A stretch of DNA of 64,000 nt. Source: Methylotenera sp. (GTDB lineage: Bacteria; Pseudomonadota; Gammaproteobacteria; Burkholderiales; Methylophilaceae). Numbering within the stretch: position 1 is the first letter of the stretch; each line of letters opens with the position of its first letter. A model generated the notes under the pieces. It had not been told where the DNA came from, did not search any database, and saw nothing but the letters and a program-made list of their open reading frames with translations. Location: NCBI GenBank assembly GCA_020622105.1, contig JAHRYP010000004.1, positions 62,001 to 126,000 of the forward strand, written 5' to 3'. Made by a program: the position numbers and the translations under genes. Below, one piece after another: positions 1 to 64,000 of this stretch.

Positions 1-118
1 TCAGGCTTTTAACGCCGTCTGCTTTACGTGCCGGACTTATGTTGACCAGCCAGTTAATTGCAGCCTCACGTAAATCAATGGCCTCCAGTGTACAGCCGGA
101 CCGGCAAGTGTTATTCAT
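1..118 (-). CDS. Partial hypothetical protein, N-terminal 39 codons
   Basis: An open frame begins with ATG at 118-116 and stays open to the window edge, so only the first 39 codons are visible (starting MNNTCRSGCTLEAIDL). It lies 24 bp after the stop of the beta-propeller lipoprotein on the same strand and could be the last gene of that run. I see no clear Shine-Dalgarno sequence and do not recognise the family. The visible part has two cysteines near the start and no signal peptide. It may not be a real gene. Confidence 0.35.
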   Translation of the reverse strand, partial: MNNTCRSGCTLEAIDLREAAINWLVNISPARKADGVKSL

Positions 119-142
119 CATTCGTATTCTAATAATTACGGA

Positions 143-1021
143 TTATTTCAGCGGTATAAAATCCAGTACACCAGCTTTCATATCTGGCACCAGCAAATAA
201 GCTTCGTCTTTAGTGATCGCTATATCTGCTGCTGCCTGATAACCTGATTTAATTACTGTGACATCACCTTTTGTATTTACACTAAAAACTTTACCGTTTT
301 TCCAATCACTCACATACATCGTGCCGTTAGAGTGATGCACTAAACCGTCACCGCCGCCAAAGCCTTCCGCAATATCTGTGAGTTGCCCAGTTTGCGTATT
401 CAAGCTGTATAGAATACCGGATACAAAATCTACCTCTAATATAAAGTTTCCGGTGTCATCCGCCAGCAGGCCATTAGGGCCTTTAAGCCTGGCATCCTGC
501 TTATCATTAATCAGCAATGTTACTTGGCCATGCGCATTTATCTTATAAATTGCACCGCCACCGCCTTTACCAAGAATATCACCGCTGTCGCTCACATAAA
601 GATTGCCCTGCGGGTCAGCTTCCAGATCGTTTAAGAATATCGGTGTACTGGGGAATGCATCGCTGGCTACGAACACACTGGTTTTACCAGCCGAATCAAT
701 TTTGATCACTTTATTCTTATCAGCAGCATATAGATTTTTACCGATGATAACCAAGCCTTTGGGATCATCCAGCCCGGTAGCAAAAACCGCTGTTTTACCG
801 TTACGATCAATTACAGTAATCTGACCATCCCCATCTTTACCGAACTCGTTAATCTCAGACACATAAATACGGCCATCCTTGGCCTGAACTACTGACTCCG
901 GGGTCTTTAAGCCTGTAATTTTCTGCGGATTATCAAGTGTAGTTTTTGTAGCGCTCTGGCACCCTAGCACCATAAATGTTGACGCCAGCACTAATCCGAT
1001 TTTCATATGTGTTTTCAACAC
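143..1021 (-). CDS. SMP-30/NHL-type beta-propeller lipoprotein
   Basis: A 292-residue protein with a lipoprotein signal peptide (lipobox VLGC, lipidated Cys near residue 21), so probably anchored facing the periplasm. The rest is a run of beta-propeller blades of the SMP-30/gluconolactonase-like type, seen in repeated motifs such as GNLYVSD, GPNGLL, GGGDGLV and GTMYVSD. These proteins bind a divalent metal and often hydrolyse sugar lactones, but the substrate cannot be told here. The frame opens with GTG 5 nt after AGGAG; a TTG or ATG shortly downstream are alternatives. It follows the 199-aa secreted protein by 8 bp and the sugar dehydrogenase remnant, so a role in sugar or lactone oxidation is plausible. 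Confidence 0.75.
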   Translation of the reverse strand: MLKTHMKIGLVLASTFMVLGCQSATKTTLDNPQKITGLKTPESVVQAKDGRIYVSEINEFGKDGDGQITVIDRNGKTAVFATGLDDPKGLVIIGKNLYAADKNKVIKIDSAGKTSVFVASDAFPSTPIFLNDLEADPQGNLYVSDSGDILGKGGGGAIYKINAHGQVTLLINDKQDARLKGPNGLLADDTGNFILEVDFVSGILYSLNTQTGQLTDIAEGFGGGDGLVHHSNGTMYVSDWKNGKVFSVNTKGDVTVIKSGYQAAADIAITKDEAYLLVPDMKAGVLDFIPLK

Positions 1022-1029
1022 GGGTTCTC

Positions 1030-1629
1030 CTAAAAAGGTAAAGCGCGACGTAATTTATTAGTCGGCAACAATGTCACCATGCTGCACGGTGTTGTTTCTG
1101 TTTGACTGACAGCATCCGCACCAATCTGAGTCTGCAATGTACTATCAGCTTTCATTTTGCTTATTGCATGATCAATCGCTAGCGCATAAGATTGCTTAAT
1201 CCTACTTTCAGCCTGCATGCCTATTCTGCCATGCACGTTAGCTTCACCGACATAAGTGCCAACATGTTTACCTATTCCGGTATAAACTTCAGCAGTCACT
1301 TTGCCATAAAATTGTTGCACTTGCGGGTTATAAAACATTTTAGGCTGCAGCCAAACCAGCACTCGGCCAGACTGATTAGCATCGCAGACTTCTACCTTAC
1401 CATATACCTTGCCAAGCTTCTCTATTGCTATGCTTTCTACTAGCGGCCCCTGGTAAAACCAGTAATCAGAATATGGATGCCAGAGCTTAATTGGATTTGT
1501 GAATTCAACAGGCTGGATGTAAAGCAGCACATCGTGTTTGGTTCCAGCATGTGCAACACTATCTGCCCAAGCACTGAAACTCAGCATTACACCTAAAACT
1601 GCAAACCACTTATGAATATTTTTTTTCAT
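1030..1629 (-). CDS. Secreted protein of unknown function
   Basis: A 199-residue protein that starts MKKNIHKWFAVLGVMLSF and has a typical Sec signal peptide ending near AWA. The mature part is rich in aromatic residues (KLWHPYSDYWFYQG), has two cysteines, and shows no motif I recognise. It lies 9 bp after the sugar dehydrogenase remnant and 8 bp before the beta-propeller lipoprotein, so it is almost certainly co-transcribed with them. It is probably a periplasmic partner of these enzymes, but that is only inferred from the neighbours. Confidence 0.65.
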   Translation of the reverse strand: MKKNIHKWFAVLGVMLSFSAWADSVAHAGTKHDVLLYIQPVEFTNPIKLWHPYSDYWFYQGPLVESIAIEKLGKVYGKVEVCDANQSGRVLVWLQPKMFYNPQVQQFYGKVTAEVYTGIGKHVGTYVGEANVHGRIGMQAESRIKQSYALAIDHAISKMKADSTLQTQIGADAVSQTETTPCSMVTLLPTNKLRRALPF

Positions 1630-1638
1630 TTTCTTTCT

Positions 1639-2866
1639 CTATTTACCTTGATAACTAATGCGATATATTACGTCTGAGTCGTCATCTGAAACATAAAGTG
1701 CTCGGTCAGGGCCTACAGCAACATCAACGGGCCGGCCTGTCACATTATTTCTTCTTAACCATCCGCTTTCTGAACCATTGGCTAACCAGCCCGTTGCAAA
1801 ATCTTCCACCTTGACAGGTTTGTTGTCCTTGAATTTTACACGAACCAGCTGGTAACCTGCCGGCTGCTGACGATTCCACGAGCCGTGCAAAGCCACTATT
1901 GCATCTGACTTATATTCATCCGGCCAGTTCGTTTTATCAAGAAAGGTAATGCCGATTGGGGTTGTATGTGAGATAAACGTAATTGCGGGAGCTTGTGCGG
2001 TTTTGCAAAAACCAGGCTCACCTTTAAAGTTAGGGTCTTCTACCATCGCTTTCTTAACAGGGTCAGCCCAGCAATGCGGCCAGCCGTAATGTTTGCCAGC
2101 GTCGATTTTATTGAGGTGCTCCGGTGGAATCTCATCATTGACTTTACCGCCTACAGTATCGGAACGATTATCAGCCCCATTATTGGTTGCATACATATCA
2201 CCTGTTACCGGATGCCAGGTAAAACCTTGAGAATTACGCAAACCGCTGGCCCATATTGCAGACTGCTGATGCCTGCCCAGCGTAGTGAGCGCGCCCGCAG
2301 GTTTGCCATCTATGGTGTAACGTAAGATCGTTGCACGTAACGGATTGCTTTCTGTACACATTACAGCTTGAACCCACATTAATATACAAATAACCATCGG
2401 GGCCAAGCTTAATCGTTTTAGTCCTGTGTCCGCCGGTAGGCAGATTGGAGATAAACGGCTCGGCGGCAGACCAGCGACCATTGACCTGCTTGATTTTTAC
2501 CACGCCATCCTGATTAGCTACCAGCAGTGCATCACCAACAAAAGTCAGCCCCTGCGGGTAATTTAAACTCTGCGCTACCGTAATAACTTCATCTGCCTTG
2601 CCGTCCTTATTATCATCCGGCAGCATCAGCACCTTGCCATCTTTTGATGATGTTACAAACAGGTTGCCATGTGCATCAAACGCCATGAACCTGACACTGC
2701 TTAATAACTTGCCTTGCTTGGTTGAGCCATCAGCAAACTGCGTCAATTTAAAGCCCGTAGGCAACTTAATCATCGCCTCATCTGCGTATAAATGATTTGC
2801 AGCAACAGCAAAACAAAAGCCAGCCACAAATGTAAATATTGGTTTAAAGCGCAAACTTACATCCAT
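1639..2866 (-). pseudogene. PQQ-type sugar dehydrogenase, frameshifted
   Basis: Two overlapping frames together make one soluble PQQ glucose/sorbosone dehydrogenase-like protein of about 408 residues. The first (from 2866) has a signal peptide and runs through GPDGYLYINVGSSCNV. The second continues with CTESNPLRATILRYTIDG and the family motifs GKHYGWPHCWAD, ALHGSWNR, GRPVDVAVGPDRALYVSDD. The break lies at about 2354-2362 within a short GT/AC repeat; two extra bases (one more GT) would restore SSCNVCTE. Family members carry PQQ and oxidise sugars in the periplasm. Unless the shift is a sequencing error, translation ends early and the enzyme is lost. It lies 16 bp after fccB. Confidence 0.8.
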
Positions 2867-2882
2867 AGCTAACCCCGTGTCA

Positions 2883-4160
2883 TCAAGTCAGGATATCTGA
2901 CCATATATTGTTAGCCCATGCCCCTGCATATGCACCTTCCTGCTCACTTGGCGCTAGCGAAACCCCACCGCCCTCAGCAGAAATCATGATTTTTTTTACA
3001 GCATCATAGCGATACACATTTGCTACATGCATCGCAGATTTGTCTGAAACATAGCTGTAACAGGTGTTTGCGAACAATGGGGCCGGGTCAGGTACCGCGC
3101 CTGCCATGAGTTGCACAATGGCGTTGGCGCATATCTTCGCCTGGTTGGTTGCCATATGCGCAGACTTAGGTAAAGCCGCAGACACGGCATCCCCAATCAC
3201 ATGCACATTGTTAACTAGTTTGGATTCGTATGTCAGAAAATCCACCTCGCACCAGCGCTTGTCCACATTATTCAATTGCGCCATTTGCGCAGGCTTGCCC
3301 GCACGCTGTGGCGGAATAATATTCAGCACATCAGCTCGTACAGACTCAAATTCAGTGGTGACGGTCTTGTTAACCACATCGACTGACACTAATGTATTGT
3401 TCGGTCGATAATCCACCAAGCCTGCATACATTTCATTAAAGACTTTAGTGAAAAGTCCTTTTTTAGAAACGATCTCGGCATTTGCATCCAATACAATCAC
3501 TTTGGATTTCGGCTTATGGTATTTGAAATAATATGCAACCTGTGCTGCACGCTCATATGGGCCCGGGGGGCAGCGGTAAGGTGCCGCGGGCACGTTCATG
3601 ACAAACACACCGCCATCCGGCATTGCTTCCAGCTGTTGGCGCAAGTTAACAGTTTGCCAGCCCGCTTTCCATGCATGTGGCACCCGCTTCTGCGCCTCGG
3701 CACTTTGCAGCATCGGCAAGCTGTCGTATATAAAATCCACCCCAGGCGCGATGATTAACCTGTCGTAACTTAATTCACCACGCAACATGCTGATTTTATT
3801 GGCATTAATGTCAATAGCGTTTACCTGATCTTGTACCCATTGAATACCATGATTGGATTTGAGCAACTGGTAATCAAAGGTTAAATCATCGATAGATTTA
3901 CTGCCGCCCAGAACCAGATTGCTTAAAGGGCACGAAACAAACTGACGATTTGGCTCAACCACCACCACCTCAATCGTGCCTAGACTCCACATGCGCAAAT
4001 ATTTCGCAGCTGCGGCACCCGCATAACCACCACCTATGACCACGACACGGCCTATTGGCAACTTGCTTGCTCTGGCAAAGGCAGTCAGACCATGTGTGGA
4101 CAAACCCAGCGTGGCGGCTAAGCCTGCCAATTTAATAAAGTCGCGGCGATCAGTTTGCAT
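2883..4160 (-). CDS. fccB: Flavocytochrome c sulfide dehydrogenase, flavoprotein subunit
   Basis: A 425-residue FAD protein of the FccB/SoxF family, which oxidises sulfide in the periplasm and passes electrons to its cytochrome c partner. The N-terminus carries a twin-arginine signal (RRDFIKLAG). The dinucleotide-binding motif VVVIGGGYAGAAAAKYL follows near residue 40. The redox cysteine motif FVSCPLSN lies near residue 76 and a second Cys is in CEVDFLTYES. VHVIGDA is the second FAD motif, and the C-terminal flavocytochrome c binding domain ends AGAWANNIWSDILT. It overlaps fccA by 11 bp, which supports an FccAB heterodimer. No sox cluster is visible nearby. Confidence 0.9.
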   Translation of the reverse strand: MQTDRRDFIKLAGLAATLGLSTHGLTAFARASKLPIGRVVVIGGGYAGAAAAKYLRMWSLGTIEVVVVEPNRQFVSCPLSNLVLGGSKSIDDLTFDYQLLKSNHGIQWVQDQVNAIDINANKISMLRGELSYDRLIIAPGVDFIYDSLPMLQSAEAQKRVPHAWKAGWQTVNLRQQLEAMPDGGVFVMNVPAAPYRCPPGPYERAAQVAYYFKYHKPKSKVIVLDANAEIVSKKGLFTKVFNEMYAGLVDYRPNNTLVSVDVVNKTVTTEFESVRADVLNIIPPQRAGKPAQMAQLNNVDKRWCEVDFLTYESKLVNNVHVIGDAVSAALPKSAHMATNQAKICANAIVQLMAGAVPDPAPLFANTCYSYVSDKSAMHVANVYRYDAVKKIMISAEGGGVSLAPSEQEGAYAGAWANNIWSDILT

Positions 4161-4539
4161 GATCTGCCCGCAATCTCTGTGGTTCTAAAATAACGGGGTT
4201 ATAAGGTACCTGCATGGAGAAATGTTCAGCCAAGGCGGTTATTTCATCAGCAGTCAAACCTTTAGCATGACGATGCATCACGGTGGCAGAACGCTCACCG
4301 GACTTGAACGCTTGCAATTTAGCTATGATATCGGCTTTGCTGACACCGGCAAGCGCGGGGGTTGAGTCACCATGATTGCTGGTAGATACTGCATTACCGT
4401 GGGTGCCATGACAAGCCGCACATGATGCAGCCAAACTGCGAATATGCACACTATAAGCAGCAGATGCAGAATCTGCTGCGCATACAATCATCGGGCTTAA
4501 AAGCCCGATGATTAATGCTGATGAGATCATTTTTTTCAA
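4150..4539 (-). CDS. fccA: Cytochrome c subunit of flavocytochrome c sulfide dehydrogenase
   Basis: A small monohaem class I cytochrome c. The haem-binding motif is CAACH (in AASCAACHGTHGN) and the likely Met ligand lies in the TVMHRHAKGL stretch. A Sec signal peptide ends near CAADSA. I chose a TTG start at 4539 because AAGGA lies about 7 nt upstream; the next ATG (4530) is three codons in. The open frame extends further up to 4593 but has no signal or ribosome site there. It should take electrons from FccB in the periplasm. The gene is preceded by a perfect 14-bp inverted repeat that could affect its expression. Confidence 0.85.
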   Translation of the reverse strand: MKKMISSALIIGLLSPMIVCAADSASAAYSVHIRSLAASCAACHGTHGNAVSTSNHGDSTPALAGVSKADIIAKLQAFKSGERSATVMHRHAKGLTADEITALAEHFSMQVPYNPVILEPQRLRADHAN

Positions 4540-4561
4540 ACAATATTCCTTAAAATATTGC

Positions 4562-4600
4562 CAACAGATTGATCCAGTCATGTGTCGGATCAATCTGTTG
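4562..4600 (-). terminator. Perfect 14-bp hairpin between ankyrin gene and fccA
   Basis: CAACAGATTGATCC at 4562-4575 is repeated inverted at 4587-4600 with an 11-nt loop. It lies 37 bp after the ankyrin gene stop and about 23 bp upstream of fccA. On the minus strand only a weak T stretch (ATATTTT) follows, so it may be a partial terminator, an attenuator or an mRNA-stabilising stem. Confidence 0.6.
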
Positions 4601-4637
4601 CGATTAGAAAAAACTGCTTCTTAAAATCAATTACTTA

Positions 4638-5129
4638 TTACAGACACTTTTCTTCCATACAGCCGTCATCATTAACGCCTAAAGATTTCAGATACGCTAC
4701 CATTTTAGTGTTACCTAAGTCAGTCATGGCGCGAATCAGGCTTACATCACCACGCATTTTCATGTTCACGTCTGCACCTTTTTCTGCCAGATATTTCAAC
4801 ATCGCTTCATTGTTGTTGTAAGCAGCGTGATGAAAAGCAGTCAATTTATTCACTGGATGTGCATAGTTGAGGTCAGCACCATGTTCAGCAAAGTATTTAA
4901 CTAATTCGAACTGGTTTTTAGATGCAGCCATTAATAACGGTGGCCATGCAAAATAACTTACATTCACGTCCAAGCCAGCTTCTACATATTTTTTTACTAC
5001 TTTTAAGTTACCTTCGCCGATCGCTTGTGCAAATTCAACTGACTCGTCATCTGTCAGTGTTTTAGCTGCCGCTGCATTGAATGAAATACTTAACATTAGT
5101 GCTGCAAATAAAACTCTCAAAAAATTCAT
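4638..5129 (-). CDS. Secreted ankyrin-repeat protein
   Basis: A 163-residue protein with a Sec signal peptide (FLRVLFAALMLSISFNAAAA) and about four ankyrin repeats. These are recognisable by PLLMAASKNQFELVKYFAEHGADLN and the similar HHAAYNNNEAMLKYLAEKGADVN. Ankyrin repeats mediate protein binding. It ends with a Cys pair (GCMEEKCL). The start at 5129 is preferred over 5150 because GGAGAT lies 7 nt upstream and the signal peptide starts there. It lies upstream of fccAB on the same strand. Ankyrin proteins beside catalase or redox enzymes often have protective roles, but no function can be assigned here. Confidence 0.75.
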   Translation of the reverse strand: MNFLRVLFAALMLSISFNAAAAKTLTDDESVEFAQAIGEGNLKVVKKYVEAGLDVNVSYFAWPPLLMAASKNQFELVKYFAEHGADLNYAHPVNKLTAFHHAAYNNNEAMLKYLAEKGADVNMKMRGDVSLIRAMTDLGNTKMVAYLKSLGVNDDGCMEEKCL

Positions 5130-5211
5130 GCTGCTTATCTCCAAATTCATCTATTAAATTTTAAGGAAACTCAGAATAAACTTATTCCATGTTGCCTTAA
5201 TTCTATTTTTA

Positions 5212-8200
5212 TTACGCAATATAACGTCTTGCATTCTGGAACATACGCAACCAGGCACTGTCTTCAGCATCACCACAGCGTTGCCATGTGTTTTGCACAT
5301 TGCGAATTACGCGTTCAGGATGTGGCATCATAATACTAAAACGTCCATCTGTGCTGGTTAATCCAGTCACGCCTTGCGGTGAACCGTTAGGGTTAAACGG
5401 GTAAACCTCGGTAGGCGTTGACGCATTATCTATAAAGCGCATTGTTACTAATCTTTGCGCCAGCAATTCATTGACAGCGCCCGCTTCAGAAAATTCCGCA
5501 AAACCTTCACCATGTGCAACTGCAATCGGCATTTTGCTGCCAGCCATGCCGTTAAAGAACAATGAAGCTGACTCTAAAACCTCTACCATGCTCAGGCGCG
5601 CTTCGAATTGTTCAGAGCGGTTGCGCACAAAATGCGGCCAATGCGCAGCACCCGGAATCAGTTCACGCAGGTTGCTCATCATCTGGCAGCCATTACAGAC
5701 GCCAAGTGCAAAGCTATCTTCACGATGGAAGAAAGCTGAGAACTCATCACGTGCGCGTGCATTAAACAGAATGGATTTGGCCCAGCCCTCGCCCGCACCC
5801 AGCACATCGCCGTAAGAGAATCCGCCACAGGCAACAAAGCCCGCGAAGTCTTTCAGCGATACTCGGCCTGAGATAATGTCGCTCATGTGTACGTCGTAAG
5901 CTGCAAAACCGGCACGGTCAAACGACGCCGCCATTTCCACATGACCGTTCACGCCCTGCTCACGCAGAATCGCCATTTTTGGACGCGCGCCGGTTGCGAT
6001 ATAAGGCGCGGCAACGTTTTCAGTAGGCTGATAAGTTAACTCTGCAAATAAACCACGGTCGCCATCATTGAGCAATCGGTCATATTCCTGCTGTGCGCTA
6101 AGCGGGTTATCACGCAGTTTCTGCATCTGATAAGTAGTTTCAGACCATGTACGATGTAGATTCACACGTGTATCACTGAATACTACTTTACCGTTGCGTG
6201 TAATCTCAACCTTGTTATCACGGCTTACATCGCCAATCACATGTGCGAGACCATTAAATTGTGCAGCTATAGTTTCCGCCTCTGTTGCTGGCACTTGAAT
6301 TACCGCGCCTAACTCTTCGTTATAAAGTGCGCTGACAATATCACCCGGCAAAGCTGAAACGTCTACATTAATACCGCAATGTCCGGCAAATGCCATTTCC
6401 ACCAGCGTGGTGAACAAGCCACCATCTGAACGGTCATGATAGGCCAGAATCTTGCCGGCTTTATTCAACTGTTGAATGCTATTAAAGAAATGTTTCAGCT
6501 GGCTTGCATCATCGACATCAGGCGCTGTATCACCAACTTCGCCGTAAACTTGCGCCAAGCTTGAGCCGCCCATGCGATTTTTACCTGCACCCAGATCAAT
6601 CAGCACCAGCTTAGATGACACATCGGTTTGTAATTGCGGCGTCAGTGTTTTACGTGCATCCGGCGTAGCGGCAAAAGCTGTCACTACCAATGAGATTGGT
6701 GATGTCACCGCCTTATTGGTGCCATCATCATTCCACACGGTTTTCATACTCATTGAGTCTTTACCCACCGGGATGCTGACACCCAGTTGCGGACAAAGCT
6801 CCATGCCTACAGCTTTTACAGTTGCGAATAGTGCGGCATCTTCACCCGGGTGACCGGCAGGTGCCATCCAGTTGGCTGAAAGTTTCAGATCGCTGATGTC
6901 ATCAATCAGGCTGGCTGCAATATTGGTAATAGATTCACCAATTGCCATGCGGCCGGAAGCCGGTGCGTTAATCAATGCCAGCGGTGCTTTTTCACCGATC
7001 GCAAATGCTTCACCACGGTAGGTTTCATAACCAGCTACCGTCACGCCAACGTCGGCCACCGGCACCTGCCATGGACCAACCATCTGCTCGCGCGCTACCA
7101 AACCGGTCACGGAACGGTCGCCAATCGTGATCAGGAAAGTTTTATCAGCTACGCCGGGCAACCTGAGCACGCGTGCAGCGGCGTCTTTCAAGTCAATGTG
7201 GCTGGTGTCAAAAGCTTTTAACTGTTTTGTAGCGCTTTTCACATCGCGCGTCATTTTTGGCGGTTTACCCAGCAATACAGATAAATCCATATCTACCGGC
7301 TTATTATCAAAATGACTGTCAGCCACGGTCAGGTGACGTTCTTCTGTGGCGTAGCCAACAACCGCAAACGGGCAACGCTCGCGCTCACAGATTTCCTTGA
7401 AGCGCGGCAAATCTTCTTTCGCAATCGCCATTACATAACGTTCCTGCGCCTCGTTACTCCACAACTCACGTGGCGACATGCCAGGCTCTTCATTATGCAC
7501 ATCGCGTAATTGGAAAATCGCACCTACGCCAGCATCATTCACCAGTTCAGGGAACGCGTTGGAAATACCGCCTGCACCTACGTCATGAATACTTAAAATC
7601 GGGTTGTCTTCACCCAGCTGCCAGCAGCGGTCGATCACTTCTTGTGCACGACGCTCCAACTCCGGGTTGCCACGCTGTACTGAGTCAAAGTCCAGATTCT
7701 CAACGTTACTGCCGGTATCCATACTCGATGCAGCGCCGCCGCCTAAGCCAATCAACATTGCCGGGCCGCCAAGTTGAATCAGCGCCGCACCGGGAGTAAT
7801 CGGGTTCTTTTTAGAATGCTTGGCAGAAATATTGCCGATACCGCCAGCCAGCATAATCGGCTTATGATAGCCACGCACTTCAGCTTGCCCATTAACGCCC
7901 GGAGCCTCTAATTCAAAAGTACGGAAGTAACCGGTAATGTTTGGGCGACCAAATTCGTTGTTATAAGCCGCACCACCCAATGGGCCATCAATCATAACCT
8001 GCAATGGTGAAGCAATGCGGCCAGGTTTGCCGTAAGCCGCTGATTCCCAAGGCTGGGTAAAATCAGGGATATTCAGGTTAGATACTGAAAAACCGGTTAA
8101 ACCTGCTTTAGGTTTTGAACCGCTACCGGTTGCGCCTTCATCACGAATCTCACCGCCGGCACCGGTTGCGGCACCCGCAAATGGAGAAATTGCTGTCGGG

Positions 8201-9135
8201 TGATTATGCGTTTCCACTTTCATCAGGAAGTGCATATCTTCTTCAATAAAATGGTAAGCACCATCGGCTGTCGGGTAAAAACGTTTTGTAGCTTCGCCGT
8301 CTTTCTGGCCTGCTACGATAGAAGCATTGTCAGAATAGGCAACTACAGTTTTACCAGGGTTCAATTTGTGCGTATTGCGGATCATGCCGAACAGTGACAT
8401 TTCCTGTTGCTCGCCATCGATTACCCAATCTGCATTAAAAATTTTATGGCGACAATGCTCAGAGTTTGCCTGCGCAAACATCATGAGCTCAACGTCGGTC
8501 GGGTTACGCTGCATTCTGGTGAAGTTATCAAACAGGTAATCCACCTCATCCGGCGACAGCGCCAGACCCATATCGCTGTTAGCCTGATCAAGTGCAGCCT
8601 TACCGCCTTGCAGAACATCCACAGTACATAACGGCTTTGGTGCATCGGTATGATAAAGCTTGGCTGCATCTTCAAGAGCGGGGAATACAGATTCAGTCAT
8701 ACGGTCATGAATCAGCGGCAGCAACAGCTGGCGCTCGTTCACGCTCAGTGCCTGACCATTTTTAGTTTTAATATAGTACGCAATACCGCGCTCTACGCGC
8801 TGCACTTCAGGCAAACCACAGTGTTTTACAATGTCGGTAGCACGTGATGCCCAGGGTGAGATCGTACCCACACGCGGCAACACCAGTATCTGCTCACCAT
8901 CAGGGTTTTCAGCCTGCATCTTGGGGCCATAAGTCAGAATCTGATTGAGTGTGCCTTTTTGCGCTGCTGAGAGCTCACCCTCCACCCATGCAAAATGCCA
9001 GAACTCGGCGTAAACATGGCCAATATTCGGGCAAGCTTCATCGAGCTTGCTCTGAATTTTTTCAATACGGAATGGAGATAAGGCAGCGCTTCCACGCAGG
9101 CTGATCATTTGAGGGGTGGATTTAGATTGGCTCAT
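5212..9135 (-). CDS. purL: Phosphoribosylformylglycinamidine synthase
   Basis: The large single-chain PurL of proteobacteria (about 1307 residues), step 4 of purine synthesis: FGAR + glutamine + ATP to FGAM. The N-terminal PurS-like part, the linker, and the two ATP-binding synthase halves are present ([49 protein letters not shown]). The C-terminal glutamine amidotransferase has its nucleophile Cys in [10 protein letters not shown] and the His/Glu pair in MMPHPERV. The ATG at 9135 is preferred; the frame can be opened seven codons earlier only by TTG. It is intact and of normal length, and stands alone between intergenic regions. Confidence 0.97.
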
Positions 9136-9306
9136 TAAAACTCGGCTAATTATCAATGATTTGAATAAAGCAGAATTTTAACAGATTAGCGGCAATTAGG
9201 CCGCTTAAATGGCGACATAAATAGGGTTTATATCGCCACTTATTGAATTAGAAAACAGGTGTTTTTGCTTTGAAACAATATGCCTCCAGCTATGTCGACG
9301 TGATAT

Positions 9307-9993
9307 TTAATTAGCCAGTGCGCCAAATACTTTTTTGAGCAAAGCACTGCTTTGACCAATTGGATCTTTGCGAATTGCGGCCTCTTCTTTCGCCATCATC
9401 AGGTAAACGCCATCCAGCGTTTTTTGTGTGACATACTGCTCAAGATTCACCTGCTCTTTTTTTACCAGACCGTACTGGCTGCCAATTTCAGCATATTTGT
9501 TGTATTGCTGGGCAAGCTGTACGTTCTCGGTGGCTTTTGTGACGATAGGCAGAAATTTCTCCGCCATCTGTGTTGATGTGGTTTTTTTAAAGTACTGCGT
9601 TGCGGCATCTTCGCCACCGGTCAATATCGCCTTTGCATCAGCCACCGTCATCTTTTTTGCTGAATCCACCAACAAAACTTTAGCTTCAGGCACCGCAGCT
9701 TCTGCCGCACGATTCATTTTGAGTATCAACTCATCCGCCTGCTTACCCATGCCGAACATACGCATGGCTTTTTCGGTTCTTTTCAAAGCATCAGGTAACG
9801 GAATTTTAACTTCGCTGTTACCCAGAAAGCCGTCGGTTTTACTCAACTCACTTACAGCCTTGCCTGCGCCTTGAATTAACGCGGCTTTAAGACCGCTACT
9901 GGCCTCGGCATTAGTTAATTCGCTGACATCCACAGCATTGGCGTGCGAAACAAAGAATGCAAAGGTTATAAATGCAGATAAAAAACGTAACAT
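9307..9993 (-). CDS. DUF4197 family secreted protein
   Basis: A 228-residue protein with a Sec signal peptide (LRFLSAFITFAFFVSHANA) followed by a mostly helical DUF4197-like domain. Visible features are the internal GxGxAV motif, LPDALKRTEKAMRMFGMGKQADEL, the TQYFKKTT stretch typical of the family, and a C-terminal LDGVYLMMAKEEAAIRKDP. The function of the family is not known. The ATG at 9993 is chosen because GGAG lies about 7 nt upstream; the longer frame would start with TTG. It is monocistronic by spacing. Confidence 0.8.
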   Translation of the reverse strand: MLRFLSAFITFAFFVSHANAVDVSELTNAEASSGLKAALIQGAGKAVSELSKTDGFLGNSEVKIPLPDALKRTEKAMRMFGMGKQADELILKMNRAAEAAVPEAKVLLVDSAKKMTVADAKAILTGGEDAATQYFKKTTSTQMAEKFLPIVTKATENVQLAQQYNKYAEIGSQYGLVKKEQVNLEQYVTQKTLDGVYLMMAKEEAAIRKDPIGQSSALLKKVFGALAN

Positions 9994-10107
9994 GACATGC
10001 TCCAATTACTCAGTAACGCACAAAATTATAGCTTAACGCAAATAGCTGTTAATGCAACACTAACAACGAATATTTAAGCTAAGCTATCAAGGCGAGAAGA
10101 TATTTGA

Positions 10108-10233
10108 TGAAACGCCGATTTATTTCTAAAGCCGTCATTGCGAGCGAAGCGCGGCAATCCAGAAACTCTCTTTAGAGAAAAGTACTAGATTGCCGCGCTT
10201 CGCTCGCAATGACGAAATAAATTAATGCCTACT
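10108..10233. repeat. Palindromic MITE/REP-like element, copy 1
   Basis: About 126 bp with inverted halves. The left half reads GTCATTGCGAGCGAAGCG then CGGCAATCCAG; the right half is its inverse (CTAGATTGCCGCG, CGCTCGCAATGAC). The outer ends resemble GAAACGCCGATTTATTT. Related copies are at 17688-17843 and 41654-41813. It lies between glgP and the DUF4197 gene, with no ORF inside. Confidence 0.8.
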
Positions 10234-10237
10234 TAAA

Positions 10238-12784
10238 TTACCTAGTACTTGGACTCACATGCCAGATATTTTTAGCATAATCGCCAATCGCACGGTCACT
10301 TGAGAATTTAGCCATATTCGCTACGTTCAGAATTGCCATGCGCATCCATTCATCACGATTCTGGTATAGCTTGCCAACTTTATCCTGCGTTTCAATGTAA
10401 CTTGCATAATCTGCCAGTAATAAATACTGGTCATTATTCAACAGGTTATCCACTACATTCTGGTAGCGGTGTGGTTCTTCTACCGAGAAATAGCCGGTAG
10501 CAATCATATCCAGCACCTGTTTCAGCTCCGGGTTGCTGTTGTAATAATCACGAGGGTTATAACCACTGGCCTTCATTTCAGCGACCTGCGGTGTTGTCAG
10601 GCCAAAAATAAATATATTTTCGTCGCCGACTTCTTCCAAGATTTCTACGTTTGCACCATCCAAGGTACCAATAGTCAGCGCACCATTCAAAGCCATCTTC
10701 ATGTTACCGGTACCGCTAGCTTCAGTACCTGCAGTTGAAATCTGCTCTGATAGATCACTACCCGGAAACAGAATTTCCGCAGCAGAAACTTCATAGTTAG
10801 GATAGAACACGACTTTCAATTGGTCGCCCACCATTACATCTTCATTCACAATTGCAGCCACATCATTAATCAGACGAATGATCTGTTTAGCCATTGCGTA
10901 GCCAGGCGCTGCTTTACCACCAAAAATGATGGTGCGCGGCGTGATACCCTGCTCGCCGCGGCGAATGCGGTTATACATTGTAATCACATGCAGCACATTC
11001 AGTAACTGGCGTTTGTATTCGTGAATACGTTTAATCTGCACATCAAACAGACTCTCGGTATTAAGCTTTACACCCGTCACTTTTTCAATTTTCGCGGCCA
11101 ATCTTAATTTATTGGCCTGCTTCACCTGCGCAAAGGCTTTTCTGAAATCTGCATCGTCCGCCAGTGGCGTAATTTTTTTAATATGGGTCAGGTCTTTTTT
11201 AAAGTCTGAACCGATGGCTTTTTCAATGAGGCTAGTGAGGCCAGGGTTGGCCTGATTCAGCCAGCGACGCGGTGTAATGCCATTAGTAACATTGGTCATC
11301 TTACCTGGGTAAATTCTGTCAAAATCCGCAAACAGCGTATTTTTCAGTAATTCACTATGCAGCGCAGCAACGCCGTTCACCGTGTGGCTGCCAACTACAG
11401 CAAGGTGCGCCATACGTACGCGACGGCCATGGCTTTCATCAATGATAGATACGCGTTTCAGTAACTCCACATCGCCCGGGAAGTGGTGATTTACCATGTG
11501 CAGAAACTCATGATTAATCTTGTAGATAATTTCCAAGTGACGCGGTAACAGGCGTCCAAACAGATCAACTGACCATGTTTCCAGCGCTTCAGGCATCAAA
11601 GTATGGTTGGTGTAAGCAAATATCTTACCTACAAGTCCCCATGCAAAATCCCAAGGCAGATGATTCTCATCCACCAGCTGATACATCATTTCAGCCACAC
11701 CGATAGCAGGATGCGTATCATTGAGCTGAATTGCGATTTTTTCCGGCAGCAGCTTCCAGTCATCCTGAGATTTAATTTCATGCGTAGTCAGATAGCGACG
11801 CAGAATATCCTGAATTGATGCTGAAACAAAGAAATACTGCTGCTTCAGGCGCAGCTCCTTACCCATTTCACAGACATCGTTTGGATACAGGATTTTAGAG
11901 ATGCTCTCGGTCGCGTTTCGCTCCTGAACCGCTCTTTCATAATTACCATCGTTAAAATGGCGCAGATCAAATTCACGTGCGGCTTTAGCAGCCCACAAGC
12001 GCAGATTGTTCACTGTTTCAGTACCGTAGCCTGGTACCGGCACATCGTAAGCCATTGCAACCACATGTTCGGCATCAATCCAGTGCTGCGCCTGACAGCC
12101 ATCTTCAGGGTACTTGACCACGTGACCGTAGAACTTAATCGTGTACGTCGCTTCTGGACGTTGAAACTCCCAAATATTGCCGTAACGCAGCCAGTTATCA
12201 GGGTTTTCTACCTGCTGCCCGTTCTCAATACTTTGCCTGAACATACCGTATTCATAACGAATACCGTAACCTGCCGCAGGAATATCCATCGTTGCCATAG
12301 AATCCAGAAAACACGCTGCGAGCCGACCCAAACCACCGTTACCTAATGCAGCATCATTTTCAATTTCTACTGTATTTTCCAGATTGCGCCCTAAAGCAAG
12401 CAAACCTTCTTTCAACTCATCATTAATGCCCAAATTCAGTGCACTATTGCTCAACATACGCCCGATTAAGAACTCCAGTGAAAGATAATAAACACGTTTC
12501 GGGTCATCACGGTAATAGGATTCTGCTGTTTTAACCCAGCGCTCAACCACGTGATCACGCACAGCGTAACTTGCCGCCTCATACCAGTCACGCGGCGTTG
12601 CAGCATCGCTGGTCTTGAATGTAGAGAAAATCAAGTGTTGCTGTAATGCTTGCTTGATCGGAGGCAGCTTGATATCTGCTGTCACTTTATTTTTAGGATT
12701 TCTCTTTGAGGTTTTAGGAGATACTGCTTTGACTTCGCTTGGCGTTTTCATTTTGATGGGCTTTTTATTAGGTACACTTTGCAT
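10238..12784 (-). CDS. glgP: Glycogen/alpha-glucan phosphorylase
   Basis: An 848-residue GT35 phosphorylase that releases glucose 1-phosphate from glycogen or maltodextrin in the cytosol. The N-terminal domain has LSLEFLIGRMLSN and the substrate loop ENDAALGNGGLGRLAACFLDS (split here only by length). The C-terminal domain has the pyridoxal-phosphate lysine in EASGTGNMKMALNG and the following GTLDGANVEI. The first 40 residues are a Lys/Pro-rich extension not typical of the catalytic core. Length is normal and there is no break. No other glycogen genes are adjacent. Confidence 0.95.
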   Translation of the reverse strand: MQSVPNKKPIKMKTPSEVKAVSPKTSKRNPKNKVTADIKLPPIKQALQQHLIFSTFKTSDAATPRDWYEAASYAVRDHVVERWVKTAESYYRDDPKRVYYLSLEFLIGRMLSNSALNLGINDELKEGLLALGRNLENTVEIENDAALGNGGLGRLAACFLDSMATMDIPAAGYGIRYEYGMFRQSIENGQQVENPDNWLRYGNIWEFQRPEATYTIKFYGHVVKYPEDGCQAQHWIDAEHVVAMAYDVPVPGYGTETVNNLRLWAAKAAREFDLRHFNDGNYERAVQERNATESISKILYPNDVCEMGKELRLKQQYFFVSASIQDILRRYLTTHEIKSQDDWKLLPEKIAIQLNDTHPAIGVAEMMYQLVDENHLPWDFAWGLVGKIFAYTNHTLMPEALETWSVDLFGRLLPRHLEIIYKINHEFLHMVNHHFPGDVELLKRVSIIDESHGRRVRMAHLAVVGSHTVNGVAALHSELLKNTLFADFDRIYPGKMTNVTNGITPRRWLNQANPGLTSLIEKAIGSDFKKDLTHIKKITPLADDADFRKAFAQVKQANKLRLAAKIEKVTGVKLNTESLFDVQIKRIHEYKRQLLNVLHVITMYNRIRRGEQGITPRTIIFGGKAAPGYAMAKQIIRLINDVAAIVNEDVMVGDQLKVVFYPNYEVSAAEILFPGSDLSEQISTAGTEASGTGNMKMALNGALTIGTLDGANVEILEEVGDENIFIFGLTTPQVAEMKASGYNPRDYYNSNPELKQVLDMIATGYFSVEEPHRYQNVVDNLLNNDQYLLLADYASYIETQDKVGKLYQNRDEWMRMAILNVANMAKFSSDRAIGDYAKNIWHVSPSTR

Positions 12785-13163
12785 TTTAGCAAAAATTAGG
12801 CCAACTAACTGACTGTTAATGGAAAGTTACAATTTGAGCCGTATGTTTTTAGTCTTCAAGCGATTGCTTCAACATAAATTATCATAGATTGCCGCCCGCC
12901 ACGCTGCACTTGTAACAACGTTACCGTGCATCGATATTCGGTACTGTGATATCACCATGAAATATAGGTGTTTAACCGTAAAAGTCATAACCGCAGAATT
13001 TTAGATGCTAAATCGCCTTATTTACATGAGAAAACTAGGCTGTAGCGACCAGCAATGCAGTCCTCATCAACACATCATGCTCAATTAAGAATTAGCTGGT
13101 GCTGTTTTAATAACAAACTGCACCGGCTAATCTAAACTCACACATAATTAACTATGGCTAGCT
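12785..13163. other. Intergenic region with tps terminator
   Basis: No convincing gene in these 379 bp. An inverted repeat at 13091-13102 / 13120-13131 (ATTAGCTGGTGC against GCACCGGCTAAT, one mismatch) lies just beyond the 3' end of the TpsB remnant and is its likely terminator. The part next to glgP must hold the glgP promoter, but no clear sigma70 boxes stand out. Confidence 0.5.
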
Positions 13164-14558
13164 TTAAAACTCCCCACTCAACTGCACCCACAATCTGGGA
13201 GTACGCTCAGCAGAAGCTGGCTCCGATACAGGTGTGCCACCTTGCGTACGCCACGCCAAGTGTGCATCCAGTTGTAATCGATTGAACAATTGTGCATTCA
13301 CACCAATACCAGCACCGGCAATCGTCCGCCTGTTATCTGCACTAGTATAGTTGTCGTGATTCACTTTAATGCTGCCACAATCATAAAACAACACCCCTTG
13401 CAATTGCGGCAAGATGCGGTGACGCCATTCTAGATTGAGCATATTGCCTTCATCTCCTACAGCTTCACCTTGCGGGAAGGCTCGAATACTATAAGGGCCA
13501 CCCAAACTGAACTTGTCTGAAGAGTTAAGATTGTCAGCAGCCCATTGTCCGGACAGGGTAGCAGAGACCGTATCAACATTGGTAATGCGCTGTAGACGAT
13601 TGAGCATATAATTGGCTTTGGTAAAGTTGCCATTAGTGTGAGCAGATCCATCATCAACGGCACGCGATGAAGAGTCCATACTTAGATCACCGGAAACCAT
13701 TGTCACGTCAAATGAACTTTGTCCTGCGCCATTGATATCATCCTGATGGTTACCCATCAAGCCCGCCTGAAATGATTTCACGGTCTTGTCAGATTGACTG
13801 CTTACGCTATCAATATCATCATTCAGTGATTTGTGCTCGTAGGTCAGGGAGCCAATGAGTGAACCAGTCTGGCTCATTACAAACGGATAAGTCGCAAACA
13901 GACTGCTACCTCTGGCTGTACCATGTGCATCCCAGGAACGATACTCGCGATTCAGTTTGTACTGTGTGTGGGCGTATGCTGCTCCTAGCCGCAAACCATC
14001 GCCACCTAACGGCAACTGGTAGGCTAAACGTCCATAGGCCAAATCACGATTACTGCCGACTGCACGTAAGGTCAATTGATCGCCAATTTTTAATGGACTA
14101 TTAATTGCAAGCGATGCGCCAACTCGGTATTCTCCGGTATAGCGGTTGCCATAATTATCTACTTGGATGCGTCCATTGTAAGGAGCAGATGAGGTAGTCT
14201 CTACCAGCAAATCAGAAGTGCCGACTCTGGCTCCCGGTTGCAGAATGGCGCGCACACTGCCAACGCCTGCTGTATCACGCAGCAATAACAACTGCCTGTC
14301 TAATGGATCCTGTTCTAGCGGGGTATTATTCGAAAGGTCTTTCAGATGGTCTTCTACTCGTGAATCTTTGACACGGGATGTATTGTTGAGCTTAATTTCG
14401 GAAAGCGTGCCTTCCTGTACCGCAATCTGTAGCGCGCCGTCTTTAATTTCCTGAGCAGGAAGGTAGGCATTGGTCAGAAAGTAGCCACGCTCACGGTAAT
14501 AATGGTTAATGCGGGCAATGCCCGCTTCTAAGCCGGCTAAAGTTGTGGTGGTACCTAC
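13164..14558 (-). pseudogene. TpsB outer-membrane transporter, 5'-truncated remnant
   Basis: Homology to FhaC/ShlB-type two-partner secretion transporters begins at TLAGLEAGIARINHYYRERG (inside the first POTRA domain) and continues through YLPAQEIKDGALQIAVQEG, the second POTRA region, and a 16-strand beta-barrel that ends in the outer-membrane signature QLSGEF. The signal peptide, the plug helix and the first half of POTRA1 are missing. Upstream codons of the open frame (to 14693) are the TpsA gene read out of frame. The barrel itself is uninterrupted. Without a signal peptide it cannot reach the outer membrane, so it is presumably dead. Confidence 0.85.
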
Positions 14559-15312
14559 CATAACCAACCATTGCGCCCTCGTTGAGGTTGAGTGTGACTT
14601 TATTGCCGGCAATGATTGCGGCGGTACCAAGACGAGCGTTGATAACGCCTTCGTTGCGTGCTTCCGGTGCCAGCAGGGCAATGTAGCCGCCATCGGTTGC
14701 GGTAAGGGTGCCCTCGTTAACTACGCTACCGAGCTTGCGTTTGTTTTTGTAGAAATTGTAATTGCTGAACATGAAGTCGGCAGCGTCAATATTCAGTGTG
14801 GTGGCAATCAGGCCGCCGACATTGACTTGAGAATCCCGACCAAACAAGATGCCATTGGGGTTGCTGATCAGGAGCTGGCCTTTGGCATTAATGGTGCCAA
14901 AGACATCACTGGGGCTTTGACCCAGCACGCGTATGAGTGCCATGTCGCTGACTGATTGTTGTTGCAGGTTGAAGATTTCGCCGGCACCAACATTAAAACC
15001 CTTGGCATCGATGGCAAGCCGTGACGAGTTCTGAATAACAAGATTAGGATTGACGATAGCACCCTGACCGCCGACAATCGCGCCGCCTTCAAGGCCAGCA
15101 TGAGCTATTGTGGGGGTAAGTGCGAGCAGAAGTGTCAACGCTAAACTATGCGTCCATGAATGTTCATAATTAACGGGGGAGCCATCATCTACTTTACGGC
15201 GTACAGCTTTTTTACCCTGACCTTTGGCAGTTTCTGCAACCGCGACCCAGCATTGATTAATTTGACTCCATACTAAACGATAAACGCGATTTAACGCGGC
15301 ATGACTTTTCAT
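14506..15312 (-). pseudogene. TpsA filamentous-haemagglutinin-like exoprotein, N-terminal remnant
   Basis: The first ~245 codons of a two-partner secretion exoprotein. The extended signal peptide region is clear (NRVYRLVWSQINQCWVAVAE), followed by the hydrophobic core LALTLLLALTPTIAHA. The TPS domain follows with LVIQNSSRLAI, the NPNGILFG motif typical of the family, and GGYIALLAPEARNEGVI. Homology stops at about 14572 (LNEGAMV), after which the frame enters TpsB sequence out of frame and stops at 14506. The start at 15312 has AAGGTG 8 nt upstream. Hundreds to thousands of codons of the repeat region are absent. Confidence 0.88.
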
Positions 15313-15324
15313 TGGCATCCCCAC

Positions 15325-15692
15325 CTTAATATGACATCCGTCAAGTAATCACTAGACGTTATTAATGCCTTAATATAATTTTTATTGTTTTACTCTCTGG
15401 GGAACTTGATCAAATGTGTATCAATTCGCTTGAGCAGATAAAACTTTGCAGCGATTATATATATATCCATGGATATATCCATAACCCAAAAGGGGGATTT
15501 TAACCATTTTTTTAATATGGTTTTAATGAAAAAGACAAATTAGTTTGCTTTGTATGAATAAAACGCTGGATTTCAATTCAACGAATTGACTAGTGAGTGC
15601 TACTAGAGCATTTAAAAGAATCAAAGATTGGTCAGTCTGAAAATAAAAAAACCGCCAAGCATGAGCTGGGCGGTTTTTCCAAACGGTAAAAT
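15325..15692. other. Intergenic region upstream of the tps remnant
   Basis: No gene in these 368 bp. It contains an 18-bp perfect palindrome, ATATATCCATGGATATAT at 15461-15478, about 150 bp upstream of the tpsA start, which may be an operator. The far end carries the htpG terminator. Confidence 0.55.
15645..15678 (-). terminator. htpG rho-independent terminator
   Basis: AAAAAACCGCC at 15646-15656 pairs with GGCGGTTTTT at 15669-15678 around a 12-nt loop. On the minus strand the stem is followed by TTTTTTTATTTT, just after the htpG stop at 15693. It is a textbook intrinsic terminator. Confidence 0.9.
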
Positions 15693-17594
15693 TTAGCTGA
15701 TTAAACTATTCATACGTTTAACAAAACTGGCCGGATCTTCCAAAGCACCGCCCTCCGCTAGTAAAGCCTGATCAAACAGCACATGTGCCAAATCAGCAAA
15801 TACATCATCGGCACTTTCTGCCTCAATACGTTTCACCAATTTATGCGTTGGGTTAATCTCCAGAATCGGCTTGGTTTCAGGTGCTTTCTGGCCCGCTGAT
15901 TTAAGAATGCGCGCAAGGTTGCCGGACAAATCATGCTCATCACTCACCAGGCAAGCCGGGGAATCCGTCAGACGGTGCGTGACACGTACGTCTTTCACTT
16001 GCTCGCCCAAAGTCTGTTTGATTCTATCCACCAGTGTTTTTGCTTCTTCTTCGATTTTCTTCTGAATCTCTTTTTCAGTCTCAGACTCAAGCTTGCCTAA
16101 ATCCAGATCACCTTTGGCAATGGATTGCAGTTTCTTGCCTTCAAACTCAGTCAGGCTACCAAGCAGCCACTCATCCACACGGTCGCTCATGAGCAACACT
16201 TCAATACCTTTTTTGCGGAAAATTTCGAGATGTGGACTATGCTGCGCCGCGGCGAAACTGTCTGCCGTGATGTAATAGATCACATCCTGCTCCGGCTGCA
16301 TACGTGAGATGTAATCTTTCAATGAAACATCCGGCACATCGGTATCCGCTTTGGTTGAAGCAAAACGCAGCAAGCCTGCGATTTTTTCTTTATTGGCAAA
16401 GTCTTCACCCGGTCCCTCTTTGAGCACACGTCCAAATTCTTTATAGAATTTTGCGTAATCTTCCGGATTGTTCTCAGCCATATCTTCGAGCAGACTCAGC
16501 ACTTTTTTGACTGAACCAGCTTTAATCGCTTCAACATCACGGCTGGATTGCAGAATTTCACGCGATACATTTAACGGCAGATCAGAAGTATCAATCACAC
16601 CGCGCACGAAACGCAGGTACTGCGGCATGAGTTTTTCTGCATCTTCCATGATGAACACGCGTTTTACATAAAGCTTGATGCCATGACTGCGCTCGCGGTC
16701 GTACAAATCAAATGGCGCTTTGCCTGGAATATACAAAAGTGAGATATATTCCTGCTTGCCCTCTACGCGGCTATGCGTATAGGCCAGCGGATTTTCAAAA
16801 TCATGTGAAACGTGCTTGTAGAACTCCTGATACTCTTCTTCAGTAATGTCGTTTTTGCTACGTGCCCACAAAGCAGAAGCTTTATTGACGGTTTCATCTT
16901 CATCTGTTGTAACCTCAGCGCCATCTTTCCACTCGCTCTTTTTCATCACAATCGGCAGCATGATATGGTCTGAATACTTACGGATGATAGATTTCAATTT
17001 CCAGTCATTCAGGAACTCATCTTCACCTTCACGCAGGTGCAGCACAATTTCGGTACCGCGGCTGGTTTTGTCGGCATCTTCCAGTGTGTAATCACCCTCA
17101 CCGGCTGATTCCCAACGCACGGCCTCAGATGCACCGGCACGGCGTGTGGTTAGCGTGACTTTATCCGCAATAATAAAAGCCGAGTAAAAACCGACACCAA
17201 ACTGACCAATCAGATTGGCATCTTTGGCCTGATCGCCGGTCAGCGCGCTAAAAAATTCCTTGGTACCAGATTTGGCAATCGTACCGATATGGCTGATGAC
17301 TTCATCACGGCTCATGCCGATACCGTTATCAGCAATCGTCAGCGTGCGCGCCTCTTTGTCAAAAGCAATGCGAATTTTCAATTCACTGTCATTCTCATAC
17401 AAGGCGCCATTGGCCAATGCCTCAAAGCGCAATTTATCCGCTGCGTCTGACGCGTTGGAAATAAGCTCGCGCAATACGATCTCCTTGTTGCTATACAAGG
17501 AATGGATCATTAACTGTAAAAGTTGTTTAACCTCGGCCTGAAAAGCCATTGATTCTTTTGGATGCGTCTGTTTTTGTGCTGCCTCAGTGGACAT
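15693..17594 (-). CDS. htpG: Molecular chaperone HtpG (Hsp90)
   Basis: A 633-residue bacterial Hsp90, an ATP-dependent cytosolic chaperone. The GHKL ATPase domain is at the N-terminus with [20 protein letters not shown] (catalytic Glu and Mg-binding Asn), [11 protein letters not shown], and [12 protein letters not shown]. The middle domain has the catalytic Arg region ([11 protein letters not shown]), and the C-terminal dimerisation domain is complete. It lies alone, with a strong terminator downstream. The long interval to ppx holds a MITE-like repeat, so its promoter must lie within about 90 bp upstream or be separated from the gene by the repeat. Confidence 0.97.
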
Positions 17595-17687
17595 AAGATT
17601 AAGCTCCTGATGTTAGAAAATAAAACAATGTTCTGTATGTGGGGATAACCCTGTTAAATTTCAAGCATGTCATCATGCACATTCTTG

Positions 17688-17843
17688 AGGAAACGCTGAT
17701 CAAATTGTCATTGCGAGGAGCGGCCTTTAGCCGCGAGCGCCGCATGGCGGGACGCGGCAATCCAGAATCTCTCTTTAGAATAAAACACTGGATTGCCGCG
17801 CTTTGCTCGCAATGACGGCTTTATGTACAAATCAGCGTTTCCT
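17688..17843. repeat. MITE/REP-like element, copy 2, with perfect terminal repeats
   Basis: A 156-bp element bounded by 13-bp perfect inverted repeats, AGGAAACGCTGAT (17688-17700) and its inverse (17831-17843). Inside are the GTCATTGCGAGGAGCGG and GCTCGCAATGACGG halves and an extra small stem (GGCCTTTAGCCGCGAGC). No coding capacity. It lies in the divergent htpG/ppx region. Confidence 0.85.
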
Positions 17844-17968
17844 GAAATTTTGACTAAATTTTCAATTTGTCATCAAAGTGTCAAACAAAAAAGCTGAAAA
17901 TAAACAATAATATTGTTTTACAAAATACAAACGCTAAGCACTCAGCGCAACCTCACCGGCTAAAACAT

Positions 17969-19489
17969 ATGGAAAACAACAATATCGCTACCCCAGCTGA
18001 CAAGGCGCTTTTAGCCGCAATAGACCTTGGCTCGAACAGCTTCAGGCTAGAAATTGGCCGACTGGATGGCGGCCAGATTCAGCGCGTTGAATACATCAAG
18101 GAACCAGTGCGCCAAGGCGGTGATTTGGACGAAAACCGCAACCTGACACCACAGGCTATCGAGCGCGGTTTACGCTGCCTGGCAAGGTTTGCCGAGCGTT
18201 TAGAAGGGTTTGACACATCACACGTGCGTGCGGTAGCAACGCAAACTTTGCGTGAAGCCAATAACCGCGAGGTATTCCTCAAACTAGCAAAGAAAACACT
18301 GGGCTTTGATGTAGAAGTGATCTCCGGCGTTGAAGAGGCGCGGCTTATCTATCAAGGCGTAAACCGCTTCTTGCCGCAATCTGACGAAAAAAGACTGGTC
18401 ATTGATATTGGCGGGCGCTCTACGGAATTTATTCTGGGTCAGGGCTTTGTATCCCACCACACCGCATCACTGCATGTAGGTTCTGTGGCATGGTCAATGA
18501 AACATTTTCCCGAAGGCGACTTTACCGAGAAAGCTTTTGCACGCGCAGAGATTGCGGCTGAATCTATTTTTGAAACCTTAGGTGCTAATTACAGCAATAA
18601 ACACTGGGATGTCGCCTACGGCGCTTCAGGTACGATAGGCGCAGTGGCAGACGTTCTTGTGCAATACGGCAGACATGCAGATGTTGTGACCAAAGAAGGT
18701 TTGTATTGGCTACGCGAAGAACTGCTACGTGCACGCAGCACTGATAAATTGCGCCTGAATGGCTTACGTGAAGATCGTAAACCTGTGATTGGCGGCGGCT
18801 TATCTGTGCTGATTGCAGTATTTGAGTTTTTGCAGATTGAGACTCTGAATGTTGCCAAAGGTGCACTAAGGCATGGTTTACTTTACGATATGCTGACGCG
18901 CGAAGACGATATGCTGGATTTAAGAAATGCATCGTTACGCCGCTTGGCTAAAAAATTCGATGTGGACCAGAACCATGCCAATACGGTTGCGGATGTAGCA
19001 GTAAAACTATTTGAAAAAGTGACTGAAGACATCAATTTTGCGTCGGGTGAACAGCAAATCCATGCCCGAAAATTACGCTGGGCAGCACAGTTGCATGAAA
19101 TCGGCAGCATGATTTCCCCAGTAGATACGAATATGCACGGCGCCTACATACTTGAGCACACCGAACCACAAGGCTTTGCACAAAGTGAGCTGCATTGTTT
19201 AAGCTTACTAATACTTGGGCACCGCGGAAAAATTAAACGTCTGGATGCAGACTTGTCCAATCGTGTATTTGTAATGCAGCTATTATGCTTACGCCTCGCA
19301 GTTATTTTATGCCATGCCCGTAAAAAACCCAATTTACGCGGCATTCAGATTTTATTAAACGCGAACACCGTCACACTGACACTGCCAGCCAACTGGCCAC
19401 AAAAATTCCCGCAATCCTATTATCTGCTGGATGAAGAAACGCTGGTCTGGCAAAAAGCCAACTGGTATCTGCAACTGCTTACAGCGTGA
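17969..19489 (+). CDS. ppx: Exopolyphosphatase, Ppx/GppA family
   Basis: A 506-residue protein from the ATG at 17969; the frame extends upstream only through a TTG. It removes terminal phosphates from polyphosphate (Ppx) or pppGpp (GppA). The ASKHA ATPase-like motifs are visible: phosphate-1 loop AIDLGSNSFRLEIG near residue 14, LRVAT-like RAVATQTLREA, VISGVEEARLIYQGV, the second phosphate loop VIDIGGRSTEFI, and GASGTIGAV. A C-terminal HD-like helical domain has QLHEIGSM and HTEPQGFAQSEL. The context with ppk1 and sixA favours polyphosphate turnover. Confidence 0.92.
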   Translation: MENNNIATPADKALLAAIDLGSNSFRLEIGRLDGGQIQRVEYIKEPVRQGGDLDENRNLTPQAIERGLRCLARFAERLEGFDTSHVRAVATQTLREANNREVFLKLAKKTLGFDVEVISGVEEARLIYQGVNRFLPQSDEKRLVIDIGGRSTEFILGQGFVSHHTASLHVGSVAWSMKHFPEGDFTEKAFARAEIAAESIFETLGANYSNKHWDVAYGASGTIGAVADVLVQYGRHADVVTKEGLYWLREELLRARSTDKLRLNGLREDRKPVIGGGLSVLIAVFEFLQIETLNVAKGALRHGLLYDMLTREDDMLDLRNASLRRLAKKFDVDQNHANTVADVAVKLFEKVTEDINFASGEQQIHARKLRWAAQLHEIGSMISPVDTNMHGAYILEHTEPQGFAQSELHCLSLLILGHRGKIKRLDADLSNRVFVMQLLCLRLAVILCHARKKPNLRGIQILLNANTVTLTLPANWPQKFPQSYYLLDEETLVWQKANWYLQLLTA

Positions 19490-19522
19490 TGCTTTTGTCA
19501 TAAAAAATTCATTTGCAATGCA

Positions 19523-19557
19523 AAATAAACGATATAAACTGTTTATATCGTTTATTT
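19523..19557. promoter_or_regulatory. 35-bp near-perfect palindrome upstream of H1-like gene
   Basis: AAATAAACGATATAAAC (19523-19539) and its exact inverse (19541-19557) are separated by one T. It ends 14 bp before the next ATG, directly upstream of the GAAGG ribosome site. There is no T run, so an operator is more likely than a terminator, although it also lies 33 bp after ppx. Confidence 0.6.
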
Positions 19558-19571
19558 GAGAAGGTGTCTTT

Positions 19572-20057
19572 ATGTCAAAAATCAATCCTGTACAAGCAGC
19601 AGCGCTAAGCGCACCTGTTGATAAAGTTACGCCAGCTAATAAAACAGCATCTGGCACAAAAGCCGCCACGCCTAAATCAGCGCCGATCAAAACACCGGCA
19701 ACTAAAGCGACTGCTGTCAAGCCTGCGACAAAACCTGTGATTGCCAAAGCTGCACCAGTCAGCAGTACCGCAAAAGCTGCTGCGCCTAAAAAAGCTGAAA
19801 AAGTAAAAACTGCAAAGCCTGCTAAAGAAAAAACGCCGAAACTTAAAATGGAGCGCGACAGCTTCACGATGCCCAAAGCTGAGTATGCACAATTTCATGT
19901 GCTGAAAGAACGGCTGAATAAGCTGGCTCAGCCAGCGAAAAAGAGTGAACTGTTACGCGCAGGGATCATGCAACTGAGCGCAATGACAGACGCAGCATTG
20001 AAAGCTGCACTGGCTAAAGTACCGGCCATTAAAACCGGCAGGCCAAAAAAGAAATAA
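19572..20057 (+). CDS. Histone H1-like Lys/Ala/Pro-rich DNA-binding protein
   Basis: A 161-residue, very basic protein. Residues ~10-90 are low-complexity Ala/Lys/Pro/Thr repeats like eukaryotic histone H1 tails and bacterial H1-like proteins. The C-terminal 70 residues form a compact unit (SFTMPKAEYAQFHVLKERL ... KKSELLRAGIMQLSAMTD) that resembles a ribbon-helix-helix fold. It ends in an AT-hook-like GRPKKK. It probably binds DNA or polyphosphate. Similar proteins in betaproteobacteria are uncharacterised. A good ribosome site (GAAGG) and the 35-bp palindrome lie just upstream; the convergent terminator lies just downstream. Confidence 0.7.
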   Translation: MSKINPVQAAALSAPVDKVTPANKTASGTKAATPKSAPIKTPATKATAVKPATKPVIAKAAPVSSTAKAAAPKKAEKVKTAKPAKEKTPKLKMERDSFTMPKAEYAQFHVLKERLNKLAQPAKKSELLRAGIMQLSAMTDAALKAALAKVPAIKTGRPKKK

Positions 20058-20064
20058 TACTAAT

Positions 20065-20100
20065 TAGCATCAGGCTAAATTGAATTTTAGCCTGATGCTA
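20065..20100. terminator. Bidirectional terminator
   Basis: TAGCATCAGGCTAAA at 20065-20079 is perfectly inverted at 20086-20100 with a 6-nt loop. It lies between convergent genes, its right arm includes the TAG stop of the PA2778-like gene, and T-rich tracts flank it on both strands. Confidence 0.85.
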
Positions 20101-21039
20101 TTTCTTGATGGAATAGGCGTTAATCTCGTCTATTGTTTTTTGAATCTGAGATTGTAATTTTTGATCTCCACCAGCTAATTGTAGCGCTTTCTCTGCTGAT
20201 AGTTTGGCAGCTTTCACGTCACCTTGTGCGAGTTGTACGTTCGCAAGATTATTATGCGCTACTGCCGAGTCAGGATGTGCTGATGTAGCTTCTCGGAATG
20301 CCGCTGCAGCGCTTGTTAAATCCCCGGTCACATAAGCACTATTGCCGAGCCCGGTTAACAATACGAGATTACCTGGCCAACGCTTTGCTGCGGCTGCGTA
20401 AGCTACTGACGCTTTAGCAGCCCCAGCATTTTTTTCATAAGTGATGAGTGCGCTAATGACCGCCTCTACTCCACCACTTGCAGGTAAGTCCCCTGGTTTT
20501 AATGCAACAAATGCCCAATATTTACTGCGTGCCCATGTGCGCTGAAACGCGCTCAAGCTCATTTCAAAACGTTCAAATGTACCAGAACGCAGCCAGATAA
20601 GCTCTTTGTCCAAATCATAGCCAACAACAACAGCATAATGCCAGGATGGAGCCCAAGATAAGCCTAGATTCTGCATTACAAGAACAACGTTTCCGGCCGC
20701 GATTTCTTTCAATACTGCACCGAGTTCAGGTTCAATCTTAACAGCCAGCGCACCGTGTCTGCGCGCTGCGGCTAACATCTCGATTTGCAGGCTACCTTTA
20801 CGGCTGGGAATATAAACTTCAGGAACAAGTTGATCCGGACTAACTTTAACGTCAATAGCATTTAATGCCGTTGCCAGTGCTGCCGGGCCGCAATGATATA
20901 ACTCTTGCGGGAAAAATGGAGTTTCCGTCAGCTCATGTTGCCTAGGAAACTGCGGGTTTTGTGTAACCTCACGAACCCCAGTTGCTACGCATGCGCTGAG
21001 TAAAAAAGCAAAAGCCAGTATGAAACTTTTAAGTATCAT
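20098..21039 (-). CDS. PA2778-family cysteine peptidase lipoprotein with TPR repeats
   Basis: A 313-residue lipoprotein (lipobox LLSAC). The first domain is a C39-like papain-fold peptidase. Its Cys is in YHCGPAALATALN near residue 50 and its His is in SWHYAVVVGYD; the fold is otherwise as in bacteriocin-leader peptidases. The second half holds two to three TPR repeats (NLVLLTGLGNSAYVTGDL, SAVAHNNLANVQLAQGD). The ATG at 21039 places the lipobox correctly. The upstream partner is the PA2779-family membrane protein, as in Pseudomonas. The pair is probably envelope-associated; its substrate is unknown. Confidence 0.85.
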   Translation of the reverse strand: MILKSFILAFAFLLSACVATGVREVTQNPQFPRQHELTETPFFPQELYHCGPAALATALNAIDVKVSPDQLVPEVYIPSRKGSLQIEMLAAARRHGALAVKIEPELGAVLKEIAAGNVVLVMQNLGLSWAPSWHYAVVVGYDLDKELIWLRSGTFERFEMSLSAFQRTWARSKYWAFVALKPGDLPASGGVEAVISALITYEKNAGAAKASVAYAAAAKRWPGNLVLLTGLGNSAYVTGDLTSAAAAFREATSAHPDSAVAHNNLANVQLAQGDVKAAKLSAEKALQLAGGDQKLQSQIQKTIDEINAYSIKK

Positions 21040-21085
21040 ACTGGCTGATTTTGTGTACAACGCTGTCAATTACAATGATTTGAAA

Positions 21086-21481
21086 TTAACGCACAGACCT
21101 TGTGAAAGGGAAAATCTTAGTGAAGCCAAGGATGTCAGTCAGCAACAGTACCAGGAAAATCAGTACAATCGCACCGATGATACCACCAGCCGGAGCTGTA
21201 TCTAACTGTGAGGCAACTACGCTTGCTTCTTCATCAGTCAAGGCAGCCACGCGATCTTGTGCCTGCGCTGGATCAATACCACGTGCAACTAAAGCCGCTT
21301 GCACATCTTCACGTGACAATGCAGCAACAATAAGCGTACGGTCTTGATTACCTTGGCTAGTGATAGAACTCTCAGCAACTTGCTCGGTGCTGATCATCGC
21401 TGCCTGTACAGTCTGGATTGAACTTGTAAATAAAATAGATGCTGCTAAAAATGCACTGAATAAACGTTTAACAAAATTCAT
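21086..21481 (-). CDS. PA2779-family protein
   Basis: A 131-residue protein with a Sec signal peptide (ending TVQAA), a central acidic helical part with LSREDVQAALVARGIDPAQAQDRVAAL-like content, and one C-terminal hydrophobic segment (GGIIGAIVLIFLVLLLTDIL). It ends in a basic tail FTRSVR. The PxxAxxRVAALTDEE arrangement matches the PA2779 family, which is found next to PA2778-type cysteine peptidases. It lies 46 bp upstream of that peptidase here. It may be the substrate or membrane partner of the peptidase; this is inferred from the conserved pairing only. Confidence 0.8.
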   Translation of the reverse strand: MNFVKRLFSAFLAASILFTSSIQTVQAAMISTEQVAESSITSQGNQDRTLIVAALSREDVQAALVARGIDPAQAQDRVAALTDEEASVVASQLDTAPAGGIIGAIVLIFLVLLLTDILGFTKIFPFTRSVR

Positions 21482-21569
21482 ATTTAATACTCCTTAATTA
21501 ATTAAAACTTCTCAAATATCCACAAGAATTTAATTACAAACCCGCCTCAGAGCCACTTGCTAAAAGGAA

Positions 21570-21588
21570 GGTGTTTTTAGAAAACACC
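21570..21588 (-). terminator. Short hairpin downstream of sixA
   Basis: GGTGTTTT at 21570-21577 pairs with AAAACACC at 21581-21588. On the minus strand it is followed by TTCCTTTTAG. It lies about 110 bp after the sixA stop and upstream of the PA2779 gene. Confidence 0.4.
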
Positions 21589-21700
21589 ATTTGTTAAAAT
21601 AATCTAATGCATACTACTGAGACCAAGATATCATACATAAAACGTTGTGCATACATTTAAATAAATATTGTTAGCGACTCAAAATTTAATGAATGAAGAC

Positions 21701-22174
21701 TCATTTACCGGGTTGCTGCACACCATAAATATAATAGCTTTTTGCGTCGCCGTCTGTGCGCTGCCGCACCCACCACACTGAACATTTTTTCACTACGCAG
21801 GCACTTTCATGCATGCCCAATAACTTCACAATTAGCAATCCAAGATTCGGCTGATGACCAACCAGCAACAGCGCTTTCGCACTGTAATAGCTAGGCAATG
21901 CAAAAGCGATACGCTCTACATTGCTTTCCACACTTAAGAAATCTTCAGTTTTAATTTTATATTTATTCAACGCAGACAAAGCAGCTGCCGTTTCCTGGCA
22001 ACGCTTGGCAGGACTGCACAATACAACCGTATCAGCAGGCAAATTATCATCAAGCCACTTTGCCATTTTTGCTGCATCTTTACGGCCACGCGCGGTTAGC
22101 GCGCGATCAGTATCTTTACCGCTAGCGCTGATGTCTTCAGCTTCAGCATGTCTCCATATTATTAAATCTGTCAT
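21701..22174 (-). CDS. sixA: Phosphohistidine phosphatase SixA
   Basis: A 157-residue histidine phosphatase with the RHG-type motif IIWRHAEAED at residues 5-14 and the second catalytic His in LLVGHQPNLG. SixA enzymes remove phosphate from phosphohistidine, for instance on HPt domains or on Npr of the nitrogen PTS. It lies 15 bp downstream of ppk1 on the same strand, so the two are probably co-transcribed. That pairing is common in proteobacteria. Confidence 0.9.
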   Translation of the reverse strand: MTDLIIWRHAEAEDISASGKDTDRALTARGRKDAAKMAKWLDDNLPADTVVLCSPAKRCQETAAALSALNKYKIKTEDFLSVESNVERIAFALPSYYSAKALLLVGHQPNLGLLIVKLLGMHESACVVKKCSVWWVRQRTDGDAKSYYIYGVQQPGK

Positions 22175-22189
22175 AAATTTACGATGCTT

Positions 22190-24253
22190 TTAATCTGCAT
22201 ATTTCTCTATTAAATACTGCTGCGCACTGAATACCGGCAATTTACTTGTAGCAGCCATGTTTGTAGCCAGCTTGTATGTACCATCCGCCTGTAATAACCA
22301 GGCATCATGGTTATCATCCAGATAGACCTGACAACATTCCTGCAGAATTCTGGCGCGATTTTTTGCATCGGTAATCGGCCATGCGATTTCTACGCGCCGC
22401 ATCATATTGCGGTTCATCCAATCGGCACTGGATAGCCACATACATTCTATGTTATCAATTTTAAAATAAAATACGCGAGAATGCTCCAGTAAACGACCAA
22501 TGATTGAACGCACGCGGATACGTCCATCCAGCCCCTTGGCGTCTACCGGCAATATACATGCGCCTCGCAGTATCAGGTCAATCTCTACACCGGCACGTCC
22601 CGCCCTGACCAATGCTTTGACTAACATTTCATCAGTTAAGGCATTCATTTTCAAGATGATACGCGCAGACTTACCAGCTTTAGCTGACAACTCAGCTGCC
22701 CTGATTTTTGCGAGCATCTGTTTATGCAAATTGAACGGCGCAACCAGCAGCTTCTGCATGCGCGGCAGTTTTACCTGGCTGGCAATGTGCCTGAACAAAT
22801 GTTCCATATCACGTGTAATCTGCGGGTCCGCGGTAAGCATGCTTACATCCGTATAAAGTCGCGCCGTTCTCGGGTTGTAATTGCCTGTAGAAACATGGCC
22901 GTAATACTTAAGCCCGGTGCCTTCACGTCGCATCACTAGCAGCATTTTTGCATGCGTTTTAAGCCCGACAATACCGTACACAACCTGCGCACCGACTGAC
23001 TCCAAATCCTCCGCCCAGTTGATGTTAGCTTCCTCGTCAAACCGCGCTTTGAGTTCAACTACCGCCATGACTTCTTTACCCCGCCGAACTGCCTCCTGCA
23101 GCAATTTCAGCATGCGCGGATCGGAGCCGGTGCGGTATATCGTCTGCTGGATAGACAGCACATCAGGGTCATTCACTGCCTCGCGCAGAAAATCGATTAC
23201 CGACTCGAAGCTTTCATACGGCTGATGAATCAGAATGTCTTGCTGCTTGAGCTGTGTGAAGAAAGATTGATTAGGTAGCAGTTGCTGGCTGATTTTCGGT
23301 TCAAACGGCTTAAAATTAAGATGACTGCCCTCGGCCAAGTTTGCCCACATCATTAGCCGCGCGAGATTGACGGGGCCATGCACGCGATACAATGACTCTT
23401 TAGGCAGATCAAACTGTTTTAATAAAAATTTGGCCAGCTTTTCATCACAGCTGTTTGAAACTTCGAGTCGCACCGCATCGCCAAAATTTCTCTGCACCAA
23501 GCCCTGACGCAAGGCTGTGCGCAAATTCTTCACATCTTCTTCATCTACCGCCAGATCTGAATGTCGGGTAACGCGAAATTGAGAAAAGCTGAGCATTTCA
23601 CGTCCGGTAAACAAAGTAGCAAGATGTGCACGAATCATGCTGGATAGCGAAACAAATACCTGCTGCTTGCCACTTAGATTTTTGGGCAATTTGACCAATC
23701 GTGGCAACGCTCTGGGCACCCGTACAATCGCAATGTTATTTTGTCTGCCAAAGGCATCAGTGCCGCCCAGTGACACAATAAAATTGAGCGATTTATTCGC
23801 TACCTGCGGAAAGGGGTGAGAAGGATCAAGCGCAACCGGCACCAGTAAAGGTCGTACATTCGTCTCAAAATAGCGTGACACCCAGCGCCTTTGCTCCGGC
23901 GTGCGGTCACCATGCGATACCAGTCGTATACCCTGTGCCTCAAGTGCTGGCACCAGTTCATTATTGAAAATTTCGTATTGTTTATCGACCAGCGCGTGCG
24001 CAACGCTTGAGATTGCCTGATAGCTCTCGACATTCACATCACTTTGCTGCTCACCCTCACGCATGGCATCCACATGTGGCGCTGCGCGTACCTCAAAGAA
24101 TTCGTCAAGGTTTGATGAAACAATCGAGAGAAAACGCAAGCGCTCCAGCAGCGGATATTCAGCATTCTGTGCCAGACTCATCACGCGTTCGTTAAACGCA
24201 AGAATGCTGATATCACGATTTAGAAGTTTTATTGGTGAGTTTATGATGCGCAT
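22190..24253 (-). CDS. ppk1: Polyphosphate kinase 1
   Basis: A 687-residue PPK1, which builds polyphosphate from ATP at the inner membrane. The N-terminal domain has LLNRDISILAFNERV and FFEVRAAPHVDAM. The two PLD-like C-terminal domains carry the autophosphorylated His region (GLKTHAKMLLVMRREG) and GHVSTGNYNPRTARLYTD. The distal part has SSADWMNRNMMRRVEIAWP. Length and motifs are normal. With sixA downstream and ppx 3 kb away on the other strand, the region is a polyphosphate locus. Confidence 0.96.
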   Translation of the reverse strand: MRIINSPIKLLNRDISILAFNERVMSLAQNAEYPLLERLRFLSIVSSNLDEFFEVRAAPHVDAMREGEQQSDVNVESYQAISSVAHALVDKQYEIFNNELVPALEAQGIRLVSHGDRTPEQRRWVSRYFETNVRPLLVPVALDPSHPFPQVANKSLNFIVSLGGTDAFGRQNNIAIVRVPRALPRLVKLPKNLSGKQQVFVSLSSMIRAHLATLFTGREMLSFSQFRVTRHSDLAVDEEDVKNLRTALRQGLVQRNFGDAVRLEVSNSCDEKLAKFLLKQFDLPKESLYRVHGPVNLARLMMWANLAEGSHLNFKPFEPKISQQLLPNQSFFTQLKQQDILIHQPYESFESVIDFLREAVNDPDVLSIQQTIYRTGSDPRMLKLLQEAVRRGKEVMAVVELKARFDEEANINWAEDLESVGAQVVYGIVGLKTHAKMLLVMRREGTGLKYYGHVSTGNYNPRTARLYTDVSMLTADPQITRDMEHLFRHIASQVKLPRMQKLLVAPFNLHKQMLAKIRAAELSAKAGKSARIILKMNALTDEMLVKALVRAGRAGVEIDLILRGACILPVDAKGLDGRIRVRSIIGRLLEHSRVFYFKIDNIECMWLSSADWMNRNMMRRVEIAWPITDAKNRARILQECCQVYLDDNHDAWLLQADGTYKLATNMAATSKLPVFSAQQYLIEKYAD

Positions 24254-24457
24254 GTTATTAACAATAATATAGTTTCAAACATACTATGCGTGAATTATGA
24301 CAATTTAATGAAGTTATGATGAATATGAAATATAGCGTAACACATACAGCAATCAGATTACAGCTTGGTTGTTCATCAGATTCATAACTCGGCACTTCAC
24401 TTGATGTATTCTGCAACTACACTGTGAAGTTGTAATCGTTCATAATATAAATCAGAT

Positions 24458-25279
24458 CTATAAAGCCAGCATCTTCGATAAAAGTGCAGCAGCGGCAGCG
24501 AATCCAAATGGTGCCGTCACACAGACACTGGAGCCATAACCGGCACAATTCAGCCCGGTTACGGCAGCTTCGGCATCAGTCTCGCAGGTGCGGTTCGGCT
24601 GAATGACATTTTCATCAGAATAAATAGCGGTGATACCAAACAAGGAGGATTTGCGTTTGGACGTTTTGTTTTTTGAATCATCGCCTTTAGGAAAACCATA
24701 ATCTCGGCGCAAGCCGTTTCTGACTTTTGCCAGCAGGCGGTCTCCGGTTACAAGGGATAAATCAGCCTGCCTGATTCTGGTTGGGTCAAGGCGCCCACCG
24801 GCACCGCCAGTGGTCACCATCGGAATATTATTTGATTTACAGAAAGCCACGATTGCCATTTTGGCCTTGGCATCATCAATGCAATCCACAATGCCATCGT
24901 AATTGCGGCTCAACAACTCAGCGGCGTTTTCCAGCGTCACGAAGTCTTCGATCTCATGCACAGTTGCCAGCGGGTTAATACTGTGGATACGTTCACGCAT
25001 TGCGGTGACTTTTGCTTTACCAAAAGCGCCATCCACTGCATGAAGCTGACGATTTACATTGGACTCGGCAATATTATCCAGATCGATCAGCGTAATCGTG
25101 CCGACTGCATTGCGCGCCAAAGCTTCTGCCGCCCAGCTGCCAACGCCGCCGATTCCAATCACGCAGATATGTGACGATTGCAGTTTTTTCAACCCATCTG
25201 CACCATAAAGCCGTGATACGCCGCCAAAGCGCCGTGCAAAGTCTAGTTCATCCGGGATACTGGAGTTAATTGCAGTCAT
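24458..25279 (-). CDS. tcdA: tRNA threonylcarbamoyladenosine dehydratase
   Basis: A 273-residue ThiF/E1-like enzyme (TcdA/CsdL) that cyclises t6A37 of tRNA to ct6A using ATP. The adenylation motif VIGIGGVGSWAAEALARNAVG starts near residue 36 and is followed by TLIDLDNIAESNVNRQLHA, both diagnostic. D/C-rich middle IVDCIDDAKAK and the C-terminal NCAGYGSSVCVTAPFG are also typical. Its start overlaps the acpS stop by 4 bp (ATGA), so it is the last gene of the rpoE-acpS block by translational coupling. Confidence 0.92.
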   Translation of the reverse strand: MTAINSSIPDELDFARRFGGVSRLYGADGLKKLQSSHICVIGIGGVGSWAAEALARNAVGTITLIDLDNIAESNVNRQLHAVDGAFGKAKVTAMRERIHSINPLATVHEIEDFVTLENAAELLSRNYDGIVDCIDDAKAKMAIVAFCKSNNIPMVTTGGAGGRLDPTRIRQADLSLVTGDRLLAKVRNGLRRDYGFPKGDDSKNKTSKRKSSLFGITAIYSDENVIQPNRTCETDAEAAVTGLNCAGYGSSVCVTAPFGFAAAAALLSKMLAL

Positions 25280-25653
25280 GTTTCCAACACCACGAATGCT
25301 GCGGCCAGATTTTTTTCATCGCTGATACTGATATGCGTGTGGGTGATATTTTTGCTTTGCAGCAAGGCTTGTAACTCTGGTGCCAGAATCAGCACCGGTT
25401 TGCCTAGCGCATCATGTGAAACCGCTATATTCTGCAAAGTTGCCGGTGCACGCAAACCGGTACCCAGCGCTTTGGAAAAAGCCTCTTTTGCTGCAAAGCG
25501 TTTAGCCAGAAAACGTGGTTTGATAGCAGATGCCAAATAGCTGGCAAATTCACTTTCAGCCAGAATGCGCTGCGCAAATGCATCGCCGAACTCCTCAAGT
25601 GAGGCCTTGATACGCGCAACTTCAACGATGTCTGTGCCTATACCGAATATCAT
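25276..25653 (-). CDS. acpS: Holo-[acyl-carrier-protein] synthase
   Basis: A 125-residue AcpS that transfers phosphopantetheine from CoA to acyl carrier protein. The Mg-binding Asp is in GIGTDIVEVARI near residue 8 and the second metal motif is KRFAAKEAFSKALGTG. The C-terminal HTHISISDEKNLAAAFVV is typical. It follows pdxJ by 19 bp, the standard proteobacterial pdxJ-acpS arrangement, and overlaps tcdA. Confidence 0.95.
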   Translation of the reverse strand: MIFGIGTDIVEVARIKASLEEFGDAFAQRILAESEFASYLASAIKPRFLAKRFAAKEAFSKALGTGLRAPATLQNIAVSHDALGKPVLILAPELQALLQSKNITHTHISISDEKNLAAAFVVLET

Positions 25654-25672
25654 ATGTAGTGCTTGCCGCGAC

Positions 25673-26401
25673 TTATTGTGGTGCGAACTCTTTAATTAAT
25701 GCCTTCATTTCACGCACTGCATTGTCCCAGCCTACAAACAGCGCGTGCGCCACAATCGCATGGCCGATGTTCAACTCTTCCAACCCTTTGATCGCAGCGA
25801 CTTCATGTACATTGTGATAATGCAGACCATGCCCCGCATTCACTACCAACCCTAAATCCAGTGCATGCATGACCGCGGTTTTGATACGTGCTAATTCTGC
25901 TGCTTTCTCTGTTTCATGCTCGGCATCAGCAAAGGTGCCGGTATGCAACTCAATCACGGGTGCACCGGTTTTTTTTGCTGCATCAATCTGTGCAATATCC
26001 GGGCCGATGAACAGTGATACGCGAATGCCAGCATCACCAAGCCTCTTTACCGCTTTTTGTACATTGTTGAAATTACCGGCTACATCAAGACCGCCCTCTG
26101 TCGTGCGCTCTTCACGGCGTTCCGGCACCAGGCATACATCCTGTGGCGCGACCTGCAAGGCAATATCGATCATTTCATCTGTAACTGCGCATTCAAGATT
26201 CATCTTGGTCTGCAATAAAGGTCGCAATGCAAATATGTCGGCATCCTGCATATGGCGGCGATCCTCACGCAGGTGCAGGGTGATACTGTCCGCACCGGAC
26301 TGCTCCGCGCGTAAAGCGGCCTGCACTACGCTTGGGTATTTTGTGCCACGTGCCTGACGGATAGTCGCAACGTGGTCGATGTTTACACCTAATTTAATCA
26401 T
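25673..26401 (-). CDS. pdxJ: Pyridoxine 5'-phosphate synthase
   Basis: A 242-residue TIM-barrel enzyme. It condenses 1-deoxyxylulose 5-phosphate with 3-amino-2-oxopropyl phosphate to make pyridoxine 5-phosphate. [17 protein letters not shown] at the N-terminus is the family signature. Catalytic residues are in [19 protein letters not shown] and the phosphate loop [12 protein letters not shown]. Its ATG directly follows the recO stop (1-bp junction), so the two are coupled. Confidence 0.96.
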
Positions 26402-27136
26402 TTAAAAATCCTGTAAATCAATCAATAACTGCCTGGTATGCAACGGCTTATCCCCCAGATAATGCGCCAACAGGTAACGCATTAACTGCTTGCTCTGCTG
26501 CTTGGTCTGTAGATGGCTGTAGTCATCATTCGCCATATCAATCAAAGTCTTGCCTGATAATTGTACGCCGTTATCATAGCGCCCCAGCGATCCCTGTAAC
26601 TTGAATGCGCCGTGTTCGGCTTCATACCGATAGCTTTGTAATTCTGATATCAGCTCTGCGTTTACATCCATCTCCAGCGGAATAGCATACCCCAGCTCCT
26701 GCAGAAATTTCAGCTCAAACCTGCGCAAGGTCGTGCCTAGATCTTGTCCGCTCGCTAATATTTTTAAGGTCTCAGCATAATATTCAAACAGCGCCTCATG
26801 CGGGTCTTCACGCGGCAATAGTCTTAACAGCAGTTCATTCAAATAGAAGCCGCACATGAGCGCCTCGCCCTGCAACAGTAGCAGGCTGCCATTCCAATCC
26901 AGGCCATGCAATGTTTTCAGCTCCTGCTTACCGGACCAAGTCGCCGACATAGGCTGAAACGCCTGTAGCAAACCACGCATCGCTGAGCGTGGCCGTCTTG
27001 CACCTTTTGCTGTAGTCGCTACGCGACCGAAGTCGCGCGCGAACAACTCTACCACGAGGCTGGTTTCCTTAAACGGATAGGTATGCAGCACGTATACTGG
27101 CTGATTGTCCTGACGGTGCGTGGTGACTGAAGCCAT
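26402..27136 (-). CDS. recO: DNA repair protein RecO
   Basis: A 244-residue RecO, which anneals ssDNA and loads RecA with RecR in gap repair. The N-terminal OB fold has VYVLHTYPFKETSLVVELF and VATTAKGARRPRSAMRGLL. The helical C-terminal part has FYLNELLLRLLPREDPHEALF and ELGYAIPLE. The zinc Cys cluster of some RecO proteins is not evident, as is usual in betaproteobacteria. It lies between era and pdxJ. Confidence 0.93.
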   Translation of the reverse strand: MASVTTHRQDNQPVYVLHTYPFKETSLVVELFARDFGRVATTAKGARRPRSAMRGLLQAFQPMSATWSGKQELKTLHGLDWNGSLLLLQGEALMCGFYLNELLLRLLPREDPHEALFEYYAETLKILASGQDLGTTLRRFELKFLQELGYAIPLEMDVNAELISELQSYRYEAEHGAFKLQGSLGRYDNGVQLSGKTLIDMANDDYSHLQTKQQSKQLMRYLLAHYLGDKPLHTRQLLIDLQDF

Positions 27137-27190
27137 GGATTTGACGTTTATCCATCAATGATGATGGCGGTTATTCACACCTGATATTGA

Positions 27191-28108
27191 TTAATAACCG
27201 AGTGACTTTAAAGCACGCTCGTCATCTGCCCAGCCGCCTTTTACTTTCACCCACACTTCAAGGTACACTTTTCCGCCGAACAGTTTTTCCATGTCCAGAC
27301 GTGCTTCAGTGGATATCTGCTTGAGCTTTTCACCGCCCTTGCCGATCAGCATCGGTTTCTGGCTTTCCTTATCGACAATCACTGCGCAAAAAATACGGCG
27401 CAATTTACCGATCTGTTCAAACTTTTCAATTTCAACGGCGACTGAATATGGAATCTCATCACCTGAGAACCTGAATACTTTTTCACGTACTAGTTCTGCC
27501 GCAAGAAAACGCTCATTTTTGTCAGTCAATTCATCTTCAGAATAAATCGCAGGCTGTTCTGGCAAATACTTACGAATCGTCTTCAATAGCTCTTCAATAT
27601 TGAGGGTTTTCTTGGCACTAACCGGCACGATATCTGCAAACGGGAATTCAAGGTCAAAGTCCTGGATCAGAGGTAATAAATTACCTTTATCGCCCATCAG
27701 ATCGAGCTTGTTCACCACGAGAATAGTCGGTGTTTTTTCTGACAGCAATTTCAGCACCATACGGTCAGCATCGCCCAACTTCATCGGCTCAATCACGAAC
27801 AGCACTACATCGACTTCTGTCAGCACCTGCGTTACGGTTTTGTTCAACCCTTTATTTAGCGCATTAAGATGCTTTTGTTGGAAGCCTGGCGTATCTACAA
27901 ACAAGTACTGTGTATTTTCAGTAGTATGAATACCAAGCAGACGATGACGGGTAGTCTGCGCTTTACGCGAAGTGATCGCCAATTTAGTGCCCAGAATGTG
28001 GTTTAACAGGGTTGATTTACCCACGTTAGGACGGCCGACAATCGCCACCGTTCCGCATTTAAAGACTGATAGTTCAGCAATATCTGCTTCGGATTCGTGA
28101 TCTGTCAT
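27191..28108 (-). CDS. era: GTPase Era
   Basis: A 305-residue GTPase for 30S maturation that binds the 3' end of 16S rRNA. The G domain has G1 GRPNVGKST, G3 DTPGFQ, G4 NKLDL and G5 VSAK. The C-terminal KH domain has LIGKGGEKLKQIS. Its start overlaps the rnc stop by 4 bp, which couples the two genes as in most proteobacteria. Confidence 0.97.
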   Translation of the reverse strand: MTDHESEADIAELSVFKCGTVAIVGRPNVGKSTLLNHILGTKLAITSRKAQTTRHRLLGIHTTENTQYLFVDTPGFQQKHLNALNKGLNKTVTQVLTEVDVVLFVIEPMKLGDADRMVLKLLSEKTPTILVVNKLDLMGDKGNLLPLIQDFDLEFPFADIVPVSAKKTLNIEELLKTIRKYLPEQPAIYSEDELTDKNERFLAAELVREKVFRFSGDEIPYSVAVEIEKFEQIGKLRRIFCAVIVDKESQKPMLIGKGGEKLKQISTEARLDMEKLFGGKVYLEVWVKVKGGWADDERALKSLGY

Positions 28109-28797
28109 TTTTTAGTTTTTCCAATGTGTATTTTTTTAAACTCAAGCAAAGCAAGCTGTGCCGCCTGCTGCTCCGCGATGCGACGGCTGCTGCCTTCGCC
28201 TACGGTACGTATATCGTGTTTCTCTATAAAGCACTCGACCACAAATTTCTGTGCATGCGCTTCGCCGCTGGTAAGGGTAACGGTATATTCCGGTACAGCA
28301 ATTTTTCTACTTTGCAGTAATTCCTGCAATAATGATTTTGGGTCTTTATCGATCACTTTAGGATCAATCGTGTCCAGCTTGCTGGCATAAAGACCTAGCA
28401 CGAATGCCTCTGCTGCAGCAAACCCGCTATCGAGATAAACCGCACCGATAATGGCTTCCAGCGCATCCGCCAATATAGAAGGCCTGCGCCAGCCGGCACT
28501 TTTCAGCTCACCTTCGCCGAGTTTGAGTGCATCGCCCAGATTGAGTGATATAGCCAACTCACTCAATGTCGCCTCTTTCACCAGTTGCGCACGCAGACGG
28601 CTTAAATCGCCTTCTGCCAGCTTGGGAAAGCGCTGATAAAGCTGATTAGCGATAATAAAATTTAATGCACCATCACCCAGAAACTCCAGGCGCTCATTAT
28701 TGTGTGCACCAAAACTACGGTGCGTCAGCGCCTGCGTTAATAAATTAACGTTATTAAAACTATGTGACAGGCGCCTGGCCAGATCCTGCTGAATCAT
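28105..28797 (-). CDS. rnc: Ribonuclease III
   Basis: A 230-residue RNase III. The catalytic domain carries the signature NERLEFLGDGALNFI with its metal-binding acidic residues near residue 40, and a second acidic site in ADALEAIIGAVYLD. The C-terminal dsRNA-binding domain starts at DPKSLLQELLQ and ends RRIAEQQAAQLALLEF. It processes rRNA and mRNA in the cytosol. It follows the DUF4845 gene and overlaps era. Confidence 0.97.
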   Translation of the reverse strand: MIQQDLARRLSHSFNNVNLLTQALTHRSFGAHNNERLEFLGDGALNFIIANQLYQRFPKLAEGDLSRLRAQLVKEATLSELAISLNLGDALKLGEGELKSAGWRRPSILADALEAIIGAVYLDSGFAAAEAFVLGLYASKLDTIDPKVIDKDPKSLLQELLQSRKIAVPEYTVTLTSGEAHAQKFVVECFIEKHDIRTVGEGSSRRIAEQQAAQLALLEFKKIHIGKTKK

Positions 28798-28821
28798 TAT
28801 TTATTTTTTTAAATTCAAAAC

Positions 28822-29211
28822 CTATTTAGGATTATCAGCCGTAGAAAAATCAATTAACACACTTAGATTTCCAGCAATCGGCCTAATCACCTGATACTCT
28901 ACGTTTACAGCTGTACCAGTACTGGTTTTTTCAATGGTCAAATCGGAGCCTTTTACTACTGAAATGTAGGCAATATTGGCGCGCTTATCAAAAGATTTCA
29001 TAATTTCATTCTTGCTCATCGTATCCAAAGGCTCCTGCTTCATAGCAGTCAGTACTTTTTTAACCGACAAGAACTCCATGTAAGCCGGCACAACTTTCAT
29101 ACCAATCAGTGCAATAACTATTAGTAAAGCGGATACTACGACCAAGCCTGTCAACGTAAAGCCGTTTTGTGTTTTATGGTCAACGCGATAATTCTTTAAG
29201 TTATTTGTCAT
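28822..29211 (-). CDS. DUF4845 single-pass membrane protein
   Basis: A 129-residue protein with one N-terminal membrane segment (GFTLTGLVVVSALLIVIALIG), preceded by a basic pilin-like start (KNYRVDHKTQNGFTL). The remainder is the DUF4845 domain with PAYMEFLSVKKVLTAM. The gene is always found between lepB and rnc in betaproteobacteria and its role is not known. The GFTL stretch resembles a type IV prepilin cleavage site but the family is not a known pilin. Confidence 0.85.
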   Translation of the reverse strand: MTNNLKNYRVDHKTQNGFTLTGLVVVSALLIVIALIGMKVVPAYMEFLSVKKVLTAMKQEPLDTMSKNEIMKSFDKRANIAYISVVKGSDLTIEKTSTGTAVNVEYQVIRPIAGNLSVLIDFSTADNPK

Positions 29212-29258
29212 ATATGTCCCCTGATTGATTGAGATTACGATGCTAGTCTATATTAATG

Positions 29259-30038
29259 TTAATTAATCGAATTGCCTATTCTAGAACCCTGATCAAAATT
29301 CATCCAGATAAAAAATGCCTTACCCACCAGATTTCTTTCTGGCACAAATCCCCAGACACGGCTATCTGAACTATTGTCGCGATTATCACCCATCGCCAGA
29401 TAATGACCTGGCGGAACAGTAATCTCATCATTATTCAAAAACTTTCCACCCAAGCTATCTTCTTCGTAAGTCCCCATGACATCATGAATCAGGATGTCAT
29501 GCTGCACAGCACCTAACTGTTCACGATATTGCTTTGCTGTAATGACATTGAGCCCTGCCATCACGTACTCGTAATCACCGACCAGTTCCTGCGCGACTGG
29601 CTCACCGTTAATTGTCAGTTTCTTATCCTGATACTTGATTCTATCGCCCGGCAGCCCAATGACGCGCTTAATATAATCGATTGATGGTGCTGGCGGATAA
29701 TGAAAAACAACTACATCACCACGTTTAGGCTGATTAACTTCAATAAAAGTGTTGTTCAAGATCGGCACGCGTAGACCGTAAGTGAATTTATTTACCAGAA
29801 TAAAATCGCCGGCTAATAGGGTAGGCATCATTGAACCTGATGGAATTTTAAACGGCTCAACAATGAACGAGCGCACGAAAAACACGACCAAAATCACCGG
29901 GAAAAAGCTTTTGGCATACTCTACCAAAATAGGCTCATCTACCCCTGCCGGACGTTTTTTTCTTAACACTAAAATATCTAACAGCCATATGAAGCCTGTT
30001 ACCAGCAATATGACAATCATGAACAATGCAAACATCAT
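29259..30038 (-). CDS. lepB: Signal peptidase I
   Basis: A 259-residue leader peptidase of the inner membrane. It has one or two N-terminal membrane segments, then the catalytic Ser in PSGSMMPTLLAGD, box C/D with KRVIGLPGDRIKY (catalytic Lys), and box E GDNRDNSSDSRVWG. It removes signal peptides from exported proteins. It follows lepA by 30 bp, as in E. coli. Confidence 0.96.
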   Translation of the reverse strand: MMFALFMIVILLVTGFIWLLDILVLRKKRPAGVDEPILVEYAKSFFPVILVVFFVRSFIVEPFKIPSGSMMPTLLAGDFILVNKFTYGLRVPILNNTFIEVNQPKRGDVVVFHYPPAPSIDYIKRVIGLPGDRIKYQDKKLTINGEPVAQELVGDYEYVMAGLNVITAKQYREQLGAVQHDILIHDVMGTYEEDSLGGKFLNNDEITVPPGHYLAMGDNRDNSSDSRVWGFVPERNLVGKAFFIWMNFDQGSRIGNSIN

Positions 30039-30068
30039 GGCGCTTTACCCTAACTTTATCCTGTAAGA

Positions 30069-31862
30069 CTATTTATCTTCGACGCGTAATATGGCCAAGA
30101 ACGCCTCTTGTGGAATCTCGACATTACCCACCTGCTTCATGCGTTTCTTACCTTCTTTTTGCTTATCCAGCAGCTTGCGCTTACGTGACACATCACCACC
30201 GTAACACTTGGCAATCACGTTTTTACGCATCGCCTTCACTGTTTCACGTGCGATGATGTTAGCACCAATAGACGCCTGAATCGCCACATCAAACATCTGG
30301 CGCGGGATCAATTCACGCATTTTTGCAGCCACTTCACGTCCACGGTGCACGCTGGTTGAGCGATGCACAATCATGCTGAGCGCGTCAACACGTTCACCGT
30401 TAACCATAATATCCAGCTTAACCAGGTCTGCAGCTCTGAACTCAAGGAACTCATAGTCCATACTTGCATAGCCGCGTGACACGGATTTCAGTTTATCAAA
30501 GAAATCCAGCACAACTTCATTCAGCGGCATTTCGTAACTGAGCATCACCTGACGACCCATATACTGCATGTTTTTCTGGATGCCGCGTTTGTTATTACAC
30601 AACGTCATCACCGGACCAACATAGTCTTGCGGCATCAACAGATTTACTGTGATGACAGGCTCACGCGTTTCTTCTATACGTGAAAGTTCAGGCAGTCGTG
30701 ATGGATTCTCAATCTGCACTACCTCACCATTTTTAAGCAGCAGTTCGTACACTACCGTTGGCGCTGTCGTGATTAAGTCCATATCATACTCGCGCTCTAA
30801 GCGCTCCTGCACGATTTCCATGTGCAGTAAACCCAAGAAGCCGCAACGGAAGCCAAAACCCAATGCCGTTGAATTTTCCGGCTCAAATAACAGGCTCGCA
30901 TCATTCAGGCTCAGTTTTTCAAGCGCAGTGCGCAATGCCTCGAACTGGTTGGACTCAACCGGATACAAGCCTGCAAAAACCTGTGGTTTTACTTCTTTAA
31001 AACCCGGCAGCGCCTCAGCAGCAGGTTTACCTGCTAGCGTCACGGTATCACCCACTTTAGCAGCAGCCAGCTCTTTAATACCGGCAATCACAAAACCCAC
31101 TTCGCCCGCAGAGAGAGAAGTTTTTTGCAATGACTTAGGCGTAAATACACCCACCTGCTCGCACAAATATTCGGCGCCTGTCGCCATCAAACGAATTTTT
31201 TCTTTCGGTTTCAATACGCCATCAATCACGCGTACCAGCATCACCACGCCAACGTAGTTATCAAACCAGGCATCAATCACCAGCGCTTTTAACGGCTTGC
31301 TTACATCACCTCTAGGCGGCGGCACTTTAGCAATCACCGCCTCCAGCACATCATGTACACCTTCACCGGTCTTAGCCGAGCAACGCACCGCATCACTTGC
31401 ATCTACACCGATCACATCTTCAATTTCCTGGATCACACGCTCCGGGTCGGCTGAAGGCAAATCAATCTTGTTCAGCACGGCCGTAACTTCAACGCCCAAA
31501 TCCAGCGCGGTATAACAGTTAGCCACGCTTTGCGCTTCAACACCCTGGCTGGCATCTACCACCAGTAGCGCACCTTCACAGGCAGAGAGTGAACGCGACA
31601 CTTCATAGCTAAAATCCACATGGCCCGGGGTATCAATCAGATTGAGCTGATAAATCTGGCCGTCATCCGCCTTGTACTGCAAAGCTGCGGTTTGCGCTTT
31701 GATGGTAATACCACGCTCACGCTCAATATCCATGGAATCAAGTACTTGTGCTTCCATCTCACGATCAGCCAAGCCACCGCACATATGAATAATGCGGTCA
31801 GCCAGCGTGGACTTTCCGTGGTCAATGTGGGCAATGATGGAGAAATTACGAATATTTTTCAT
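30069..31862 (-). CDS. lepA: Elongation factor 4 (LepA)
   Basis: A 597-residue translational GTPase. G1 is [14 protein letters not shown]3 [14 protein letters not shown], and G4 [13 protein letters not shown]. The LepA-specific C-terminal domain carries [20 protein letters not shown]. It acts on stalled or mis-translocated ribosomes. It is separated from degP by a 207-bp gap with a strong hairpin, so a new promoter for lepA-lepB-rnc-era is likely in that gap. Confidence 0.97.
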
Positions 31863-31961
31863 GGTTTATTTTTTAAATGTGACTATTTCAATAACTGGCT
31901 AATGTTTAAAACTTAACTCTACTGGCGCATGGTACGTTTGATTCTAATCTAACTACCATAC

Positions 31962-32006
31962 CGGTTTAATAACAAGGGCGCTCTAGGCGCCCTTGTTATT
32001 AAACCG
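31962..32006 (-). terminator. 20-bp perfect stem terminator after degP
   Basis: CGGTTTAATAACAAGGGCGC (31962-31981) is perfectly inverted at 31987-32006 with a TCTAG loop. It lies 64 bp after the degP stop, between degP and lepA. The GC core with flanking A/T arms can act as an intrinsic terminator on either strand, splitting the sigma-E operon from lepA onward. Confidence 0.85.
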
Positions 32007-32069
32007 AACTGCTCGGATTTTACAGCAACGTATTAACATCTGTTGATTACCACTGACATTTTACAATAC

Positions 32070-33497
32070 TTATTTGACTACTGGTATTTTGACTGGTACA
32101 TACAGCGTGTTTTCGCCGCGCAATACCAACAATGCAACAGATTTTCCCGCAGCAAAACTTGCCAATTGCTTATTAAACTGTTCGAGACTCTGTACCACTG
32201 TGTTATTAAGTCCCAAAATTACATCACCACGACGTACTCCTGCCTGGGCAGCAGCACCCTGTGCATCTAACACTACAAGGCCGTTTTTACCGTTGAGTTT
32301 TTTTCGCTGCTGGGGTGTTGTTTCCTTGAGCACCAAACCAATACGGTTAACCTCTGGTTTTACTGATGGCTTGGCTGCCTGTGCAACCTCAGTACCATCT
32401 GTCGGCATTTCTCCAGTGGCAACATTCAGCGTTTTTTGATTGCCTTTACGCAACACTTCAACCGATACAGTCTTACCAGGTGGAGTTGCAGCTACCGCCC
32501 GCGGCAAATCAGAAGACGATACAATCGGTTTGCCATCAAACTTAACAATCACATCGCCGGCTTCCAAGCCGCCTTTATCTGCCGGGCCATTTTTTTCGAC
32601 GGCAGCAACCAGCGCGCCATTGGTATTCTTCATACCGAAAGATTCTGCCAGCTCTTTGCTCAGCTCTTGAATCACAATCCCTAACCAGCCGCGATTAACC
32701 TTGCCGCTCGCTTTGAGCTGATTTGAAACTTCCAGCGCTACATCAATCGGGATGCTGAAAGAAAGACCCATAGAGCCGCCACTGCGGCTGTAAATCTGCG
32801 AGTTGATACCAACCACTTCACCAGCCAGATTAAACAATGGTCCACCTGAGTTTCCGGGGTTAATCGCAACATCGGTCTGAATAAAAGGCACAAAATTCTC
32901 TTGCGGCAACGCGCGGCCTTTTGCACTGACAATACCGGCTGTCATGGTGTTTTCCAGACCAAAAGGTGAGCCAATTGCAGCTACCCATTCACCTACTTTT
33001 AATTTATTAGGATCACCTGTAGTCACCTTAGGCAAACCAGTTGCCTCGATTTTCACCAAAGCCACATCTGTACGCTTATCAGCACCGATGATCTTGGCTT
33101 TAAACTCTCGCTTATCTGACAACTTCACAATGACTTCATCAGCCTCGGCCACCACATGTGCATTGGTTAAAATGTAGCCATCACTGCTGATAATAAAGCC
33201 GGAACCCAGCGACTGCGACTTGTATTCTGGCATAGGGGCACCATTCTGTCCCGGCACTTGGCCTGGCATAGGGATACCAAAACGTTTGAAAAACTCCTGC
33301 ATTTGCTCATCACCGGGCATACCTGGAAATGGCACTGCATTTTCTGCCTTCATATTTTGCGTAATACTGATATTGACTACGGCTGGCCCTTGTGTCTCAG
33401 CCAGCACAGTAAAGTCAGGCAAATCTTTTGCATAGGTATTTGACTGAACCACAGAGATCAAACTGAAAACAACTGCGGCAATCCAACTTCGTTTCAT
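32070..33497 (-). CDS. mucD: Periplasmic serine protease, DegP/MucD type
   Basis: A 475-residue HtrA protease with a Sec signal peptide. The catalytic triad is His in TNAHVVAEAD, Asp in RTDVALVKIEA and Ser in NPGNSGGPLFN. Two PDZ domains follow (GWLGIVIQELSKELAESF and IGLVLKETTPQQRKKL). It degrades misfolded envelope proteins. Its place directly after the rpoE-rseABC genes is that of MucD in the sigma-E/AlgU operon, so sigma-E control is expected. Confidence 0.94.
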   Translation of the reverse strand: MKRSWIAAVVFSLISVVQSNTYAKDLPDFTVLAETQGPAVVNISITQNMKAENAVPFPGMPGDEQMQEFFKRFGIPMPGQVPGQNGAPMPEYKSQSLGSGFIISSDGYILTNAHVVAEADEVIVKLSDKREFKAKIIGADKRTDVALVKIEATGLPKVTTGDPNKLKVGEWVAAIGSPFGLENTMTAGIVSAKGRALPQENFVPFIQTDVAINPGNSGGPLFNLAGEVVGINSQIYSRSGGSMGLSFSIPIDVALEVSNQLKASGKVNRGWLGIVIQELSKELAESFGMKNTNGALVAAVEKNGPADKGGLEAGDVIVKFDGKPIVSSSDLPRAVAATPPGKTVSVEVLRKGNQKTLNVATGEMPTDGTEVAQAAKPSVKPEVNRIGLVLKETTPQQRKKLNGKNGLVVLDAQGAAAQAGVRRGDVILGLNNTVVQSLEQFNKQLASFAAGKSVALLVLRGENTLYVPVKIPVVK

Positions 33498-33550
33498 CTA
33501 CTCACCTCATCTAGTTTGAAATTACACCAATGTTTGAACATCACCTATAT

Positions 33551-34038
33551 TTAATCATTACTTGTGATGTTTTGATTTGAATTATTACATGATACTGTTG
33601 CATCTGCATGACGCAGGACTACAGCACGAAATTTTTTACCATAAGGTTTTTTGGTACGGCCATAACCAATCAGATGGCCTTTTACCCAGACGAAGCGCAG
33701 CAGGTAACAGCCGCCAGCATGACGTAAAATTCATTATTAAGGAATGTATCGGCGAGCACTGCACCAACCAGCAGCGTAAAAAGTGGTACCACATAAAGAT
33801 AAAAAGCAGAACTGAGAACGATGCGCTCATCAATACCAACAACTACGCTATCACCCACGTTGGCATTGATCGCATTATCAGCCGGAAATTCATGGCTGTC
33901 ATGACGGAGCAGCTTGCCCCAAGTCGCGTTACCGCAGCCACGCGTCTGACCACAGAGACCGCAAGCTGTGCGCCTTTCGATCTCCAGCATGACGTGATCA
34001 TCAAAACGTTTGGTAACTACTGCAAATTCTTCAATCAT
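33551..34038 (-). pseudogene. rseC: RseC/MucC family membrane protein, frameshifted
   Basis: The frame from 34038 encodes a normal RseC N-terminus with the Cys cluster ACGLCGQTRGCGN and two membrane segments, but stops at 33682 after 118 codons. A frame offset by one base continues from about 33705 with LLRFVWVKGHLIGYGRTKKP and VVLRHAD, the expected RseC C-terminus, to a stop at 33551. A single-base deletion near 33700 therefore truncates the protein by about 44 residues. The second membrane segment is cut short. RseC-type proteins modulate sigma-E signalling and the SoxR reducing system. It may be a sequencing error. Confidence 0.82.
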
Positions 34039-34072
34039 GGCTGCTAACTACACTACCTATCATTTCTTACAA

Positions 34073-35077
34073 TTATTTCTTAAATACAACTGCATTCGCG
34101 ATCTGAACAACAGTTGCTTCAGGCACATCGCCCATCACGGTGACTAAATGTCCACTGTTTACATTTGCATAAAAGCTGGTATTGCCAGTGGTTGTCAGCA
34201 CGTTCTTTGGTGTCGGCTTTTCTTTAGTCGGCTTAGCAACATGCTCTATAAATAATGAAACAAAGGCAAGACCATCTGAGAATATCACATGTGTGACTGG
34301 GCCGGATTTACCCTGAACCTTACGCATCATCTGGTCAACCTTGCGATAACCTGGCGGCAATGCTTTAATTTCCCAGTCTATAGGTGAACCGGCATCAGCA
34401 ATCAGTTCCTGTTCTTGCTCCATCACATAACTTTTATTGTGATCTATTTTGGGTTTAAACCAATCGAGTTCAACTGTATTCATCAGTGCCAGCTGGTTAA
34501 AGCCTATGCTTTCCAGCGTTTCATTGCGGTTATTGAACATGACTGACTTGAGCAGTAATCCATACTCAGTATCTATCCAGAACCGATAACTGTAACGTAA
34601 ATTATCTTTTGGCTCTAACACCAACATTTGCGCAGTACGCCCGGCAATACGCTCGATCTCACCGCTACGCAATGAATAGCTCGCCTTAATAGAATTTAAG
34701 TCAGTCGGCAAAATTGCCGGAAACATATTCTGTGCACGGCGCTTCTCAATAACAATCTTTCCATTACGCGGATTGTAGATAACTACATTGCCACTCTGAT
34801 TAAGTACCTCACGCGGGGCACCATCCAAAACTACATTTCGTGCAAACTCATGCTGACCATCGTAAAGGTGGGTAATTTCTACCGATTTAATCTGTTTTGC
34901 ACTCTGGCAGACAAAAACACCCTTATAACTTAAAGCACGTGCTGCTATTGCTGCTTTTTGCAACACCTGCCATGAGTCTTGTTCAGAAGACCATACATTA
35001 AAACTTGTAAGCAAAGCTGCAATCAGTGATGCACTGGCAAAACTTCCAGCCAGAACAAAATGTTTCATTAACATCAC
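34073..35077 (-). CDS. rseB: Sigma-E factor regulatory protein RseB/MucB
   Basis: A 334-residue periplasmic protein with a signal peptide (VLAGSFASASLIAALLTSF) and a MucB/RseB lipoprotein-like fold. Motifs include SYKGVFVCQSA, RYSYRFWIDTEYGLLLKS and the C-terminal PPGYRKVDQMMRKVQGKSGPVTH region. RseB binds RseA and protects it from cleavage until it senses lipids or LPS. It overlaps rseA by 4 bp. Confidence 0.93.
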   Translation of the reverse strand: MMLMKHFVLAGSFASASLIAALLTSFNVWSSEQDSWQVLQKAAIAARALSYKGVFVCQSAKQIKSVEITHLYDGQHEFARNVVLDGAPREVLNQSGNVVIYNPRNGKIVIEKRRAQNMFPAILPTDLNSIKASYSLRSGEIERIAGRTAQMLVLEPKDNLRYSYRFWIDTEYGLLLKSVMFNNRNETLESIGFNQLALMNTVELDWFKPKIDHNKSYVMEQEQELIADAGSPIDWEIKALPPGYRKVDQMMRKVQGKSGPVTHVIFSDGLAFVSLFIEHVAKPTKEKPTPKNVLTTTGNTSFYANVNSGHLVTVMGDVPEATVVQIANAVVFKK

Positions 35078-35559
35078 TCCGCGTAGCTCACTGATTGAAT
35101 GTAATATGAAGTCGCTGATGGCGCAGATGACTGGTGTGCCGCCATATATTCATTTGGAATCGCCTGTTCAACAACATCTGCTTGCGCCATTTCAATCGCA
35201 GGCGCTTCGTTTTCCGACTGCACTTGATGCATCGCCATCCAACCTACCACCATCACTGCGGCAACAGAGGCTGCAATAGACCACTTTGCAGGCAGCTTGT
35301 CTTTAAGCCCTGCTACTTTTTCAGCATTGCTTTGGGCTGATTTAGGTGCCAGCACCGTAGGCTCCTGATCCAGCTTAAGCATCAAATTTTGTTTAAAATC
35401 CTTACTGAGCAATTGATTGCCACGCATAACGTCACCAATCAGGTTATATTGGCTCCAGGCATCTGCTGACTGCTTGCTTGATTGCATCGAAGAAATCAGA
35501 TGTGCAGCATCTTCAACTGCAATCTCTTCATCCATCAAAGCGGATATTTGTTCACTCAT
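35074..35559 (-). CDS. rseA: Anti-sigma-E factor RseA
   Basis: A 161-residue single-pass membrane anti-sigma factor. The N-terminal cytoplasmic domain has MSEQISALMDEEI and the family motif AWSQYNLIGDVMRG, which clamps sigma-E. A membrane segment (SIAASVAAVMVVGWMAM) lies near residue 100 and a short periplasmic tail follows. Regulated proteolysis would release sigma-E. It lies 42 bp after rpoE and overlaps rseB. Confidence 0.93.
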   Translation of the reverse strand: MSEQISALMDEEIAVEDAAHLISSMQSSKQSADAWSQYNLIGDVMRGNQLLSKDFKQNLMLKLDQEPTVLAPKSAQSNAEKVAGLKDKLPAKWSIAASVAAVMVVGWMAMHQVQSENEAPAIEMAQADVVEQAIPNEYMAAHQSSAPSATSYYIQSVSYAE

Positions 35560-35601
35560 TATCTACTCCTAACACTAAAACAACCCCCCACATATTTTAT
35601 T

Positions 35602-36219
35602 TTACCAACGCTTATTATCAGGCGTATCTAACAGCGGCCTTAATTTCAATGCGATGGTTTCACGCGCCCTAAAAATACGTGAGCGTACGGTGCCTATCGG
35701 GCAACCCATAATTGTGGCAATCTCTTCATAGCTGAGACCTTCAATCTCACGCAATGTAATTGCAGTGCGCAACTCCTCAGGCAAACTCTCAACCGTATCG
35801 TTTACCGTCTGCGCAATCTGCTTGGTCATCATGGTTGATTCCGGCGTTTCTGTGGTACGCAACTCGTCGCCGCTATCAAAATTCTCTGCATCTTCAATTT
35901 CAATATCGGTACTCACAGTAGGTCTGCGACCGACTGAAACCAGATAGTTTTTAGCAGTATTGATACCGATACGGTATAGCCAGGTATAAAAAGCACTATC
36001 ACCACGGAAATTAGGCAAGGCACGATAAGCCTTAATGAATGACTCCTGCACCACATCTTCTATTTCAGATTGGTCACGAATCATGCGAGACAACAAACGG
36101 GCTAATTTGCGTTGATATTTATCTACCAGCAGGCCAAATGCGCGCTTGTCACCGCGCTGCGCACGCAACACAAGCTCATGGTCTATCTCACGATTGCCTG
36201 GAGTTGGAGTAATGGCCAC
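35602..36219 (-). CDS. rpoE: RNA polymerase sigma factor RpoE (AlgU type)
   Basis: An ECF sigma factor for envelope stress. Region 2 has ELVLRAQRGDKRAFGLLVDKY, DVVQESFIKAYRAL and FYTWLYRIGINTAKNYL; region 4 has LPEELRTAITLREIEGLSYEEIA and GTVRSRIFRARE. The open frame extends to 36360, but a GTG at 36219 gives the usual length (about 205 residues) and has AGGAAA 10 nt upstream. Start codons at 36315 or 36360 would add a poorly conserved N-terminal tail. It heads the rseA-rseB-rseC-mucD operon. Confidence 0.92.
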   Translation of the reverse strand: MAITPTPGNREIDHELVLRAQRGDKRAFGLLVDKYQRKLARLLSRMIRDQSEIEDVVQESFIKAYRALPNFRGDSAFYTWLYRIGINTAKNYLVSVGRRPTVSTDIEIEDAENFDSGDELRTTETPESTMMTKQIAQTVNDTVESLPEELRTAITLREIEGLSYEEIATIMGCPIGTVRSRIFRARETIALKLRPLLDTPDNKRW

Positions 36220-36446
36220 TACTTTAAGATTTCCTGTAGTTTCAGTCTTATTTTGTTCAATTTTATTATCATGTCTGCTTATTTCGGCAGTATACCCTTG
36301 CGACGAAGTTTGCATAAAATTTAATTGCGTAAATTCTTGTATTTTACCGGGTTGTATCATTACTAAATCCCCTCGCTATCATTACTCATTAATCAGTTAA
36401 GCATTTACTTTTTAACTTCTACCACACTATTTATGTTGCCTTTTAC

Positions 36447-36475
36447 AATGACCGCGATACACTCTCGTTAGTTCC
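36447..36475 (-). promoter_or_regulatory. Candidate sigma-E promoter of rpoE
   Basis: On the minus strand GGAACTA, then 16 bases, then GTCATT. This is close to the sigma-E consensus (GGAACTT, 16-bp spacer, GTCTAA) and would give positive autoregulation, as in other proteobacteria. It lies in the divergent rpoE/nadB region. Confidence 0.45.
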
Positions 36476-36515
36476 TCAGTGTTCAAATTACCCCACACTT
36501 ACAAATCAAAAACTT

Positions 36516-38168
36516 ATGCAGCAATTCGACGTTTTAATTATTGGCAGCGGCCTTGCAGGCTTATCACTGGCACTGCGCACGGCAGAGCACAAAAAGATAT
36601 GCCTGGTTAGCAAACGCACAATCAACGACTCTGCAAGCAACTGGGCGCAAGGCGGCATTGCTGCCGTGCTAAATGACGAAGATTCTATTGAAGCGCATAT
36701 TCAGGACACCCTGACAGCCGGGGCTGGTTTATGTGATGCAGCAGTGACCAGAAAAGTGGTTGAACACGGCAAGGAAACAGTTGAATGGCTGATTGAGCAA
36801 GGCGTTAGCTTTACCCGCGAGCAAGATGACAGCGGCTACCATTTAACGCGTGAAGGCGGCCACAGCCATAGGCGCGTCATTCATGCCGCCGATGCAACTG
36901 GCCATGCGGTGCAGACGACACTGGCGCAGAAGGTGCGGCAACACCCCAACATTACCCTGCTCGAAAATCACATCGCAGTAGACTTGATCACCACACACAA
37001 AGTAAAAGCAAAGGACCCTGAACTTCTAAGTAGCAATGCCTGCCTGGGTGCCTATGTGCTTGATAACACAACCGGAAAAGTCGTTACCATCGGTGCGCAA
37101 AATACTATTCTAGCCACAGGCGGCGCAGGCAAGGTTTACCTTTACACCACCAACCCGGATGTCAGCACCGGTGATGGCATGGCAATGGCATGGCGCGCAG
37201 GCTGCCGTGTTGCAAACATGGAGTTTATTCAATTCCACCCAACCTGCCTGTTCCACCCACATGCTAAATCTTTCCTGATTTCAGAAGTAGTGCGTGGTGA
37301 AGGCGGCATCTTAAAATTGCCCGATGGCACCAGGTTCATGCCTGAACATGATCCGCGCGCCGAACTGGCACCGCGTGATGTTGTTGCGCGTGCTATCGAC
37401 TTTGAAATGAAAAAGCGCGGTATTGATTGTGTCTATCTGGATATTTCGCATAAATCACTGACGTTTATTCAAGAACATTTTCCTAACATCTATCGTCGCT
37501 GCCTGGAGCTGGGTATTGATATCAGCAAAACGCCGATTCCTGTGGTGCCGGCCGTGCACTTTATGTGTGGCGGCGTGATGACCGATGATATCGGCCGCAC
37601 CGATATCAATAACCTGTATGCGATTGGCGAAACTGCCTGTACCGGCCTGCATGGCGCCAACCGCCTTGCCAGCAACTCACTGCTTGAGTGCCTGGTGTTC
37701 AGTCAGTCTGCGGCTGAAGACATATTAAGCCAACCAGAAAAACCAGTGCCAACATTACCCTACTGGGATGAAAGCCGCGTTACCGATGCTGATGAAGAGG
37801 TGCTGATTACCCACACCTGGGATGAACTGCGCCGCTCCATGTGGAACTATGTCGGCATTGTGCGCACGGATAAACGCTTAAGCCGCGCGTTGCACCGCAT
37901 ACATATGCTGCGTAATGAAGTACACGAATTTTATAGCAACTTTAAAATCAGCAACGATTTGATTGAACTGCGTAACTTATTGCAGGTAGCAGAACTCATT
38001 GTAAGAAGCGCAATGGAACGCAAGGAAAGCCGCGGACTGCATTACAGTAAAGATCATCCTGACACCGATGCAGACCCTATTCCTACCGTGCTGGAACCTT
38101 CCAACTACTACAGCTTGCTGGATCGCGAACACGGCCACAACGGTGATGATCATACGCATCAGCATTAA
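36516..38168 (+). CDS. nadB: L-aspartate oxidase
   Basis: A 550-residue flavoprotein that oxidises aspartate to iminoaspartate, the first step of NAD synthesis. The FAD motif DVLIIGSGLAGLSLALR is at the N-terminus. The succinate dehydrogenase-like active site is in REGGHSHRRVIHAADATG. Other marks are FIQFHPTCLF, GLHGANRLASNSLLECLVF and the helical C-terminus. It ends in a His-rich tail (HGHNGDDHTHQH) not usual for NadB. It is divergent from rpoE, as in many betaproteobacteria. Confidence 0.96.
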   Translation: MQQFDVLIIGSGLAGLSLALRTAEHKKICLVSKRTINDSASNWAQGGIAAVLNDEDSIEAHIQDTLTAGAGLCDAAVTRKVVEHGKETVEWLIEQGVSFTREQDDSGYHLTREGGHSHRRVIHAADATGHAVQTTLAQKVRQHPNITLLENHIAVDLITTHKVKAKDPELLSSNACLGAYVLDNTTGKVVTIGAQNTILATGGAGKVYLYTTNPDVSTGDGMAMAWRAGCRVANMEFIQFHPTCLFHPHAKSFLISEVVRGEGGILKLPDGTRFMPEHDPRAELAPRDVVARAIDFEMKKRGIDCVYLDISHKSLTFIQEHFPNIYRRCLELGIDISKTPIPVVPAVHFMCGGVMTDDIGRTDINNLYAIGETACTGLHGANRLASNSLLECLVFSQSAAEDILSQPEKPVPTLPYWDESRVTDADEEVLITHTWDELRRSMWNYVGIVRTDKRLSRALHRIHMLRNEVHEFYSNFKISNDLIELRNLLQVAELIVRSAMERKESRGLHYSKDHPDTDADPIPTVLEPSNYYSLLDREHGHNGDDHTHQH

Positions 38169-38188
38169 ACACAATTAAGCTGCCTATC

Positions 38189-38683
38189 ATGTCGTTATTA
38201 CGTTTAATTTTTGCATGCCTGCTATTTTTATCAAGCACATCCAGTCAGGCTGAAACCACTTACACGGTTAGCCGCGTCTATGATGGTGATACCGTTGAAT
38301 TAAAGAATGCCAATGGCAAATTAAAACTTCGCCTGACCGACATTGATGCCCCCGAACGGAATCAGGCCTATGGGCAAAAGGCACGGCGCGCCTTGATCGA
38401 ACTTTGCAAAGGCAAAGATATCAGCATCAACTTCGAGCTGGCTGGCCAGGACAAATATAATCGCCATTTAGGCAAACTGCAATGTAACCATACCGATGCC
38501 AGCGTATACATGGCCGAACAAGGCTATGCCTGGCATAACGAGAAGTATTCACAAAACCTTGCTGTAAAAAATGCTGCCGCCAGAGCGCGGAGAGACAGAG
38601 TCGGCCTTTGGAGTAGTGACAATCCTTTACCGCCATGGGTCTGGCGACGTTTGTATGGCAATTCATATCAATCTGCCAGATAA
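38189..38683 (+). CDS. Secreted SNase-like (thermonuclease family) nuclease
   Basis: A 164-residue protein with a Sec signal peptide (LLRLIFACLLFLSSTSSQA) and a staphylococcal-nuclease OB fold. The Ca-binding Asp is in RVYDGDTVEL, the catalytic Arg and acidic residues are in LRLTDIDAPERNQAYG, and the second catalytic Arg is in DKYNRHLGKL. It ends WSSDNPLPPWVWRR, typical of the bacterial family. It follows nadB by 20 bp. A second, distinct copy lies in the accessory region at 60248. Confidence 0.9.
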   Translation: MSLLRLIFACLLFLSSTSSQAETTYTVSRVYDGDTVELKNANGKLKLRLTDIDAPERNQAYGQKARRALIELCKGKDISINFELAGQDKYNRHLGKLQCNHTDASVYMAEQGYAWHNEKYSQNLAVKNAAARARRDRVGLWSSDNPLPPWVWRRLYGNSYQSAR

Positions 38684-38942
38684 TCCAATATCAAGATACT
38701 TCGCAGATACTGGTAAAAGTTATAAGAAATTGAATTAAAAAGTATTACTAGCTTTAATCACAATCTTACGTATAATCCTCAGCAATTCATTACCCTACGC
38801 CAACCAATCAGCGTAGCGGTCTCTTACCCTGATTATCTTCCGTATCTCAAAATACCGAAAATAACCACACATGCCTAGACCTCGATTGGTGTTGCTTCAT
38901 TTTAAGTAATAGGTCGGCCTAATACCTAAACTGGAGCATTAC
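38684..38942 (+). promoter_or_regulatory. rhlE promoter and possible long leader
   Basis: 259 bp without a gene before the rhlE TTG start. GGAG lies 6 nt upstream of the TTG. A stretch at 38750-38780 (AATCACAATC, TACGTATAATCC) offers a possible -10 element, which would leave a ~165-nt leader. Long leaders are known for cold-regulated DEAD-box helicases; no specific structure was established here. Confidence 0.35.
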
Positions 38943-40529
38943 TTGACAGCACAAACAACAAATACAAATGAAATAAACTCGCCTATTGATGGTTTTCAAC
39001 CTGAAGCCATTAAAGCCGACCTAACGATAGAAAAAAGTACGCTCAGCTTTAACGAGCTAGGCTTATGTGAGCCGATTCTGCGTGCGATTACTGATACCGG
39101 CTACACCAACCCAACACCAATTCAGGCCAAAGCAATTCCGCTGGTGCTGAACGGCGGCGACCTGCTGGCAGGCGCACAGACCGGCACCGGTAAAACCGCA
39201 GGTTTTACCTTGCCTATTCTGCACCTGTTAAGCCAAAAGCCGCTTGCAGATATTGCCAAAGGCCGCCCACGTTGCCTGATGCTGACGCCGACACGCGAAT
39301 TAGCTGCTCAAATTGAAGAATCAGTAAAAGTTTACGGCAAACATTTGCCGCTTACATCTACCGTGATCTTTGGCGGCGTTAATATCAACCCGCAGATCAG
39401 CCGTTTGAAAAAACCGCTGGATATTCTGGTGGCAACACCGGGTCGCCTGCTGGATCACGCAGGACAAAAAACCATTGATTTATCAGGTGTAGAAATTCTG
39501 GTGCTGGATGAAGCCGACCGCATGCTGGATATGGGCTTTATCCGCGACATCAAAAAGATTCTGGCCATGCTGCCTAAGCAACGCCAGAACCTGCTGTTCT
39601 CAGCAACGTTTTCAGATGAAATCAAAACATTAGCCGATGGCTTATTGCGCAACCCAGGCTTTGTTGAAGTAGCACGCCGCAACACTGCATCTGAGCTGGT
39701 AGAGCAAACCGTGCATATGGTACCGCAATCGCATAAACGTGATTTGGTCAGCCACTTGGTAACTGCCAACGACTGGAAACAAGTGCTGATATTCACGCGC
39801 ACCAAGCACGGCGCCAATCGCCTGGCAGAAAAACTGGTGAAAGACGGCATTGAAGCAGCAGCTATTCACGGCAACAAAAGTCAGGGCGCGCGCACCAAGG
39901 CGCTTGCCAACTTTAAAGATGGCAGCGTACGTGTACTGGTAGCGACTGATATTGCAGCTCGTGGCCTGGATATTGACCAATTACCGCAAGTAGTCAACTT
40001 TGAGTTACCTAACGTGCCGGAAGACTACGTGCACCGTATTGGCCGTACTGGCCGCGCCGGTAGCAGCGGTGCCGCTGTGTCACTGGTAGACCGTGAAGAA
40101 CTCAAGCTGCTTAAAGATATTGAAAAACTGATCAAGCGCGAGATTCCAAGAGTACAGGTTGAAGGCTTTACGCCAAACGCCAACCCGGAGCCAGAAGCAC
40201 CACGAGCACCACGTCCGCAGCATGGCCAGAAGCGTAAACCGCAGAATAACAGTCAAGCTGTAAATAGCGCGCCAAGAACACAAAGCAAGCCAGCGCCGCA
40301 AAACAAACCAACTACGTCACAAAGCAAACCGATGTCAGAGGCAGCAAGACATCAGGCTATGCCACAACCGGCGCTGTTTTCACCAACAGTACCTAGCCAC
40401 GGCAACAGGCCACGCAATAATTCAGGCGCTAACCCAGCCCGCCCAAATAGTGGTGGCTTTAAAGGTGGTGCAGGCAAACCGTCAGGCAGCCCTGGCAGCC
40501 AACATAGAAGCGGTGGTAGAGGTCGTTAG
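38943..40529 (+). CDS. rhlE: DEAD-box RNA helicase, RhlE type
   Basis: A 528-residue RNA helicase. The Q motif (FNELGL ... [11 protein letters not shown]) is followed by Walker [17 protein letters not shown], the DEAD box in [17 protein letters not shown] in LFSATF, and [10 protein letters not shown]. The C-terminal 120 residues are a disordered Pro/Gln/Asn/Gly-rich tail ending RSGGRGR. The start is TTG, supported by GGAG 6 nt upstream. It unwinds RNA during ribosome assembly or decay. A hairpin after the stop (about 40536-40573) may end the transcript. Confidence 0.93.
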
Positions 40530-40604
40530 AAAATATGCGCGATCGTGAATCATCATCTGATTCACTTCGCGCAACCTTAATTTGCAATTTAATATTTATA
40601 AATA

Positions 40605-41057
40605 ATGAAAATCTGGGTTGATGCCGATGCCTGCCCAGTCGTGATTAAAGAAATTTTATTCAGGGCTGCAATCAGGGCACAAATCACTACCACACTGGTA
40701 GCCAACCAGTTTTTACGCACGCCGCCATCAGCTTTTATTAAAACCATGCAAGTTCCAAGTGGTTTTGATGTAGCAGACAACCGGATTGTAGTCGAGATGG
40801 AAATCGGCGATCTGGTCATTACTGCCGACATTCCACTTGCTGCGCAGGTGGTAGAAAAAGGCGGCTATGCCCTCAATCCGCGTGGCGAGCTTTACACCAT
40901 AGCCAACATTAAAGAACGGCTGGCCATGCGCAACCTGATGGAAGAATTACGTAGCAATGGAGTAGACATCAGCGGCCCCGCTACCTTTAACCAGAGTGAT
41001 CGACAGGCTTTTGCTGCTGCACTTGATCGCCTGATTACCAAACACCACAGAATTTAA
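40605..41057 (+). CDS. yaiI: YaiI/YqxD (UPF0178, DUF188) family protein
   Basis: A 150-residue protein starting [19 protein letters not shown], the signature of the UPF0178 family. Other marks are [27 protein letters not shown] and a C-terminal DISGPATF. The fold is PIN/NYN-like with conserved acidic residues, so a nuclease activity is possible, but the family is not characterised. It is transcribed alone after rhlE. Confidence 0.9.
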
Positions 41058-41172
41058 CATAGACGTAAAGCCGGAATATTTCATTTAGGGATATTCAAAA
41101 TATAGTTTAAAATCTTACACTTAATTTTTTACACAGCTAATTTTTAACAAAGCCCAGTTTGAGGACCTCACC

Positions 41173-41652
41173 ATGCAAATCGCAATGAACACCGTAGTAT
41201 CAATGACTTATGAATTAAAAGATGCCGATGGCAACGTGCTTGAATCAAGCAGCGACCCAGTGGCTTACCTGCATGGCGGTTATGACAACATTTTCCCTAA
41301 AGTGGAAGAGGCGATGCACGGAAAAACAGTAGGTGATGTTGTGATTGTAGATTTACAACCTGCTGATGCTTTTGGCGAATACGACGAAGAATTAGTGCAA
41401 ATCGAGCCAGCAAGCGCTTTCCCTGCTGCTGATTTAAAAGTAGGCATGCAGTTTGAAGGTGAAGACGAAACTGGTGAAGTAATTTTATATACCGTTTCAG
41501 AAATCGCTGACGGCAAAGTGATCGTTGATGGTAACCACCCTTGGGCAGGCGAACGTGTAATTTTCACTGCAACCATCACTGACGTGCGCGCAGCAAACAA
41601 AGAAGAAGTATCACATCAGCACGTTCACGGCGCTGGTGGTCACCACCACTAA
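41173..41652 (+). CDS. slyD: FKBP-type peptidyl-prolyl isomerase, SlyD-like
   Basis: A 159-residue FKBP with an inserted chaperone flap, as in SlyD. VVSMTYELKDADGNVLESS and YLHGGYDNIFPKVEEAMHG are the FKBP parts, and the flap region is PADAFGEYDEELVQIEP. The tail is His-rich (QHVHGAGGHHH), which binds nickel or other metals in SlyD. It catalyses proline isomerisation and may help metallocentre assembly. GAGGA lies 7 nt upstream of the ATG. Confidence 0.92.
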   Translation: MQIAMNTVVSMTYELKDADGNVLESSSDPVAYLHGGYDNIFPKVEEAMHGKTVGDVVIVDLQPADAFGEYDEELVQIEPASAFPAADLKVGMQFEGEDETGEVILYTVSEIADGKVIVDGNHPWAGERVIFTATITDVRAANKEEVSHQHVHGAGGHHH

Positions 41653-41653
41653 G

Positions 41654-41813
41654 TTAAGTAAACGCTGATTTATTCCGTCTTTGCGAGGAGCAAAGCGACG
41701 CGGCAATCCAGAGTCTTATTAATGTATCAAGTACTGGACTGCCACCCGCAGCGCTACGCTCGCGGCTAAAGGCTAGATCGCTCGCAATGACAGTAAGGGT
41801 AAATCAGCACTTA
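41654..41813. repeat. MITE/REP-like element, copy 3
   Basis: About 160 bp between slyD and mutS, bounded by imperfect inverted ends (AAACGCTGATTTA at left, its inverse TAAATCAGC at right). It contains TTTGCGAGGAGCAAAGCGAC, CGGCAATCCAG and the inverse half GCTCGCAATGAC, and a stem GCGGCTAAAGG like that in copy 2. No coding capacity. Confidence 0.82.
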
Positions 41814-41821
41814 ATTAAGTT

Positions 41822-41880
41822 AAATATAGCTGCTACGTTACACCTGAGTCTACATTCAGGTAGGACTGGCAGCTATATTT
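41822..41880. terminator. Terminator overlapping the 3' end of mutS
   Basis: AAATATAGCTGC (41822-41833) is perfectly inverted at 41869-41880, with an inner stem ACCTGA/TCAGGT. The outer right arm lies within the last mutS codons. A T run (ATTTTTT) follows on the plus strand and TATATTTAACTT on the minus strand, so it can end transcripts from both sides. Confidence 0.7.
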
Positions 41881-44486
41881 TTTAGCTTATACAGCATTTC
41901 CAAAGCCTGCCTTGGCGTCAAGTCATCCGGCTGAATAATTTCCAGCTCAGAAACTACTGGGTGCATTGCAACTTCTTTTGGCAGCGCATCTACAGCAAAC
42001 ATATCCGGCTGCTCTGAACTGGTTGCAACTTGATTATTCTCCAATTGTGTCAGTTTACGTTTAGCAGCATTCACTACACTCCTGGGTATCCCAGCCAGCT
42101 GCGCCACCTGCAAGCCATAACTCTGGTTGGCTGCGCCCTCTTCAACTTTGTGCATGAACACAATGGCTTTATTATTTTCTGGACCGTGCTCTACCGCATC
42201 CAGATGCACATTCGCAGCGTACTTGAATTCATCCACAATGCGAGTCAGCTCGAAATAATGCGTTGCAAACAAGGTATATGACCTATTCTTTTCCAGAAGC
42301 TGTTTAGCAACTGCCCAAGCGAGGCTCAAACCATCAAATGTAGACGTGCCGCGGCCGATTTCATCGAGCAACACCAGCGTTTTATCGGTTGCGTTATGCA
42401 GAATATTCGCGGTTTCTGTCATCTCCACCATAAAGGTAGAGCGACCGCCCGCCAGATCATCCGACGCCCCAATACGCGTCATGATGCGATCAATTTCGCC
42501 GATTTTAGCTACTGTAGCTGGTACATAGCAGCCACAGTTTGCCAGCAGCACAATCAGCGCCGTTTGCCGCATAAAAGTCGATTTACCGCCCATGTTGGGG
42601 CCGGTAATCAGCAACAGCTGACGGTATGGGCTCAATAAAACATCATTGGCAATAAATGGCTGACCGGAAGTCTGCACTGAAATCTGTTCTACAACCGGGT
42701 GACGGCCATTGATAATTTCGATACCGGCTTCGGTGGTAAACTGTGGTGCAACGTAATTCAGGCTGATGGCACGCTCGGCAAAACAGCACAGCACATCCAG
42801 GCTCGCCACTGCACCGGCATTGGTTTGCAGCGCAGCAATATACTGACCAAGTGCTGCCAACACCTGCTCATAGAGCATTTTTTCACGCGCCAATGCGCGA
42901 TCGTTAGCACTCAGCACTTTGTCTTCAAATGATTTCAGCTCCGGTGTAATGAATCGTTCAACATTCTTCAAGGTCTGGCGACGGCGGTATTCTGCCGGCG
43001 CACTCTCCGCCTGTGTGCGGCTCATCTCGATATAAAAGCCATGCACACTGTTGTATTCAACTTTTAAATTTGAAATACCAGTGCGCTCTTTTTCTGCCGC
43101 CTCAAATTGCAGCAGAAAATCACCATGATCGGTTTGAATCGCACGTAATTCATCCAGCTCTGCATCGTAACCATCTGCAATTACGCCACCCTCACGCAGC
43201 ACTACGCTTGGCTCTGTCTTAATTGCATTGGTCAGCAAGTTAACAACAGCATGCGGTGCAGATAAATTGTCATTCAATGTCTGTAGCAGACTGGATCTAT
43301 GATTCAGCAGCTGCATTTGCAGAACAGGTAACTGTTGCAAACTCGCAGCGAGGCCAGACAGATCACGCGGTCGCGCTGTTTTCAAGGCAACACGTGCAGT
43401 AATACGCTCTATATCGCCTACCGGTCTCAGTGCCTGCCTTAAGTCGACATAGCGCCCGCTTACTGTCAAATCAGCGATAGCCTCATGCCGCTTCATACTC
43501 AGATTTCTATCTCGCAGCGGATGATGTAGCCATTGCCGTAGCAAACGTGCCCCCATCGCAGTTTGCGTTGTATTTAAAAGTGAATATAAAGTTGGAGAGA
43601 CTTCGCCGCGCAGCGTAACGTCAATCTCAAGATTGCGGCGCGTGGCAGCATCAAGCTGAATATAGGCACTGGTAGTTTCTACGCTGATGGCATTGATATG
43701 CGGCAGCGTTGTGCGCTGCGTATGCTTCACGTAATCCAACAGCGCACCGGCAGCACAAATCGCTGGTTTTAAATCGGCACAGCCAAAACCGTTGAGATCA
43801 TAAGTATTGAATTGCTTTGTCAGCGTGCTGAACGCGCTGTCAAAATCAAACTGCCACGGACTTAAACGCTTTTTCGCAACTTTGCTTAAACTTAGAGCCG
43901 CATGCTGAAAATCATCAGGGTACAATATTTCGCTCGGTGCGATGCGTTCAACTTCCTGCGCTAGCAAACCCACTGCAATTTCACTCAGCACAAAACTACC
44001 AGAAGCTAAGTTAAGGCGTGCCAGCCCCAATACACCCTCAGATTGAAAAATACTGAGTAATTGATTATCACGTGATTCATCGAGCAAAGCCGTATCAGTC
44101 AGAGTACCGGGCGTTAAAATGCGCGCCACTTCACGCGCTACCGGCCCTTTGCTGGTTGCCGGGTCACCCACCTGCTCACAAATCGCAACTGCTTCACCGA
44201 GCTTGGCAAGCTTTGCCAGATACTGCTCTGCCGCATGGTAGGGTACGCCTGCCATTTTAATAGGCTGACCATTACTGCTACCGCGCTGCGTAAGGGTAAT
44301 ACCGAGCAATCTGGAAGCCTTTTCAGCATCCTCAAAAAACAGCTCGTAGAAATCACCCATGCGATAAAACAGCAGCATGTCTGGATGCTGTGCTTTTAAC
44401 CCCAGATACTGGCGCATCATAGGGGTGTGATTCTCAGAAACCCCGGAAATACTAGCTATATCATTGTTTTCTATATTTTTTTTCAT
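41856..44486 (-). CDS. mutS: DNA mismatch repair protein MutS
   Basis: A MutS of about 876 residues. It has mismatch-binding [17 protein letters not shown], connector and lever domains, and the ATPase domain with Walker [31 protein letters not shown], and ATHYFEL. The C-terminal HTH-type end is present. The ATG at 44486 is used; a GTG at 44522 is possible, and MutS homology only begins at [12 protein letters not shown] (about residue 20). The upstream 165 bp lie next to the island integrase, so the native mutS promoter may have been displaced. Confidence 0.96.
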
Positions 44487-44558
44487 TATGCGTATCGAAA
44501 ATTTAGGCTCAAGTGAGCTCACTCAAACCCACTTAAACTAATGTGAGCCCGTAATTTT

Positions 44559-44617
44559 GTAGCCCATATGTAGCCCAATGTACAATTGGATAAATAAAAT
44601 GCATAATTGGGCTACAT
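44559..44617. other. Candidate integrase binding/attachment site
   Basis: Two direct GTAGCCCA repeats (44559-44566, 44570-44577). ATGTAGCCCAAT at 44568-44579 is perfectly inverted at 44606-44617 (ATTGGGCTACAT). The cluster lies between the mutS start and the integrase start, where the core genome gives way to accessory genes. Clustered direct and inverted repeats beside an integrase suggest arm or core recombination sites, or an autoregulatory operator. Confidence 0.5.
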
Positions 44618-44650
44618 TTAAAATCTTGTCATAAAAGATATATTCTACAG

Positions 44651-46063
44651 ATGAAAACAACGCTAAACCAAAATATTGTGCTCCGGCTCGTATTAGATAA
44701 AAAACCCTACGGCGCAATCGGCGGCAAGCTTGAATTTACTGATAATGACAGCGGTCAGCCTTACATCCTGTTTGACGACCACCGAGACGCGCCTACCGGT
44801 TTTGGTGTTAAGGTAGCTAAAACCAAGAAAACTTACATCATCCAACGACGCCTGCCTGACGGTAAAGTTATCAAAGCAAAAGTAGGAAACGTCTCAGACT
44901 TTACCAGCATCGAGGTCGCCAGAGACAAAGCACGTAACCTGGTGCAAGTGGCAAAAGAAACCGGTAAAAATCCAAATAGTATCGAACGTAAGAAGCTAGC
45001 AAGCGAAATCACCTTATCCGAAGCGTTCACGCAATACCGGGAATTCCTGCTAGGGCGCCCCAAACCAGCAAAATTTAATACCCTAGCCGTACTGGATAGG
45101 TCTATTAACAAATTCGAAGACTGGAAAAACAGGAGAGTCAAAGACCTATCCGGCAACGAGATCTCACAAATGTTTGATAGTATCGCGGCGACAAGAAGAA
45201 CAACAGCTGAGCAGACATTTAGATGGGCTAACGTAGCTGTCAGCCATGCTATCAAACTCGAAATTCATGACGCGGCATCGCATCAAAGAAGTCCGAGCCT
45301 TACCTACAACCCCTTTACAATTCTTCAAGTAAACGAGAAATATCGCACTCGTTCGCAGCTTGAGTCAGACTATAAAGCAAAGGGAGTTAGAAAACCTCTC
45401 TCACTCAAAGAAAACATGGGGAACTGGCTCAACGCCATCCACGGGCGCCGCGCAAAGAATCGTACTGGTTGCGACTATCTATTCCTGACAACGCTTTGGG
45501 GAACCCGAAAGAATGAGGGCGCGAACCTGAAGTGGTGGCATTTAATTTCTGATGCCGAAAAAGCGACATCTTCTTATGTAGACCTGGAAGCTAGGACCGT
45601 ATATTTCAGAGACACAAAAAACGGCGAAGACCATGAACTCCCGTTGGCAGACGCAGCTTATGAAATCCTCTTGCAACGTAAGCACATCATAAAGAAAGAC
45701 AAGAACTCCAAATGGGTTTTCCCAGCCGAGTCTAAATTCAGTAAAACTGGTCATTACAGCGACGCAAGCTCACTGATTGACTATATTTGTGAAGACGCCG
45801 GCATCAAAAAGATAGGCATGCACGACCTGCGCAGAAGCATGGGCAGAATTGCAGAAGAACTAACAAGTTACTCAATGGTGAAACGAGTTCTAAATCACAG
45901 CAACATGAGCGACCCAACGGCGCGTTATACGGAAACAGAATGGCAAAGACTTAAAGAAGTCCTGCAGCGCATCGAACTTCATATTTTAGCAACCGCACCG
46001 GTCGTTTTTAATATGCTACTGACGCCAAAATATGCAATGATGTCGGCTGACAAATTGGAATAA
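44651..46063 (+). CDS. Tyrosine-type site-specific integrase
   Basis: A 470-residue phage/island integrase. An N-terminal arm-binding type domain (TYIIQRRLPDGKVIKAKVGN) is followed by a core-binding SAM-like domain (TLSEAFTQYREFLLG). The catalytic domain has Arg I in LWGTRKNEGANL, His-x-x-Arg in MHDLRRSMG, His in VLNHSNMSD and the Tyr nucleophile in ARYTETEW. It is intact. Its place next to mutS with repeats upstream marks the left end of an integrated element. Confidence 0.92.
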   Translation: MKTTLNQNIVLRLVLDKKPYGAIGGKLEFTDNDSGQPYILFDDHRDAPTGFGVKVAKTKKTYIIQRRLPDGKVIKAKVGNVSDFTSIEVARDKARNLVQVAKETGKNPNSIERKKLASEITLSEAFTQYREFLLGRPKPAKFNTLAVLDRSINKFEDWKNRRVKDLSGNEISQMFDSIAATRRTTAEQTFRWANVAVSHAIKLEIHDAASHQRSPSLTYNPFTILQVNEKYRTRSQLESDYKAKGVRKPLSLKENMGNWLNAIHGRRAKNRTGCDYLFLTTLWGTRKNEGANLKWWHLISDAEKATSSYVDLEARTVYFRDTKNGEDHELPLADAAYEILLQRKHIIKKDKNSKWVFPAESKFSKTGHYSDASSLIDYICEDAGIKKIGMHDLRRSMGRIAEELTSYSMVKRVLNHSNMSDPTARYTETEWQRLKEVLQRIELHILATAPVVFNMLLTPKYAMMSADKLE

Positions 46064-46068
46064 GCTTA

Positions 46069-46611
46069 ATGAGCAATACCACTAACATACTGACACACTT
46101 TCAGATCGTTAAAGAGATCGCCAGCCTACCTGACTCCGCCATAATGAGCGCTGAACACGCTGCGCTGTTTCTGGGAATCAGCGCAAAGACACTGGCACGT
46201 TTGCGCCAAGCAGGCGATGGTCCGGCGTATATTCAATACCCGCAATCTGGCACTAAAGCTCGGAATCAGCGTGTAAATTACACCATGAGCAACTTAAAAG
46301 CATGGCGGGATAAACATACCATCACTTCAACAATGGATGCAGCTGTGAGGCGAGGTCTAGCATTTTCGAGCATAAGCGACTTGATAACTCCTCAGCCATT
46401 CTGGGTTATCAATAACCAGGTAACCAACCATGTGTTTTGTTCCACTCCAGAGCAATTTAGAGAAAATCTTAATAACCCGGAAGCCACAGTTAGCTTCATG
46501 ACCTGGGATGCAGCATTAGGCAAACAGTGGATTAACAATCAAGCGCGCGAACCGTTTTTTAATAGCTATACTAAGTTACTCAAAGGGCTGATTGACGCTG
46601 TGAAACATTAA
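46069..46611 (+). CDS. AlpA-like helix-turn-helix protein
   Basis: A 180-residue protein 5 bp after the integrase. The N-terminal half has an excisionase/MerR-type winged helix: SAEHAALFLGISAKTLARLRQAGDG, then PAYIQYP and NYTMSNLKAWRDKH, as in AlpA/helix_turn_helix_17 proteins that insert DNA-site names into small phage-type regulators. The C-terminal ~100 residues are not recognised. It is probably the excisionase or regulator of the element. A 28-bp perfect palindrome begins at its stop codon. Confidence 0.75.
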   Translation: MSNTTNILTHFQIVKEIASLPDSAIMSAEHAALFLGISAKTLARLRQAGDGPAYIQYPQSGTKARNQRVNYTMSNLKAWRDKHTITSTMDAAVRRGLAFSSISDLITPQPFWVINNQVTNHVFCSTPEQFRENLNNPEATVSFMTWDAALGKQWINNQAREPFFNSYTKLLKGLIDAVKH

Positions 46612-46636
46612 CGTTTATTCATATGAATAAACGTTA
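46609..46636. promoter_or_regulatory. 28-bp perfect palindrome at the end of the HTH gene
   Basis: TAACGTTTATTCAT at 46609-46622 is followed directly by its exact inverse to 46636, with no loop. It begins at the stop codon of the HTH gene. No T run follows. It may be a dimer binding site for the HTH protein or a recombination core. Confidence 0.6.
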
Positions 46637-46667
46637 GAGGACAAATAATGTCTGCATATGCGAAACA

Positions 46668-47078
46668 TTATATTAAATGTTTCTTTCTATTGCGCTTCAT
46701 TTGGTCCAACGTACTTGTATCAATCAGCAATGCAATAACAAGTCTAGTAGCATCCTGGGCACTAAAATCAATATGGTTTTCCTCAATGAATTTAACCATT
46801 TCACGCATCGCTTTAGTATCAACATTATGTTTTCTAGACACGTGCTTTGCCGTACGACAATGGCTTAATAATGACATAGGATATGCACGTGTTGGAGAGC
46901 TAAGTCCATTACAGCAATCACATTTTTCACTTTCACTTGGATAAAAGCGTCCCGCACGGTCAGTTTTTCCATCAGGCCTCTCTTTTCTCGATTGACGCAT
47001 AAGAAACCTAATCGCAGCTGTAATCGTGCTGAGGTCGTTTGCAGGCTTATTAGCAGTAGAGTTTGTTACATTATTCAT
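46668..47078 (-). CDS. Hypothetical protein with cysteine motif
   Basis: A 136-residue basic protein. A central stretch has GRFYPSESEKCDCCNG followed by HCRTAKHVSRKHNVD, so two Cys pairs/His could bind zinc. The rest is helical with a C-terminal basic tail (MKRNRKKHLI). AAGGAT lies 7 nt upstream of the ATG. It points away from repA and shares its upstream region. Family not recognised; it is likely an element-specific regulator or accessory protein. Confidence 0.6.
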   Translation of the reverse strand: MNNVTNSTANKPANDLSTITAAIRFLMRQSRKERPDGKTDRAGRFYPSESEKCDCCNGLSSPTRAYPMSLLSHCRTAKHVSRKHNVDTKAMREMVKFIEENHIDFSAQDATRLVIALLIDTSTLDQMKRNRKKHLI

Positions 47079-47303
47079 AGTGATCCTTTCGTTGTTATCT
47101 GATTGCTGATAACGAAATTATATTGAGAGTTTTCACAATGATATCGATGGATAAACGGGGCTTTTACCCATCTTTTCCATCGATATGCATGGCCCACGTC
47201 TCGCTAGAATGCTCACCCAACATCTGGCAATAAATAACATCGCAACACTAATCATATTTATTGCAAACCAGATTAATCGTGATCTTTCTAAAGGAGACTT
47301 TAA
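47079..47303. promoter_or_regulatory. Divergent control region of repA
   Basis: 225 bp with two dyads. GTTATC ... GATAAC lies near 47093-47113, 15 bp from the start of the minus-strand gene. ATATCGATGGA (47141-47151) is inverted at 47176-47186. A strong AAGGAG ribosome site precedes repA. No confident -35/-10 was assigned. Confidence 0.5.
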
Positions 47304-48116
47304 ATGCGTATTGACCTAATGCATGCATTCAGCAACACCCCAGAAAAACCTGATTTTGTTTTACCTGGCTTTGTGGCCGGCACCGTAGGACTTATTACAA
47401 GCCCCGGAGGAACCGGGAAATCAATCTGGATCACCGAAGCAGCTTTGTGCGTAGCTTCCAAGGATGCAAATAAATCCTTACTTAATCTGCCGATTACTAT
47501 TCACGGCCCTGTGGTCATATTAAATGGTGAAGACCCAAAAGGTATGATCCATGCCCGTTTACATTACATGGGGGCATTTCTGGACATGGATACACGTGAT
47601 TTGGTAGCTAAAAACACTGTAATACAGTGTCTTTACGGAAATGGATTTAATATCCTTGATCCTATTAGCCAGAATTGGTTGCTCGAAATATTATCTACTA
47701 ACAATGCACGGTTATGTGTCATTGACACCCTGAGCCGATGTCATAGCGCAGATGAGAACAGCAATAAGGAAATGGCACAGGTGATGTCTATCCTGGAAAG
47801 AATTGCCAGGGATTCCGGCGCCGCAATCGTCATGGTACATCATACCTCAAAATCAATGGCGGCCCATGGCCGCACTGATGAGCAGCAGAGTGCCAGGGGC
47901 GCTTCCCTTCTGGTCGACAACGCCAGATGGCAGAGCTTTATGGCTGTCATGTCAGAAGCGGAAGCCAAGAAGCAAAAAATCAAAGCTGACGACCGCAAGT
48001 ATTACGTCCGCTTTGGCATCAGCAAACAAAACTATGGCCAGCCTTTTGCTGATCACTGGTATAAGCGCCATGAGGGTGGCGTTCTTCTGCCTATTGTTGC
48101 TGAGAAGGTTCTTTAA
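47304..48116 (+). CDS. repA: RepA-like replicative helicase (IncQ/RSF1010 type)
   Basis: A 270-residue RecA-fold ATPase close in length to RSF1010 RepA, a hexameric 5'-3' helicase. Walker A is SPGGTGKS at residues 33-40, Walker B is RLCVIDTLSR near 140, followed by VMVHHTSKS and the RGASLLVDNARW region. AAGGAG lies 7 nt upstream. Its stop overlaps the start of the repC-like gene (TAATG), which couples them as in IncQ plasmids. It should unwind the element origin. RepB primase is not visible in this window. Confidence 0.85.
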   Translation: MRIDLMHAFSNTPEKPDFVLPGFVAGTVGLITSPGGTGKSIWITEAALCVASKDANKSLLNLPITIHGPVVILNGEDPKGMIHARLHYMGAFLDMDTRDLVAKNTVIQCLYGNGFNILDPISQNWLLEILSTNNARLCVIDTLSRCHSADENSNKEMAQVMSILERIARDSGAAIVMVHHTSKSMAAHGRTDEQQSARGASLLVDNARWQSFMAVMSEAEAKKQKIKADDRKYYVRFGISKQNYGQPFADHWYKRHEGGVLLPIVAEKVL

Positions 48117-48952
48117 TGAGCAAATCCGCAGAAAGCATCTTCGCCATGCTGGATCCCGCACATCTGACAGATGGGCTTTTCAAACCAACTGCACGGTCTG
48201 GGGAAACTCTGATTAATGTTGAAGGTTTCCGTGAAGACGAACCCATAAAGTTTGAGGGGCCTCAGTTGGCATCAACTCACCAATCCATTCTGCTTGCAAT
48301 TCTAGCGCGCACCGCCCGGCAAGCCAAAGAGCAGTCATTGATCCCTCCAGGTGATACCAACGGCATCCATAAGAAACAAATGGGGCTGCTTGCAGTTACT
48401 GGAAGTGCAAGCAGACAAGCCATCTCAGTGCTTAAGTGCTCTCCCTACGCCCTTCTCTTGGACGCAGGCATGGGTACAAGCAGCAAAGAATATGTGTTAC
48501 TTAGCAAATTGCTTGGGGAGTTGGCATCGGTAACGATACATCGCGGAAACGGAAGCAATGCCACTTCCAGCAGGCTGATATCATTTCAGCATGACGATAA
48601 CCAGCTCACCATAGGAATAAATTGGCGACTGTCCGGTTCTATTTCACGCAGGCAGAACTCCCCAGTTTCTCTGGTCGAACGGCGGTCGCTAGGCAACGAC
48701 CCCGTGACCAAGATCCTTCACGCTTGGCTGTGCGCATTTATAAGACTTGGAGGCCCGTTGATGGCTGGAGAAGGGGCGGAAATCGATACCTTAATCAGGC
48801 ACGTTTGGGGTAAACGACCCTGCTCAAAAGATGTCATGAAAAATCGTCGCGCGGCGATCATACGAGCCATCAAAAAAATTAACACCCTGCCCGGCTGGGA
48901 AACCAGCATCAAGAAGACTCACGTTTACGTGAGGCGCACCAAGCAGCTATAA
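48116..48952 (+). CDS. repC: RepC-like replication initiator (IncQ type)
   Basis: A 278-residue protein with the position and length of RSF1010 RepC, which binds oriV iterons. Recognisable parts are THQSILLAILARTARQAKE, a winged-helix-like middle, and KILHAWLCAFIRLGGPL with the C-terminal basic helical segment KNRRAAIIRAIKKINTLPGW. It overlaps repA by one base and is followed at 49021 by three 22-bp direct repeats that would be its binding sites. Assignment rests on the repA pairing plus general similarity. Confidence 0.8.
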   Translation: MSKSAESIFAMLDPAHLTDGLFKPTARSGETLINVEGFREDEPIKFEGPQLASTHQSILLAILARTARQAKEQSLIPPGDTNGIHKKQMGLLAVTGSASRQAISVLKCSPYALLLDAGMGTSSKEYVLLSKLLGELASVTIHRGNGSNATSSRLISFQHDDNQLTIGINWRLSGSISRRQNSPVSLVERRSLGNDPVTKILHAWLCAFIRLGGPLMAGEGAEIDTLIRHVWGKRPCSKDVMKNRRAAIIRAIKKINTLPGWETSIKKTHVYVRRTKQL

Positions 48953-48964
48953 TTGCTTCTGATA

Positions 48965-48992
48965 GAAGGCATTCTTGATAAAAGATGCCTTC
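48965..48992 (+). other. Hairpin after repC
   Basis: GAAGGCAT (48965-48972) is inverted at 48985-48992 with a 12-nt loop. No T run follows, so it may stabilise the repC mRNA or belong to the origin. Confidence 0.5.
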
Positions 48993-49020
48993 GATCACCT
49001 ATCTACCATTCACCAATATC

Positions 49021-49086
49021 CCTATGGATGAGAAACCCGATACTTTGGGATACGTTACCCGATATTTAGAGATGGATAACCCGATA
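49021..49086 (+). repeat. Three 22-bp tandem iterons, candidate oriV
   Basis: Three adjacent 22-bp units, each ending in ACCCGATA (ends at 49042, 49064 and 49086). The middle GAT is conserved in all three, and other positions vary. IncQ plasmids use 20- to 22-bp iterons bound by RepC. The array starts 68 bp after repC and is followed by a terminator. Confidence 0.75.
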
Positions 49087-49109
49087 GCTCTAAAATTCCA
49101 ATGCTCTGG

Positions 49110-49138
49110 AAGCCCCGTCAACACTGGGGCTTTTTTTT
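49110..49138 (+). terminator. Terminator of repA-repC
   Basis: AAGCCCC (49110-49116) pairs with GGGGCTT (49126-49132), followed by a run of eight T. This is a strong intrinsic terminator on the plus strand, downstream of the iterons. Confidence 0.93.
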
Positions 49139-49140
49139 CA

Positions 49141-50298
49141 CCGTCTAAGAATGTTCTAATAACATTCTAATAGTTTTTTGGATTTCCCGAACTGCATTTT
49201 CGGGTTAAGCCATAATACTCAGGTTTGTCTGCGACGCTCCGACGAATACTCGCGTCCAGTTGCAATAACCCATCACATTAAATTGATTTCAACGACTCAA
49301 ACCCGACCAGAAGGAAGGTTAAGACCGAACCTTCCAGCGACTGCAGAACCCACAGTCGTATTTTATATCCCGACATCAAGCGGTGGGGCGCTCGATGTTC
49401 CTGAAAATATTGCTGGACGGCAAGCCCGCGCATCACTTGCGGTGAGCGCGTGCCGCTATTTTAATGACCAAGCTAAAATCATAAATTAAGCTAGCACAGC
49501 CGAATCCGATGGTGCTGGAGGTTAGGCGTTGTGGAATAAACACTTGTAGCCTGAATCCATTTAGGTTGAACGAACAGTTTATAGTTGATGCGTCTCAGCA
49601 TTGTGGTGAGTTATGAGAAGAGCTAAAGCCCAAAGCAAAAACCTACCGGAAAAGGGTCGTATTCAGCTTAGTATTCGGGCTGGACGGCAAGCCTGAGCCC
49701 CCTGACGGAGCTCAGGCTCACTAAGTTTATCAAAACTTAACCTTTTTAGAGGTGCTCAGGTTTAGCGCAAGCGGATCCCTGAGCTAGGCCAGTCTGAGGG
49801 CGGCTATGAGCCCTCCAAGTCATTACCGCGATAGGATACGGTGGCATCAGGGCTTTTTCAGATAACACGTTCGCGGCCCATCCATACGTTTGTATCTGGT
49901 AATCGGTTTTGTTCCTCAAATTTCATCTGATCAATCGGACAAAACTTGGTGATGCCTGGAAATCCTGAATACTGCTGGCATAGGCTCATAATTGATACTT
50001 AGGATGCTCAACGGCCAGCCCTACTCCTGGATTTCCCAATAACAATTTTTTAAAAAATTTTAAAAAAATGTGACAGTTAGCGTCATTTTCAATGAATGTC
50101 GAAGTTGGTATTTGTGCAGCTTTTGCTACACAGCTTGAACATCACTCAGGGTGCATTAAGGAAGTACATAACTGACTTATTATGCGCGGGCAGATATCTC
50201 TCGCTGATTGGTATCAGAATATACAACCAACCTCGATGCAGATAAACCTTTTTATAAAGACAATGAAGATAAAGGCTAGAGACGGAAATTCCCATGAA
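49141..50298. other. Non-coding structured region
   Basis: About 1.16 kb with no convincing gene; ORFs here lack ribosome sites and recognisable content. It holds several stems: CCCGAA/TTCGGG near 49188, GGAAGGTT/AACCTTCC near 49315-49340, and the stem at 49690-49718. It also has two copies of GCTGGACGGCAAGCC and an A/T-rich stretch near 50045-50070. It may be part of an origin with single-strand initiation sites or a remnant of deleted genes. Confidence 0.5.
49679..49718. repeat. Second copy of a 15-bp repeat with hairpin
   Basis: GCTGGACGGCAAGCC at 49679-49693 repeats 49412-49426 exactly. Here it runs into a stem AGCCTGAGC (49690-49698) / GCTCAGGCT (49710-49718). The first copy is followed by another stem (CGCGC/GCGCG). 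Similar layout suggests a duplicated structured element. Confidence 0.5.
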
Positions 50299-50342
50299 AA
50301 AGTTAGTGAACTACCGACCGAAAGTTAGTGAAATACCGACCT
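50299..50342 (+). repeat. Two 22-bp tandem iteron-like repeats
   Basis: Adjacent 22-bp units, AAAGTTAGTGAAC then TACCGACCG, and the second with AA-to-CT changes in the middle. Each unit ends in TACCGACC. They are followed by a conserved GGCAAAGCCCCGTC block. The same unit recurs at 50638. Their period equals that of the repC iterons. Confidence 0.7.
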
Positions 50343-50637
50343 GCATATGTGGCAAAGCCCCGTCTTTATTGGAATGTGCAACGCAGGGCAAGTATAAGGC
50401 CGGATTACCCTGGCACTCTATTAGCACTGTGCATGTTTACAATGTTATTCCGAGCCAATTATTTCTGTTTAACTATTCAGCTGGTGATACCTTCCTTCCC
50501 TTCGGGTCATATAGGTCGTTGATGCAGTAAAGCCGCACTGTTACTTATGGCTGTGGATGACATCCGTTCGGTATTATGAGTTAATGGCGAGGATGTTGCT
50601 GATAGAAACATTCTAGAAGCGACGCATTTGTTCATAA

Positions 50638-50690
50638 AAAGTTAGTGATCTACCGACCGAAATATGTAGCAAAGCCCCGTCTTTATTGGT
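50638..50690 (+). repeat. Third copy of the 22-bp unit with shared flank
   Basis: AAAGTTAGTGATC then TACCGACCG at 50638-50659, followed by ATATGTAGCAAAGCCCCGTC and TTTATTGG, nearly identical to the sequence after the repeats at 50299-50342. It is a partial duplication about 320 bp from the first. Confidence 0.7.
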
Positions 50691-50711
50691 CGGTGCAAGG
50701 GTATGAAAAGT

Positions 50712-50739
50712 AAAAAGCCAGGGTAGCCCCGGCTTTTTT
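50712..50739. terminator. Bidirectional terminator-like hairpin
   Basis: AAAAAGCC at 50712-50719 then AGGG pairs with CCCCGGCTTTTTT around a TAG loop, one mismatch. T runs flank on both strands. It bounds the repeat region from the left direct repeat of the operon. Confidence 0.7.
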
Positions 50740-50954
50740 ACTTTTGGCATCGCGCATGCACGTAACGTTGTTCCAAATTCATTATGTATGGTTAAGCCTA
50801 CCAGCTGGTACCTACTTTTATAGCCGGACATCATGTCGTTATGTATCAGTTTTTCTCTTTAGCCAAAATGCGAGAAAAGTTGATTACTTTTTAATCAATG
50901 TTATATAACTAAATGATTTTAAACAAAAAAACAATGTTTTAAAAAATCAATATG

Positions 50955-50990
50955 GGTGCTCCAGTTACCGTTTTTCGCATAGTTAACCGC
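50955..50990. repeat. Left imperfect direct repeat flanking the cargo operon
   Basis: GGTGCTCCAGTTACCG followed by TTTTTCGCATAGTTA matches 58549-58585 at 27 of 31 positions in the same orientation. It lies about 60 bp beyond the last gene of the operon. Confidence 0.6.
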
Positions 50991-51047
50991 AATCCTCATT
51001 TTCCTAAAATCCTCTGCAAGCCTGTATAGGGTTTCGTGAAAATTAGT

Positions 51048-51554
51048 CTATATCCCTGGAATTTCTGCCAACCATAAACTCAGGTTTTCCTGAACTTCCG
51101 GATCAGCCAAGCCCAAATCAGAATTACAAAGGATAAGATGATCCTGGAAGTCTTCCGGCCAGTCTTCCGTCCCGGAATGCAAATCATCGAGGGCTAGCCA
51201 GTGCTGCACGGCATTCCGGCGCACGTGCGAGATGATCTGCTCAAAACGCGTCATGTGGCTGAACGGGTCGTATCCGCTCTCTGTTTTCATATGCCGGTGC
51301 CAAGTGGCGCCAATGACTCGTTCTCGTATACTTTCAGGCAATTTTGATAAGGTTTTGTCATAGCCTAGCTCCCTTACCCACGACGTGGATAACACAATAT
51401 CCACGTGCGGATGCCGGCCCAGGATGCGCGCCAGGATGTGCGCGTGCATCATTAAATAACCGGGTGCCCGCAACTCCAGCCCGTGCTTACCGCGGTACAC
51501 GGCGTCGGGGTGCAACACGCCATCCAGATCTAAAAATAGGGTTATCCTGTCCAT
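51048..51554 (-). CDS. HAD-type phosphatase, copy A
   Basis: A 168-residue small HAD hydrolase. Motif I is LFLDLDGVLHP with both Asp residues (9 and 11), motif II is IVLSTSWV, and the acidic motif IV is LALDDLHSGTEDWP. Small proteins of this type resemble the HAD domains named from Swiss-army-knife RNA repair proteins; their substrates are mostly unknown. The ATG at 51554 has GGAG 5 nt upstream; the frame extends to 51578. It is paralogous to the HAD gene at 51707-52213 and is the last gene of the operon, separated by 150 bp of tandem repeats. Confidence 0.82.
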   Translation of the reverse strand: MDRITLFLDLDGVLHPDAVYRGKHGLELRAPGYLMMHAHILARILGRHPHVDIVLSTSWVRELGYDKTLSKLPESIRERVIGATWHRHMKTESGYDPFSHMTRFEQIISHVRRNAVQHWLALDDLHSGTEDWPEDFQDHLILCNSDLGLADPEVQENLSLWLAEIPGI

Positions 51555-51578
51555 TGGTGCTCCAGTTTTTGTTAACAC

Positions 51579-51667
51579 CGGAAAAACTTGCAGTTTTCCT
51601 TATTAACTCCCGAAAAAGTTGCAGCTTCCTTTATTAATTGCGGAAAAAGTTGCATTGTTTATTGATT
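51579..51667. repeat. Three ~31-bp tandem repeats between the HAD genes
   Basis: Units of about 31 bp share GGAAAAA(C/G)TTGCA followed by TTCCTTTATTAA. The third is shorter. No spacers separate them. They may be a promoter/operator array for HAD copy A or the product of slippage. Confidence 0.65.
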
Positions 51668-51706
51668 ACATACGCCTTCTTGATACAACGCTGGCGTCTG
51701 GTTCAA

Positions 51707-52213
51707 CTATCGCGCATGTTGCCGCTCTAGTAATGCGGTATTCAGGGCCGCCTGGACTTCCGGATCACTTAACCCTGTGTCTGGATGACACAAAACCAAA
51801 TGCTGAGCATGACTCGATGGCCAGTCCTGGCTTTGCGAGTGCAGGTCATCCAAGGCTAGCCAGTTTGTGATCCCGTTGCTTTCCACGTGCGCCATGATCT
51901 GCTGAAAGCGTGTCAGGTCACTGAAGCGCAGCGTGCTATACATGTCGACGGCAGCAAGCTCAATATTGGTATGACCTACAACGCGCTCCCGGATTCCAGC
52001 CGACAGGTAAGCCAGGGTGGCCTCAAAACCGAAGGCGCCAACCCAGGATGTGGACAGCACGATTTTGACTTCCGGATGGTACGCCAGGGCTTCTTCAAGT
52101 ATCGGGGCGTGCTGAAACAAGGCGCCGGTCTTCATTAATTCCGGGCGGCCTTGCGTGCTGTACACTGCGTCAGGGTGCAACACCCCGTCAAAATCCAAGT
52201 ATAAATAGGTCAT
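51707..52213 (-). CDS. HAD-type phosphatase, copy B
   Basis: A 168-residue paralogue of copy A. LYLDFDGVLHP (both catalytic Asp), KIVLSTSWV, and WLALDDLHSQSQDWP are all retained, so both copies should be active. It overlaps the upstream hypothetical gene by 4 bp. The two share residues along their whole length (for example DPEVQ near the C-terminus and RERV before it), so they arose by tandem duplication. A nucleic-acid end-healing role is possible but unproved. Confidence 0.82.
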   Translation of the reverse strand: MTYLYLDFDGVLHPDAVYSTQGRPELMKTGALFQHAPILEEALAYHPEVKIVLSTSWVGAFGFEATLAYLSAGIRERVVGHTNIELAAVDMYSTLRFSDLTRFQQIMAHVESNGITNWLALDDLHSQSQDWPSSHAQHLVLCHPDTGLSDPEVQAALNTALLERQHAR

Positions 52214-52566
52214 GGGTTCAGATCCTCCAGCGTGCGCGCGTAAGCCTGTTTATCGTCACTAGTACGTATTAACGTTTTGATCGGGCGCACTTCGGTGGGC
52301 ATCCTAAACGGCTTGATCAGCCGCCAGCCTTCCTGGCCATCGTAGTCATGGCGTACTAACCGGGCGCGGTCGCTAAACGCAATAACCAGGTCCCGCGCTA
52401 CGTTTTGCAAGCCAAAATCGTCGTCGTACTCAATGTCAGCAAGCCCCATAAATTCAATCCAGGTGCACTGATGCCCTGTGCTTTCCGCGCCGATAAATAC
52501 GATATCAACGAGAGTGTGGCCTGATGCGTAAATGACTTTTGTGGTTTCTTCGAGTAAATTTGTCAT
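52210..52566 (-). CDS. Hypothetical protein
   Basis: A 118-residue protein, mixed alpha/beta by appearance, with HQCTWIEFMGLADIEYDDDFG and DLVIAFSDRARLVRHDYDGQEGW. No signal peptide, membrane segment or known motif. It overlaps its neighbours by 4 bp on both sides, so it is a coupled member of the operon. Family not recognised. Confidence 0.65.
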   Translation of the reverse strand: MTNLLEETTKVIYASGHTLVDIVFIGAESTGHQCTWIEFMGLADIEYDDDFGLQNVARDLVIAFSDRARLVRHDYDGQEGWRLIKPFRMPTEVRPIKTLIRTSDDKQAYARTLEDLNP

Positions 52567-52952
52567 TTCGTTGTTGTCCTCAATAATTCCAGCACGCGCG
52601 CGTTAAATTCCGGCTCCAGTGCAAATCCGGCGTCTGGATTGTCCAGTGCAAATTCCGGGATGTTAAAACGCTCACATAACCAAGCGGCTACGCCCTGGAC
52701 CAGCGCCAGTCCACCGTTGCTGCACACCAGGAAACCCTTCAAGGCCGGGCTATGCATGCACACAAATAAGGCCAGATCATGGGCTTCTTCCTTGGGAAAC
52801 ATGCGGTCTATCACCTTTTGCCGGCGTACCACTTGCCAGCCTGGTTGCAGGTCCAGGTAAGGCGCTGCAGGGTCGGTGATCACGATAACTCCCCAATCTG
52901 CGCTCGCAGGTAAGGCTTCCGCATCGTCTTTTGTGCAGATCTGCAATTTCAT
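52563..52952 (-). CDS. Degenerate dual-specificity phosphatase-like protein
   Basis: A 129-residue protein whose pattern follows the phosphatase at 53346-54071: DWGVIVITDPA matches DWAVVSITEPE, LQPGW matches LQDGW, and FLVCSNGGLALVQGVAAWL matches the P-loop region. In the active-site loop the Cys (77) is kept, but the His before it is Val and the essential Arg is Ala (83). It is therefore probably catalytically dead and may bind or regulate the active paralogue. It overlaps both neighbours by 4 bp. Confidence 0.7.
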   Translation of the reverse strand: MKLQICTKDDAEALPASADWGVIVITDPAAPYLDLQPGWQVVRRQKVIDRMFPKEEAHDLALFVCMHSPALKGFLVCSNGGLALVQGVAAWLCERFNIPEFALDNPDAGFALEPEFNARVLELLRTTTK

Positions 52953-53353
52953 AATTGGATGCCCCGCCAGCTCGCTATGGTTTTAGCCAGCGCTAATACC
53001 TTGTTTAAATCAGGCTCTCCCGCGCGTTGGTGCCCCAGCTGATACACTGAGCCGCGCTGAGTCAAAGCGAACCCTTGCGTCAGGCTTAATTCCCAAATCA
53101 TGCTGGTGATGCGGATTTTAATGGTGCCTACCAACTCGCCCACCAGATGCGCGCGTTGACCTTCACCGTGCGAGACAGCAAGCATGACGACGGACCAGTC
53201 ATCGAGAATGCCAGTGATCGCGCGCTCATTAAAACTGGTCTTTATCATTACTGCGTGCTCCAAGGCGCTAATTTCGCCATGCGTTGCTATGTGCACGCTG
53301 CCGCCGGATTTTGCCAGGCTGGCATTCAGGGATTGCAAAAGTGTTTCACCCAT
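52949..53353 (-). CDS. Unrecognised protein, paralogue of the 54863 gene
   Basis: A 134-residue protein from the ATG at 53353 (GAGG lies 6 nt upstream; the frame runs back to 53452 inside the previous gene). The C-terminal half shares a pattern with the product of 54863-55309: ITSxI, QxGFxLTxxGSxY, and GEPxxxxxLAL. It has no known motif. It overlaps the phosphatase upstream by 8 bp and the next gene by 4 bp. Confidence 0.65.
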   Translation of the reverse strand: MGETLLQSLNASLAKSGGSVHIATHGEISALEHAVMIKTSFNERAITGILDDWSVVMLAVSHGEGQRAHLVGELVGTIKIRITSMIWELSLTQGFALTQRGSVYQLGHQRAGEPDLNKVLALAKTIASWRGIQL

Positions 53354-54071
53354 TTTCATCCTCTCCCTTGCCAGCTTGCCAAACCAGCTGATAGACGTAC
53401 TTGTTGTATTGTTTATAACTATGATCAAACGGCAAGTCGTAAGCTCTGGCAATCCACTTTGCCACCGCTGCTGATCTGCTTACTCCCGCCTTGCAGTGCA
53501 CCAGAATTCCATGAACCTCTGGCGCTGCTGCGTGCACAAAGTTAACAATAATTTTCGCGTCGCGCTCGGTCATCAGGACGTATGGTTCGTCTGTCTTCGT
53601 CGATAAATCCACGTCGTGAAAATTAACCCGGCAAATGCTATGCCAGCCATCCTGTAATTTAGCCTCACCCGGGAATTGTTCCGGCTCCGTGATCGATACC
53701 ACCGCCCAATCAGGCCAACCAAGGGCACGCTCGGCTGTGAATTTATTGGCAAACATTACCTTTTGCAGCTGCGGCCAGCCTGTCGCTTTGCGTAAAAACT
53801 GCGTTAACGTCAGCATGCGCGTACGAACGCCAGGCTCCAGCGCGCGCAAGTCGTTAGCAATGGCCGGTATCCCAGTTTCAATTTTTGGTACTTGGTTATC
53901 TTCCAGGTAAGCCAGGGCTGAAGCGCTCAAGCTATCGCTGTCAGCCTTTAATTCAGCCAGCGCCATGTCCGTGACAGCCAGAGGCAGGCCGGGCGTCAAC
54001 GCGTCCAGCTTGCGCTCAAGGGTTAGCCGCTTTAACGGCTGCGGGTCGGCGATTATTAATGTTTCGGTCAT
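53346..54071 (-). CDS. Dual-specificity-type phosphatase with PIN-like N-terminus
   Basis: A 241-residue protein. The C-terminal half (from about residue 107) is a cysteine phosphatase with the P-loop VHCKAGVSRSAAVAKWIA (His192, Cys193, Arg199) and a likely general acid in NFHDVD. The first ~100 residues begin TLIIADPQPLKRL and have LPLAVTDMALAEL, which resembles the start of a PIN nuclease domain, but later PIN acidic residues are not clear. This fold call is tentative. It overlaps the metallophosphoesterase upstream by 4 bp (ATGA). Confidence 0.78.
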   Translation of the reverse strand: MTETLIIADPQPLKRLTLERKLDALTPGLPLAVTDMALAELKADSDSLSASALAYLEDNQVPKIETGIPAIANDLRALEPGVRTRMLTLTQFLRKATGWPQLQKVMFANKFTAERALGWPDWAVVSITEPEQFPGEAKLQDGWHSICRVNFHDVDLSTKTDEPYVLMTERDAKIIVNFVHAAAPEVHGILVHCKAGVSRSAAVAKWIARAYDLPFDHSYKQYNKYVYQLVWQAGKGEDENG

Positions 54072-54853
54072 ATTTCCACTGCCAGTTGCGGGTTGAAGTC
54101 AAAATTCTCACAGTCGCGGTTATATAGGCAGTAGCCGCGCGGATTACAAATTACGCGCGTACCACCCTTCACATAATCAAAGCTCGTATGCGTATGCCCA
54201 TGAATCCATAAATCCATGCGCCCAAGTAAATGATCCAGCCGGCTGGCAAAACAGGCGCTCAGCAGGTCGGTGGCGTACTGCGGGGCGACACTGTCAAAGC
54301 TTGGCAAGTGGTGCGTGATGATCACAGTTTTTCCGTCAAACGGCGTATCCAGCTGCTCTGTCAGCCATCGGGTCGAAGTGGTGAACAAATCCACCGCGTC
54401 TTGCGGCTTAAACTTGTTAACAAAACCGCCGCCATTGTGCGTCCCGCTGGCCTTCTTGATCAGCCGAAAATCATTGAGCATGTAAGCCTCTCGCTTGCAA
54501 TCCACGCGTCGCTCACGGCCAAACAAGAGGAAATCCATCCATAACGTGCAGCCAAGGAACCTCACGCCATCGATGATCACGGCATCATTTTCCATGAAAT
54601 GGATCCGGTCTTCCTTGCTTGCCAAATCGCGTAGGGTTTGTGTCAGATTGTCCATTTCCGTCCGGTAAAACTCGTGATTACCCGCCACATAAAGGATCTG
54701 TGCTTTTGTCTTGGATAACTGCTCTCTGGCCCAAGCGAGGCCGCGCGTGCCGGTGCTGATGTCGCCGGCCAGCACGATAATATCCGCGTCCCTTACCTGT
54801 AGCTCGTAATTCGAAAACTCGGTATGCAGGTCGCTTAAAATGTGAATCTTCAT
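54068..54853 (-). CDS. Calcineurin-like metallophosphoesterase
   Basis: A 261-residue binuclear metal phosphoesterase with all motifs in order: HILSDLH (residues 5-10), VLAGDIS (28-34), VAGNHEFYR (57-65), ITHHLP (about 175), and HGHTHTSFD (about 222). It could hydrolyse phosphomono- or diesters, including nucleotides or nucleic acid ends. AAGGGT lies 5 nt upstream. It is 9 bp after the preceding gene and overlaps the phosphatase downstream. Confidence 0.9.
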   Translation of the reverse strand: MKIHILSDLHTEFSNYELQVRDADIIVLAGDISTGTRGLAWAREQLSKTKAQILYVAGNHEFYRTEMDNLTQTLRDLASKEDRIHFMENDAVIIDGVRFLGCTLWMDFLLFGRERRVDCKREAYMLNDFRLIKKASGTHNGGGFVNKFKPQDAVDLFTTSTRWLTEQLDTPFDGKTVIITHHLPSFDSVAPQYATDLLSACFASRLDHLLGRMDLWIHGHTHTSFDYVKGGTRVICNPRGYCLYNRDCENFDFNPQLAVEI

Positions 54854-54862
54854 GTTTACCCT

Positions 54863-55309
54863 TTAATAAAAAAACTCAGGCACGCCAAAATAGCGCCCAT
54901 AGTCGCTGCGGTTAAAGTAGACACACAATAACGCCAGCTGCTCAAACGTCGGCTCTCCTTCGCCCTTTGTGGCCATCATATAAAGCGAGCCGCTCGCCGT
55001 GAGCAGGTAGCCGCTCTGCAGGTCCAGCCTGGTGATCTTGCTGGTGATCCAGGTGTTGCCGGATCCGTCGCAAATGTCGCCCAACAAGACAACTTTATAC
55101 TCGCCCGCGGCCTCGATACTTACCAGATGCCAATTCGTGATCACCAATTTTGGGTAAGCCGCCGGCACCTCACCCAACAAGGGCGACAGGTCGGCGTCTG
55201 TCGCGTGCCTGATTTGACAGTGCTCGCGGTTTTTACGAATGATGTCATCCAGGCCCCGAGGGATCATGGCTTCCAGTTTTGCGGTTAATGACGCGTCATT
55301 GCTTATCAT
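54863..55309 (-). CDS. Unrecognised protein, paralogue of the 52949 gene
   Basis: A 148-residue protein from ATG 55309 (GGGAG 7 nt upstream; a longer frame to 55360 is unlikely because it overlaps the mini-gene). The C-terminal half has WITSKITRLDLQSGYLLTA, SGSLYMMATKGEGEP and FEQLALL, matching the gene at 52949-53353. It starts one base after the stop of the 21-codon mini-gene, so translation is coupled. Family not recognised. Confidence 0.65.
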   Translation of the reverse strand: MISNDASLTAKLEAMIPRGLDDIIRKNREHCQIRHATDADLSPLLGEVPAAYPKLVITNWHLVSIEAAGEYKVVLLGDICDGSGNTWITSKITRLDLQSGYLLTASGSLYMMATKGEGEPTFEQLALLCVYFNRSDYGRYFGVPEFFY

Positions 55310-55310
55310 T

Positions 55311-55376
55311 TCAGGACTCCCAGCAGCTGGCTTCCAAATCCACCACGATGACTTCGTCATATTTGTTGTTTGCCAT
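55311..55376 (-). CDS. 21-codon mini-gene matching a DEDDh exonuclease N-terminus
   Basis: ATG at 55376, AAGGA 6 nt upstream, and stop TGA at 55311. The peptide includes YDEVIVVDLEASCWES, which matches the first motif of DEDDh 3'-5' exonucleases (VVDxEATCWE, first catalytic Asp and Glu), then stops. It is too short to see by ORF length. Either it is the remnant of a deleted exonuclease gene that now acts as a leader ORF for 54863, or a real short peptide. Confidence 0.55.
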   Translation of the reverse strand: MANNKYDEVIVVDLEASCWES

Positions 55377-55385
55377 TTTTTATCC

Positions 55386-55748
55386 TTACTTATTGATGCA
55401 GCCGGCGCACAACACGCGCACCTTGCCGCCTATTACTAATTTTCTTCCTCTCGAACCACAGCAATAGCAGGTCACGCTTGCCCACTGCTGATACACATAA
55501 ATCGCGCGCAACACGGCAAGCTCTGATGCTGGATCAGCTACCATGCGCACATCCAGCAAGCCGTGATCCTCGCGGATCATAAAGATCTGCACCTTGCAGC
55601 CGCGCATGGCGGTTAAAATGCTATCCACCAAGGCCTTCCAGCCTTGGGGGAAGTCGTAGCTGCCAGCCCCGAAGTTGTCGCATAAATCCAGGTTTAGCCG
55701 CCGACAAGTCTCGCGCACCCAGCGATCTGAATTAAATTTGTCAGCCAT
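55386..55748 (-). CDS. Zinc-ribbon protein of an unrecognised family, paralogue 3
   Basis: A 120-residue protein. The N-terminal part has FPQGWKALVDSILTAMRGCKVQI, then HGLLDVRMVADPASELAVLRAI, and a C-terminal four-Cys ribbon, CYCCGSRG ... VLCAGCINK. It aligns with the two upstream genes (PxGW, G-L-V, ELxxxRA, TCxxCG, VLCxxC). It starts directly at the stop of paralogue 2. The shared ribbon suggests nucleic-acid or protein binding. Function unknown. Confidence 0.72.
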   Translation of the reverse strand: MADKFNSDRWVRETCRRLNLDLCDNFGAGSYDFPQGWKALVDSILTAMRGCKVQIFMIREDHGLLDVRMVADPASELAVLRAIYVYQQWASVTCYCCGSRGRKLVIGGKVRVLCAGCINK

Positions 55749-56201
55749 TTAATAATCATCCAGCCAGGTATTGGTGCGCCTGGTTCCGTTCTCCTGGTCC
55801 ATCTTTTCCAGGCTTTCCAGCACGGCCATTCTGCAGCCGCGCTGACACAGCACTTTGACGTCTTGCCGGAGCACCGCGCGCTTGCCGGTGTTGTCCCCGC
55901 AAAGCTCGCAGGTGATTTTTGACTTTTCGCGGGCTACGGATGTAGCGCGCCACATCTTGACTTCATCTTTCTTGTTTTCCACATCGCACCAAATCTCCAG
56001 AGCCCCAAACTCGGTCTTCACCCCGTGGATCACGGCGCCGCAGTCCTTGATGGCGTCAATAAAATCCTTGACGATGTCGGCCCAGCCGTAGCTGTAATAA
56101 ATTTCGGCTTGCTCGGAAACCATCACACCGGCTTGGCTAGCCCAGTCTTTGAAATGAAAGACACCATTAAACTCGTCGATTTTTACGCGATGATCGCTCA
56201 T
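55749..56201 (-). CDS. Zinc-ribbon protein of an unrecognised family, paralogue 2
   Basis: A 150-residue protein of the same build: SYGWADIVKDFIDAIKDCG, FGALEIWCDVENKKDEVKMWRA, then ITCELCGDNTGKRA and VLCQRGCRMAVLE. It ends NTWLDDY, as paralogue 1 ends GTWLDYF. AAGGGT lies 4 nt upstream. The last Cys pair is spaced CxxxC rather than CxxC. No known family. Confidence 0.72.
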   Translation of the reverse strand: MSDHRVKIDEFNGVFHFKDWASQAGVMVSEQAEIYYSYGWADIVKDFIDAIKDCGAVIHGVKTEFGALEIWCDVENKKDEVKMWRATSVAREKSKITCELCGDNTGKRAVLRQDVKVLCQRGCRMAVLESLEKMDQENGTRRTNTWLDDY

Positions 56202-56210
56202 GCTTACCCT

Positions 56211-56753
56211 TTAAAAATAGTCCAACCAGGTTCCCGTGCGGGCAGGCTCCGCTTTTTCTGGCTCCTGTTTTTTCAGGCAATCCGCACATAGCACGCCAAT
56301 CCGCTTGTTTTTACCATGAATCCCGAAGCGCCCGCGGATGCCGCAATCCTCGCAGGTAACCCTGGCTTCGTTGCTCGCCCTATCAATGGCGCGCCAGGCG
56401 CGAAGCTCGGCTTCTGGGTCTTCCGTGTTAAACAGAACCACCAGGCGCCCGATATCATCCCGGACGTCCAGGATCACCAGATCGGCACCGCGCAGGTCGT
56501 AAAACATGTCATCCACAATCCGGAACCAGCCGCGCGGGTACAGGTAGCTACCCAATAACCCGATGTCTACCCCATATTCGTCGCTCATGCGCTTCACATG
56601 CTCAATCGAGGTTAGGGCGCGCTTCGGTGGCTCCTGGTTTTCCTGGTCGTCATCCCGCTGCACCAGGATCGTCTTAATGATTGGCTTGTCCGCAGGGTCC
56701 GGATCATTCGGGTGTTTGCCGTTTTTGTTGTCCTTGTTAGCAAAAGCCGACAC
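56211..56753 (-). CDS. Zinc-ribbon protein of an unrecognised family, paralogue 1
   Basis: A 180-residue protein that starts with GTG at 56753, AGGAG 7 nt upstream, overlapping the AAA gene by 17 bp. The first 45 residues are charged and probably disordered. The family part has LYPRGWFRIVDDMFYDLRGAD, GRLVVLFNTEDPEAELRAWRA, VTCEDCGIRGRF and VLCADCLKK. It ends GTWLDYF. It is the longest and best ribbon of the three. Confidence 0.72.
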   Translation of the reverse strand: MSAFANKDNKNGKHPNDPDPADKPIIKTILVQRDDDQENQEPPKRALTSIEHVKRMSDEYGVDIGLLGSYLYPRGWFRIVDDMFYDLRGADLVILDVRDDIGRLVVLFNTEDPEAELRAWRAIDRASNEARVTCEDCGIRGRFGIHGKNKRIGVLCADCLKKQEPEKAEPARTGTWLDYF

Positions 56754-57684
56754 GTTGCTTCTCCTTTCTGCCGGCCATCAAGTCATCCGGTGTGATGTGG
56801 TCACGGTCGGCCACAATCGCCTTTAACATCCCGTCTTCCAGACTCTGGCGAACCGCGCGCGGCAGCTGGTCTATCAGCGCCTTGATCACGTTTTCATTCA
56901 GGCCTTCCTGTAAGAGCCGCCCGTAGGGCTTGTTTTTGCGCAAACTTTTATAAACACTGGCAATCACGGCACGCATGCCGGCTTGATCCGGGCGCTGGAT
57001 GTAAAAAGGGCGCACGCGGGACAGGATGGCTTCAGGTACATTGGCAACATCATTAGCAGTTGCGATCCAGACAATCTTGCTGGTGTTCAACTCAACATCC
57101 ACCGCCTCATCCTTGAACCGCTCCGCCGTATGGCGCTCCAGCAAGCCGTAAAAGCTATTCATCGGGTTGTACTTGCTGCCGCTGCTTTTGTCTAACTCGT
57201 CGATCAAAAACAAGGGATTACCAACGGCGCTATCTGCCAGGCTTTTTGCGACAAAGCCCACGCTGCCATTTTCCCATTGCACGCTGCCGCCGCTTAACGC
57301 AAATGACGCAGTGATTGTGGATAATGCGATCTCGTAATATGGCAAGCCCAAAGTCCGGGCGAGCTCATTTGCAAATAGCGTCTTACCCAGACCTGGCTCG
57401 CCACATAACAAAATCGGCTGTGCCTCGTATGGCTGGTTAACTTTGGATAAGGCAATGGCGTTAGCCTCGTATACGTCCACCACGGCAGCAAAATTAGGGA
57501 AGCGATAACGCAGATTTTGAAAACCTTTGAGGTTGTCCACGATTTTCAGGTCACGCTTTGGATCCCATAGCTTTTTGAGGACAGGGGCCAGTCTGGCTCG
57601 CACTTCGCGGCCCTGGTCCTTCAGCTCGCTGACGCGCGCCTTCACGGCGTCGGGTTTTGAAATGTAAAAATCAGGTGTATCCAT
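56737..57684 (-). CDS. AAA+ ATPase (Lon/MoxR-like fold)
   Basis: A 315-residue AAA+ protein. Walker A is GEPGLGKT (95-102), Walker B LFLIDELD (157-164), sensor 1 WIATAND near 210, and an arginine finger region SRVRPF near 225. The C-terminal lid has LPRAVRQSLEDGMLKAI. The sequence resembles the ATPase module of Lon but lacks a protease domain. It would remodel a partner, possibly one of the small operon proteins. It overlaps both neighbours. Confidence 0.85.
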   Translation of the reverse strand: MDTPDFYISKPDAVKARVSELKDQGREVRARLAPVLKKLWDPKRDLKIVDNLKGFQNLRYRFPNFAAVVDVYEANAIALSKVNQPYEAQPILLCGEPGLGKTLFANELARTLGLPYYEIALSTITASFALSGGSVQWENGSVGFVAKSLADSAVGNPLFLIDELDKSSGSKYNPMNSFYGLLERHTAERFKDEAVDVELNTSKIVWIATANDVANVPEAILSRVRPFYIQRPDQAGMRAVIASVYKSLRKNKPYGRLLQEGLNENVIKALIDQLPRAVRQSLEDGMLKAIVADRDHITPDDLMAGRKEKQRVGFC

Positions 57685-58007
57685 TTTTTTTCTGCTTCCA
57701 TTTTTAAGTCCGGATCCACAAAGGGCGGGTTAACCATCATGACGCGCATGAACTTGTTCAAGTCATCACGGATATTCAGCATGTCGGCCAAGGCTAGCAG
57801 CTGCTTGATCTCCAGTTCATAGACCCGCTCCGGGCGGTTGATTGAGGTCAGTTCACAGGCGTCGACGGCGCATCTAAGCCACGCCTCGATGTAGCGCGCT
57901 ACGCTTGCTGGGTGCTGATAAATGTAACGAGAGATCGCATCCTCACAGCTGCCAGGCACTGACGCCCCTGCCGCTGTGAAAAATGCATCTGGTAAATGAC
58001 CAGACAC
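57642..58007 (-). CDS. Hypothetical protein
   Basis: A 121-residue, largely helical protein with SCEDAISRYIYQHPASVARYIEAWLRCAVDAC. It ends 43 bp inside the AAA gene, an unusually long overlap, and begins with GTG at 58007, 22 bp after the first gene, without a clear ribosome site. No family recognised. It probably works with the AAA protein. Confidence 0.55.
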   Translation of the reverse strand: MSGHLPDAFFTAAGASVPGSCEDAISRYIYQHPASVARYIEAWLRCAVDACELTSINRPERVYELEIKQLLALADMLNIRDDLNKFMRVMMVNPPFVDPDLKMEAEKKWIHLIFTFQNPTP

Positions 58008-58029
58008 AATGATGAAAAGGGTGAGCTGC

Positions 58030-58314
58030 TTAAGAAGCTTTTACAGCGTTCTCTTCATCTTTCATCAGATCGCGCATTACTGAGCGAACCTTATGTCTGA
58101 TACCAAGCTCATCGATGAGCTCTTCGATGGTTGAGTACAGTGGGTCAAATAGATGAGTAGATGGAGCGCGTTGTCCTGTTTCCACTAAAAACTCAACATA
58201 GGTCTCTACAAGATCATGCATGGTCTTGTAGTTTTCAGAAATGTAATCGTCCAGATCACGCTCCAGAACTACTTCAGGGGTGCTAGTACTGAATTTGCTG
58301 ATGACTGGCTTCAT
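58030..58314 (-). CDS. Hypothetical protein, first gene of the operon
   Basis: A 94-residue acidic helical protein (LERDLDDYISENYKTMHDLVETY ... EELIDELGIRHKVRSVMRDLM). AAAGGAT lies 6 nt upstream of the ATG. It opens the operon about 80 bp after the promoter. No family recognised; small first proteins of such operons are often regulators, but no DNA-binding motif is clear. Confidence 0.6.
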   Translation of the reverse strand: MKPVISKFSTSTPEVVLERDLDDYISENYKTMHDLVETYVEFLVETGQRAPSTHLFDPLYSTIEELIDELGIRHKVRSVMRDLMKDEENAVKAS

Positions 58315-58393
58315 AAATTAATCCTTTTGTTAGTGGCTGATAGGATTCCGAATACAACCTCAATTCGAGAAACAGAATAAATTGAGTTTATGA

Positions 58394-58422
58394 ATTATAG
58401 CGACAAGGCGAGATATTGTCAA
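58394..58422 (-). promoter_or_regulatory. Perfect sigma70 promoter of the cargo operon
   Basis: On the minus strand TTGACA (58422-58417), a 17-bp spacer, then TATAAT (58399-58394): every base matches the consensus. A GACAA...TTGTC dyad spans the spacer and -35. CTCAATT/AATTGAG form another dyad between promoter and first gene (58361-58387). Confidence 0.9.
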
Positions 58423-58646
58423 GAAAAATTTCTTTTAAATCAATAACTTAACTTTTTTTAAGAGTACGAGAATCTTTGTATAAAAATTAAGCAACATCTG
58501 CAACCACATGATTTTCTGAATAAAATTGGCACTCTAAAATTTAGTACAGGTGCTGCAATTACCGGATTTCGCATAGTTACTGCCGGAGTTGATATTTAGA
58601 CTCAGACCATTCATCTTGATTAGGATAAATGGTCCCAAAGTGGGCT
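58423..58646. repeat. Right direct repeat and terminator between operon and recombinase
   Basis: 58549-58585 matches the left repeat at 50955-50990 (27 of 31 positions). Then GACCATT (58605-58611) is inverted at 58628-58634, and CCCAAAGTGGGC with a T-rich tail follows at about 58633-58650. No gene here. It holds a likely attachment-type repeat and a terminator for the recombinase. Confidence 0.55.
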
Positions 58647-59765
58647 TTATTTTATTTCATGAGCGTACTTTGCTTTAAGAGGGAGCGCCCGAGCACTGTT
58701 CTTAAGCTTCTGCTTATTCCTGACAGGACGGCTCACTTTAACATTTGTCGGGGCCAAACTGACACCACCCCCCTGGAAGCTGCTGCCATAAAAACTTGCT
58801 GTTTTATCAACCCTATGGCCCAAAACCTTGCTTGTTAAATCAGGATCAGCACCATTTATAATGGCACGTTTACAATCTGCTGCCATGGCATGCCGCGCCG
58901 TATAACAAGTGACATCTTGCTTATGATCCGGCCATATTTTTCGGCAGAGGTCACGAATATGGGTGGTTAAGGAATTCCCGTTTTTAACTTTTATACAAAA
59001 GCTTTGTCCCTGTCGTTCTGGATCCACATAGTCAAGCAGGATATCTTTAATAAAGCCATCAGCCACATCAAAACTCCTCCATGGTTGTCCTCCATTTTCA
59101 GTTATCTTTGCACCCCAAATCCGTGCTCTTAACCTATGTCCAATCTGAACAAATTCGATACCACGCTCTATTTCTGCAGGGCGCGCTCCACTTAGTAATA
59201 GTGCAAGCGCAGGGCAGGTAAAATGGCCCACTGGAAGAGTATCTGCCAATATTTCCCGCCAATCGTGCGGCAATTTAGTCAGTGAAGATTTTTTGCTTTC
59301 ACGCTTGACCTTTGGCGTTTCAACCTTGCGATATTCTGCAGCCCTCATTTCAGAGAGTGTTATAAGGGTTTTAAAACTGGGATGCATCACAATCATCTCA
59401 CCAATATCAGCTTTACCTTTATTGAATTCATTTATAGCTTCTTCATACTTTTCAAAAAGCATTCTTTTGCATATCGGCAAGATTGACTGCACCTGCTTTC
59501 TAAGTGTTGATACCTTGTTGCAAGAGCTGACTTTTTGAATCACCAATGATGCATCAACGGGTGGAATTAATATTGATGTGTCTGGATATGTTCCAAAAAC
59601 ATTTGCAGCCACTTTCTCGTAATCCATAAGGGATTTTTCAGATATCATTAAAGGCTGTTTCTTCTTGGTTCTCTCCGCCACTCCCAGGGCATCCTTTAAC
59701 AAATCAAGCATCCTTTTTTCTCTACTTGCTTCCATATCATTTAATTTGATATCCTTGTTCTTCAT
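58647..59765 (-). CDS. Tyrosine recombinase-like protein
   Basis: A 372-residue protein. The C-terminal half has ALLLSGARPAEIERGIEF (Arg I and Glu), CYTARHAMAADCKRAI (ARH with Arg II), VLGHRVDKTASFYG (His and the candidate Tyr nucleophile). The N-terminal 170 residues are helical and not like the first integrase, so this is a distinct recombinase. It lies next to the right direct repeat of the cargo operon. It is intact and may mobilise the neighbouring segment. Confidence 0.8.
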   Translation of the reverse strand: MKNKDIKLNDMEASREKRMLDLLKDALGVAERTKKKQPLMISEKSLMDYEKVAANVFGTYPDTSILIPPVDASLVIQKVSSCNKVSTLRKQVQSILPICKRMLFEKYEEAINEFNKGKADIGEMIVMHPSFKTLITLSEMRAAEYRKVETPKVKRESKKSSLTKLPHDWREILADTLPVGHFTCPALALLLSGARPAEIERGIEFVQIGHRLRARIWGAKITENGGQPWRSFDVADGFIKDILLDYVDPERQGQSFCIKVKNGNSLTTHIRDLCRKIWPDHKQDVTCYTARHAMAADCKRAIINGADPDLTSKVLGHRVDKTASFYGSSFQGGGVSLAPTNVKVSRPVRNKQKLKNSARALPLKAKYAHEIK

Positions 59766-60247
59766 ACATGTTCTCCGTTCCGTTTACTATGTAAACTCCA
59801 GCACATTTCGGCAATAAATAGCCACAATGTTCGGCCGGGGTTCGTTACATTTCGCCTATCACTTCGATCCGCGCAATATCTTGCACGAATCTTCATGACT
59901 GCCTCATTCCACCTCATGCATTTGTCCTTAAAGGTTCTTCTCTATCGCTCAGAAGTCTTTAAGCCCAAAAACATGAGCCCCCCCTATTATCTGCATGTTT
60001 TTTTGTCGCAAATACTCTGCAGATAATAGGTATAACCAGGATATCCAGATCAGTTTTGGGAAGCCGTTTTGGCTGTTGCAAGCATGATCATTCAGATGCC
60101 CTTATTAACCTTTACGGTAGGGTTTTCCATTTTTGAAGGGTGTACATGAAATATTTTTTTGATAGCCTGAATTAGATGTAGGCACATCCTAAAAATACAT
60201 AGTTTTAGGGTTACTATTGAAGGCTAGATTAATGGCATCATCGGCAC
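59766..60247. other. Non-coding region with long inverted repeat
   Basis: 482 bp without a gene. CCTATTATCTGCA at 59983-59995 is perfectly inverted at 60018-60030 with 22 bp between (including a T run). A GTTTAC/GTAAAC dyad lies close to the recombinase start (59783-59800). These could be recombinase-binding sites or operators. Nothing else was recognised. Confidence 0.55.
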
Positions 60248-60751
60248 ATGAAGGCCCACATGATTAAAATTTTGATGGCAGGACTTTTATTGGCTTTCTC
60301 GGCCATAGCTTATGCAGACCTGATCAACGGTCGCGTTGTATCAGTAAGCGATGGGGACACCATTACTGTTTTGGATAACACAAACACCCAACACAAGATT
60401 AGATTGGCTGGTATTGATGCGCCTGAGAAAAATCAAGCATTCGGGACTGCCTCCAAGCGATCACTTTCAGATATGGTTTTCGGCAGACAGGTTGCCGTTG
60501 AATGGAGTAAGCATGACCGGTACGGGCGCACGGTAGGTAAGGTAATCGTTAACGGCATGGATGCTAACTTGGAACAGATTAAGCGTGGGATGGCCTGGTT
60601 TTATGTGAAGTACCAAAATGAACAGTCTGTTCAGGATCGCCTAGATTATGCTGGCGCCCAGGATGACTCACAAAAGAATCGTCTGGGTTTATGGAGTGAC
60701 GCAAATCCAGTGGCTCCCTGGGACTTTAGGAAGCAGACCAAGAATAATTAG
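60248..60751 (+). CDS. Secreted SNase-like nuclease (accessory copy)
   Basis: A 167-residue thermonuclease-family protein with a Sec signal peptide (ILMAGLLLAFSAIAYA). Ca-binding and catalytic residues are in SVSDGDTITVL, IRLAGIDAPEKNQAFG and DRYGRTVGKV, and WSDANPVAPWDF closes the domain. It resembles plasmid- and ICE-borne nucleases of this type. It is about half identical in motifs to the chromosomal gene at 38189 but clearly a separate lineage. No strong ribosome site is seen. Confidence 0.88.
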   Translation: MKAHMIKILMAGLLLAFSAIAYADLINGRVVSVSDGDTITVLDNTNTQHKIRLAGIDAPEKNQAFGTASKRSLSDMVFGRQVAVEWSKHDRYGRTVGKVIVNGMDANLEQIKRGMAWFYVKYQNEQSVQDRLDYAGAQDDSQKNRLGLWSDANPVAPWDFRKQTKNN

Positions 60752-60814
60752 GCTAATGAGAGTTAATAAAACAAACTAATAAACATAAGCTAAGACAACG
60801 TGTGAAATAAGAAA

Positions 60815-63448
60815 TCACCGCCCTAATTGCAATTGACTCAGACCAGCATCAAGCGCCGCGGCAGCATTGACAATTCGCCGCACGGCCGCTCGATCAAATT
60901 CATTATCACGCTGAGAATCATGCGTACCACTATTAAGGTATCCCCATTCAATCGACCCTCCATTAACACCCAAAAGATCATCTAGCGCCGCCAATATTAT
61001 GGCCATAGCTGGGTGCGGATTCGGCACACGAGCCAAAGCTCCACGTAACTTCATGCACTTGTTGTTGAGCTCCCACTTTGCTCTCGGCCCACTCAGCTTG
61101 AGCTCAAGCCGACCGTCTCCACGCCGGCATAACCATGTCCATAGACGATCCGTCAGGCTTTCAATTGCAGGCCTCGAATGGCGTAGAGCATCTCGTTTTT
61201 CATCTGCAACGAGGGATTCTTGAGCAAGCAAGACATAATTCTTTGTGGGAGGATCAGTATCGACTCGAAGATGGTGTTCGCCCTCATGAGGCAGAAATTT
61301 ATAAACCTTAATGAACTCTGCCCTCTGCACTCCCAGCTCCTGCTGGATGCGGTGCAAAAACTCCTCTGCATGTGACGTCAGAATTACTTGCTTACCACCC
61401 AAAATATTATCTTCAAAGAAAGTCCTCCAAATACCATTTCGATGCTCATCGTCGATAGCATTTACTACATCATCGAAAATCACCACGGGGCAACCTTGCT
61501 CAATGTTCTTGGCTAGCAATATGGCCAAACCCAAACATTTGATGTGCCCCTCGCTAAGGATGACCAGTGCATCGTAACGAACCCCAGGCTCGGCTGCGAA
61601 CTCAATTTCTATCTTGCCATTTTCCGCAAGCGGCAGCCACATTGCATGAAGCAAATCTGCCGGAGGATCATCGCGATTAAACGAGTTGTACAAATCCTTG
61701 GCTCGCTGTCCGAGCCCCCGCAACAACAACCCGGGCAAAGCGTCCAGATATTGTTTCAGAGCCACTAGAAACCCGTCGTAGCTATTCTTGATTACCCTAT
61801 GGTGAGCCATTACATTTGCCTCTGCAGCTACTTCGGCTACAAGTTCCCGATTCGCTTCTTCGAACTTTGCGACCTCACTCTGCGCCTGCATAACGGCTTG
61901 CTGGCTAGTTGCACGAATGGTTCTGTAGCGCTCGATTTCAGAACGGTATCCGTCTAGGCGCTCACGCTCTTGGGCCAGTTTTTGGCGTTGAGCCAAGATT
62001 TGCCGACTTTCAACATCCTGGCGCTCAACAGAGGTGATGAGGCCAAGCAAAATCTGCCAAGCGTAATAATTGTTATTTGCCCACGGCAAAAGCCATAGTC
62101 TATCTACGACTGCTGCTGGTAGTTCCGGGAAGTTGGCAGCTTTGAGCTCATCGGGGCTGATGACCGCAATGGCTCGAATTGCCGAGGACATGGCTATGAG
62201 AAGATTATGAAGTGCGGAATTCAGAGCCTGATGATATTGTTGTTCCTGACGCTGAATGGCCGCTAGTTCGGCGAGCTGCTGCAGACCAGCTTTGGCTCGG
62301 TCAAATGGATTCTTGGTAACAAGTCCGAGATCGGTTCCGCACGCAGGGCATGAGGTGGCGTTTTCACTCAGCTGCAGCACAGCGTTATACAACTGCGAAT
62401 ACGAGACATCACTTGCACGATCGGCCAATTGATTTGTCACTGCGTGCAGTAGCTCATCAATGCGATAGACTTCTGCAAGCAAACCTTCCAGATTTGCCTT
62501 TGTAATGTCATAAACTTTTGGTGGCGTCGCGTTGAGCAATCCCTGAACATAGGGTAGTCTTCCCTGTACCTGACCATTTCCGAACAGCCAGTCGCAAATC
62601 TCAGCGAACGATTTTCCCTGCCATATCCGCTCAGCCAGTAACGCCTCATCACAATCCAGTTGAGCAAGCTTCTCGGGGTTCAATCTGATGATCTGCTCAG
62701 ACGCGGCCAACTGGGTGCGACGTGATGTCAGCATCAAGCTCTTTATGCCAGACAGGTTGAGATTTTCATCAAGATCGGGATTGAAGCCTCGAACGAACTC
62801 GCTAAACTGATCCACCCCAAATAAGGTGGCTATCAATTGGCGCTGATCACCCGGGGTTCGCGCGGCTATACGAGCAAAGTCATCCAAACGATTCTTTTCG
62901 ATAAAACAGAATCGGTAAGCATCTTCATTTACCGTCACTGTAGCTGGTCTCGCTTCACCGGCCATGCAGGTTAGGACTGGTGTCTCATGTCGTCGAAGTC
63001 GAGCATTGTTACAGTAAACACGATGATCAACTCGCTTGACTTTAGCCTCACTGATAGAGCCCAACATTGCGGTTTCCAAAGCTTCACAGAAGCTACTCTT
63101 CCCCGTGCCGTTGGCACCGTAGATGAGTGTAATTTCTCTGCTGAGATCGAATGTTTCTTGGCGCATAAAACCACGAAAGGGCCCTACGGTAATTGATTGC
63201 AGTCGACCAAAAATCTGTTCACGTCCATTAGACAATTCTTCTAGCTGAATCTCGGCTGTGGTCGTAAGCAGATTGTTAACAGCAAGGGGCGCCAGCCGCA
63301 CTGATCTGGCACGTCGATTGGCGCCAACTTCTGCAAAATGGTCTAAATTGGCTAGCACCAAATTAGCCATTCGGCGTACGTTGTCCGATGCAGTCGATCT
63401 CGCAAGTGTCGCAAGAAATCTCTTGTATTCAGCAAGAATGGTAGCCAT
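60815..63448 (-). CDS. SMC/Rad50-like AAA ATPase, probable defence protein
   Basis: An 877-residue ABC-type ATPase. Walker A is YGANGTGKSS (109-118), a CPACG motif lies at 367-371 in a helical middle that may dimerise, the ABC signature-like LSEGHIKC is at 632, Walker B VVIFDDVVNAID at 655, and H-loop TSHAEEF at 691. The C-terminal 125 residues have WGYLNSGTHDS and a helical part seen in nuclease-associated defence ATPases; no nuclease motif is certain. The convergent neighbour is the SNase gene. It may work with the gene at 63608. Confidence 0.8.
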   Translation of the reverse strand: MATILAEYKRFLATLARSTASDNVRRMANLVLANLDHFAEVGANRRARSVRLAPLAVNNLLTTTAEIQLEELSNGREQIFGRLQSITVGPFRGFMRQETFDLSREITLIYGANGTGKSSFCEALETAMLGSISEAKVKRVDHRVYCNNARLRRHETPVLTCMAGEARPATVTVNEDAYRFCFIEKNRLDDFARIAARTPGDQRQLIATLFGVDQFSEFVRGFNPDLDENLNLSGIKSLMLTSRRTQLAASEQIIRLNPEKLAQLDCDEALLAERIWQGKSFAEICDWLFGNGQVQGRLPYVQGLLNATPPKVYDITKANLEGLLAEVYRIDELLHAVTNQLADRASDVSYSQLYNAVLQLSENATSCPACGTDLGLVTKNPFDRAKAGLQQLAELAAIQRQEQQYHQALNSALHNLLIAMSSAIRAIAVISPDELKAANFPELPAAVVDRLWLLPWANNNYYAWQILLGLITSVERQDVESRQILAQRQKLAQERERLDGYRSEIERYRTIRATSQQAVMQAQSEVAKFEEANRELVAEVAAEANVMAHHRVIKNSYDGFLVALKQYLDALPGLLLRGLGQRAKDLYNSFNRDDPPADLLHAMWLPLAENGKIEIEFAAEPGVRYDALVILSEGHIKCLGLAILLAKNIEQGCPVVIFDDVVNAIDDEHRNGIWRTFFEDNILGGKQVILTSHAEEFLHRIQQELGVQRAEFIKVYKFLPHEGEHHLRVDTDPPTKNYVLLAQESLVADEKRDALRHSRPAIESLTDRLWTWLCRRGDGRLELKLSGPRAKWELNNKCMKLRGALARVPNPHPAMAIILAALDDLLGVNGGSIEWGYLNSGTHDSQRDNEFDRAAVRRIVNAAAALDAGLSQLQLGR

Positions 63449-63607
63449 ACATGGGCCTTATTAATTTTAATTATTAACCTACATTGTATTAGCAAAAATA
63501 AAAAGATTAATATATATACTTAACTAAAATTTGGCTTCAGATTTTCCATTAAAACTAAGTTAGACTAAAATCATATTTTTGATTGTTATTATTCGGCAGG
63601 AGACCGC

Positions 63608-64000
63608 ATGACAATCTGGCAAGTACAACTCGAAGGCGATGTTCGCGATCTTGAATTCCTCGCAGAAATTTTCCCAATGGGTGCACGAAAAGTGCTTCGC
63701 GACGAACAAGGTTCGGGGTATCTTTACGAGTCTGATTCGTTTCATCAATGTTCAACTTCTGAGGAGGTAGAACAACTCGCAGATGTCGAACTCGCCGTAC
63801 TGTCTGGCATCCTTAAGCTTGAACGTTACTCACGTGATAGTTTGAAATATGGTGCGGTATACCGACCCAACCCAAACGGTGGACGAGACATTTTCGTGAG
63901 CATTCATGAGTCTCTCCAGATTCGGGTCGAGATGGGCGCAGTGACAACTATTGTTACCGATGCAGCGGGTAACATCATCTCTCAACCAGCAACTTTGCCC
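63608..64000 (+). CDS. Partial hypothetical protein, 5' part
   Basis: An open frame from ATG 63608 that runs off the window (131 codons seen). AGGAG lies 5 nt upstream, a good ribosome site. The product starts MTIWQVQLEGDVRDLEFLA and continues with FPMGARKVLRDEQGSGYLYES. It has no signal peptide and no motif I recognise. It is divergent from the SMC-like ATPase with 159 bp between, so the pair may form one system. Confidence 0.72.
   Translation, partial: MTIWQVQLEGDVRDLEFLAEIFPMGARKVLRDEQGSGYLYESDSFHQCSTSEEVEQLADVELAVLSGILKLERYSRDSLKYGAVYRPNPNGGRDIFVSIHESLQIRVEMGAVTTIVTDAAGNIISQPATLP

Follow-up and report, generated by a model that had tools for sequence, protein, structure and literature searches.

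Swiss-army-knife (SAK) HAD phosphatases have reportedly been treated in connection with RNA repair by Burroughs and Aravind in 2016. The HAD family to which HAD_SAK_2 belongs is proposed to take terminal phosphates off in phage RNA repair (PMC7824862). Two further systems of related composition are reported in the DefensePredictor study to protect Escherichia coli from phages: DS-9, which consists of a metallophosphatase and a HAD phosphatase, and DS-8, in which a metallophosphatase is fused to a NACHT NTPase (PMC13092281).

Here, we describe an operon from a Methylotenera sp. genome, located in a 64,000-nucleotide stretch of contig JAHRYP010000004.1 (hereafter, the window). The operon resembles DS-9 in having a metallophosphatase together with a HAD phosphatase, and DS-8 in joining a metallophosphatase with a P-loop NTPase (here, a metallophosphoesterase [MPE] and an AAA+ ATPase). 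It differs from DS-9 by its additional Cys phosphatase (PTP), zinc-ribbon, G8, and Lon-type AAA+ genes. With the SAK HADs of phage RNA repair it shares HAD_SAK_2 proteins scoring above the curated cut-off and end-phosphate chemistry, but no RNA ligase or polynucleotide kinase was recognized in the cassette. The gene set is a modular cassette that recurs, reshuffled, in other bacteria.

Organization of the operon

The operon consists of 14 open reading frames (ORFs) on the minus strand (58314 to 51048), between a promoter (58422–58394) and a terminator-like hairpin (50738–50712). An earlier, sequence-only reading had described a coupled minus-strand run of about 15 genes; the run, its genes, and their families are confirmed, with the count corrected to 14. 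The overlaps of 4–17 bp that it reported hold for part of the run (four overlaps of 4 bp, and 17 bp between the AAA and ZR1 genes) but not elsewhere: g13 and the AAA gene overlap by 43 bp, PTP and g5 nominally by 107 bp (8 or 14 bp, judging from the translation, should an internal ATG be the start of g5), the remaining junctions have gaps of 0–25 bp, and the last gene, HADa, is preceded by a gap of 128 bp.

The promoter (TTGACA-17-TATAAT; 58394..58422, minus strand) matches the sigma-70 consensus at 12 of 12 positions and, in line with the "perfect promoter" noted earlier, is the sole exact match in the window. Under looser rules, neither promoters (7 found, shuffle mean 7.6) nor terminators (10 found, shuffle mean 9.5) are more common in the window than in shuffled sequence, and therefore the perfection of the match is the sole evidence for the promoter. 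The terminator-like hairpin (50712..50738, minus strand) has 12 pairs followed by a T-rich stretch, and its stem is the longest among the ten listed.

Phosphatase-type enzymes

The MPE (54068..54853, minus strand, 261 aa) matches PF00149 (50 bits) and phrog_1649 (3e-55), and has all of the motifs D.H, GD, GNHE, and GH.H. Its AF2 model (pLDDT 93.5) has Foldseek matches to PptH, MPPED2, Rv0805, GpdQ, Dbr1, and Mre11. The fold and metal-site motifs are common to the PptH, MPPED2, Rv0805, and GpdQ class, but at 14–18 per cent identity the likeness does not specify the substrate of the MPE. Two HAD phosphatases, HADa (51048..51578) and HADb (51707..52213), both on the minus strand, belong to HAD_SAK_2 (PF18143, the "Swiss-army-knife" RNA-repair HAD family), with 102.3 and 97.9 bits against a gathering cut-off of 27.5. 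Paralogy within the operon was assessed by comparing the alignment score of each pair with those of 200 shuffles; HADa and HADb (82 of 158 residues identical), like every pair named below, score well above the best shuffle.

The PTP (53346..54071, minus strand, 241 aa, with an N-terminal extension of about 100 aa) is a dual-specificity (DSP)-type Cys phosphatase whose motif, HCKAGVSRS, looks active. A second copy, dPTP (52563..52952, minus strand; 28 of 98 residues identical to PTP), has lost both catalytic residues of HC(x5)R, Cys and Arg, which are retained in the intact PTP and its aligned relatives. Judged by this motif, the earlier description of one active and one degenerate Cys phosphatase is probably correct. 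The AAA+, metallophosphoesterase, and two HAD assignments of that reading likewise stand, all exceeding their Pfam cut-offs; the DSPc profile of the PTP alone falls just short (31.7 bits, cut-off 33.5). Between dPTP and HADb lies g3 (52210..52566, minus strand, 118 aa), which matches a phage family of unknown function (phrog_3972, 1.1e-14).

Profile matches of the PTP in the PDB are mostly to eukaryotic dual-specificity phosphatases, as might be expected if the cassette were a protein phosphorylation switch, with the DSP phosphatase and the MPE acting on phosphoproteins and the AAA+ protein on the same client. We consider such a switch highly improbable: no kinase was found among the window products or the scanned genes of relatives, and HAD_SAK_2 together with exoribonuclease-like genes points to nucleic acid instead.

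AAA+ ATPase, zinc-ribbon, and G8 proteins

The AAA+ ATPase (56737..57684, minus strand, 315 aa; PF00004, 57.5 bits) is an AAA module of the Lon type that lacks the protease. Walker A, Walker B, and sensor 1 are present, as in Lon protease, whose AAA modules are its best PDB profile matches (2e-35). Lon has in addition a C-terminal Ser-Lys protease and an N-terminal Lon domain, whereas the cassette protein, which ends at residue 315, has neither; the NCBIfam lon model matches residues 77–224 only. As a query for kin, the AAA protein was swamped by Lon, and its weak matches were set aside; a scan of genome contigs with AAA alone found no relative.

Three zinc-ribbon genes follow on the minus strand: ZR1 (56211..56753, 180 aa; ZRa family), ZR2 (55749..56201, 150 aa), and ZR3 (55386..55748, 120 aa). 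Their identities (41/99 for ZR1/ZR3, 39/124 for ZR1/ZR2, and 25/85 for ZR2/ZR3) bear out the three paralogues recognized earlier. An AAA gene followed by a ZRa gene is also found in loci L027, L028, L249, and L250. Upstream of the AAA gene are g13 (57642..58007, minus strand, 121 aa), with no Pfam or NCBIfam family and only a weak PHROG match (0.014), and g14 (58030..58314, minus strand, 94 aa), which matches neither a PHROG nor, at cut-off, any Pfam family. The g13 gene was not seen in the other 24 tabulated cassette loci.

The two paralogues of another family also proved sound: g8 (54863..55360, minus strand, 165 aa) and g5 (52949..53452, minus strand; an ORF from TTG, with the start perhaps at ATG 53359 or 53353) are identical at 23 of 72 residues. 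This G8 family perhaps has a SANTA-like fold. The top Foldseek match of the g8 AF2 model (mean pLDDT 86.5) is the SANTA domain of eukaryotic M18BP1/KNL2 (E 0.012), and the Pfam SANTA profile (PF09133) weakly matches one of nine G8/c22 proteins, a member other than g8 itself (E 0.013). Against this, the E-values are at the 0.01 level only, the TM-score on the query is 0.31, and the Pfam model misses the host's own G8 copies: a PF09133 scan of the host genome gave no match. Across 399 genomes the scan gave two, one being a c22 protein at 21.0 bits (cut-off 21) and the other likely due to chance. The PDB sequence-profile search with G8 returned nothing meaningful.

Genomic context

The operon looks foreign to its host by GC content (52.6 per cent, compared to 46.5 per cent in the neighboring chromosome). 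Upstream of the promoter is an integrase-like gene (58647..59765, minus strand; a weak match to the phrog_1 integrase, 0.0017), whose product is 27 per cent identical over 189 aa to that of an ORF near an AAA gene in locus L032. A tyrosine-recombinase-like gene adjoining mutS (44651..46063, plus strand; NF040815, 1.6e-8, 34.5 bits, below the cut-off of 220) is the probable island border. An AAA_25 helicase-like gene (PF13481, 106 bits), which we take to be RepA-like by its position, occurs with a RepC replication gene (PF06504, 61 bits) at 47304..48952 on the plus strand. The operon had no DNA match among 72,556 plasmid records. An integrase also lies at the edge of relative locus L057.

Recurrence and reshuffling of the gene set

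The cassette families occur together in other bacteria. We tabulated 25 distinct loci selected for at least two cassette families; 23 of them have at least three, in varying order and content. No family is found in every copy (AAA in 15 and MPE in 22 of the 25), and therefore an obligate machine is not demonstrated. Across the family of the host (187 genomes, counting the host itself), another cassette family is located within 6 kb of 10 of 13 PTP, 13 of 22 HAD, and 11 of 15 G8 genes, with the other 3, 9, and 4, respectively, standing alone. The host's own 133-kb contig has no cassette-family gene outside the cassette. In a sample of 300 genomes of the order, eight have PTP matches; of these, only the host, G279, and G318 showed cassettes, and the PTP loci of G088, G312, G196, G170, and G313 have none. 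At L048, one of the two G170 PTP loci, a HAD gene lies 3–4 kb away on the opposite strand. Outside the family, only two further genomes in a class sample of 369 matched the PTP profile, and neither has a cassette.

When loci were picked by MPE similarity alone, 12 of the best 80 had two or more other families no farther than 6 kb away, and all 63 labeled neighbors in these 12 loci are on the MPE strand (a divergent HTH gene being left out of the count). The MPE stands alone at 64 of the 80 (some on short contigs) and was rejected as a cassette marker because it is too widespread. On the MPE tree, the cassette label changes at least five times (nine by parsimony), indicating that the cassette was assembled repeatedly.

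Active-site motifs are mostly intact across the cassette loci. In the MPEs, D.H and GH.H are found in 24 of 24, GNHE in 23, and the GD pattern in 21; HC..R is present in 15 of 16 PTP-labeled proteins, the single miss being the dead copy; the HADs have DxDG in 24 of 24, motif II in 20, and motif IV in 22; and the AAA proteins have the Walker A pattern in 11 of 15 and Walker B in 12. Relatives also carry 3' exonucleases, a second metallophosphoesterase (MPE2), and a divergent HTH regulator; these families, like ZRf, were defined from cassette neighbors, which makes their counts (HTH gene, five loci) partly circular. The third motif of EXO1 is present in 16 of 21 and the GD pattern of MPE2 in 2 of 11. 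The exonucleases match PF00929 (3e-20) and structures of the Rv2179c-type 3'–5' exoribonuclease (3e-11). EXO1 has DEDDh-type motifs in common with RNase AS (Rv2179c), but its match to that model (2e-4, 21.7 bits) is far below the curated RNase_AS cut-off of 200, and the window copy has no exonuclease gene. Genes, families, mostly intact active-site motifs, co-direction, and recurrence with reshuffling are established for the cassette.

Would such a pattern arise with no joint function, from separately useful or selfish phosphatase genes accumulating at integration hot spots as an accessory-gene store? The variable content, the stand-alone MPE, HAD, PTP, and G8 genes, the several origins on the MPE tree, and a gene run that adjoins both L063 and L079 would suit this explanation. 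The complete co-direction of labeled neighbors, the overlapping starts in the window, the order AAA–ZRa–G8–MPE retained in relatives L249 and L250, and the divergent HTH gene speak against it, and we regard it as quite unlikely.

The same families are found in phages (phrog_1649, 5614, 1818, and 3972), and MPE relatives are encoded on at least 584 viral stretches. A ZRf gene is present in 12 of 87 viral loci and in 10 of these starts no more than 650 bp upstream of the MPE. These observations would fit counter-defence by a mobile element, with phosphoesterases clearing cyclic nucleotides or damaged RNA ends from host immunity, as jumbo phages are predicted to do (PMC7824862). However, AAA was found in only 3 of the 87 viral loci and G8 in none, and the cassettes found are on bacterial contigs. 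We judge this explanation unlikely.

Comparison with defense and repair systems

Nine of the 14 operon proteins (all except g5, ZR2, ZR3, g13, and g14) were scanned against PADLOC and eight against NCBIfam. The nine did not match the component set of any one named anti-phage system, and none of the eight reaches a named-system cut-off. In PADLOC, which gives no cut-offs for these models, the lowest E-value is that of the MPE to candidate PDC-S10 (4e-14, residues 1–115), and the AAA protein matches TRIP13, IetA, and DolB (7e-7 and weaker). Could the cassette be an anti-phage defense in which the MPE/HAD pair either makes or breaks down a nucleotide signal and the AAA+ protein is the sensor, as in DS-8 and DS-9? 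The phage protection by those two systems (PMC13092281), the PDC-S10 match, a weak match of the MPE to DS9_1 (E 0.0014), and an hsdR gene adjoining one relative would agree with this. On the other hand, the DS9_1 match has 17.5 bits, far below the NCBIfam cut-off of 420; the nearest folds of the MPE are PptH and MPPED2, with SMPDL3A only at rank 37; and the remaining cassette parts have no counterpart in the two-gene DS-9. On our analysis, defense is a possible but doubtful reading.

A plasmid-maintenance or toxin–antitoxin module was rejected, as no such match appeared among the scanned proteins in Pfam, PHROGs, PADLOC, or NCBIfam. The set was thus neither confined to this locus nor matched to a known plasmid-maintenance or phage module, the two findings that the sequence-only reading had named as counting against it. 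Its remark that it knew of no described system of this composition also agrees with our searches, in which the four family libraries and the open-licence PMC literature yielded no description of this gene set.

That reading had further suggested end processing, nucleotide signaling, or defense. Nucleic-acid end processing is supported by the HADs belonging to the SAK RNA-repair family and by the exonuclease-like genes in relatives. Re-sealing RNA repair is unlikely, since searches of the host genome (96 per cent complete) revealed neither RtcB nor a PF09414 ligase; for the same reason, and with no RNA ligase in the operon by Pfam or PHROG, a heal-and-seal operon was rejected. Of 14 cassette genomes, one (G038) has RtcB and one (G018) a PF09414 match of 29 bits, located in an 860-aa frame; RtcB was found in none of 10 other genomes.

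Proposed function

We favor, at slightly less than even confidence, the reading that the operon represents one copy of a horizontally moving modular cassette whose products act on nucleotides or on the phosphate esters of nucleic-acid ends; the joint action, the substrate, and a setting of conflict with phages or plasmids are what we infer. The enzymes would operate in series. The MPE would first open or remove a phosphodiester, such as that of a 2',3'-cyclic end or of a nucleotide signal, whether cyclic or linear; the SAK HADs and the DSP phosphatase would then remove the leftover phosphate. In relatives, exonucleases of the RNase AS-like and RNase T types may afterwards digest the cleaned 3' end. 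The protease-less Lon-type AAA+ ring, with zinc-ribbon and perhaps SANTA-like partners, could provide an ATP-driven platform that recognizes or remodels the target. Given that neither RtcB nor a PF09414 ligase turned up in the host, we think that the outcome would be trimming, clearance, or degradation and not re-sealing.

A bolder and rather doubtful version is an undescribed class of conflict machine, in which zinc-ribbon proteins and bacterial SANTA-like proteins dock interchangeable phosphoesterases and 3' exonucleases onto the AAA+ ring, and the ring so equipped strips either nucleotide signals or the ends of nucleic acids. The SANTA module known from eukaryotic centromere proteins would then be related to proteins of bacterial mobile elements.

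With the reshuffled copies listed, the action of the cassette and the SANTA-like family can both be tested directly. If confirmed, a bacterial SANTA-like family would bear on how a module of a centromere protein originated. Should the cassette act as a unit, it would add a multi-enzyme phosphoesterase system to the nucleotide-centered conflicts among bacteria, phages, and plasmids, and would offer natural assays for the substrates of metallophosphatase and HAD pairs such as that of DS-9.

The operon and its island

The operon proposed in the sequence-only reading is real, and it occupies a single minus-strand run. All 14 of its ORFs (window positions 58314 to 51048) lie on this strand, behind a promoter with a 12/12 match (58422–58394, minus strand) and ahead of a terminator-like hairpin of 12 pairs (50738–50712, minus strand). 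Its GC content is 52.6 per cent, compared to an average of 46.4 per cent and a maximum of 48.6 per cent in 75 same-size windows of the first 44.6 kb. Eight of the ten long proteins named in the first 46 kb are chromosomal (purL, glgP, htpG, ppk, lepA, degP, nadB, and mutS), and past mutS, at about 44.6 kb, an island begins. It carries a tyrosine-recombinase-like gene (44651–46063, scoring under its model's cut-off), an AAA_25 gene and RepC (47304–48952, Pfam), the operon itself, an integrase-like gene (58647–59765, weak PHROG match), an SNase-type nuclease gene (60248–60751, Pfam), and a large SMC-like ATPase gene (60818–63448, Pfam) with matches to several defence ATPases in PADLOC (LmuB the best, at 4e-20). 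With its AAA_25 gene, RepC, and two recombinase-like genes (44651–48952 and 58647–59765), this island adjoining mutS may represent an integrated plasmid-like element.

Among the operon products, Pfam curated scores were passed by an AAA+ protein (PF00004), which is a Lon-type module without the protease, a metallophosphoesterase (MPE; PF00149), and two HAD_SAK_2 phosphatases (PF18143), while a DSP-type Cys phosphatase (PTP) scored slightly below. A second Cys phosphatase has lost its Cys and Arg. The zinc-ribbon and g8/g5 paralogues reached no Pfam cut-off, and the paralogy within each of these two sets scored well above shuffles. Phage protein families were assigned to g3 (phrog_3972), PTP (phrog_5614), MPE (phrog_1649), and the HADs (phrog_1818). 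The active phosphatase (53346–54071) has an N-terminal extension of ~100 aa that is absent from 10 aligned relatives; the PTP reading frame of one comparison locus, L228, is likewise long (273 aa).

Recurrence of the gene set

A gene-neighbourhood check, suggested in the sequence-only reading, established that the set recurs elsewhere. When 80 loci were picked on MPE similarity alone (the best 80 of at least 565 relatives), 12 had at least two other cassette families within 6 kb, 4 had one, and 64 had none. All 63 neighbouring labelled genes in the 12 multi-family loci share the strand of the MPE, a count that left out the divergent HTH family. Searches with AAA and PTP recovered two neighbourhood types: AAA with zinc ribbons (L027, L028), and AAA with MPE, PTP, and partly HAD (L034, L042, L043, L044).

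In a census of 187 genomes of the host family (host included), in which each gene family was counted from its own search, most PTP, HAD_SAK_2, and G8 (the g8 and g5 family) matches had another family within 6 kb. The PTP profile (E 1e-12, dead copy excluded) gave 13 matches in 11 genomes, 10 of them so accompanied; HAD_SAK_2 gave 22 above cut-off in 15 genomes (13 of 22); and G8 gave 16 in 9 genomes (11 of 15, the remaining match having internal stops and no label). These totals include one PTP, two HAD_SAK_2, and two G8 matches from the window, several matches share one locus, and some of the unaccompanied HADs and G8s come from short contigs. No cassette families were found on the host's own 133-kb contig outside the cassette. 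Of 369 genomes sampled across the class, 3 were matched by the PTP profile, of which one is the host and the other two have no cassette at the PTP locus; the cassette is therefore concentrated near the host. Further copies come from records that bear the titles Gallionella, Niveibacterium, Moraxellaceae, and Gammaproteobacteria. We did not find the gene set described in the open-licence literature searched.

Cassette composition

We tabulated 25 distinct loci selected for at least two cassette families, and 23 of them have at least three. MPE is present in 22, EXO1 in 16, HAD and AAA in 15 each, PTP in 13, MPE2 in 10, G8 and ZRf in 8 each, EXO2 and HTH in 5 each, and ZRa (the family of the first zinc-ribbon paralogue) in 3; because family labels come from profiles built from these same loci, the EXO1, EXO2, MPE2, ZRf, and HTH counts are partly circular, whereas the PTP, HAD, MPE, AAA, G8, and ZRa profiles were seeded from the window and later widened with relatives. 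EXO1 matches structures of Rv2179c-type 3'-5' exoribonucleases (3e-11) and, weakly, RNase AS; EXO2 is RNase_T. The order AAA-ZRa-G8-MPE is conserved in L249 and L250. An HTH protein transcribed divergently stands at the head of L051/L061, L053, L054, L065, and L084, and weak HTH matches (45 bits) do so at two plasmid loci that also carry AAA.

Several loci have further features. Three different cassettes, each with a divergent HTH gene at its head (L051, L053, L054), occur in one same-genus genome, G010, listed at 6 per cent contamination. The same gene run lies upstream of L063 and L079, perhaps a shared integration site, and a type I restriction hsdR gene directly adjoins the cassette at L225:7348–13826. 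A Pol-beta-like nucleotidyltransferase, under Pfam cut-offs, lies between AAA and HAD (L042:7001–8119).

Relationship to phages and evolutionary history

At least 584 viral MPE relatives were found, and the best 80 of them, together with seven PTP loci, made up our viral sample of 87 loci. ZRf was found in 12, PTP in 11 (including the seven fetched by PTP), HAD in 4, AAA in 3, EXO1 in 1, and G8 in none; hence, enzyme families are common to phages and cassettes, and within this sample the AAA/G8 frame is mainly bacterial. ZRf starts at most 650 bp upstream of MPE in 10 of its 12 viral loci (L164, L169, L173, L188, L195, L202, L205, L214, L221, L222).

On an MPE tree of 90 rows, 21 of them cassette-labelled, the label changes 9 times, compared to 18.9 in shuffles, and well-supported branches force at least five changes. 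The cassette label is clustered, yet assembly happened more than once. The window MPE is situated on a long branch of its own, with a best identity of 55 per cent, so it is not a recent copy of any of the relatives found.

A possible SANTA-like fold in the G8 family

The G8/c22 family has members at 54863–55360 and 52949–53452 of the window, L042:5261–5584, L065:5993–6430, and L257:1378–1761. The top Foldseek match of the g8 model (7 sequences, pLDDT 86.5) is 9r6h, a crystal structure of M18BP1 SANTA (E 0.012, probability 1.00), aligned over 86 columns with a TM of 0.31 on the query. Pfam SANTA matches one of nine G8/c22 proteins (E 0.013). Over 399 genomes of the order, the SANTA profile missed the host's own G8 genes and gave two matches, one of them to a c22 protein whose score equals the cut-off. 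The second, 45 residues within a long unrelated reading frame, looks like chance. SANTA is described as eukaryotic in the title of Zhang et al. 2006, as given in the reference list of PMC5245964. Weak yet convergent, these signals are a lead, not proof, that G8/c22 may be a bacterial family with a SANTA-like fold.

Active sites and possible function

Across the tabulated loci, active-site motifs are mostly conserved, with fragments, variants, and true losses pooled as misses: MPE D.H and GH.H (24/24), GNHE (23/24), and GD (21/24); the PTP signature (15/16); HAD DxDG (24/24), motif II (20/24), and motif IV (22/24); EXO1 D.E (20/21) and third motif (16/21); AAA Walker A (11/15) and Walker B (12/15); and MPE2 GD (only 2/11). 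The MPE model (pLDDT 93.5) is nearest to PptH, followed by MPPED2, Rv0805, GpdQ, Dbr1, and Mre11, which does not single out a substrate. In PMC7824862, HADs of the cassette's HAD family are proposed to take off terminal phosphates during phage RNA repair, and PMC13092281 presents DS-9, a metallophosphatase-HAD pair of unknown substrate, as able to defend against phages. Among 14 cassette genomes, RtcB was found only in G038, of the same genus as the host, and not in the other 13, the host included; the PF09414 ligase was found only in G018. The scarcity of RtcB and PF09414 in these genomes favours a cassette that would clear ends of RNA or nucleotides, or degrade them, over one that repairs by ligation.
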